This document shows positions 1 through 23,063 of a DNA stretch of 23,063 nucleotides, one piece after another. Position 1 is the first letter of the stretch. Each line of letters opens with the position of its first letter. The translations under genes were made by a program, and so were the position numbers. This stretch comes from a virus. Below the pieces are notes generated by a model. It searched no databases, had not been told where the DNA came from, and saw nothing but the letters and a program-made list of their open reading frames with translations. The stretch is from the IMG/VR virus record IMGVR_UViG_3300045970_000678, positions 1 through 23,063 of that record; one strand, given 5' to 3'.

Positions 1-292
1 GCGGCTGGGTAAACCAGGCTCTTCCACTGGAAGGGGTTCGATTGAGTTTGTCTGCCCAGCCGCTTTACGTTCAATTCATTCGTGGCGCGGCTGGGTAAAC
101 CAGGCTCTTCCACTGGAAGGGGTTCGATTGAGTTTGTCTGCCCAGCCGCTTTACGTTCAATTCATTCGTGGTGCGGCTGGGTAAACCAGGCTCTTCCACT
201 GGAAGGGGTTCGATTGAGTTTGTCTGCCCAGCCGCTTTACGTTCAATTCATTCGTGGCGCGGCTGGGTAAACCAGGCTCTTCCGCTGGCAAG
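1..292. repeat. 86-bp tandem repeat array, left end
   Basis: Units begin at 1, 87, 173 and 259 (period 86 bp). Three are complete and the fourth decays near 292. Each unit has 9-bp inverted arms, GCGGCTGGG and CCCAGCCGC (1-9 and 55-63 in unit 1), and an inner CTTCC-act-GGAAG hairpin. The units are almost identical; one T/C change is visible near 172. The same repeat occupies the right end of the window. Short reading frames here are by-products of the repeat. The role is unknown; a structured DNA or RNA element, a set of iterons, or a host repeat are all possible. Confidence 0.95.
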
Positions 293-323
293 CTGGATGG
301 CGGCTGCCGTTTCGGATGGCTGC

Positions 324-982
324 ACAGGTCACAAACCCTGCTCGTGTGCGCCCAAGTGTAGGTTGGCGCGTCTATCAAAAAGCACCTACACCCGAGGCTT
401 GATCTTGCTGTAGATTAAGTACCCCTACGCTGGATACAGGTCAGAATCTGTTACTTGGCGCGTCCCTCAAAAAGCACCTACACCCGAGGCTTGATCTTAC
501 TGCCGCGCGGTTCTCCGCAAGCATTGACGCTCAAACCGCGCGTCCTCCAAGCGAAATCCGCAATCTGTCGGTTGGCGCGTCTATCATGCAAAGCACCTAC
601 TCCCAAAGCTTGATCTTGCTGTAGATTAAGTACCCCTACGCTCGAAACAGGTCAAGCCCTGCTCGTGTGCGCCCAAGTGTAGGTTGGCGCGTCTATCAAA
701 AAGCACCTACGCCCGAGGCTTGATCTTGCTGTAGATTAAGTACCCCTACGCTGGATACAGGTCAGAATCTGTTACTTGGCGCGTCCCTCAAAAAGCACCT
801 ACACCCGAGGCTTGATCTTACTGCCGCTAGCCGTTCGCTCACTCACTCCGGCTTTTACCCACCGGCGAAATCCGCAATCTGTCGGTTGGCGCGTCTATCA
901 TGCAAAGCACCTACTCCCAAAGCTTGATCTTGCTGTAGATTAAGTACCCCTACGCTCGAAACAGGTCAAGCCCTGCTCGTGT
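324..982. repeat. Nested duplicated array of ~315-bp units with six 48-50-bp cores
   Basis: Two long units (324-646 and 647-960) and the start of a third (961-982) repeat with periods of about 323 and 314 bp. Each long unit holds three copies of a core beginning TTGGCGCGTC and ending GCTTGATCTT(G/A)CTG. The cores lie at 363-410, 455-502, 572-621, 684-731, 776-823 and 886-935. The three spacers between cores also recur in the same order, but one spacer differs between units: 503-571 carries a CGCGCGGTT/AACCGCGCG stem, while 824-885 holds a different sequence. No convincing gene is seen. An origin, partition site or RNA element is possible. Confidence 0.9.
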
Positions 983-1003
983 ACTGGATTGTTTCTCCAC
1001 GTA

Positions 1004-1055
1004 ATCTGAAATCTGAGTTCAGAAAATCTGAGTTCAGTAGATCAAGATCAAGTTC
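1004..1055. repeat. Short repeat, AATCTGAGTTCAG family
   Basis: Two close copies of AATCTGAGTTCAG are followed by a degenerate AGATCAAGATCAAG stretch. Close relatives occur at about 6829-6895, where they encode the C-terminus of the nuclease gene at 6824-7192. Here the sequence lies in non-coding DNA. Confidence 0.7.
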
Positions 1056-1070
1056 AAATGCTCCGGTTAT

Positions 1071-1116
1071 GGTTTGTTTTTGTTCTGGGGTAGTGCATCC
1101 AGCACAAAAACAAACC
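1071..1116. other. Strong 13-bp hairpin
   Basis: GGTTTGTTTTTGT (1071-1083) and ACAAAAACAAACC (1104-1116) form a perfect 13-bp stem. The loop contains a further CTGG/CCAG pairing. It could be a terminator or a structured DNA element. No gene reads directly into it from the left. Confidence 0.65.
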
Positions 1117-1192
1117 ACAACCGATCCTACACAGTACCCAGGTCAAGCAAAAAATCTATTTAGCTGCCTGCCATCTTGCTCGTTCCAGCCCA

Positions 1193-1247
1193 TAAAAAAA
1201 AAATTGATACGAATAAAAAATGGATCTTCGTATCAGTTTTTTTTTTA
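1193..1247. terminator. Bidirectional terminator-like hairpin
   Basis: A run of about ten A is followed by TTGATACGAA, a loop, TTCGTATCAG and a run of about ten T. This is the classic A-tract, stem, T-tract form of a terminator that works in both directions. It isolates the repeat region from the promoter at 1403. The stem contains GATACG/CGTATC, which resembles the operator half-sites at 1412-1428. Confidence 0.75.
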
Positions 1248-1402
1248 TTACTGTCTTGGCTTGCGATCTGGGGGCAGGGCGTGGGGTTCGCTCTTCGATC
1301 AGGTTTTGATTTTCGATTTTCTCCGCCAGCGCCTGCGCCTGTGCCTGTGCCTGTGCTCCTTGCGCCTGGGGCTCGGGTTTTGATTTTGGTCTCTCTTTAC
1401 CC

Positions 1403-1431
1403 TTGCTTTTCGTATCACGATGTGATACAAT
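1403..1431 (+). promoter_or_regulatory. Promoter with palindromic operator for the accessory operon
   Basis: TTGCTT (1403-1408), a 17-bp spacer and TACAAT (1426-1431) make a plausible sigma-70-type promoter. The perfect inverted repeat GTATCACGATGTGATAC (1412-1428) fills the spacer and overlaps the -10 box, as a repressor operator would. The expected start of transcription falls at the ATG at 1438, implying a leaderless message. The same GTGATA-N10-ATG arrangement precedes the regulator gene at 22856. Confidence 0.6.
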
Positions 1432-1437
1432 CAGTCT

Positions 1438-1686
1438 ATGATACGAGACACCGAGACACCCCTCCCCCGCTTTGTTCCTTGCCCGCCCGAGGCCGCCCGT
1501 GCCGCGATCCTTGCCGCCCGTGCCGCTCAGCCCACCGCCCACCCCGCCACCGTTCGCCTGACTGCCACCGCTGCCCTGACTGCGGCCGGCTTTACTTCGG
1601 CTTGGTCAGCCTGTTACCTTCTGCTACCCGTTGATTTGCCCGCCGTGGTTGTCGCCCGCTGCCCCGCCCAGCCTTCTTTTTTTTAG
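1438..1686 (+). CDS. Hypothetical Ala/Pro-rich protein, possibly leaderless
   Basis: An 82-residue frame beginning exactly where the promoter at 1403-1431 should start transcription, with no Shine-Dalgarno sequence. The product is rich in Ala and Pro, and residues about 45-72 are fairly hydrophobic, so a membrane segment is possible. The frame ends 14 bp before the next gene (1701), which has its own GAGGA site. The family is not recognised. The region could instead be an untranslated leader; the promoter geometry and the uninterrupted frame up to the next gene are the main arguments for coding. No family similarity supports it. Confidence 0.4.
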   Translation: MIRDTETPLPRFVPCPPEAARAAILAARAAQPTAHPATVRLTATAALTAAGFTSAWSACYLLLPVDLPAVVVARCPAQPSFF

Positions 1687-1700
1687 ATCCCGAGGAACCC

Positions 1701-1880
1701 ATGCCTACCCTTTCGCCCGATGAAAAAATTGAAATAAAGCTGCTGATAGAGCAGCTTGACGATCCCTATCTTGACCCGACAAAGAGGCGATGGATGGTGG
1801 CACGTGTCGCCAGACTTGAGCGTTATCTCGCCCCGCCTGCACAGCCGTCAACCCGCCCGCCCGCGTCCCGGCCCGCTTGA
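1701..1880 (+). CDS. Small hypothetical protein (59 aa)
   Basis: This gene is short but well supported. GAGGA sits 4 nt before the ATG at 1701, and the frame runs 59 codons to TGA at 1878-1880. The first 45 residues are charged and helical (starting MPTLSPDEKIEIKLL, later RRWMVARVARLERYL), and the tail is rich in Pro and Arg. The stop codon lies inside the 17-bp element CCGGCCCGCTTGACCGG (1868-1884), which recurs at 3578-3594. It is the first gene with a clear ribosome site in the plus-strand accessory operon. The function is unknown; the compact helical form would suit a small DNA- or protein-binding factor. Confidence 0.6.
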   Translation: MPTLSPDEKIEIKLLIEQLDDPYLDPTKRRWMVARVARLERYLAPPAQPSTRPPASRPA

Positions 1881-1905
1881 CCGGCTCAAAATGGAGTCTC
1901 TGAAA

Positions 1906-2157
1906 ATGATGTACACAACTTACCCCCTCGCACGCCTACCCAAAAACGCACAAATAGCCGCAGTTTTTGGCACGTACCAAAATCAGCGCGTGGAAGTGCT
2001 CTACAGTTATGAGGCTTTTGACATCCAGCCCCCCGTACCGGGCGCCGGTACCAAGATGCTATGCGTGCACATCCTCGGCACGCTCGGCTCAATCAGTGTT
2101 ACGCGCGCCGAAGTCAAAAGCATAAGCGTAATGACCCGCCGCCAGGGTAGTGACTAA
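1906..2157 (+). CDS. Small hypothetical protein (83 aa)
   Basis: The start is set by GGAGTCTCT (1893-1901), 4 nt before the ATG at 1906. The same extended ribosome site precedes the genes at 3616, 3863 and 21300. The product begins MMYTTYPLARLPKNAQ and shows alternating hydrophobic strands (QRVEVLYSYEAFDI, KMLCVHILGTLGSISV), so a small beta-rich fold is likely. Its TAA overlaps the ATG of the next gene (TAATG), so the two are translationally coupled. The family is not recognised. The frame stays open upstream to 1756, but that stretch overlaps the gene at 1701-1880. Confidence 0.65.
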   Translation: MMYTTYPLARLPKNAQIAAVFGTYQNQRVEVLYSYEAFDIQPPVPGAGTKMLCVHILGTLGSISVTRAEVKSISVMTRRQGSD

Positions 2158-2381
2158 TGCTTAAGCGTATCGAGTTTACAAAAATATACAGCGCGGAATA
2201 TTATCAAGAAGCCTGGCAGGTGACCAAAACCCTGCAAGACGACAGTCGAATTATCACCGTCAAAGATCCCTACGACGATTTCAGCGTGACCGATGCCCTG
2301 GGTTGGCTTGCAAGCCACGGCTACCGGTTTTATCACACCAGGTGGGGCTGGGCAGCCTACCCCGCCCCCGTCACCCAATAG
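2157..2381 (+). CDS. Small hypothetical protein, coupled to upstream gene
   Basis: The ATG overlaps the upstream stop codon (TAATG at 2155-2159), a typical reinitiation arrangement. The 74-residue product is mixed alpha/beta (IEFTKIYSAEYYQEAWQV, then FSVTDALGWLASHGYRFYH) and ends in an aromatic, Pro-rich tail. It has no transmembrane segment and no cysteine motif. The family is not recognised. Its place in a run of coupled small genes suggests a host-takeover or accessory role, by inference only. Confidence 0.65.
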   Translation: MLKRIEFTKIYSAEYYQEAWQVTKTLQDDSRIITVKDPYDDFSVTDALGWLASHGYRFYHTRWGWAAYPAPVTQ

Positions 2382-2393
2382 AGGACAAAGAAA

Positions 2394-2657
2394 ATGTATC
2401 ACGTTGACCACATGCCCCAACAAGACGTATTAAACCGACTGCTTGAAATTTTCCCCGGCAGATTTACGGCAGAAATCACAAAGGATAATTTTTTAATCCT
2501 AAATTGCAACACCGAAAAAGACGCCGATTATATTGACATAGAGCTTGAAGATGGAGCATTCGACGCCGAAAGTATCCTGTGCGATATAGCCCAAACTAGC
2601 GACTATGCACGAATCGGCAATATTTTTACTATCCCGCCCGTTGAGGTGCTCGGATGA
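2394..2657 (+). CDS. Small acidic hypothetical protein (87 aa)
   Basis: A GAGG site lies 9 nt before the ATG. The product is acidic: DADYIDIELEDGAFDAES sits in its second half, after an N-terminal helix (QDVLNRLLEIFPG) and a strand (NFLILNCNTE). Its stop overlaps the next start as ATGA (2654-2657), so the genes are coupled. Small acidic phage proteins of this kind often bind host proteins or mimic DNA, but nothing here identifies a target. The family is not recognised. Confidence 0.65.
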   Translation: MYHVDHMPQQDVLNRLLEIFPGRFTAEITKDNFLILNCNTEKDADYIDIELEDGAFDAESILCDIAQTSDYARIGNIFTIPPVEVLG

Positions 2658-2869
2658 GGACGCTAAAGACCCGCGAACTGGTACGACCTCGCACAGCGCA
2701 CAGCCGCGAATCGCGCGCGGCTGCCTTAACCCTTTCCGGCCGGTGGTTTGAGAATTGCGGCTTTACAGCCGAGTCCCAATGTTGGATTGACGACAGCGAA
2801 ACCGGCAAAATCACCATTTACACCACCAACCCAAACCAGGAAGAAAACCTAACAGAGGACACACTATGA
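2654..2869 (+). CDS. SymE-like small protein
   Basis: Residues about 25-55 read LTLSGRWFENCGFTAES, then a strand ending GKITI. This follows the SymE-family pattern LxLSGxWLexaGF...G.l.I. SymE proteins have an AbrB-like swapped-hairpin fold and are known as SOS-induced toxins or nucleic-acid-binding proteins in type I toxin-antitoxin systems. The N-terminus is basic (RTLKTRELVRPR). The gene is coupled at both ends through ATGA overlaps (2654 and 2866). No dedicated antisense RNA can be shown. Here it may act as a phage regulator or host-inhibiting protein. The assignment rests on motif recognition alone. Confidence 0.5.
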   Translation: MRTLKTRELVRPRTAHSRESRAAALTLSGRWFENCGFTAESQCWIDDSETGKITIYTTNPNQEENLTEDTL

Positions 2870-3330
2870 CAACCCCAACCCCCACCACCCAGCCCGCAAC
2901 ACCCGCGCCCGCCCCAGACAAAGTCACAGCCGCCGAATTGCGCGAGCTGTTCGCCGAGATCCGCGAAGAAATCGCGGACCTCGGCGAACAGGTTACCAAC
3001 CTGCAAACAGATTTGGCCACCATCCGCGATGGTCTGACCCTTGCCGCCACCCAGCCGGCAGCCACCGCCAGCGAAACCCCAGGTCAAAACATCGCTTTTG
3101 TCTGCGATGCGATCAGCCTGGATTACGTGGACGGCAAGCCACTTTTCAAGGCTCGAGGCGGTAAATTCGCAAAGTTTGGTGTGCGCGTTTGGCCCGAAAT
3201 GCTCGCAGTGCTAAAGATAGACCCCAAAGATTTGCAGCCTGGGTTAAACACCTTGCCCGCCCCGATCGAATTATTAGCATCGCTGACCGAGGCCGGCCAA
3301 CCCCGCAAGGTTATTGCGATCAAAAAATAG
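2866..3330 (+). CDS. Hypothetical protein with Pro/Thr-rich N-terminus, coiled coil and beta domain
   Basis: The start overlaps the preceding stop (ATGA at 2866-2869). The 154-residue product has three parts. Residues 1-18 are a Thr/Pro/Ala linker, about 22-58 a coiled coil (ELRELFAEIREEIADLGEQ), and about 75-154 a compact domain containing DGKPLFKARGGKFAKFGV and ending in a basic KVIAIKK tail. The C-terminal part could be an OB-like nucleic-acid-binding domain, with the coiled coil giving oligomers, but this is inference from pattern only. It is the longest product of the plus-strand operon. Confidence 0.7.
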   Translation: MTTPTPTTQPATPAPAPDKVTAAELRELFAEIREEIADLGEQVTNLQTDLATIRDGLTLAATQPAATASETPGQNIAFVCDAISLDYVDGKPLFKARGGKFAKFGVRVWPEMLAVLKIDPKDLQPGLNTLPAPIELLASLTEAGQPRKVIAIKK

Positions 3331-3378
3331 TTCACCAGCTGCCAGCCTTGCACCCTGGCAGCCGAAAGGAAAAATAAA

Positions 3379-3564
3379 ATGAGTGATCCCGAGTGGTACC
3401 TTAATCCCCCAGACGATCCAATATTCTCAGAGTGCGACAGATGCCACGGTCTTTTCACCACCCAAGATTATTTAACCAAAATAAAAAATCTTTGGTTGTG
3501 CGAGGACTGCGAAATCAAAGCCAAAGCCAATATGTTGCAGCTTGACGACCCGCAAGCAGTATAA
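3379..3564 (+). CDS. Small zinc-ribbon protein (61 aa)
   Basis: AAAGGAAAAA lies before the ATG at 3379. The 61-residue product has two CxxC knuckles, CDRC and CEDC, about 20 residues apart, which suits one four-cysteine zinc ribbon. The rest is acidic at the N-terminus (SDPEWYLNPPDD) and helical at the C-terminus (EIKAKANMLQL). Such phage zinc ribbons often bind nucleic acid or RNA polymerase. The exact role is unknown. Confidence 0.65.
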   Translation: MSDPEWYLNPPDDPIFSECDRCHGLFTTQDYLTKIKNLWLCEDCEIKAKANMLQLDDPQAV

Positions 3565-3615
3565 TTATTTATGCGTGCCGGCCCGCTTGACCGGATAAAA
3601 AAAGGAGTCTCTAAA

Positions 3616-3822
3616 ATGAAAGAATTTAAGTACCTGGTTACATATCGCATACCATCATCGACTGAGCCCCTAGCGTTGCAAAACGCTATGAGGTACATAG
3701 TCGAAACCGAGTTCATTTCAGGAACCAACGACGTAGAATCATACCTAGTAACCGCATCAAAAGATATATCCTACGTTCTCGACCACGACAGCCCACTTGT
3801 CGTGGTGTGGAGCGAAAAGTAA
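3616..3822 (+). CDS. Small hypothetical protein (68 aa)
   Basis: GGAGTCTCT (3604-3612) precedes the ATG at 3616. The product begins MKEFKYLVTYRIPSS and has mixed alpha/beta character (LQNAMRYIVETEF, SYLVTASKD). An in-frame ATG at 3571 would add the peptide MRAGPLDRIKKGVSK, partly encoded by the duplicated CCGGCCCGCTTGACCGG element, but it has no ribosome site. The family is not recognised. Confidence 0.6.
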   Translation: MKEFKYLVTYRIPSSTEPLALQNAMRYIVETEFISGTNDVESYLVTASKDISYVLDHDSPLVVVWSEK

Positions 3823-3862
3823 TCCCACCCCCGCCTGCACCAGCAAAAAGGAGTCTCTAAAA

Positions 3863-4063
3863 ATGGATCTTTACGAAGACAACCGACCGAACGACTGGAC
3901 GTATGAATACATACTCAAGGTTTATAAAGTAATTGACGGTTCCGACAACTGGCCACTGGTTGAGACAATTGTCGCCTGCGACCCGGATGATTGCATAACC
4001 GAGGCAGAAAAAAAATACGGGCAGGATGATGAATACCACTGGACAATGCCCACAATAGCCTAA
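3863..4063 (+). CDS. Small acidic hypothetical protein (66 aa)
   Basis: The third plus-strand gene with the GGAGTCTCT ribosome site (3850-3858), 4 nt before the ATG. The product is acidic (DNRPNDWTYEY, CDPDDCITEAEKKYGQDDEYHW) with one strand, ILKVYKVID. It is the last gene before the terminator at 4082-4117, so it closes the accessory operon. The family is not recognised. The shared leader with 1906 and 3616 suggests these genes are expressed alike. Confidence 0.6.
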   Translation: MDLYEDNRPNDWTYEYILKVYKVIDGSDNWPLVETIVACDPDDCITEAEKKYGQDDEYHWTMPTIA

Positions 4064-4081
4064 CCCCGCCCACCTACCAGC

Positions 4082-4117
4082 AAAATACCAGACCCTTACA
4101 CCGGTCTGGTATTTTTT
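4082..4117. terminator. Bidirectional intrinsic terminator between convergent operons
   Basis: AAAATACCAGACC (4082-4094) pairs with GGTCTGGTATTTT (4103-4115), a 13-bp perfect stem whose outer pairs are A:T, and a T-run follows. It lies between the plus-strand operon ending at 4063 and the minus-strand late operon ending at 4198, so it should stop both. Confidence 0.9.
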
Positions 4118-4197
4118 ACGTCTCACAATGTGGACAAAAGCAGTCCAATTTGCTAAAAAAATCGCTTAAGTGCTCGCTGCTTGCGCTTTCAAACCGG

Positions 4198-6561
4198 TTA
4201 CCCTCCCACCGTCTTGACCGCCACCGCACACGCCGCGTAACCATTGGCCGGCAGCGTCCAGCGCATATCTACCTGACCAGGGGCAGGGGCGGTACTTCCC
4301 GCGCCCTTCCAATTCGCGTCGCTGCTTGCACTCCACCGCTGAGTCTGCCCACTGCCGGCAGCCGCGTTCGCCCCGATGTTCAGGTAAGCAACACCATCGA
4401 TCAGAAGGTCACCAGTGCTGCCAGTCAGAGTCACCACAGCCGGCCCAGCAGCCGCGTAAGCATTGACCAGCGTGCCCAACGGGGTAGTTTGATGCACGTT
4501 CACAAAGTCCACCGCCCCAGCTTCAAAGTAATCATTGCCGCCCAGCGTAACCACGATGTTGGCACTGCCAGCAGCAGGCGCCAGCAGATACCACATGCTG
4601 ATGCGTGGGTACGTAACGCCGATCCCTTGCTGACAGCCGCCTTTGTTCGTCAATGCAACGCCGCCATAAGTCACGCCAGAGCAGCTCGTCCCAGATCCAG
4701 CCCTTTGGCAGACCGTCACCACCAGCAATCTATTATCTCCGGCCGGCACAGTGTGCGCCCAGGTCGCGGTATTCACGTTCGCGCCTGTTGAGGAGCTCGC
4801 GGATCCGCTCACCAGCACGTTCTTTATGGGGGTTTTCTCGAAGGTCAGTTCTACCAGCGCGTCTTGCCCATCGGCACTGATCCATTCTACCTTCTGGCCA
4901 ACGATCAACCACCGCCCATAGATCCCGAAGTTCAGCAGTGCGCTTGCGCCGCCGGCCGCGCCAAAGTCTACGTGTGATCCCAGGTCGTACAGCAGCAGGT
5001 TGGCATACAGCAGGTCTCCGCTCCACTGGTAGGTTATCGTCACAACACTGGCCTGCTCTCTGGTTGCAAGTGCATCGATGTAGCTTTGGCCAACGTTCCG
5101 CGCCATGGTTGAGTCTTGTATCCAGCGTGAGTCTATGACGATTTTCCGTTCTCCATTGAGAACAACACTCGCCGCGTCGCTGATCGCCGCCATACTAAAC
5201 TCTGATCCCGTTTCGATCAGTCCTATAACCTGCACTTCCAGGTCGAAGAAATAAGCCGTCAAGGTCGGGCTGTAGTTTCGCAGCCGCACAGTGCAAAACT
5301 TCTGGTTGTTGCCCAGCTGTACATAGGTTAAGCCGTAACTGTTCTCGCCGATCTGCTGCACAAGCCGGCTGTATTCTCCGGCGCCGGTTCCCGTGCTCGT
5401 GCCCATATCCGTACCGGTCTTATCGGCAGCAGAGTTTACCAGGTGTCTTTTTACTTCCGTGATCGCGTTCGTGTTCACTCTCACCCAATTGCCCTGCATG
5501 GGTTTGCCCAGGCTGACAGGGTATTCGATGTTGATGTCCACGATAGACAGCGGAGGCACTGCCACGGGCCCGCCGTTGCTCCACGCCGTGACATACATCG
5601 CCGTCGTGGCAGGTGATGTAAACGGGTAGACGCTGTGAGGCCTCACCCTTACCAGTGCGTAGTTCCGCAGGCTTTCAAATGGGCTCGTTCTTGCCAGGCC
5701 AGCCGCTTCCTGTGCTCGCGTAGGCGCTGCCAGTGCAAAAGCATACCCGTTCGGGTCCAGTCTATCCATGGCAAACAGACGACCAGTCCGCAAGAAGAAC
5801 AGTCGCGCGCAGAACCCATCCGCCACATCCTTGAGAGTCTCCCATGCGCTGGATCCGTCCAGGTAAAAGTATGCCGGCTGTTCCAGGTTGTAGACCGCAG
5901 AGCCAAACCAGGACCCTAACAGCCAGCCGGCTTTACCCAAGATGATAGTGATAATCTCTTTCAGTGTTAACCCGCCAGGTCTGCCAGACCAGTAATTGAT
6001 GGGGAAGGGGGTGCTGCCAACCACAAAGTAGCTGTCAGCCGCGCCAAGCGAGAAACTCTGGCAGTTCGCGTACAGGCTGGCAGCCGCGCCAACTTCCAAC
6101 AGCATCGAGAGTCCCACGCCGCGCAGGGTGGAGATACCCGTCTTGGCGTCATGTTCCGCTGATAACAGTGTTCCGTAAAACACCGCTTCACCGGCTGCCT
6201 TACTGGTCGTGGAGACGATCATCACGCGCAGCAGCACAGCCGGCGCGCCCATGCTGGCATACACCGGGGAGCTGCTGTTAAAGCTGTCATACCTTGCGGC
6301 AGTGTCCACAATCTGGATCTCGAAGGCCTCAGCGCCTGGCTGCATTTGCCCGCTGCCATCCGCTTGCAGTCTGCGCTTTCTCCCGCGTTCTATCCGAAGC
6401 CTGGTGATGGTCTGAAGCTCCATGTCACCGCCAAACACCTGGTCACGATCCCAATCCACCTGCACAGCAAACATCACCTTACCAGCGACTCCCGCGTAAG
6501 GATGCTCCACCGCCGACCCGTACAAATTCAGCCCATATTTCGCACTTCCGTATTTAGCCAT
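4198..6561 (-). CDS. Phage tail hub / baseplate-like protein
   Basis: The start at 6561 (MAKYGSAKYGLNLYG) is chosen for GGAGAG 7 nt upstream; the open frame extends to 6642 without a ribosome site. The product is 787 residues. Residues about 45-130 (IERGRKRRLQADGSGQMQPG, later VDTAARYDSFNSSSPVYASM) match the beta-rich pattern found near the start of many phage minor tail and baseplate proteins, where a G-R segment is followed by D-xRY-D-N-SSP. The middle part is long and beta-rich. The last ~190 residues, after a Ser/Thr-rich linker (SGSASSSTGANVNTATWAH), look like a jelly-roll or Ig-like surface or receptor-binding domain. It is the last gene of the late operon. Confidence 0.65.
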   Translation of the reverse strand: MAKYGSAKYGLNLYGSAVEHPYAGVAGKVMFAVQVDWDRDQVFGGDMELQTITRLRIERGRKRRLQADGSGQMQPGAEAFEIQIVDTAARYDSFNSSSPVYASMGAPAVLLRVMIVSTTSKAAGEAVFYGTLLSAEHDAKTGISTLRGVGLSMLLEVGAAASLYANCQSFSLGAADSYFVVGSTPFPINYWSGRPGGLTLKEIITIILGKAGWLLGSWFGSAVYNLEQPAYFYLDGSSAWETLKDVADGFCARLFFLRTGRLFAMDRLDPNGYAFALAAPTRAQEAAGLARTSPFESLRNYALVRVRPHSVYPFTSPATTAMYVTAWSNGGPVAVPPLSIVDINIEYPVSLGKPMQGNWVRVNTNAITEVKRHLVNSAADKTGTDMGTSTGTGAGEYSRLVQQIGENSYGLTYVQLGNNQKFCTVRLRNYSPTLTAYFFDLEVQVIGLIETGSEFSMAAISDAASVVLNGERKIVIDSRWIQDSTMARNVGQSYIDALATREQASVVTITYQWSGDLLYANLLLYDLGSHVDFGAAGGASALLNFGIYGRWLIVGQKVEWISADGQDALVELTFEKTPIKNVLVSGSASSSTGANVNTATWAHTVPAGDNRLLVVTVCQRAGSGTSCSGVTYGGVALTNKGGCQQGIGVTYPRISMWYLLAPAAGSANIVVTLGGNDYFEAGAVDFVNVHQTTPLGTLVNAYAAAGPAVVTLTGSTGDLLIDGVAYLNIGANAAAGSGQTQRWSASSDANWKGAGSTAPAPGQVDMRWTLPANGYAACAVAVKTVGG

Positions 6562-6823
6562 AATGCACTCTCCAAGTTCAAGAACAGATCGGCTGGGCGT
6601 GTACACTCCCCAGCCAGAGGCAGAACGCTCGGTCATGCGCAAGTGCGCGCATCACCTCGCATAGGCCAGGTCAAGACCCTGGGGGTGGCCTCCCCCAGAC
6701 CCGCCCGCTGGGGCAGTGCCCCCGTCCCCGTGCCCTGCGGGGCTGTGCGACGCGCAGGGAGTCTTCGTGGTTTCAGGTTTTCCGTAGCGCGTCGCACAAA
6801 CCAAATCTTTTTTTCAGTACAGG
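6562..6823. other. Structured intergenic region between nuclease and tail hub genes
   Basis: No gene is seen. The region holds CTGGGGG-N6-CCCCCAG (6679-6698) and a 12-bp inverted repeat, TGTGCGACGCGC (6744-6755) with GCGCGTCGCACA (6787-6798). On the minus strand these would form stable mRNA hairpins between the nuclease and the tail gene. They may act as a partial terminator or a processing site. Confidence 0.6.
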
Positions 6824-7192
6824 TCACAAATCTGACTTCAGTAGTTCTGACTTCAATAGTTCTGAGTTCAGTAAATCTGAGTTCAGAAGATCAACTACCA
6901 ACTTCACACACTGATCCGGTTCACTCGTCAATTGTCTCGGGGAAAACCGAAACACGCGCCAGCCCAGACTCGCCGCCAGGTTCAATTTCTCACGGTCTTT
7001 GTCACCAGCGTGCCGGCCGCCGCCCGGGGCCCACTGACCGCCGTCTATTTCTATCGCTATTTTAGCTGTAGGATGCGCCCAGTCAAAACGAAACCGCCGA
7101 GACGCACAGAATTTATACTCTGCTTCTGGCAAATCGCGTTCTGGCGCACACATCACCCAGAAATAGAGCCACCAATCTGATTTATCGTTCAT
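6824..7192 (-). CDS. PD-(D/E)XK-type endonuclease (DUF559/Vsr-like) with repeat-derived tail
   Basis: The 122-residue product has the core RFDWAHPTAKIAIEIDGGQW, a gap, then HAGDKDREKLNLAASLGWRVFRF. This resembles small DUF559/Vsr-like nucleases: an Asp in FDWA, an E-I-D strand, a D-x-x-R helix and a final W-R-V-x-R-F strand. Such phage enzymes may resolve branched DNA or trim ends during packaging; the substrate is inferred only. The last ~20 residues are a five-residue repeat (LLNSE/LLKSE) encoded by AATCTGAGTTCAG-type DNA repeats that also occur outside genes at about 1004-1055. The ribosome site is weak (GCGGAC). Confidence 0.65.
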   Translation of the reverse strand: MNDKSDWWLYFWVMCAPERDLPEAEYKFCASRRFRFDWAHPTAKIAIEIDGGQWAPGGGRHAGDKDREKLNLAASLGWRVFRFSPRQLTSEPDQCVKLVVDLLNSDLLNSELLKSELLKSDL

Positions 7193-7213
7193 AAAGTCCG
7201 CTCGATTTGCTCT

Positions 7214-7251
7214 TATCCGCTCTTATCAGGATAATCAAGTAAATCATGGTC
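7214..7251. repeat. Dispersed late-operon repeat (LLDKS family), copy upstream of nuclease gene
   Basis: ATCCGCTCTTATCAGGATAA, then TCAAGTAAATCATGGTC, is a variant of the family whose consensus on the plus strand is TAATCCGCTCTTATCAAGCA followed by AATCA-N2-TAAATCATGGTC. It lies between the zinc-ribbon gene (7294) and the nuclease gene (start 7192). Confidence 0.8.
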
Positions 7252-7293
7252 TTGGTTCGCTTAATCATAGTTAACTGAACCATGAAATTTAGA

Positions 7294-7530
7294 TCAACAC
7301 CGCCTCGCGGCCGAGTCAAAAGCAGTACTTGTTTCTACCGTTGCATGGCCGTCTAGATCCATCCGCAGCACCGCCCCGCAATCCGGGCACGGAATCGGAA
7401 CGCCAGACGAGACCATAATATTCAGCCGTCCACACCGGCAGAAGACCGTATCAACGTACTTCGCTGACGGCGGCCTGTCCTGTTGGATGCGCTTGCCTTT
7501 CCCGCCCTGGGTGGGATGGCGGCTGCTCAT
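7294..7530 (-). CDS. Zinc-ribbon protein (78 aa)
   Basis: GGAGG lies 7 nt before the ATG at 7530, which overlaps the upstream stop as ATGA. The product has a basic N-terminus (HPTQGGKGKR) and one zinc ribbon, CRCG...CPDCG, about residues 31-52. The last ~11 residues (STAFDSAARRC) are encoded by DNA that recurs elsewhere: 7310-7331 matches 12054-12075 with one mismatch, and 7301-7319 matches about 20715-20733. The C-terminus therefore appears to be made of repeat sequence. It is the last member of the coupled cassette 8994 to 7294. Function unknown; nucleic-acid binding is likely. Confidence 0.65.
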   Translation of the reverse strand: MSSRHPTQGGKGKRIQQDRPPSAKYVDTVFCRCGRLNIMVSSGVPIPCPDCGAVLRMDLDGHATVETSTAFDSAARRC

Positions 7531-7814
7531 GAGGACACCTCCAGCGTCTTACCGCAATATATACAGTATTTCCAGTCGTTATCGAACGGCTCGCCGTCAA
7601 TGATGACAAATTCTTCTCCGCACTCCGTTGACCATACTCCATCATCGTCTCCGGGAAATGTCCATTTGCAAGTTACCTTTTTGCCGATGTCAGCAACATG
7701 GTCACGGACATCTTGCTCGATACGTACGCGCATAACCAGTGAGATAACAAACAAAGTTATCAATACAATAATTCCTGCGATTAACACAATCCAAGCAGCA
7801 GTAATATCGCTCAT
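7527..7814 (-). CDS. Single-pass membrane protein with C-terminal zinc-ribbon-like domain
   Basis: The start at 7814 is set by GGAGGTG 5 nt upstream and an ATGA overlap with the preceding stop; a longer frame to 7859 lies inside the upstream gene. The 95-residue product begins MSDITAAWIVLIAGIIVLIT. Residues about 6-28 form one transmembrane helix, followed by a charged linker (RVRIEQDVRDHVADIGKK). A four-cysteine domain follows (CKW..., CGEE..., CIYCG), with WSTECGEEFVI and DGEPFDNDWKYCIYCG. The soluble domain probably faces the cytoplasm. Function unknown. Confidence 0.65.
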   Translation of the reverse strand: MSDITAAWIVLIAGIIVLITLFVISLVMRVRIEQDVRDHVADIGKKVTCKWTFPGDDDGVWSTECGEEFVIIDGEPFDNDWKYCIYCGKTLEVSS

Positions 7815-8494
7815 TCCTTCACCTCCAGCGCTTTTCGCGCTTTCATGCAGCCGTCGCAATCACATTCTGGGAGCGCCTCCCGTTCTATCGGTATCCCGAG
7901 CTGTCTGCGTAAAGACAGTTGGCGTTCCATTTCCATCATTCGCGCAGAACCGTGTGCCGGAAAGTTTTTGTGTAAATTGACGTGATACTCCAGCGCCGCT
8001 CGCAACCGCTCGATTTCTTTCCACTCCGCGTCGACAGCGGTTTTCGCGCCGTCATAAAGCCCGGTTAGCTGCTCATTCTCGGCTACTAGTTCTTTCCACC
8101 TGACCGCGAAGTGTTCGAGACTTCGATTTCCAATTACGCGCAAGAGAAAATCAGCGCGTTCAGTCTCGAGTGCATTTAGCCGTTCCACTTCCTTTATCGC
8201 GTTTATGGCGCGAATTTGAAGCAGATCGTATTCCCGCTTCCACTCGTTAAGCTCGCTCTCAAGTTCGCGCTGGCTTTCGACGGCCATTGTTTCACGCCGC
8301 AATGAGTCAGCGTGTTCGCCCTTCAGCGCGTCTCGCTCGATCTCCAACTGCGCCGCCGTGTCGTGATACTGTTTCGCCCAACGCGCCTCCTTGTCACGAT
8401 CAGTGGTCATCATTGTTAACTCATCTTTCAAACGTTTAATTTCGCCCTCGACCGGTTCTAAAAATCCACGCAACAAGCCATCCTGGTCAATCAT
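7811..8494 (-). CDS. Long coiled-coil protein with C-terminal Cys cluster
   Basis: The start overlaps the upstream stop (ATGA at 8494-8491), and the end overlaps the next start. The 227-residue product is almost wholly a charged coiled coil from about residue 15 to 190 (IKRLKDELTMM, QLEIERDALKGE, SELNEWKREYDLLQI). It ends with ECDCDGCMKARKA, a compact Cys motif that could bind a metal. At 227 residues it is too short and too charged for a tape-measure protein, and it has no membrane segment. Function unknown; a scaffold or bridging role within this coupled cassette is plausible. Confidence 0.65.
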   Translation of the reverse strand: MIDQDGLLRGFLEPVEGEIKRLKDELTMMTTDRDKEARWAKQYHDTAAQLEIERDALKGEHADSLRRETMAVESQRELESELNEWKREYDLLQIRAINAIKEVERLNALETERADFLLRVIGNRSLEHFAVRWKELVAENEQLTGLYDGAKTAVDAEWKEIERLRAALEYHVNLHKNFPAHGSARMMEMERQLSLRRQLGIPIEREALPECDCDGCMKARKALEVKE

Positions 8495-8994
8495 CTCATC
8501 ACCTCGCTGTATTTCATCATCGTCTCCGCTGGCTTACGCGGGTTGTACCCAGGCTGCCGACTCGCCCAGACCAGCGCCGCCATCCGCTGTTCTGGTGTCA
8601 TCTTCGGCACCGAAGACTTGAAAACCGCCCGTTCTTCTCTCCTGTCTGCCGTCCGACGCTTTTCGTAGTTCACGACCAGCCGCCGCTTGCAGGCGTCACA
8701 TTTTCTCTTTCTTGCGTCAATTGCGGCGCCACACTGGCAATATTTGACGACTAAATCATGGTGACTCTTGCGCTCGTCATGCGCTTTTTTGCTATGTCCG
8801 GTTATGTTCTTTTGGTTCCCCTTCCGAGGGGTGAATTCTTCACCACAGCCACACCGGCACAGCCGAAGCTCTCTTTCCCCTGCCTGCCCTGCGCGCCGCT
8901 CTCGCAGCAGCTGCAATTCACGCTTGCGCCCACAGTCCTTACAGCGCGTGGCATACCAAGAAATCACTGCATAACAATCAATACAATGGTTCAT
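8491..8994 (-). CDS. Multi-zinc-finger basic protein
   Basis: AGGAGTCTTT (8998-9007) lies 3 nt before the ATG at 8994, a variant of the GGAGTCTCT leader used by the plus-strand operon. The 167-residue product carries three CxxC-type clusters: MNHCIDCYAV...CKDCG near the N-terminus, CRCGCGEEF (about 46-54), and CQCGAAIDARKRKCDACKRR (about 85-104). It is rich in Arg and Lys, ending in an MTPEQRMAALVWASRQPGY segment. The pattern suggests a zinc-dependent DNA- or RNA-binding protein. It heads a cassette of four overlapping genes (8994 to 7294). The exact family is not recognised. Confidence 0.65.
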   Translation of the reverse strand: MNHCIDCYAVISWYATRCKDCGRKRELQLLRERRAGQAGERELRLCRCGCGEEFTPRKGNQKNITGHSKKAHDERKSHHDLVVKYCQCGAAIDARKRKCDACKRRLVVNYEKRRTADRREERAVFKSSVPKMTPEQRMAALVWASRQPGYNPRKPAETMMKYSEVMR

Positions 8995-8997
8995 CTC

Positions 8998-9006
8998 AAA
9001 GACTCC
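8998..9006 (-). promoter_or_regulatory. Variant GGAGTCTTT ribosome-site leader
   Basis: GGAGTCTTT precedes the ATG at 8994 (spacer GAG). It is the one late-region relative of the GGAGTCTCT leader at 1893, 3604, 3850 and 21310. Confidence 0.6.
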
Positions 9007-9431
9007 TAGGTCACATTATCCTTTTCACTCTTAGTCATTGTCGTTTCTGTAATCGCCTTTTGCGGCATATTCAAAACCTCAGTCAGCGCATCCTGCACAG
9101 CCTGAATTTTCAGGTTTGACCGATTTGCTTCCTTATAGGCTGCGTCGGCTTTATGCCCCACGTTCACGACGGCATTCTGCACGACGCTCAAGGTCTTTTC
9201 GGCTTTACTCGCTACCTTTTCGGCATTTTGCGCGGCAGCGTGCGCCAGGTCGGCCGTCGCTTTAGCCTGCCTCACAACCTCGTGCCTGTCCTCAACATCA
9301 CGACGCCTGTTCTCGGCAGATGACAGCCAGTTAAATATTAATACTGACATTCCAGAAAGGAACAAAAACAGGGGCGACGCTATCGCCACGACTATCGCCA
9401 CTATGAATAGCTGATTTGAAGTCATGTCCAT
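9006..9431 (-). CDS. Membrane-anchored coiled-coil protein, possible lysis/holin-associated
   Basis: Residues about 8-36 form a strongly hydrophobic membrane segment (QLFIVAIVVAIASPLFLFL). A long Ala-rich coiled coil follows (VVRQAKATADLAHAAAQNAEK, then about 90-110). The start is at 9431 or the in-frame ATG at 9425; neither has a good ribosome site, and both sit just after the tail-tube stop (9433), so reinitiation is likely. Phage proteins with one N-terminal helix and a coiled tail may be holin partners, spanins or virion membrane proteins. No lysin gene lies beside it, so the role stays open. Confidence 0.6.
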   Translation of the reverse strand: MDMTSNQLFIVAIVVAIASPLFLFLSGMSVLIFNWLSSAENRRRDVEDRHEVVRQAKATADLAHAAAQNAEKVASKAEKTLSVVQNAVVNVGHKADAAYKEANRSNLKIQAVQDALTEVLNMPQKAITETTMTKSEKDNVT

Positions 9432-9432
9432 G

Positions 9433-9906
9433 TCAGATTACCGTCACTTCGCCGCTCACATCCAGCACGATCTTGCCCAGCAGCAGGTTATTCACCGGCT
9501 GGTTGAACAGCAGCCGCACGAACGCATCAAAAGCCAGCCCGGTACCATCCTTGTACGTCACCTGAAACTTTTCCTTCGTTCTGGCCAGCGCAGCCGCACC
9601 CAGACCGGTACTCATGTCTAAGGTTGGCTCAGACTTCAAGAAATGTACTCGAAAGGTCATGCTGCCGCCGTTCTTGAGCACATTGATCTTTTCCTCCCAC
9701 CCGCCCGAAAGATGGCTCGTCACGTCCTTCAGTTCTCCAGCCAGCTCGATCCCTTCGATGGCCAGCACATGCGCCACCGTGGTAAAGGTCACGTGAGTCG
9801 CCCTGTCGGCCATCTTCAGGTATGTGGTATGAGTCCAGCCCGGAATATCTGTTTGCGCCAGCGCAAGCAAAGCCTGCATGTCCGCTACTTCTGCACTATT
9901 TAGCAT
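9433..9906 (-). CDS. Tail-tube-like protein
   Basis: The 157-residue product contains GELKDVTSHLSGGWEEKI...NGGSMTFRVHFL (about 57-90) and ends with a strand-rich domain (FDAFVRLLFNQPVNNLLLG, VLDVSGEVTV). This is the usual pattern of siphophage major tail-tube proteins. The first ~22 residues (MLNSAEVADMQALLALAQTD) resemble instead the opening of head-closure proteins, so the gene may be a hybrid. A tail fibre gene lies directly upstream, where neck genes would be expected. The call is moderate because no tape-measure gene is present. Confidence 0.55.
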   Translation of the reverse strand: MLNSAEVADMQALLALAQTDIPGWTHTTYLKMADRATHVTFTTVAHVLAIEGIELAGELKDVTSHLSGGWEEKINVLKNGGSMTFRVHFLKSEPTLDMSTGLGAAALARTKEKFQVTYKDGTGLAFDAFVRLLFNQPVNNLLLGKIVLDVSGEVTVI

Positions 9907-9909
9907 ACG

Positions 9910-10689
9910 TCACCACTCATAATTTACATGTGCTTCAACAAAATCGCCATTCGCCCAAGTTATCGGAACTGTAGCAGACATTGTGACACCACCCGTTGAT
10001 CGGAAAGCAAAGGTCGTACCGTTGGCTGCGAGGTTTGCGGCTAGCACATACGGAAATGAGCCAACGCCCGCATCCTGGTAACTGCCTACGCCGGATGTGG
10101 TTCCAGTTGGAGATACAGATTTGTAGTTTGCTCCAACCGGTACTGGTAGGGTTGGCATACCTGTCCACGCAAACGCCGCCGAGCCAACAATAGCGTAATA
10201 ATCCACAAAACACCGTGAGCCAATTATGCAATATCTGCCTACGTGTGTAACACTTGCAGAAAAACCCGTAGGCGCATAATTAAAATGTCCCGGCCAGCCT
10301 ATCGGGTTATCCATGTAGCTGTAGTAATTTGCACTGATAACCGCATTCGTGACCGTGTAATCCGTGTTCGTGATGATCGTCACGGTTGTATTGGGAGCAG
10401 CGTACGCAGCACTCACCACCACGCCATACTTCACGGTCGTTTGTGTCCACTTCAACCGCGTCCCCTTTGTCATAACCCCTGTCACATCCCCAGGTATGAC
10501 AATCTTATTCGCGTCAGGGCCGTTATAAGCCCAGGTCAGGGCGTCCGCTATCCAGCCGCCCTGCCTGAGCTCAGTTTCCACCGCTACAACTTCCTCACGC
10601 ACCGTGTTCATGTCCGCAGCTGGGATGTAATCCCCATCCGCCCGCACCGCCCCAAAACTCTTTACACTTCCCGGAAAACTCGCTGTCAT
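9910..10689 (-). CDS. Tail fibre / receptor-binding protein
   Basis: The 259-residue product opens with TASFPGSVKSFGAVRADGDY and IPAADMNTVREEVVAVETEL. This SFPG...N...V-A-E arrangement is typical of the N-terminal part of phage tail fibres, which trimerise through a short helix. The rest is Gly/Ser/Thr/Ala- and aromatic-rich beta structure (for example YAPTGFSASVTHVGRYCIIG), suiting a receptor-binding tip. The ribosome site is weak (GAGATG). It ends 3 nt before the tail-tube-like gene, an unusual position for a fibre gene. Confidence 0.65.
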   Translation of the reverse strand: MTASFPGSVKSFGAVRADGDYIPAADMNTVREEVVAVETELRQGGWIADALTWAYNGPDANKIVIPGDVTGVMTKGTRLKWTQTTVKYGVVVSAAYAAPNTTVTIITNTDYTVTNAVISANYYSYMDNPIGWPGHFNYAPTGFSASVTHVGRYCIIGSRCFVDYYAIVGSAAFAWTGMPTLPVPVGANYKSVSPTGTTSGVGSYQDAGVGSFPYVLAANLAANGTTFAFRSTGGVTMSATVPITWANGDFVEAHVNYEW

Positions 10690-10704
10690 AATGTCATCTC
10701 ATTT

Positions 10705-10778
10705 TCGATTGTAGATTGAAGATTGTAGATTTTAGATTGAAATCCGCTCTTATCAAGCAAATCACGTAAATCATGGTT
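10705..10778. repeat. GATTGTAGATT simple repeat plus one LLDKS-family repeat
   Basis: Positions 10705-10738 hold degenerate GATTGTAGATT(G/T) copies. Positions 10741-10778 hold AATCCGCTCTTATCAAGCAA, then ATCACGTAAATCATGGTT. The second repeat begins within two bases of the TGA of the connector gene. Both lie between the connector and the tail fibre genes. Confidence 0.8.
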
Positions 10779-11227
10779 CAGACCGTTTGCTCGTCTTCGG
10801 GAATGTACCGGTACGGGTCGTTCACCGGTCTTAGCCTCGTCACGCCAATTTCATAGGTCGGCCAGGTCGGGAAACTAACCCACTCCACAGCCAGCCCATA
10901 GGCGCGATCAAGCGACTCTACCGCATTCTTGTAAACGCTCTCACGCTCAAAAACAGAGCCTGTAGAACTGAATTTGTAGTACGTCACCAGGTCATTACAA
11001 GCCTTTTTCCAGGCTTCTACACGCGCCAACGCCCTAACCTTCGGAATGTCCGTACAAAGCGCAATACTGGCAGCCCCGTATTGAATGATGGCCTCATTTA
11101 CGGCTTCCTGGTAGCTGCCAGCATCCAGCGCGCCCACCGCATACGCCAGCAGAGTCGCAACCTTCCCCAGCTCAGCCGCCATAAAATCAGCAAGTTCGTG
11201 CTCAGTGTAACTGGTGGGTACTGGCAT
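10778..11227 (-). CDS. Head-tail connector / adaptor-like protein
   Basis: GGAG lies 8 nt before the ATG at 11227. The 149-residue product is mainly alpha-helical (EHELADFMAAELGKVATLLA, VRALARVEAWKKACNDLVTY), with a C-terminal Pro-rich beta tail (WPTYEIGVTRLRPVNDPYRY). Size, helical content and position downstream of the capsid suit a gp6/gp15-type adaptor that binds the portal ring. No catalytic motif is present. The assignment rests on context and general pattern. Confidence 0.5.
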   Translation of the reverse strand: MPVPTSYTEHELADFMAAELGKVATLLAYAVGALDAGSYQEAVNEAIIQYGAASIALCTDIPKVRALARVEAWKKACNDLVTYYKFSSTGSVFERESVYKNAVESLDRAYGLAVEWVSFPTWPTYEIGVTRLRPVNDPYRYIPEDEQTV

Positions 11228-11228
11228 G

Positions 11229-11552
11229 TTATTTTCTCCGCTTGGCTTGCGCTAATCCGCTCTTTGGCTGGGCGCTCTTGCCTTGCGCTTGAACTTGAAC
11301 TAATCCACTCTTATCAAGCAAATCAGGTAAATCATGGTCGTTTTTCCGGCCAATTTCCTCAAGCAAGGTCTCAAGCAGATCAGCGATCCCTTCGGTTCTG
11401 CGAAGCGCGGCTATCTCAGGGTCGGCGTGTCGGTTACGTATTTCCTCAGCCGCACGCAAAAACCCATACTTCTCGGTAAGTTCAGTCAAAGCCAGTTCAA
11501 TTCTCTGGTTGGCCATGGCCAACTTATAAACCAATGCCGTGCTATCCATCAT
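11229..11552 (-). CDS. Small helical late protein with in-frame repeat insertion
   Basis: GGAGGTG precedes a GTG and two ATGs (11555, 11552, 11549); the ATG at 11552 or 11549 has the best spacing. Residues 1-70 are helical and charged (LTELTEKYGFLRAAEEIRNR, IADLLETLLEEIGRK). DHDLPDLLDKSGL follows, encoded exactly by a copy of the dispersed repeat (11300-11339), then a Gln/Ala/Lys-rich tail (QAQGKSAQPKSGLAQAKRRK). The repeat therefore sits inside the gene in an open frame. The family is not recognised; size and position suggest a small head or neck protein. Confidence 0.6.
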   Translation of the reverse strand: MMDSTALVYKLAMANQRIELALTELTEKYGFLRAAEEIRNRHADPEIAALRRTEGIADLLETLLEEIGRKNDHDLPDLLDKSGLVQVQAQGKSAQPKSGLAQAKRRK

Positions 11553-11570
11553 CACACCTCCGCTCTTGAA

Positions 11571-11710
11571 CTAATCCGCTCTTATCAAGCAAATCAGGTA
11601 AATCATGGTCAGTTCTTGAACTAATCCGCTCTTATCAAGCAAATCAGGTAAATCATGGTCAGTTCTTGACCTAATCCGCTCTTATCAAGCAAATCAGGTA
11701 AATCATGGTC
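11571..11710. repeat. Three tandem copies of the LLDKS-family repeat
   Basis: Copies at 11571-11610, 11621-11660 and 11671-11710 repeat with a 50-bp period. The sequence TGACCTAATCCGCTCTTATC, then AAGCAAATCAGGTAAATCAT, is nearly invariant. The copy next to the holin-like gene supplies that gene's TGA stop (CGA CCA TGA). Confidence 0.95.
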
Positions 11711-11987
11711 GAACCGTCAGCAGATACGCCGCCTGGTTCGCAATGGCAGCACTGATGAACAGATTGACCAATGCCAGGATGCCGGACTTATCACAGGTAA
11801 CCTGGTTCGAATACCCAATACACGAAAGCCCGTATATTGCCAGCGTGACCAGCAGCAGAGCCCCGAGCATAATCAAGCGCTTGAAATCAGGATTAAGCGC
11901 TTCAAACTTACCTTTCAGACCTGGAACGTAGCTAAACGCCAGTGAAAGAACCACCCCCGCCAAAGTTGCCAAAGTTGTATCATTCAT
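11703..11987 (-). CDS. Holin-like membrane protein
   Basis: AAGGTG lies 5 nt before the ATG at 11987. The 94-residue product has three hydrophobic segments: about 6-22 (LATLAGVVLSLAFSYVPGL), 38-58 (LIMLGALLLVTLAIYGL) and 69-91 (ILALVNLFISAAIANQAAYL). Short charged loops separate them (GKFEALNPDFKR, TCDKSG). Size and three-helix layout suit a phage holin, which would open the membrane for lysis, but no lysin is visible nearby. The TGA stop comes from the adjacent repeat, so the C-terminus (LTVRP) may have been set by its insertion. Confidence 0.55.
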   Translation of the reverse strand: MNDTTLATLAGVVLSLAFSYVPGLKGKFEALNPDFKRLIMLGALLLVTLAIYGLSCIGYSNQVTCDKSGILALVNLFISAAIANQAAYLLTVRP

Positions 11988-12013
11988 TTTTCACCTTTTC
12001 CTTTTTACCGATT

Positions 12014-12041
12014 TGTCATCTCGAACGAAGAGAGAGATCTT
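12014..12041. repeat. Dispersed hairpin element, copy 1
   Basis: TGTCATCTCGAACGAAGAGA, then GAGATCTT, is repeated at 14091-14118 with changes. ATCTC/GAGAT here becomes ATTTC/GAAAT there, so both sides of a 5-bp stem changed together. Confidence 0.75.
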
Positions 12042-12082
12042 AACCGCGCACGCGCCGAATCAAAAGCAGTACTTGAAAACTT

Positions 12083-12110
12083 GGGGTGGTGGTCACGACT
12101 CCACCACCCC
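12083..12110. terminator. Strong 10-bp hairpin between capsid and holin-like genes
   Basis: GGGGTGGTGG (12083-12092) pairs perfectly with CCACCACCCC (12101-12110) around an 8-nt loop. On the minus strand a modest AAGTTTTC follows. It may weaken late transcription after the capsid gene, or protect the capsid mRNA 3' end. The rest of 11988-12209 shows no gene. Confidence 0.6.
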
Positions 12111-12209
12111 TTTAGAAATCGCAAGCCGCTCGGTTACCTTCCCTATAAGAACAGTGCCACTTTGCACAGTTGGCCGATATCATAGACACGACTCGCACTT
12201 ACCTTTGAC

Positions 12210-12300
12210 CTAATCCGCTCTTATCAAGCAAATCATGGTCAGCCCTTTGCCCTAATCCGCTCTTATCAAGCAAATCAAGCAAATCAAGGTCAATCAAGGT
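12210..12300. repeat. LLDKS-family repeats after the capsid gene
   Basis: Two degenerate copies (12210-12240 and 12252-12300) start immediately after the TAA of the capsid gene, reading on the minus strand. The second gains extra AATCAAGC units, showing internal expansion of a short motif. Confidence 0.85.
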
Positions 12301-13361
12301 TATGCCATTGGGCTGGTGTAGTTGGTCGGCACAGCATAAGCCGCGTTCCCGATCCGCTGCACCACAGCGCCGACTCGGTTCCAGGCTCCAAAGCCTGCAT
12401 GCCGTTCCCACTGAGACTCGTAGAACGGATGATTATCCCGCTCAGCCGCTCGCTGGAAGCCCTGCAAGCTGGTTTCCGGGTGTTGGCGCATTGCAAGCGG
12501 GGGCTCGCCCTGAGTGCTGGCCATCACAAAATAACCGGCGGGCATTGCCTTCCATTCGCAGATCCATACCTTGTCTACGTAGCCGATCAAAACACCCGGC
12601 AGTTTCACGCCCAGGCTGCCAACCAGCCGGTTGGCGGTGATGGCGGTCTGAATGTTCGGGTCCATGACGGCAACGTAGTTGGTAAGTGCCTGTGTAGTCG
12701 CTACCAGGCTGGTAGAGATCAAAGCCACGGCATCACCCTGGTTCTCGGGGTGCTCCATCAGTTCGGTGTAATCCGCGCCGTAAGGGTTGGTGGCGTCAGC
12801 GATGGCGGCAGCCTGTGCAACAAAGTGCTGGTCAGTCGCGCCTGCATCCGAGCCGTTGATGATCTGGTACACGTCGGTATCAGCGTTCGCAGGTCCCTTT
12901 ATGACCAGACTTCCGTACTGATCGTCAGTAAACGTCCAGTTCGCGTTACTGAACAGCGCAGCCAGTACATGGTCGCGCATCCAGCGCATATCAGCCGCCA
13001 GTAAAGCGCCAGTAGCGTCATTGGCTTCCTGCACGGTCATCTTTTCGCGGACAATGTGAGTCGTGCCCCAGGCAGCCCCGCCGCTTTGCAGCGGAAAGCT
13101 AACGTCATACTTGCCCACGGTCTTAATCGGGCGGGCACGTCCAAATTCATCCAAGCCCTGCAAGCGGGCAGCGGTCGGGGTGCGGTAGGTCACTTTGAAA
13201 TCAGTCACCGGCTTGACCAGCATACCCAGAAGGGACTCAATTTGCCGGTTATGTTCTGCCACGGTCTGTTGAATCGCAGTGCTAACCAGTCCCACACCAA
13301 TTTCACTGACCCGTTTCGCAGCCAGGTCTTTCAAACTTTCAAATCCATAGAGTAAAGCCAT
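12300..13361 (-). CDS. Major capsid protein (HK97-fold-like)
   Basis: AAGGTAAC stands before the ATG at 13361, after a poly-T/A stretch. The 353-residue product has an N-terminal helical region (LKDLAAKRVSEIGVGLVSTA), an extended-loop-like section (about 55-100, FKVTYRTPTAARLQGLDEFG), a long helical spine (EANDATGALLAADMRWMRDH) and a C-terminal domain with VKLPGVLIGYVDKVWICEW. It lies after scaffold and decoration genes in standard head-module order. Length and context suit an HK97-fold shell protein; no protease gene is seen. Confidence 0.8.
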   Translation of the reverse strand: MALLYGFESLKDLAAKRVSEIGVGLVSTAIQQTVAEHNRQIESLLGMLVKPVTDFKVTYRTPTAARLQGLDEFGRARPIKTVGKYDVSFPLQSGGAAWGTTHIVREKMTVQEANDATGALLAADMRWMRDHVLAALFSNANWTFTDDQYGSLVIKGPANADTDVYQIINGSDAGATDQHFVAQAAAIADATNPYGADYTELMEHPENQGDAVALISTSLVATTQALTNYVAVMDPNIQTAITANRLVGSLGVKLPGVLIGYVDKVWICEWKAMPAGYFVMASTQGEPPLAMRQHPETSLQGFQRAAERDNHPFYESQWERHAGFGAWNRVGAVVQRIGNAAYAVPTNYTSPMA

Positions 13362-13412
13362 TTGTTACCTTCCTTTTTTAGTCGTTCTAACTTTGATCTT
13401 GCCTTTGACCTT

Positions 13413-13645
13413 GACCTAATCCGCTCGATTTGCTAAGCAAATCGTCAAGCAAATCAAGCAAATCATGGTCGCTCTTATCAAGCAAATCAAGCAAATCATG
13501 GTCGCTCTTGACCTAATCCGCTCTTATCAAGCAAATCATGGTCGCTCTTGACCTAATCCGCTCTTATCAAGCAAATCATGTAAATCATGGTCGCTCTTAT
13601 CAAGCAAATCAAGCAAATCATGGTCAATCATGGTCAATCATGGTT
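13413..13645. repeat. Expanded array of LLDKS-family repeats
   Basis: About five degenerate copies fill 13413-13645, between the decoration gene stop and the capsid start. Variation lies in the number of AATCAAGCA and AATCATGGTC subunits. One copy contains the near-palindrome CGATTTGCTAAGCAAATCG (13425-13443), which also appears with one extra base inside the portal gene near 15771. Confidence 0.9.
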
Positions 13646-14057
13646 AAAGATCAATGAACAGCAGTTTGGCCAACGCCCCGCCCAGCAGTTCACTATGGCC
13701 AGGCACAACACGACCAATCACAGTGCTAACAGTCCCGGCAGCATCCGCAATCGTCCCATCAGTGTCAGCCAGGTAAAGCGGAGCATCCCAATCCTGGGTG
13801 ACAGTCCAACCATCCAAGACACCCTTGCGGATGACGGTGATAGGCAGCCCAGCGATCACGATATGAGTCCCAACGGCAATGCCGAGGACACGCGCCTCAG
13901 CGGCATCCGTCGCCTTCGCCTTCGAAATCAGACCGGTAGCGGTATCCAGGCGAACCGGCATCCCGGGGGTAATTTGTTCCGCAGCAACACCAGTAAACTG
14001 GATAAGACTTTCAACAACCTCAACCCGTGCAGCAGTGGCCAATACAATAGCAGCCAT
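13644..14057 (-). CDS. Capsid decoration / head-stabilising protein
   Basis: The 137-residue product starts MAAIVLATAARVEVVES and is mostly beta strands with small residues: ITPGMPVRLDTATGLIS, then ARVLGIAVGTHIVIAGLPIT. This pattern and its place between scaffold and capsid genes suit a gpD-like decoration protein that trimerises on the capsid surface. AAGGATGG lies before the ATG. The stop codon is followed directly by the expanded repeat array. Confidence 0.7.
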   Translation of the reverse strand: MAAIVLATAARVEVVESLIQFTGVAAEQITPGMPVRLDTATGLISKAKATDAAEARVLGIAVGTHIVIAGLPITVIRKGVLDGWTVTQDWDAPLYLADTDGTIADAAGTVSTVIGRVVPGHSELLGGALAKLLFIDL

Positions 14058-14090
14058 TTTTTACCATCCTTTTTTTAGTAGTCGTTCGCT

Positions 14091-14118
14091 TGTCATTTCG
14101 AACGAAGAGAGAAATCTT
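14091..14118. repeat. Dispersed hairpin element, copy 2
   Basis: TGTCATTTCGAACGAAGAGA, then GAAATCTT. The stem ATTTC/GAAAT is a compensated variant of the copy at 12014-12041. It lies between the scaffold and decoration genes, next to the LLDKS repeats. Confidence 0.75.
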
Positions 14119-14140
14119 GAACTTGCTCTTGACCTTGTTC

Positions 14141-14250
14141 TTGACCTAATCCGCTCTTATCAAGCAAATCATGGTCAGCTCTTATCAAGCAAATCAAGCA
14201 AATCATGGTCAGCTCTTCTCAAGCAAATCATGTAAATCAAGGTCATGGTC
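14141..14250. repeat. LLDKS-family repeats after the scaffold gene
   Basis: Three degenerate copies start directly after the TGA of the scaffold gene (TGACCATG on the minus strand). Confidence 0.85.
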
Positions 14251-14791
14251 AGAAGTTCGTGTACAACATCCCCTGTCCTCTGCGCGCTGCTTCGAGGTCT
14301 TCCTCGCTCAGGCTGCGCGCCTTCGACTCGGGGCTCGCGGGAATGCCCGCCGACCTGGTTGACTTGCCAAGCTCTTCCCTGTTGGATGCCAGGTACTCGA
14401 TTTGTTCAATCGGGTCCAGTTTTTCCAGCAAAACAAGCACGTGTTTTGGCAGGTCTTTCTTCTCAGTCACCAAGTATTTCTCAAGTGCGCCCTTGTAGCG
14501 CTCCACCTGTTCGCCTAACGGCTCCAGTTCATCCAGCTTCACTAGCAGCTCATTAGCCCGCTTTTCGTGGTTCTGGGCAACCTGCTGCCACGCCTGGTTC
14601 TCTACCAGGCTTTTGGCCTCAGCTTCTTCCTTCGCCTTGGCCGCTGCCTTCTCGCGGGCTGTCTTCTCCCGCTCCAGTCTATCTTTCACGATCCGATCCA
14701 CGTCAGCCTGGGTGAAAGCCTTCTCACCCTGTGCCAGTTCAGGCACCACCGACTCTGTGACCGTTTCCGCTGCCTTCTGTTCGTCTACCAT
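14249..14791 (-). CDS. Capsid scaffold protein
   Basis: AAGGAG lies 8 nt before the ATG at 14791. The 180-residue product is acidic and helical. Residues about 25-46 contain EKAFTQADVDRIVKDRLERE, a hallmark of phage scaffold proteins of the GP20/DUF4355 type. A long coiled coil follows (REKAAAKAKEEAEAKSLVEN, LDELEPLGEQVERYKGALE), and it ends in a typical C-terminal capsid-binding segment with basic residues. It acts during prohead assembly and is lost from the mature head. Position just before decoration and capsid genes agrees. Confidence 0.85.
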   Translation of the reverse strand: MVDEQKAAETVTESVVPELAQGEKAFTQADVDRIVKDRLEREKTAREKAAAKAKEEAEAKSLVENQAWQQVAQNHEKRANELLVKLDELEPLGEQVERYKGALEKYLVTEKKDLPKHVLVLLEKLDPIEQIEYLASNREELGKSTRSAGIPASPESKARSLSEEDLEAARRGQGMLYTNF

Positions 14792-14840
14792 TTTTTCAGC
14801 TCCTTTGCATCCGGTTTTTCCCGTAACCGTGAACGTCTAA

Positions 14841-15653
14841 TTACCAAAAATCGCTCAATGCCTTTCTTGCTTCCTCGGCTTCCATGATACAGCGACCAAC
14901 AAACTCCGCTTGTTGAGGCGTCACGGCATTCCCGAGTCCTTTAAGTCTGTCCACCCGTCCGGGAAACCCATCAACCACTCGACCCACGTTGGGTTCAACT
15001 TCCCATCCACTACCGCATTCAAATTTGGTGAAAACCCGCGTTCCCGGGACGGGCTGCCGTTGCATTTTGAGTCGTTCACCGTCGGCGTCGGATACATCAT
15101 CACGTAACCCGATAAATTCGGATGCTTCCCGCTCTTGTTGGTCTGAAATTTCCAGCGTTCGTTCGTCGTTGCGGTAGGCAATAATAAAGACCCTCTCGCG
15201 GATATGCGGCGCACCAAACGCGGCAGCCGGTACACTCTGCCATTCGACACTATACCCGCCTGCGGCCAGCTCTGCGAGTATTCGACCAAAGAACCGTCCA
15301 GCCTCACTAGACAATATTCCCGGTACATTCTCACCCAGGAACCATAAGGGTTTAATTTCGCCAATAATACGGGCAGTTTCGCCCCATAGGTCGCGCTCGT
15401 CTGCGCTGCCTTTCCGGCTTCCGGCAAGACTGTGGGGCTGACAGGGGAATCCGCCACAAATAAGGTCTGCTGCAGGGAGGTTATGTTTTCCAACATCATG
15501 CACGTCCTTGAATTTTGGCACGTCCGGCCAATGTTTTTTGAGAACCTTCTGGCAGTAGTTATCTTTTTCGACCTGTGCGACACATTCCATGCCGGCGCGT
15601 TCAAGCCCCAGGTCAAGACCACCAATGCCAGAGTAGAGCGAAATAAATTTCAC
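14841..15653 (-). CDS. C5 cytosine DNA methyltransferase (orphan)
   Basis: The GTG start at 15653 overlaps the portal stop (GTGA). The 270-residue product has motif I (SLYSGIGGLDLGLERAG, near residue 5), the catalytic PCQ (GGFPCQPHSLAG, about 68-79), ENV (GENVPGILS), motif VIII (QSVPAAAFGAPHIRERVF) and motif X (LKGLGNAVTPQQAEFVG). The target-recognition region is short. It methylates cytosine in a specific short site that cannot be read from sequence. No restriction partner is present, so the likely use is protecting phage DNA from host restriction. Its insertion between portal and scaffold is a mosaic feature. Confidence 0.9.
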   Translation of the reverse strand: MKFISLYSGIGGLDLGLERAGMECVAQVEKDNYCQKVLKKHWPDVPKFKDVHDVGKHNLPAADLICGGFPCQPHSLAGSRKGSADERDLWGETARIIGEIKPLWFLGENVPGILSSEAGRFFGRILAELAAGGYSVEWQSVPAAAFGAPHIRERVFIIAYRNDERTLEISDQQEREASEFIGLRDDVSDADGERLKMQRQPVPGTRVFTKFECGSGWEVEPNVGRVVDGFPGRVDRLKGLGNAVTPQQAEFVGRCIMEAEEARKALSDFW

Positions 15654-17227
15654 GACAGCCCCGCCTTGCCAATACTTTGCTTCGCCGCCGGCGCTTGCGG
15701 CTCGCCCGCGTTCCGCTCGCCGCTGCTGGCAGCCTGGCTCCCGGCCGGCGATGTCCCGACTTGCTCTTGCCCGATTTGCTTAGCAAATCGTCCGCTCTTA
15801 TCAAGCAAATCACGTAAATCATGGTTCCGATCCCGCTCCATCCGCTCCAACTCCGTTTCCGTCCAACCTCTGCGCCTGGCTGAGGTCACCAGCGGCACGC
15901 CGGCAGATACTTCCATGCTGATCGTCTCCGCTTGCTCCTGCTGGCTGAAGGGAATGACTTCCCGCTCAGCAAAGAGGTGCTCAAAGTCGCCGTGCTCAAA
16001 GTTCCCGATGTCTTTCCACAGCCCAGCCACAGCCCCGATGGTCAGCGCCATCATGTCGGCGCGGATCAGCGCCTGCTCAATGTTGGACCGTGCTTCGATG
16101 GTTCTGTCCACCGCTTGCGAGAGCAGCAGGCGGACAGCCCGCCCGCTGATGCTGCTTCCCAATTCCTTCTGCCGGTAGTACGAAAGCTCCGGCAGGTCTT
16201 CCTCAAGCTCCCGCATCTGTGCGTTCAGAATGTCCAAGTGAGCCTGATAGTTCAGGTTGGCTACCAAGTACTCCATCTTCGAGGTGCCCGGAAAGCTCTT
16301 CACGTCGTCGTCGTGTTCTTCCGCGACTCCCGCTTGCTGGTTGGCCAGCTTTGGCGGCGGCAGCGGCCGGCCGGACGGGTCGTTGCCGTTGGCCATGATC
16401 GCCACGGTGGGGCGGTTGTACCTGAAGATGATCTGATGCAGGCGAGTCGCCATCCGGTTGGCCTCGTCGATCTTGTCCAGCGCCAGGGTGAAGACGCCGA
16501 TGCCGCGTTTCTCGCCCATGTCGATAAAACTCGCGTGGACAAATGGCACGAAGTCGATCCCGAAGGTGGATAAAGAGAGAGAGAGGGAGGGGGGGCCTAA
16601 TTGCTTGACGGGGGAGCCGGCCAAGAGAGTCGATGAGTTGGCGTAGACTCTCAAGCCAAAATCCTTCGACCATATTTCCGTATGGTTTTTCCCGTTGCCG
16701 TTGATGTCAGTTGTCGGGATGTCGAGTCGAATAAACGTGATGTTGCCGCGCTCGTCCGTCTCAAAATCTGTCACCACCTCCGGCTTAATGTTCTGAAGAT
16801 AGACACCCGTCACCTTGCCATCCGAGTCCTGCCGTGTGCACACCTTACAAAACCAGTCACCATACAGCGCGAACCAGCGGGCTGCCAACTGCTTCTTCAC
16901 GCCCCAGTTAGACCACGCCCACACCTTGTGCAGTGGTGTGATGATGCGTTGATTGGCGGTGACGACTGGCAGCGCCTTGTCGATTGAGCCAGGCCAAATG
17001 TGAGTCACGTGAAACTCAACGGTACGTTTGGCAGGGTTGCGTAAAGCCTTCATGCCCGCCGTCCAAATCCCGTTCTCGTACAGCATCTGCTGAGTCGCAT
17101 CGTACAGCCCGTTGTTGAAGTAATACGCCTCCAACATCCGGTAGAAGTCCAACGCCGGCGCATCCGGAGCCTGCAATCCGCTCATCAGCATCGCCCTTGC
17201 CCACTGCATTTGTGGTGTCGTGTTCAT
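15650..17227 (-). CDS. Portal protein with repeat-derived C-terminus
   Basis: The start at 17227 (MNTTPQMQW) is preferred because its ATG overlaps the terminase stop (ATGA) and GGAG lies 9 nt upstream; the ATG at 17242 is the alternative. The 525-residue product has helical N-terminal and stem regions (KLANQQAGVAEEHDDDVKSF, ILNAQMRELEEDLPELSYYR, SYYRQKELGSSISGRA) typical of dodecameric portals. Near residue 470 it carries NHDLRDLLDKSGRFAKQIG, encoded by a copy of the dispersed repeat (15771-15827), then a Ala/Gly/Ser/Gln-rich tail. A (AG)n-G7 tract at 16574-16595 encodes PPSLSLSLS. It forms the packaging channel at one capsid vertex. Confidence 0.8.
   Translation of the reverse strand: MNTTPQMQWARAMLMSGLQAPDAPALDFYRMLEAYYFNNGLYDATQQMLYENGIWTAGMKALRNPAKRTVEFHVTHIWPGSIDKALPVVTANQRIITPLHKVWAWSNWGVKKQLAARWFALYGDWFCKVCTRQDSDGKVTGVYLQNIKPEVVTDFETDERGNITFIRLDIPTTDINGNGKNHTEIWSKDFGLRVYANSSTLLAGSPVKQLGPPSLSLSLSTFGIDFVPFVHASFIDMGEKRGIGVFTLALDKIDEANRMATRLHQIIFRYNRPTVAIMANGNDPSGRPLPPPKLANQQAGVAEEHDDDVKSFPGTSKMEYLVANLNYQAHLDILNAQMRELEEDLPELSYYRQKELGSSISGRAVRLLLSQAVDRTIEARSNIEQALIRADMMALTIGAVAGLWKDIGNFEHGDFEHLFAEREVIPFSQQEQAETISMEVSAGVPLVTSARRRGWTETELERMERDRNHDLRDLLDKSGRFAKQIGQEQVGTSPAGSQAASSGERNAGEPQAPAAKQSIGKAGLS
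15771..15827. repeat. LLDKS-family repeat inside the portal gene
   Basis: CGATTTGCTTAGCAAATCG is followed by TCCGCTCTTATCAAGCAAAT and CACGTAAATCATGGTT, all in an open frame of the portal gene. Translation of the minus strand gives NHDLRDLLDKSGRFAKQIG. Confidence 0.9.
16574..16595. repeat. AG dinucleotide and G7 tract in the portal gene
   Basis: (AG)6 at 16574-16585, then GG-A and seven G at 16589-16595. On the minus strand it encodes a Pro-Pro-(Ser-Leu)n run. Slippage here would shift the portal frame. Confidence 0.8.
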
Positions 17228-18723
17228 CGTGTGTTGCTCCATGTTCTAGCCTGCCAGCCTTCAGCCAGCAGGTGCTCAAGAAATAGTATTGCCTGTGCCA
17301 TAGAGTCGACGGTATCCTTCACCCGTCCAGCCGGGAACTTGTACAACTGGTCTTCAAAGTCCAGCAGCCACGGCACAGACTCAGACGGTTCCGGCAGCAG
17401 TATGCAGCCGCGCTCACACCACAAACTCGCCTGCCTCGCTCGTCCTTCCTTCGAGACCTGCCCAGGCTGGAAGGGAATGAGGAGTTCTGCGATGTTGCGT
17501 GGAGCGGATTGGTCTAATGTCTGCAAGGCAGAGATACCGCTGACCTTATCCTCAACGATGATCCCGCGCAGCTTGCCATCATACATCCAACGCCGCGCCT
17601 CGTCCTGAATCGCACTTGCCAACTGGGGGAACTGCAAGCGCTGCCAGCTAGCAAACCGCAGCCGCAAGCGGTAATCGTCGAGCAATTCCCAGACTGTGAG
17701 GGCTGATGTATCCGCCTGCTCCCGATCCTTGAGGGCAGTATCCCAGCTCATCCAGCGACCCACCACCACACCCTCACGCGCAGAGTACCGGTTCCTACCA
17801 CCTTCCCACCAGGTAACTTGATAAATATTCCCGCCGGCCGGCGCAGGCCGCTGCCCGTGCTGCCCAGCGTATCCACGGAGGCCAAGGTCAGCGTGTGCTG
17901 CAGCGTTTTCTTTCTCCCCGAACCGCTCAGGCCAGAGCAACTCACCGCTGACCTTGCGTGGATCTCCGAGACCAAGCCCCGAGAAATACCGATTCGGTTC
18001 GTATTCGGTTGGCAAGCACAAGTGCTCGTATTGATGCGCGCCGTCTATCTTCATCTTGTCCAGGAGATGACCAGTCAAATCGTTCTCGTGCAGCCGCTGC
18101 ATGATAATCACGCGCCTGACCGTCTTCGGGTCATTGCCTCGCGTGGATACAGTCGAGTCGTAAATGTCGTTGATGCGCTCACGGATGATGTCGCTATCCG
18201 CGTCCTGTGCTTTCAGCGGGTCGTCTACGACAATAATATCGCCGCCCTCGCCAGTGATCGAGCCACCCAGACCAAAGGCCAGACGGTAACCTGTGCGGTC
18301 GTTCTCGTAGCGACTCTTCATGTTCTGATCACCGGTCATCTGAAATACATCTCCGAAACGCTGTTGATACCAGTCTGATTGAATTATGCGCCGGCTTTTC
18401 AGCGCATCCCGCACCGCGAGCGGATCGGCATAAGAACCGGTCAGCCAGCGAACCTCTGGACTGTGAGTCCATGTCCAGGTTGGCCAGAAGACCGAAACTA
18501 ACAAGCTCTTCATGTGCCTGGGTGGGATATTGATAATAAGGTTCTGGATCTGGCCAGCAGTAACCGCGCTCAGGTACTCGCAGATCATGCCAATGTGCCA
18601 GTTATCTACGTATTGCGTCTCAGGCTCCACAACCTGCCAAGCCTTTTTGACGTAATAATAAAAATCCTTGCGGCAGTGCTCAGCCTGAACGGCTGCCAGT
18701 GGTTGGAGTCTGATATTTTTCAA
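17224..18723 (-). CDS. terL: Terminase large subunit
   Basis: The TTG start at 18723 is chosen for GGAGG 6 nt upstream; another TTG at 18744 has no ribosome site. The product is 499 residues. Walker A is INIPPRHMKS (about 65-74), Walker B is GDIIVVDDP (about 161-169). The RNase H-like nuclease domain has SWDTALKD (Asp near 328), IIVEDKVSG (near 391) and DTVDSMAQA (near 475). It is the ATP-driven packaging motor that cuts concatemeric DNA and docks on the portal. It overlaps the small terminase by 44 bp and the portal by 4 bp, so the order is small, large, portal. Confidence 0.95.
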   Translation of the reverse strand: MKNIRLQPLAAVQAEHCRKDFYYYVKKAWQVVEPETQYVDNWHIGMICEYLSAVTAGQIQNLIINIPPRHMKSLLVSVFWPTWTWTHSPEVRWLTGSYADPLAVRDALKSRRIIQSDWYQQRFGDVFQMTGDQNMKSRYENDRTGYRLAFGLGGSITGEGGDIIVVDDPLKAQDADSDIIRERINDIYDSTVSTRGNDPKTVRRVIIMQRLHENDLTGHLLDKMKIDGAHQYEHLCLPTEYEPNRYFSGLGLGDPRKVSGELLWPERFGEKENAAAHADLGLRGYAGQHGQRPAPAGGNIYQVTWWEGGRNRYSAREGVVVGRWMSWDTALKDREQADTSALTVWELLDDYRLRLRFASWQRLQFPQLASAIQDEARRWMYDGKLRGIIVEDKVSGISALQTLDQSAPRNIAELLIPFQPGQVSKEGRARQASLWCERGCILLPEPSESVPWLLDFEDQLYKFPAGRVKDTVDSMAQAILFLEHLLAEGWQARTWSNTR

Positions 18724-19126
18724 TGATCGCCTCCAGGCTGGCAAGTTCAGCCGCGTTTAACTTTGACAAATCCAGCGGTGACGAGGTGATCGCCGCGCCG
18801 GCCGAGGTCACATCCACCGAGTCGCCCCAAGTCGCACGGTCTCTGCGCTTGAGAAACTCCATCGCCGCCCGCCAATCACCCAGGTTGGCCGCATCGTAAA
18901 TAACTTTGGTGTATTTCAGCCTGGCAGCAGCCTCAGCCCGCCTGCAAGACACAAGAAACCCAAAATACTTACCCGAAGTTCGAGACTCTCCCAACATAAT
19001 CCAGTTACGGAGGGTTTGGTCAGACACACCCGCAGCCCCAGCAGCATCGGTATAGGTCGCGCCGACTGTCAGCGCGTCCACGATTGCCATCTGTGCTTCT
19101 GGTGTGAATTTGGTTGGCCTTGCCAT
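18680..19126 (-). CDS. terS: Terminase small subunit
   Basis: AAGG 5 nt before the ATG at 19126 sets the start (MARPTKFTPEAQM); the in-frame ATG at 19159 would add MKMIIIINKDE across an AT-rich palindrome. The 148-residue product has an N-terminal helix-turn-helix (about 17-45, VGATYTDAAGAAGVSDQTLR) that recognises the pac or cos site. A central oligomerisation helix follows (CRRAEAAARLKYTKVIYDAA). The C-terminal part contains a WRAAMEFLKRRDRATWG segment, seen in many phage small terminases, then LSKLNAAELASLEAIIEKY. Confidence 0.85.
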   Translation of the reverse strand: MARPTKFTPEAQMAIVDALTVGATYTDAAGAAGVSDQTLRNWIMLGESRTSGKYFGFLVSCRRAEAAARLKYTKVIYDAANLGDWRAAMEFLKRRDRATWGDSVDVTSAGAAITSSPLDLSKLNAAELASLEAIIEKYQTPTTGSRSG

Positions 19127-19138
19127 CTCATCCTTATT

Positions 19139-19157
19139 GATAATGATTATCATTTTC
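19139..19157. promoter_or_regulatory. Fur-box-like palindrome upstream of terS
   Basis: GATAATGATTATCATTTTC matches the classical Fur box GATAATGATAATCATTATC at 17 of 19 positions and contains AATGAT-T-ATCATT (6-1-6). It lies 12 nt before the terS ATG at 19126. It may be a regulator site or simply an AT-rich coincidence. Confidence 0.4.
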
Positions 19158-19169
19158 AATATACATCTT

Positions 19170-19352
19170 TTATTGTTCTTTTAGCATTAGATTAAGCCGG
19201 TCGATGTTGTCCTGGATCCGTATCAAAGTCTGATCGACTTCGCGCTCAAGGCTGATAATTGTCTCCCTGGTAAATTTATCCTGGGGAGCAACTTGCAAAC
19301 GCCGCAGCCGTCCAACCAGTGCAGCAAACTCAAACAAAGTGATTATGTCCAT
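19170..19352 (-). CDS. Small helical hypothetical protein (60 aa)
   Basis: GAGGG lies 8 nt before the ATG at 19352. The product is helical and coiled-coil-like (FEFAALVGRLRRLQV, then ISLEREVDQTLIRIQDNIDR). It lies between the winged-helix gene and terS in one transcription unit. Such short helical proteins beside terS may be packaging accessories, but nothing identifies it further. Confidence 0.6.
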   Translation of the reverse strand: MDIITLFEFAALVGRLRRLQVAPQDKFTRETIISLEREVDQTLIRIQDNIDRLNLMLKEQ

Positions 19353-19385
19353 AGCCGGCACCCTCGCTTTAGTGCGCTCGTCATG

Positions 19386-20042
19386 TTAAACCTTGCGGTT
19401 CATAAATTCCGCTACAAGTTCTTCGGTGGTCTTTTTCACCGGTTCAGTCTCTATCGCCTGCCAGTCCTTGAGTCTGTGGATAGCCAAGCCGATCTTTTCC
19501 TGAGGCCTTTTCAGACCTTTTACATGCGCAGTAATCAGCGCAGGAGTCATCCAATCGCCCGTCTCCGGGTGCCTGGAATTGGCGATCTGAGTCGCGCTTG
19601 GGTCACCAATCCCGAGTCGTTTTGCCGTGTGTAAACACTCGTCAAAACTCGGATTTTGCGCCAGATGTACATTTAACGTACATCTGGTCCCTAATAATAA
19701 TGATTCATTAACTCTATTAATATCAATTAAAGGTTGATCATTATTATTAAGTTCTTTAGACCCACAGATGTACATTTTTTGTACATCTGGATTTTCAAAC
19801 AGCAATTTCTGACCACCCGATCCCATCGCAATATACTGCTCGCCATGGTCACGAACACTTACCGAACAGATATCGAGACCTTCAAATCCGAGTGTGCGAA
19901 ACGCTTCATAAAGCGTTCTGCGATCGTACTTTGCCAGGTGACAGAGTTCAGTGAGACTCAATTGCCTCCGCTCAATCACGAGGATGAGCAAGACCAAAGC
20001 AGGCGCACCGCGAACCGTGCGATAGAAAGAAAGGTTGTTCAT
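19386..20042 (-). CDS. Winged-helix DNA-binding protein with origin-like DNA in the gene
   Basis: The start overlaps the upstream stop (ATGA at 20042-20039). The 218-residue product has an N-terminal winged helix (about 25-75: QLSLTELCHLAKYDRRTLYE, then SVRDHGEQYIAM). The middle part (about 85-125) is low-complexity and is encoded by an AT-rich segment with two long inverted repeats (19661-19790). The C-terminal part contains TGDWMTPALITAHVKGLKRP. A DNA-binding N-terminus with origin-like repeats within the gene recalls the lambda O arrangement, so a replication initiator is possible. A repressor is the main alternative. No polymerase, helicase or primase motif is seen. Confidence 0.6.
   Translation of the reverse strand: MNNLSFYRTVRGAPALVLLILVIERRQLSLTELCHLAKYDRRTLYEAFRTLGFEGLDICSVSVRDHGEQYIAMGSGGQKLLFENPDVQKMYICGSKELNNNDQPLIDINRVNESLLLGTRCTLNVHLAQNPSFDECLHTAKRLGIGDPSATQIANSRHPETGDWMTPALITAHVKGLKRPQEKIGLAIHRLKDWQAIETEPVKKTTEELVAEFMNRKV
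19661..19790. other. Origin-like inverted-repeat and AT-rich locus
   Basis: Two copies of CCAGATGTAC-N7-GTACATCTGG lie at 19661-19687 (10-bp arms) and 19765-19790 (9-bp left arm). Between them is an AT-rich segment with nested AATAATAATGA (19693-19703) and TCATTATTATT (19738-19748). All of it is within the coding frame of the winged-helix gene. Confidence 0.75.
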
Positions 20043-20686
20043 GGCTTATATTTTCCAGCCGTCATTGGGCTGCAGCCAACCGCCGCCGCGCAATCTCGCA
20101 GGCTTGCGCTCGGGTTGGCTTGCCAGAAGGCCTCTATCGCAGCGATCAAGGCCGGGTCGACTACGAATTGAGTAGATTGTCTACCGGTCTGTCCAACGGT
20201 CTGTCCACCGGTGGACAGTTTCAAACCACGGTTTCTGGAGTTGGAAAGCAGCCGCTCAGCTTCCAGCACCGCTATTTTATTGTCCGTTTCAGTCTGCGCA
20301 TCCTTAATGATCGATCGAAGATCAGTGAGCATTGCGACGGCAACATAGGCCATAACACTGATGATGATCGTGCTGACCATCGAGACAGGGTTTTTAGCAG
20401 ACGATATACCCACCGCCATGAATGCCGCATAGACCACAAACGCGACCATGGCCACCATCATCAGCCCGTATTTCTGCTTACGGTAGGCCTGCACACCCAC
20501 GTAAGCCGCAATCATGCCGGAGGCTTCCGCCCCAACGCCTGAAAGCACAGCCGCCCCGATCGCAACGCCGCTGTTTACCGACTCCCGCAGCAAGTCAACG
20601 TAAAGGATGTTGATTAACATCGTCGCCGGGGCTGCTGGGGCGGCAATGGGGGCGATAATTGAAAGTATCTCGTATTTATCCATCAT
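20039..20686 (-). CDS. Four-pass membrane protein with C-terminal HTH
   Basis: GGAGAG stands 6 nt before the ATG at 20686. The 215-residue product has hydrophobic segments at about 8-28, 38-62, 74-95 and 100-123 (SMVSTIIISVMAYVAVAML). A charged helix follows (SIIKDAQTETDNKIAVLEAE), then a Gln/Thr/Gly linker (STGGQTVGQTGRQST). Residues 175-215 look like a helix-turn-helix (DPALIAAIEAFWQANPSASL, then RDCAAAVGCSPMTAGKYKP). A membrane-held DNA-binding protein could sense the envelope, tether phage DNA or control lysogeny. Its stop is coupled to the winged-helix gene. Confidence 0.65.
   Translation of the reverse strand: MMDKYEILSIIAPIAAPAAPATMLINILYVDLLRESVNSGVAIGAAVLSGVGAEASGMIAAYVGVQAYRKQKYGLMMVAMVAFVVYAAFMAVGISSAKNPVSMVSTIIISVMAYVAVAMLTDLRSIIKDAQTETDNKIAVLEAERLLSNSRNRGLKLSTGGQTVGQTGRQSTQFVVDPALIAAIEAFWQANPSASLRDCAAAVGCSPMTAGKYKP
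20201..20218. repeat. 18-bp perfect palindrome in the membrane-HTH gene
   Basis: CTGTCCACCGGTGGACAG is perfectly palindromic. Directly to its left are two related half-copies, GTCTACCGGT and CTGTCCAACGGT. The repeats encode the Gly/Gln/Thr linker of the membrane-HTH protein. A binding site is possible. Confidence 0.7.
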
Positions 20687-20793
20687 TATTTGCTCTCCTA
20701 GTTTCAGTCACGACCGCCTCGCGGCCGAGTCAACACCACAGTTCACACCCCCCCTCCGCTATTGGGCTGGGCTGGGCTTGGGTTTACCCGTGT

Positions 20794-21225
20794 TCAGTGG
20801 GCAGATTGCCGCTTCCAGCCAGCGGGGGAGGGGATGCGCAAATATTCCCACGCGGACGAGTTCAGCGCCAGCGCACGACCGTGACCGTACTCAGCCACAC
20901 CTACCCGCGCCAGTCCGTGACAAATCCTTTCCCAATCAGCGCGACCTATACCGTATGCCAGAGCAGACCGGCGAGACAACGCCGCGCCACTCTCGACCAT
21001 CTCGGCGAATCTCTGCTTGTCCATCTCGGTCAGCAGATCATCACGATCCTGGGTGGTGATCCAACTCGAATCAGCTCCGTAGACAAATCTCACAATTGGA
21101 GAAGGTATAAGCTCCTGTTCCTCGTCGGCTTCACCGTGGCGCGTCCAAGCCACGATGCAAGCCGCGCCCAGAGACGTGGACGCGTTCAAGCAAGCAAGCA
21201 AGAACACCCAATCGTCAGCTGTCAT
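20794..21225 (-). CDS. Hypothetical protein with N-terminal hydrophobic segment and winged-helix-like C-terminus
   Basis: The ATG at 21225 follows the stop of the 24-aa peptide directly (TGAATG), so translation is coupled. The 143-residue product has a moderately hydrophobic N-terminus (about 6-26, WVFLLACLNASTSLGAACIV). An acidic stretch follows, then a helical C-terminal domain (about 75-130): LSRRSALAYGIGRADWERIC, HGLARVGVAEYGHGRALAL. The last part resembles a winged helix. Its position at the head of the minus-strand control block, beside a second membrane-HTH protein, suggests regulation. The family is not recognised. Confidence 0.6.
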   Translation of the reverse strand: MTADDWVFLLACLNASTSLGAACIVAWTRHGEADEEQELIPSPIVRFVYGADSSWITTQDRDDLLTEMDKQRFAEMVESGAALSRRSALAYGIGRADWERICHGLARVGVAEYGHGRALALNSSAWEYLRIPSPAGWKRQSAH

Positions 21226-21300
21226 TCAGCCCCCAATCGCCGTAGCGATCCACGGCATGAAAATGATTACAAGTACAACGAGCAAAAATAAAACATCCAT
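21226..21300 (-). CDS. 24-aa single-helix membrane peptide
   Basis: The first gene of the minus-strand operon. GGAGTCTCT (21310-21302), with AAAA before it, lies one base before the ATG at 21300, giving 6 nt between GGAG and the start. The frame runs 24 codons to TGA at 21228-21226, followed at once by the ATG of the next gene. The peptide is almost one membrane helix (VLFLLVVLVIIFMPW), then IATAIGG, with Asp2 the only charge. Small phage membrane peptides act as holin regulators, superinfection-exclusion factors or partners of other membrane proteins; which applies here is unknown. Confidence 0.75.
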   Translation of the reverse strand: MDVLFLLVVLVIIFMPWIATAIGG

Positions 21301-21496
21301 CAGAGACTCCTTTTTGTGAAATTAAGTGCTAGAATATGACCACCGGAAGAACCTCAGAGACTCCACCGGTTCTTAGTCCGAGTCCCCCTACTCGGACTAT
21401 TTTGAAAATTGCCTCACCTCCTTTTTACCGGCAACCTGACCGCCGTTAGAATTTGATGCACGGGGAGCAACCCGTAAATCACAATAGGAGAATGTC
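21301..21496. promoter_or_regulatory. Divergent control region between integrase and minus-strand operon
   Basis: GGAGTCTCT occurs twice on the minus strand (21310-21302 and 21364-21356), the second without a following start. The stem TAGTCCGAG/CTCGGACTA (21374-21399) has a C-rich loop. AAGAACC...GGTTCTT (about 21347-21374) forms another hairpin. A possible integrase promoter is TTTACC (21424-21429)-N17-TAGAAT (21447-21452). AGGAG lies 6 nt before the integrase ATG. Confidence 0.5.
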
Positions 21497-22315
21497 ATGG
21501 ATTCAATCGAGAAATTCATCATATCGAAACCGTATTCGAAGAACACCCGCGACCGATACAATCGTATTTTGCGCGAGCTAATCAAACTGCCAGATCTAGA
21601 ACATTTGACAGCCTGGGATCTATTAAAATTTATCGAACGACCGAATTGGGGGAACAACCAACAATACCTTTTCGTAGTGGCTTGCCGTCAATATCTCAAA
21701 TACACCTACGGCGAGAACCACCCCGCCACAAACGTGAAATTGAAACGGCGAAGAACAAAACCGCAACGCACGTTAACCCCACAAGTAACCATCGATTTAC
21801 TATCCCATTTCAAAACGTCATCAGTCAAAGGCAAACGTGATCTTGCCATTGCTGCACTAGCCATCGATACCGGCCTGCGACTCAATGAGCTTTGCACACT
21901 CAAGCGAGTAGACTATCATCCAGCCGAACTTACTTTAGCCGTCATTATAAAAGGCGGAGAGTGGGACACCGCTTGCTATTCTCAGCAAACCGCCATGTTT
22001 ATCGACGACTGGCTGCAGGTCAAGCCAGTGGGCAGCGATACCCTGTTCTGCAATTCGCGCTCAGGTCAACCGCTCACCCGCGAGGGTTTACAGTCAATCG
22101 TCAAACAATGGGGGAGAGACTTGGGTATCAAACTTTCCCCCCACGATCTGCGAAGAACATTCGCAACACTAGCCACGCGCAATGGCGCGCCGACCAAAAT
22201 AGTACAAAGGGCTGGGCGATGGTCTAACCTGGAAATGGTGCTTCTCTACACCCGCCAGTTAGAACAGGAGGCAATAAAGCCATATCTGCCTATCCAAAAC
22301 CTGTTGAATAATTGA
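21497..22315 (+). CDS. int: Tyrosine recombinase (phage integrase)
   Basis: AGGAG before the ATG at 21497 sets the start. The 272-residue product has an N-terminal SAM-like core-binding domain (residues 1-75, KNTRDRYNRILRELIKLPDL) and a catalytic domain with Arg128 (TGLRLNELCTL), Lys152 (IKGGEW), His216-x-x-Arg219 (SPHDLRRTFATL), Trp242 in place of the second His (AGRWSNLEMV) and nucleophile Tyr251. It would recombine attP with the host tRNA site. It ends 17 nt before the attP-like sequence, the usual layout. Confidence 0.95.
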   Translation: MDSIEKFIISKPYSKNTRDRYNRILRELIKLPDLEHLTAWDLLKFIERPNWGNNQQYLFVVACRQYLKYTYGENHPATNVKLKRRRTKPQRTLTPQVTIDLLSHFKTSSVKGKRDLAIAALAIDTGLRLNELCTLKRVDYHPAELTLAVIIKGGEWDTACYSQQTAMFIDDWLQVKPVGSDTLFCNSRSGQPLTREGLQSIVKQWGRDLGIKLSPHDLRRTFATLATRNGAPTKIVQRAGRWSNLEMVLLYTRQLEQEAIKPYLPIQNLLNN

Positions 22316-22332
22316 CTGCACAAGCGAATGTT

Positions 22333-22359
22333 GTGGGTTCGAAACCCATCAGCCGCCCA
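22333..22359 (+). other. attP core: 3' end of a tRNA-His-like gene
   Basis: GTGGGTTCGAAACCCAT (22333-22349) forms a T-arm with the TTCGAAA loop, followed by CAGCCGC (acceptor 3' strand), a C at the discriminator position, then CA. C73 is characteristic of tRNA-His, and the whole closely resembles the end of bacterial tRNA-His. No 5' half is present, so this is an attachment site and not a gene. It lies just after int. Confidence 0.75.
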
Positions 22360-22415
22360 TAACCTATTTTATTGTTAAGGTTCCGCGCAACCTGACGATG
22401 ATAGGTTCACCGTCT

Positions 22416-22446
22416 ACAATCCCTCTGTTCTAAGCAGGGGGATTGT
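22416..22446 (+). terminator. Intrinsic terminator after int and attP
   Basis: ACAATCCCTCTG (22416-22427) pairs with CAGGGGGATTGT (22435-22446), 12 bp with one T:G pair, loop TTCTAAG, then TGCTTT. It probably ends integrase transcription, which converges on the regulator gene (22515-22856). Confidence 0.75.
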
Positions 22447-22514
22447 TGCTTTAAATCACTTGCCCTTGATTTGCTTCCAGGCTGCCCGCTTCCAGGCAGA
22501 CCGATCAAATAAAT

Positions 22515-22856
22515 TCAGGCCTTTACTAAAAAAGGGGGCTCTACTTCTCGCATCGCGACCCCCACTCTTTCCGCGTACCAGGACAATGCCGCTCGAAGCA
22601 GATCAGTAAGTATCTCGTGCCCTCGCTGCTCTACGCAATAAGCGTGCAAAGCCACCCTGAGGGCATTTGATTTTTCCATCGAGAAGCCAGGTACTGAGTG
22701 TACCCTTGCTATCTTCTCAAGTTTAGCAATGTCACCATCGTCAAGAGCGATGTTGACAAACGTGCCACGGTTGAAGGTTGGCACACCCTGGGCGCTTATC
22801 AGATCCCAATCGTCAGGTTGCATTCGCATTGTAACTTTACGGGGATATTTAATCAT
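22515..22856 (-). CDS. Ribbon-helix-helix-type transcriptional regulator
   Basis: The 113-residue product has two segments like RHH strands and helices: KVTMRMQPDDWDLISAQG near the N-terminus and TFVNIALDDGDIAKLEKIAR, followed by SNALRVALHAYC, at about 32-75. The second is the better match: strand, short helix, loop, second helix. No Shine-Dalgarno sequence precedes the ATG at 22856; the -10 box lies 6 nt upstream, so the message should be leaderless. Inverted TATCACAA/TTGTGATA sites surround its promoter, indicating self-control. The same half-sites lie in the accessory-operon promoter (1412-1428), so it is the best candidate for a master repressor. Confidence 0.6.
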   Translation of the reverse strand: MIKYPRKVTMRMQPDDWDLISAQGVPTFNRGTFVNIALDDGDIAKLEKIARVHSVPGFSMEKSNALRVALHAYCVEQRGHEILTDLLRAALSWYAERVGVAMREVEPPFLVKA

Positions 22857-22862
22857 ACATCT

Positions 22863-22903
22863 ACTATATCACAATGTTTATTACTTTACAATACTTTGTG
22901 ATA
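22863..22903 (-). promoter_or_regulatory. Leaderless promoter and operator of the RHH regulator
   Basis: Reading the minus strand, TTGTAA (22891-22886)-N17-TATAGT (22868-22863) is followed 6 nt later by the ATG. Inverted half-sites TATCACAA (plus strand 22867-22874) and TTGTGATA (22896-22903) flank the core promoter. GTGATA is 10 nt before the ATG, as at 1422-1427. Confidence 0.65.
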
Positions 22904-22913
22904 CTCTCTTTTT

Positions 22914-23063
22914 TCTTCCACTGGAAGGGGTTCCGGTTGAGTTTGTCTGCCCAGCCGCTTTACGTTCAATTCATTCGTGGCGCGGCTGGGTAAACCAGGC
23001 TCTTCCACTGGAAGGGGTTCGATTGAGTTTGTCTGCCCAGCCGCTTTACGTTCAATTCATTCG
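22914..23063. repeat. 86-bp tandem repeat array, right end
   Basis: A partial, slightly diverged unit (22914-22981) is followed by a unit starting at 22982 and running to the window end, four bases short of completion. It is the same repeat as 1-292. Confidence 0.95.

Follow-up and report, generated by a model that had tools for sequence, protein, structure and literature searches.

A conserved Anaerolineae-associated prophage lineage that keeps a tail tube and hub and appears to have lost its tape measure and joining genes

The window analyzed here is a whole IMG/VR record of 23,063 bases, classed as linear, which we interpret as an integrase-bearing, prophage-derived element whose clade is associated with Anaerolineae. 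Judged from sequence comparisons with its relatives, the missing tape measure protein (TMP) and the missing joining genes appear to be a conserved trait of a small clade, and not a recent accident. With a probability of roughly 0.42, the best explanation is that this clade has stably lost its joining and length-setting genes, and that the missing tail parts would be supplied in trans. We also report a new observation: in two Anaerolineae assemblies, the window's terminase and head genes have their nearest relatives in separate, intact units that lie among host genes.

The window's late genes are all on the minus strand, in the order TerS, TerL, portal, cytosine methylase, scaffold-like protein, decoration-like protein, major capsid protein (MCP), adaptor-like protein, fibre, tail tube, six small ORFs and hub. 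TerS (18680..19159) matches phrog_4102 (E = 1e-18), and TerL (17224..18744) matches phrog_38 (E = 1.2e-82) with its ATPase and nuclease motifs present. The portal (15650..17242; phrog_533, E = 2.7e-4) is 71–74% identical to the portal of an Anaerolineae contig, L043. It is followed by a cytosine-C5 DNA methylase (14841..15653; PF00145, E = 2e-55), a scaffold-like protein (14249..14791; phrog_2303, E = 0.0017) that relatives also keep between portal and MCP, and a decoration-like protein (13644..14057), conserved in relatives directly upstream of the MCP and assigned its function by that position. The MCP itself (12300..13361) matches phrog_3990 (E = 4e-25), and its profile matches capsid proteins in the PDB (E = 7e-16). 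Beyond it lie a small membrane protein (11703..11987, minus strand), an ORF that is holin-like by composition only and has no convincing family match, and the gene that the earlier note called a connector (10778..11227). The position of this gene after the MCP is conserved in relatives, but no profile matched it, so that the label is reduced to a head–tail adaptor-like protein. A tyrosine integrase is encoded on the plus strand (21497..22315; PF00589, E = 2.7e-26), and family scans of the window's proteins recognized no replication gene.

We now turn to the tail genes. The tail tube (9433..9906, minus strand) matches the major tail protein family phrog_158 (E = 1.9e-7), and a tube profile of five relatives matches six PDB sequences at E < 0.001, all of them lambda-gpV-type tail tubes, which bears out the earlier identification of this gene. 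The hub, or tail-tip protein (4198..6561, minus strand), is a putative assignment drawn from homology and gene order, and not from structure: its homologues directly follow the TMP in L014 and L015. Its identity to the window's copy is 58% in L014, 51% in L002 and 45% in L015. The earlier hub-like reading is retained on these grounds, with a correction of its coordinates, since the alignment places the start at the ATG at 6561 and the mechanical ORF extends to 6642. Structure prediction had been proposed for both proteins. The AlphaFold models reached a pLDDT of 58 for the tube and 38 for the hub, too poor for use, and sequence profiles took their place. A PDB fold search with the tube model returned nothing at E < 0.001 and was set aside as uninformative, and the hub profile matched nothing relevant and found no relative in a scan of genome contigs. 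The fibre (9910..10689, minus strand) combines a conserved N-terminus with a variable remainder, and this N-terminus is common to the genes that follow the hub in L002, L014 and L015; the L002 fibre matches tail-fibre and collar families. The fibre does lie between connector and tube, as had been described, but this placement upstream of the tube is peculiar to the window.

The absence of a TMP, a tail chaperone and a lysin, also described earlier, holds up: none of the window proteins scanned matched a family of TMPs, tail chaperones, tail terminators, neck or neck-completion proteins or lysins. Past the MCP, the hub is the one ORF on the late strand that is longer than 259 aa; between connector and hub, none exceeds that length. 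The site that chaperones and TMP occupy in relatives is taken up by six small minus-strand ORFs between tube and hub (6824..9431), which carry TM/coil, Zn-finger-like, coiled-coil, TM, Zn-like and DUF559 nuclease features and match no TMP or chaperone family. A 227-aa coiled coil at 7811–8494 was considered as a small TMP and rejected, as L002 has no counterpart.

Comparison with relatives, another proposal of the earlier note, yielded both a locus with a full tail set (L014) and one with the same TMP-less order (L002). The L014 order is terminator, chaperone, a 601-aa TMP, hub and fibre, and L014 has the hub, the tube (42% identity) and the fibre in common with the window. L015 and L004 follow the same tail plan, and a PHROG-recognized TMP immediately precedes the hub in L014 and L015. 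More generally, the siphovirus prophages or viruses L004, L014, L015 and L019 match the window in the homology and general order of their late genes, but also carry a TMP and, wherever this was examined, chaperone plus terminator or neck genes, which the window is without. We mapped 48 MCP-bearing loci, among which near-duplicates are apparent by their gene maps (L004–L006, L007–L008 and L009–L011). An ORF of at least 400 aa lies past the MCP in 22 of the 24 loci that extend at least 7 kb beyond it, the exceptions being L025 and L076. PHROG TMP families were matched by 11 of the 13 TMP candidates scanned, a set that includes L014 and L015, found through their hub; the long ORFs at the TMP site of L020 and L028 had no TMP family match at 1e-10.

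The window's sister, L002, has the order scaffold, decoration, MCP, connector, two small genes, tube, a 91-aa gene, hub and fibre. It is TMP-less like the window and has no room for a TMP, the 91-aa gene being the sole same-strand ORF of at least 60 aa between tube and hub. Identity between the two is 69% for the MCP and 61% for the tube, and their tubes alone carry an N-terminal extension of ~17 residues, which is absent from the five other distinct tubes found (four full, one partial). In the MCP tree, the window, L002 and the host contig L043 form one clade with a support of 100/99, and L019, a neighbour of this clade, has a 768-aa TMP. The tube tree also groups the window with L002 (100/99). 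The hub tree leaves the branching among the window, L002, L014 and L015 without resolution; the window's hub is closer by identity to L014 than to L002, so that the hub gene may have been exchanged. Both members have intact genes for tube, hub, connector and MCP, whose differences fall mostly at third codon positions. The differences at third versus second positions are 0.56 versus 0.25 for the tube, 0.63 versus 0.34 for the hub and 0.58 versus 0.17 for the MCP, an excess which indicates that these genes are still under constraint.

The window could instead be a degenerating prophage, whose tail genes were lost by chance or by recombination between repeats and which makes no particle. The many direct repeats between its genes and its relocated fibre are consistent with such a history. 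These repeats, the D1 family, comprise 16 mostly intergenic copies (7200..15826), identified by repeat search and core matches; they are spaced between most window genes from 7.2 to 15.8 kb, and one lies inside the C-terminus of the portal. The copies at 7.2 and 10.7 kb, which had been thought to bound the tail block, are two of these 16 and are just 65% identical to each other, and therefore do not bound it in any special way. A search of L002 for the D1 family found zero copies. Because L002 clusters with the window by MCP and by tube and is TMP-less in the same way, but has none of these repeats, the gap does not appear to be a recent repeat-mediated deletion, contrary to the earlier suggestion. 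The term 'defective', in the sense of decay, is likewise disfavoured by the intact and constrained late genes, and we consider degeneration improbable. It is more improbable still that the record is incomplete or misassembled and that a TMP block lies outside the contig. In favour of such an artefact, the record is classed as linear and both of its ends lie in a repeat array: an 86-nt tandem array occupies 1..288, and its sequence recurs at 22914–23063. The last 127 nt of the window are exactly its positions 42–168, and its first 82 nt equal its last 82 nt. However, this 127-nt re-entry into the array at the opposite end would be expected from a short-read assembly graph if the array lies on either side of the element or joins its ends into a circle. 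Both situations leave the region from connector to hub internal to the record, and the same internal gap between connector, tube and hub is repeated in the independent contig L002. Neither the end repeat nor the D1 repeat had a match in the viral contigs searched.

We next describe the scattered units. In one scan, the sole genome-contig match of the MCP profile was L043, from the uncultured Anaerolineae assembly G001; a wider search through 396 genomes of the class Anaerolineae gave MCP matches in 12, and most of those other than G001 are prophages with a long ORF after the MCP. In G001, a portal-scaffold-decoration-MCP unit, 66–75% identical to the window, follows DinB-like and PAS/GGDEF host genes; its neighbourhood contains no terminase gene, and directly past the MCP the contig runs out in a tandem repeat. 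Two terS-terL pairs are located on other contigs of this assembly, one beside a histidine kinase gene and one beside ABC-2 transporter genes. Within the family of G001, TerL matches occur in 9 of 152 genomes and exceed 60% identity in two, G001 and G452. The assembly G452 has three such host loci: a terL alone, a terS-terL pair, and a portal-scaffold unit. As in G001, this last unit comes after a DinB-like host gene, and the DinB-like genes of the two assemblies are 61% identical. This DinB-like gene has matches in 23 of the 152 genomes; in G455, it is present without a detected homologue of window genes beside it. The separate TerL copies are intact; of the motifs searched for, they retain that of the ATPase and the first two of the nuclease. 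An expression search for a third nuclease pattern had no match in the window's TerL, the isolated G452 copy or L004. Searches for the tube and hub in G001 and for the hub in G452 gave no match, which speaks against completion in trans, although such an empty answer is not proof of absence.

Sequences are shared upstream of these separate units. In G001, a 19-nt sequence occurs 89 nt before the portal and 80 nt before one terS, and four tandem variants of it precede the other terS. This pattern was first read from all three sites and was retested with one site only as the query: within the 36-kb portal contig, a 32-nt sequence from one terS unit matched best (24/32) at the site 89 nt ahead of the portal, the next best being 19/32. 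The terS units are paralogous, so that sharing between them alone means little, but the portal unit is not paralogous. In G452, terS and portal have an exact 20-mer in common, ~184 nt ahead of the former and ~191 nt ahead of the latter, with no other copy in the 36.5 kb examined; for comparison, random 300-nt pairs from the two contigs had a common 15-mer in 3 of 20,000 draws. The upstream sequences of the two assemblies are unlike each other, and neither had a match in a search of viral contigs. We infer that they may be operators; a shared mobile or recombination element is a possible alternative. The isolated terL of G452 (C160) is without the shared 20-mer, and no equivalent of a shared operator was identified in the window; both observations count against completion in trans.

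Three explanations of the missing tail genes remain to be compared, and we rank them as completion in trans, then a short tail without a TMP, then a helper-dependent satellite. According to the first, the clade, which has lost neck completion, terminator, chaperones and TMP and kept head, packaging, adaptor, tube, hub and fibre, would build its particles from gene sets at several sites, with a further locus in the host or a co-resident siphovirus as the source of the missing tail parts. This reading is favoured because the packaging and head genes of relatives are located at separate places, apparently under common control, as in the arrangement of gene transfer agents (GTAs). For the window, supply in trans would be carried over from these relatives, as the window holds packaging, head, part of a tail and an integrase in one locus. 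In addition, one would not expect an element with a borrowed tail to retain a tube and hub of its own, which speaks against this reading. The window may instead encode a complete, very short tail made of the adaptor, one or a few tube rings, the hub and the fibre; the tube's N-terminal extension would then stand in for TMP and terminator by capping or plugging the tube. The absent genes are precisely those for joining and for setting length, and what the two diverged members keep forms a coherent minimal set. The extension is common to both TMP-less tubes, and tube and hub are under constraint. However, no solved relative of such a tail was found, the tube and hub models are too poor, and the scattered genes of G001 and G452 are left without explanation, so that we hold this alternative to be doubtful. 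Like podoviruses, the window has no TMP and could have a short tail; unlike them, its tube is a lambda-gpV-type siphovirus protein, and the family scans of its proteins matched no podovirus-type nozzle, the models at these pLDDT values being unusable for this comparison. The missing genes agree with the earlier suggestion of a very short or altered tail or a dependence on outside parts, and they single out neither.

A satellite phage is unlikely; such an element would build a head and package its DNA by itself and depend on a helper phage for tail parts and replication. According to PMC10690885, capsid-forming PICIs and the Streptomyces satellite MulchRoom resemble the window in having their own head and packaging genes, an integrase and no recognized replication genes. 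The head and packaging features of such satellites are present in the window as its own capsid, portal and terminase, with a connector by position only. As described there, however, these satellites have no recognizable tail genes, whereas the window retains tube, hub and fibre, and no helper has been identified.

Returning to completion in trans, the units of G001 and G452 resemble RcGTA and other GTA viriforms, with virion genes at several host loci between host-type flanks and the portal unit after one and the same host gene in two species. PMC9662315 states that GTA genes are often spread across multiple loci, five in the case of RcGTA, and gives derivation from caudoviricete genes as a criterion, a derivation indicated for the window by the homology of its terminase, portal and MCP. 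GTAs are further marked by full endogenization of their genes, by vertical inheritance with the host, and by packaging and delivery of mostly random host DNA. On inheritance, the two genomes offer the shared place of the portal unit after the DinB-like gene, which in G455 occurs without a portal homologue. The window departs from GTAs by its integrase and its one late locus, and it is therefore not filed as one. A tentative and rather unlikely extension is that the window, L002 and the scattered units belong to one host-domesticated, multi-locus, GTA-like system in Chloroflexota, in which the genes for packaging, head and tail length would occupy separate places on the chromosome and answer to a common operator particular to each species. 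A literature search found no paper titled on a Chloroflexota GTA, which does not prove that none is in print.

To our knowledge, the TMP has been regarded as something that tails with gpV-type tubes cannot do without. A conserved lineage with a tube and a hub but no TMP would imply either a TMP-free way of ending the tube or a particle made from scattered gene sets. If the latter is true, it would be a new origin of GTA-like particles in an abundant, poorly cultured bacterial class.

Because two overlapping frames are open across the methylase region (14841-15653, minus strand), and because the second ORF, at 14921-15625, resembles the C-terminal portion that phage cytosine methylases usually have, the gene may be frameshifted or dual-coded. 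A GTCATYTCGAACGAAG-type repeat lies between late genes in two copies (12013-12041 and 14090-14118), and it was not found in the other loci compared with the window.

Direct repeats with a 15-nt period are located upstream of the gene for the tail-tip hub protein (6831-6886) and near the left end (1009-1045), and the two sets are alike in sequence. The iterated sequence preceding terS in G001, an uncultured Anaerolineae assembly, has a similar period. Converging on the hub gene is a plus-strand run of small genes with no assigned function (1756-4063), within which a ribosome-binding-site-like sequence recurs.

Tandem repeats of 24 nt occur directly 3′ of the major capsid protein (MCP) gene in L002 (1953-2023), the window's diverged sister locus, as well as in a G001 contig (L047, 1-119). 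In two MCP relatives, L025 and L076, there is no ORF of at least 400 aa within the 7.8 and 8.1 kb, respectively, examined past the MCP gene; both are possibly further relatives without a tape-measure gene.

Follow-up and report, generated by a model that had tools for sequence, protein, structure and literature searches.

The late operon of this phage carries one short repeat that recurs behind stop codons and is also read in frame within two proteins, which raises the question of whether the repeat serves the late messages or is simply tolerated where it leaves the genes whole. The DNA analysed here (the window) is the whole of a 23,063-bp virus entry of IMG/VR derived from a single metagenome assembly. 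The late operon is encoded on the minus strand in the order terminase, portal, C5-methyltransferase, scaffold-like, decoration-like and major capsid protein, continuing with the holin-like, small and connector-like proteins and the tail genes. The labels scaffold, decoration, holin and connector were taken from gene position or from an initial annotation of the sequence and are without database matches.

Number, orientation and placement of the copies

A search of the whole record with the core GATTTGCTTGATAAGAGC (≤3 mismatches) returned 16 copies on the minus (gene) strand and none on the plus strand, compared with 0.01 copies expected per shuffled sequence. All 16 were located within 7219-15811 in eight clusters (Table 1), in agreement with the initial annotation that some fifteen copies are confined to 7.2-15.8 kb. 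Fourteen are outside genes or merely overlap a stop codon, while the remaining two are within open reading frames (ORFs). Five clusters start 0-1 nt from the stop codon of the preceding gene, the stops being those of the scaffold (14249), decoration (13644), major capsid (12300), holin-like (11703) and connector (10778) genes. The proposal that copies begin at or within a few bases of stop codons therefore held for five of the six intergenic clusters and failed for the degenerate copy at 7219-7251, which is ~40 nt away. The scaffold TGA is the first three bases of one copy (TGACCATGA) and, as had been noted earlier, the TGA of the holin-like gene (CCATGA) is inside another. The repeat is present in every operon junction longer than 49 nt (6 of 6) versus none of the nine shorter junctions. 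Under uniform insertion in the residual spacers, and with the clusters assumed to be independent, the chance of the exact abutment to stop codons is ~3e-7.

Table 1. Copies of the repeat, the adjacent palindrome and genes of the late operon referred to in the text.
Feature	Position	Strand	Remarks
Portal gene with in-frame copy	15650..17242	-	phrog_533 (weak), alignment to relatives, structure model
In-frame portal copy NHDLRDLLDKSG	15791..15826	-	37 nt (GAACCATGATTTACGTGATTTGCTTGATAAGAGCGGA) identical to post-connector copy
Perfect palindrome CGATTTGCTAAGCAAATCG	15772..15790	-	Directly downstream of portal copy; in frame (RFAKQI)
Array, three copies	14140..14251	-	Opens with the stop codon of scaffold (TGACCATGA)
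Array, ~five copies	13408..13646	-	Starts at decoration-protein stop TAA (13644-13646)
Major capsid protein gene	12300..13361	-	PHROG 3990, 4e-25
Array, two copies	12207..12302	-	Starts at major capsid stop TAA; provides post-capsid hairpin
Three tandem 50-nt copies	11564..11711	-	First holds TGA of holin-like gene
Small post-capsid protein	11229..11555	-	N-terminal part conserved; tail hypervariable, end basic
In-frame copy DHDLPDLLDKSGLVQ	11294..11340	-	In variable tail of small post-capsid protein
Single copy	10744..10780	-	Directly behind connector stop TGA (10778-10780)
Degenerate copy	7219..7251	-	~40 nt behind ORF 7294-7530

The tandem periods in the arrays are 50, 40, 33-34 and 9 nt, and internal tandem words of 9, 10 and 12 nt were found within them. 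Over 37 nt, including the variant GAACC..ACG that is unique to them, the copies of the portal and connector genes, which lie 5 kb from each other, are identical. A palindrome similar to CGATTTGCTAAGCAAATCG is also present at about 13425-13443.

Folding and reading frames of the unit

The unit is an imperfect palindrome of ~38 nt with inverted consensus ends (TTGACC..GGTCAA). The transcript of the short form, TTGACCATGATTTGCTTGATAAGAGCGGATTAGGTCAA, is predicted to fold into a 15-bp stem that has a single bulged A and is capped by the loop GAUAA, at -17.4 kcal/mol (z -6.0), versus just -7.4 kcal/mol (z -2.8) for the complement. The poor fold of the opposite strand stems from the four imperfect pairs among the 15 of the stem, all of which are G.U on the message side. 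Four wobbles out of four on one side have a likelihood of ~1 in 16 by chance and, since the copies have one founder, are only suggestive. The long form, with ~10 additional nucleotides, re-pairs into a 13-bp stem. For the nine well-preserved copies with a right arm, energies were between -9 and -17 kcal/mol when folded as mRNA and between -1 and -8 kcal/mol for the other strand, and the entire spacer between the decoration and capsid genes gave -94.4 kcal/mol (z -7.1) as mRNA versus z -3.9 for the opposite strand. About six of the 16 copies are without the right arm and can form no hairpin on their own, and for the degenerate copy at 7.2 kb the non-mRNA strand gives the better fold. A search of Rfam with the repeat returned no match at the gathering threshold. 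The hairpin nature of the unit had been missed in the initial annotation.

The three frames of the unit give an immediate stop (TGACCATGA), a stop after ~12 codons and an open frame (HDLxDLLDKSG); a gene running into it is therefore either ended cleanly or read through in one frame only. A small-ORF reading of the repeat (ATGATTTACCTGATTTGCTTGATAAGAGCGGATTAG) was also noted, with no ribosome-binding site seen.

Two of the clusters are copies in open frame inside genes, as had been claimed, reading NHDLRDLLDKSG in the portal and DHDLPDLLDKSGL in ORF 11229-11555. Comparison with orthologous portals, put forward earlier as a check, confirmed the former as an insertion. Among relatives with a full portal the closest, L034 (60-64%), reads ..KDKQ-AQQDQEQV.. 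versus ..RDRNHDLRDLLDKSGRFAKQIGQEQV.. in the window, a net in-frame gain of 14 residues, and the copy is missing from L034 and from 13 aligned relatives. In the structure model of the window portal, the insertion is predicted in the terminal helix ahead of a disordered tail (pLDDT 33-46 from approximately residue 491). In the small post-capsid protein, a conserved N-terminal part is followed by a tail that is different in each relative and often basic at the end, with unrelated tandem repeats forming the tail in several relatives. The window copy sits in this variable tail and the basic end AKRRK is retained. The placement of the copies and the L034 portal without the 14 residues support an element that is tolerated at gene 3' ends, as proposed earlier, and also within flexible protein tails when in frame.

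Comparison with related phages

Relatives were collected with capsid and tail protein queries, yielding ~30 distinct related contigs, partly fragments; a portal-based search for relatives gave no matches. The repeat was not found in 31 full records of relatives (≤2 mismatches), and the exact 19-mer of the unit and the 17-mer of its right arm returned nothing or isolated single matches in IMG/VR. Judged by these searches, which may not reach near-identical records, the repeat is therefore private to this phage lineage among the relatives and contigs examined. By the criterion of the initial annotation itself, absence of the DNA repeat from all related genomes would count against the proposal; that absence, observed in all those examined, refutes a family-wide repeat but not a lineage-private one, a reading that survives because two relatives, L016 and L054, own unrelated repeats at like sites.

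In the closest capsid relative (L016, 69%) a private repeat, TACCCAAGTTCGGGCACGATG, was found at five sites, always in the same orientation. The ortholog of ORF 11229-11555 holds two of the copies in frame, and one of these is an insertion that the small protein of the window does not have. This repeat was found in no other IMG/VR contig and as a whole unit folds weakly (z 0.7). The genome of L054 contains 17 copies of the hairpin CGYTGRGTACARCG, none reversed, with a stem in which both arms differ from copy to copy (CGCTG..CAGCG, CGTTG..CAACG). One L054 array begins on the base right behind a TAG, and in-frame copies were found close to the C-terminal ends of two ORFs in the terminase region and in the portal, where the copy is a four-residue insertion. 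The results with L016 and L054 indicate that the pattern recurs with unrelated sequences, although as a hairpin the parallel is secure in just two cases, the window and L054, because the L016 unit folds weakly as a whole.

Several other features of the relatives were recorded. The nuclease half of the L054 terminase ends in DSSLRSE*, the residues and stop being encoded by another element, GATTCTTCGCTTCGCTCAGAATGACA. The window and L054 both contain forms of a further, widespread-looking element, TTCGYTTCGY..ATGACA. A 130-bp duplication at a palindrome, which distinguishes L037 from the otherwise identical L036 and L038, was first taken as live expansion and then set aside, because the duplicated segment is in tandem at a palindrome of the contig and is more probably an artefact of assembly.

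Folding was also evaluated for the 60 nt behind the capsid stop of 28 relatives, which gave a mean z of -2.0 with 46% below -2, compared with a mean z of -0.43 and 11% below -2 for coding controls (p = 1e-4 for the post-capsid excess). Behind the scaffold, decoration or connector genes of the relatives no folding excess was detected, the values being like the control. The hairpins of the relatives are thus confined to the post-capsid place, and most copies in the window are therefore without a counterpart. Most of the post-capsid hairpins of the relatives are without a U-tract. In the window the post-capsid stretch is the repeat itself, folding at -19.6 kcal/mol (z -3.6) versus z +0.3 for the opposite strand. 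These results suggest, without proving it, that a useful hairpin of the capsid mRNA was taken over by the repeat or gave rise to it.

Possible role and origin of the repeat

The structure, orientation, placement, privacy and recurrence of the repeat, as observed above, are what an explanation has to accommodate. The reading preferred here, with a probability of about 0.45, is that of a phage-private REP-like hairpin repeat that was amplified along the late operon and probably acts on late mRNA. A role in late mRNA between genes had been suggested earlier, and the strand-specific hairpin together with the post-capsid hairpins of the relatives lend it support. The family would have arisen recently in this lineage, possibly from the hairpin behind the capsid gene, and would have spread through tandem duplications and through copying from one locus to another. 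Copies would persist where genes stay whole, either behind stops or in open frame in tolerant tails, consistent with a unit that starts with a stop, or soon reaches one, in two of its three frames. The hairpins in late mRNA would stand just past the terminating ribosome, where they may be 3' barriers stabilising or punctuating the messages of virion genes, the capsid above all. Such an effect would be similar to the one exerted by REP elements that follow stop codons (PMC12306157). As a caution, the single orientation could stem from local copying rather than selection. More doubtful is the wider proposal that each lineage of this phage group evolves its own palindromic repeat that colonises stops and tails, a self-renewing, transposase-free, REP-like element supplying mRNA hairpins to virion genes with the peptide tails incidental.

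A close rival to the mRNA-hairpin reading, and a quite possible one, is that the repeat is a neutral by-product in which slippage and template switching amplify palindromic words, purifying selection decides their location, and the hairpins are useless. Palindromes are substrates for template switching, and the tandem words of 9, 10 and 12 nt inside the arrays, the different sequence in each phage, the persistence of hairpin-less partial copies and the unrelated tandem repeats in small-protein tails of several relatives are what such a process would leave. It explains the privacy and the internal slippage equally well. However, the abutment to stop codons is more exact than free insertion in spacers predicts, and the one orientation in all three phages, the strand-specific folding and the arm changes in L054 that keep the stem fit a neutral by-product less well.

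It is unlikely that the repeat is a REP- or MITE-like chromosomal element that entered the phage and was mobilised in trans by a host transposase. An origin of this kind is in keeping with the forms of TTCGYTTCGY..ATGACA in both the window and L054, and REPs are likewise short palindromes often just behind stops (PMC12306157). Yet a single isolated, chance-like match to the exact 20-mer of the unit was found in 84,980 species genomes, from which the host was not located. The record is without a match to the Y1/RAYT transposase family (PF01797), for which a host copy is conceivable, and no target-site duplication was seen at the inverted termini TTGACC/GGTCAA in the occupied sites of this one phage. 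Intrinsic transcription terminators between late genes, suggested by hairpins that follow the stops of genes with probably high expression, are very improbable since a U-tract is absent, a terminator scan found none at any copy, and terminators that follow a gene by just a few bases are repressed almost completely (PMC4824070). Just as improbable is that HDLxDLLDKSG is a functional motif whose DNA copies derive from the portal C-terminus (LL(D/E)..FD.GQ in several relatives, some ending LLDKFDKGQ or LLEAQRKFDQG and resembling DLLDKSGRFAKQIGQ), since the L034 portal is without the 14 residues and has its LLEAERRRDQNQ further downstream, most copies are not read in that frame, and the DNA unit runs on into non-coding right arms.

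Among known systems, REP/BIME elements are similar in being short imperfect palindromes of 20-40 nt in many copies, mostly extragenic, that form RNA hairpins; some are within 15 nt behind a stop codon and can stall ribosomes, and they are linked to mRNA stability (PMC12306157). The repeat described here differs in being phage-borne, lineage-private and sometimes in frame, with no RAYT and no Rfam match, and in having 16 of 16 copies on one strand whereas REP units often alternate in orientation. REP sequences are further recognised by a GTAG or CGTC tag. The likeness to the palindromic elements (RPEs) of Rickettsia drawn in the initial annotation extends to a palindromic repeat tolerated in frame within unrelated genes, here the portal and ORF 11229-11555. 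Beyond that, kinship was not supported, as RPEs are families of ~150 bp inserted mostly in ORFs (PMC10969869) and within a size range of ~100-150 bp, in contrast to a unit of ~38 nt mostly behind stops, with no sequence relation shown. The SAS/ESAS of cluster K mycobacteriophages are phage-specific short repeats of 11-19 copies, nearly all with the same orientation, with a fixed place relative to genes and some with inverted repeats (PMC3203893). They are found at the start codons of largely non-structural genes, in contrast to the stops of virion genes and the in-frame sites reported here. Very small dispersed elements are also known as the small dispersed repeats and STRRs of cyanobacteria and the 12-bp elements of rudiviruses, some of which spread without a gene of their own; no link of these to stop codons or message orientation is known.

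Compact phage operons offer little room for insertions, yet a short hairpin unit multiplied behind many of the late virion genes of this phage and entered two of its proteins, and relatives did likewise with sequences unlike this one. Should the hairpins be active in late mRNA, phages would be able to create new REP-like 3' elements and to disperse them fast. Should they be idle, the operon shows cleanly in what way short palindromes spread and are taken up into reading frames. With either reading, the origin of palindromic repeats becomes testable in small genomes.

Repeats at gene ends in the window phage and its relatives

The DUF559-like protein of the window phage carries an in-frame tail, LLNSDLLNSELLKSELLKSDL*, composed of a second repeat family with a 15-nt unit, and this family reappears at the opposite end of the genome. 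ORF 7294-7530 ends in the tail STAFDSAARRC*, which is encoded by a third dispersed repeat; this repeat is also present in the interval separating the capsid gene from the holin-like gene, and again upstream of ORF 20039-20686. In the related phage contigs L034 and L049, the small post-capsid protein has orthologs with tandemly repeated tails of unrelated sequence, DEPTGEPEGE in L034 and AKAEAK plus a duplicated PAPDMTIEDFDKATGQEPPAEVE in L049. Forms of the element TTCGYTTCGY..ATGACA are present in both the window phage and L054, a relative with its own unrelated hairpin repeat, and one form supplies the end and stop codon of the L054 terminase nuclease ORF.

Coordinates of repeats and genes
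Feature	Source	Positions	Neighbours
Second repeat family, 15-nt unit (TCTGAACTCAGATTT..)	window	6831-6894, 1009-1045	
Third dispersed repeat (AAGTACTGCTTTTGAYTCGGC..)	window	7291-7331, 12035-12075, 20705-20745	
Small post-capsid protein orthologs	L034	11119-11634	
	L049	11119-11685	
TTCGYTTCGY..ATGACA forms	window	12016-12045, 14094-14120	
	L054	127, 2590, 9768	
Large terminase, apparently split	L054	857-1810, 1812-2597	
C5 cytosine methyltransferase gene	window	14841-15653	portal gene on one side, scaffold gene on the other
86-bp tandem repeat, both ends	window	1-340, 22914-23063	

Large terminase and genome ends

The large terminase of the window phage is a single gene, whereas many relatives (L054, L049, L051, L056, L059, L060 and L061) apparently encode it in two ORFs, ATPase and nuclease. 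The terminal 86-bp tandem repeats are identical end to end over 82 bp, which may reflect a circular genome whose assembly was interrupted inside this array.

Mini-ORF in the main hairpin repeat

Every full copy of the main repeat contains, in a further frame, an 11-codon mini-ORF, ATGATTTACCTGATTTGCTTGATAAGAGCGGATTAG (for example, window 11672-11707, minus strand), with the ATG only a few bases past the stop codon of the upstream gene. The mini-ORF could provide a route for re-initiation across the spacer.
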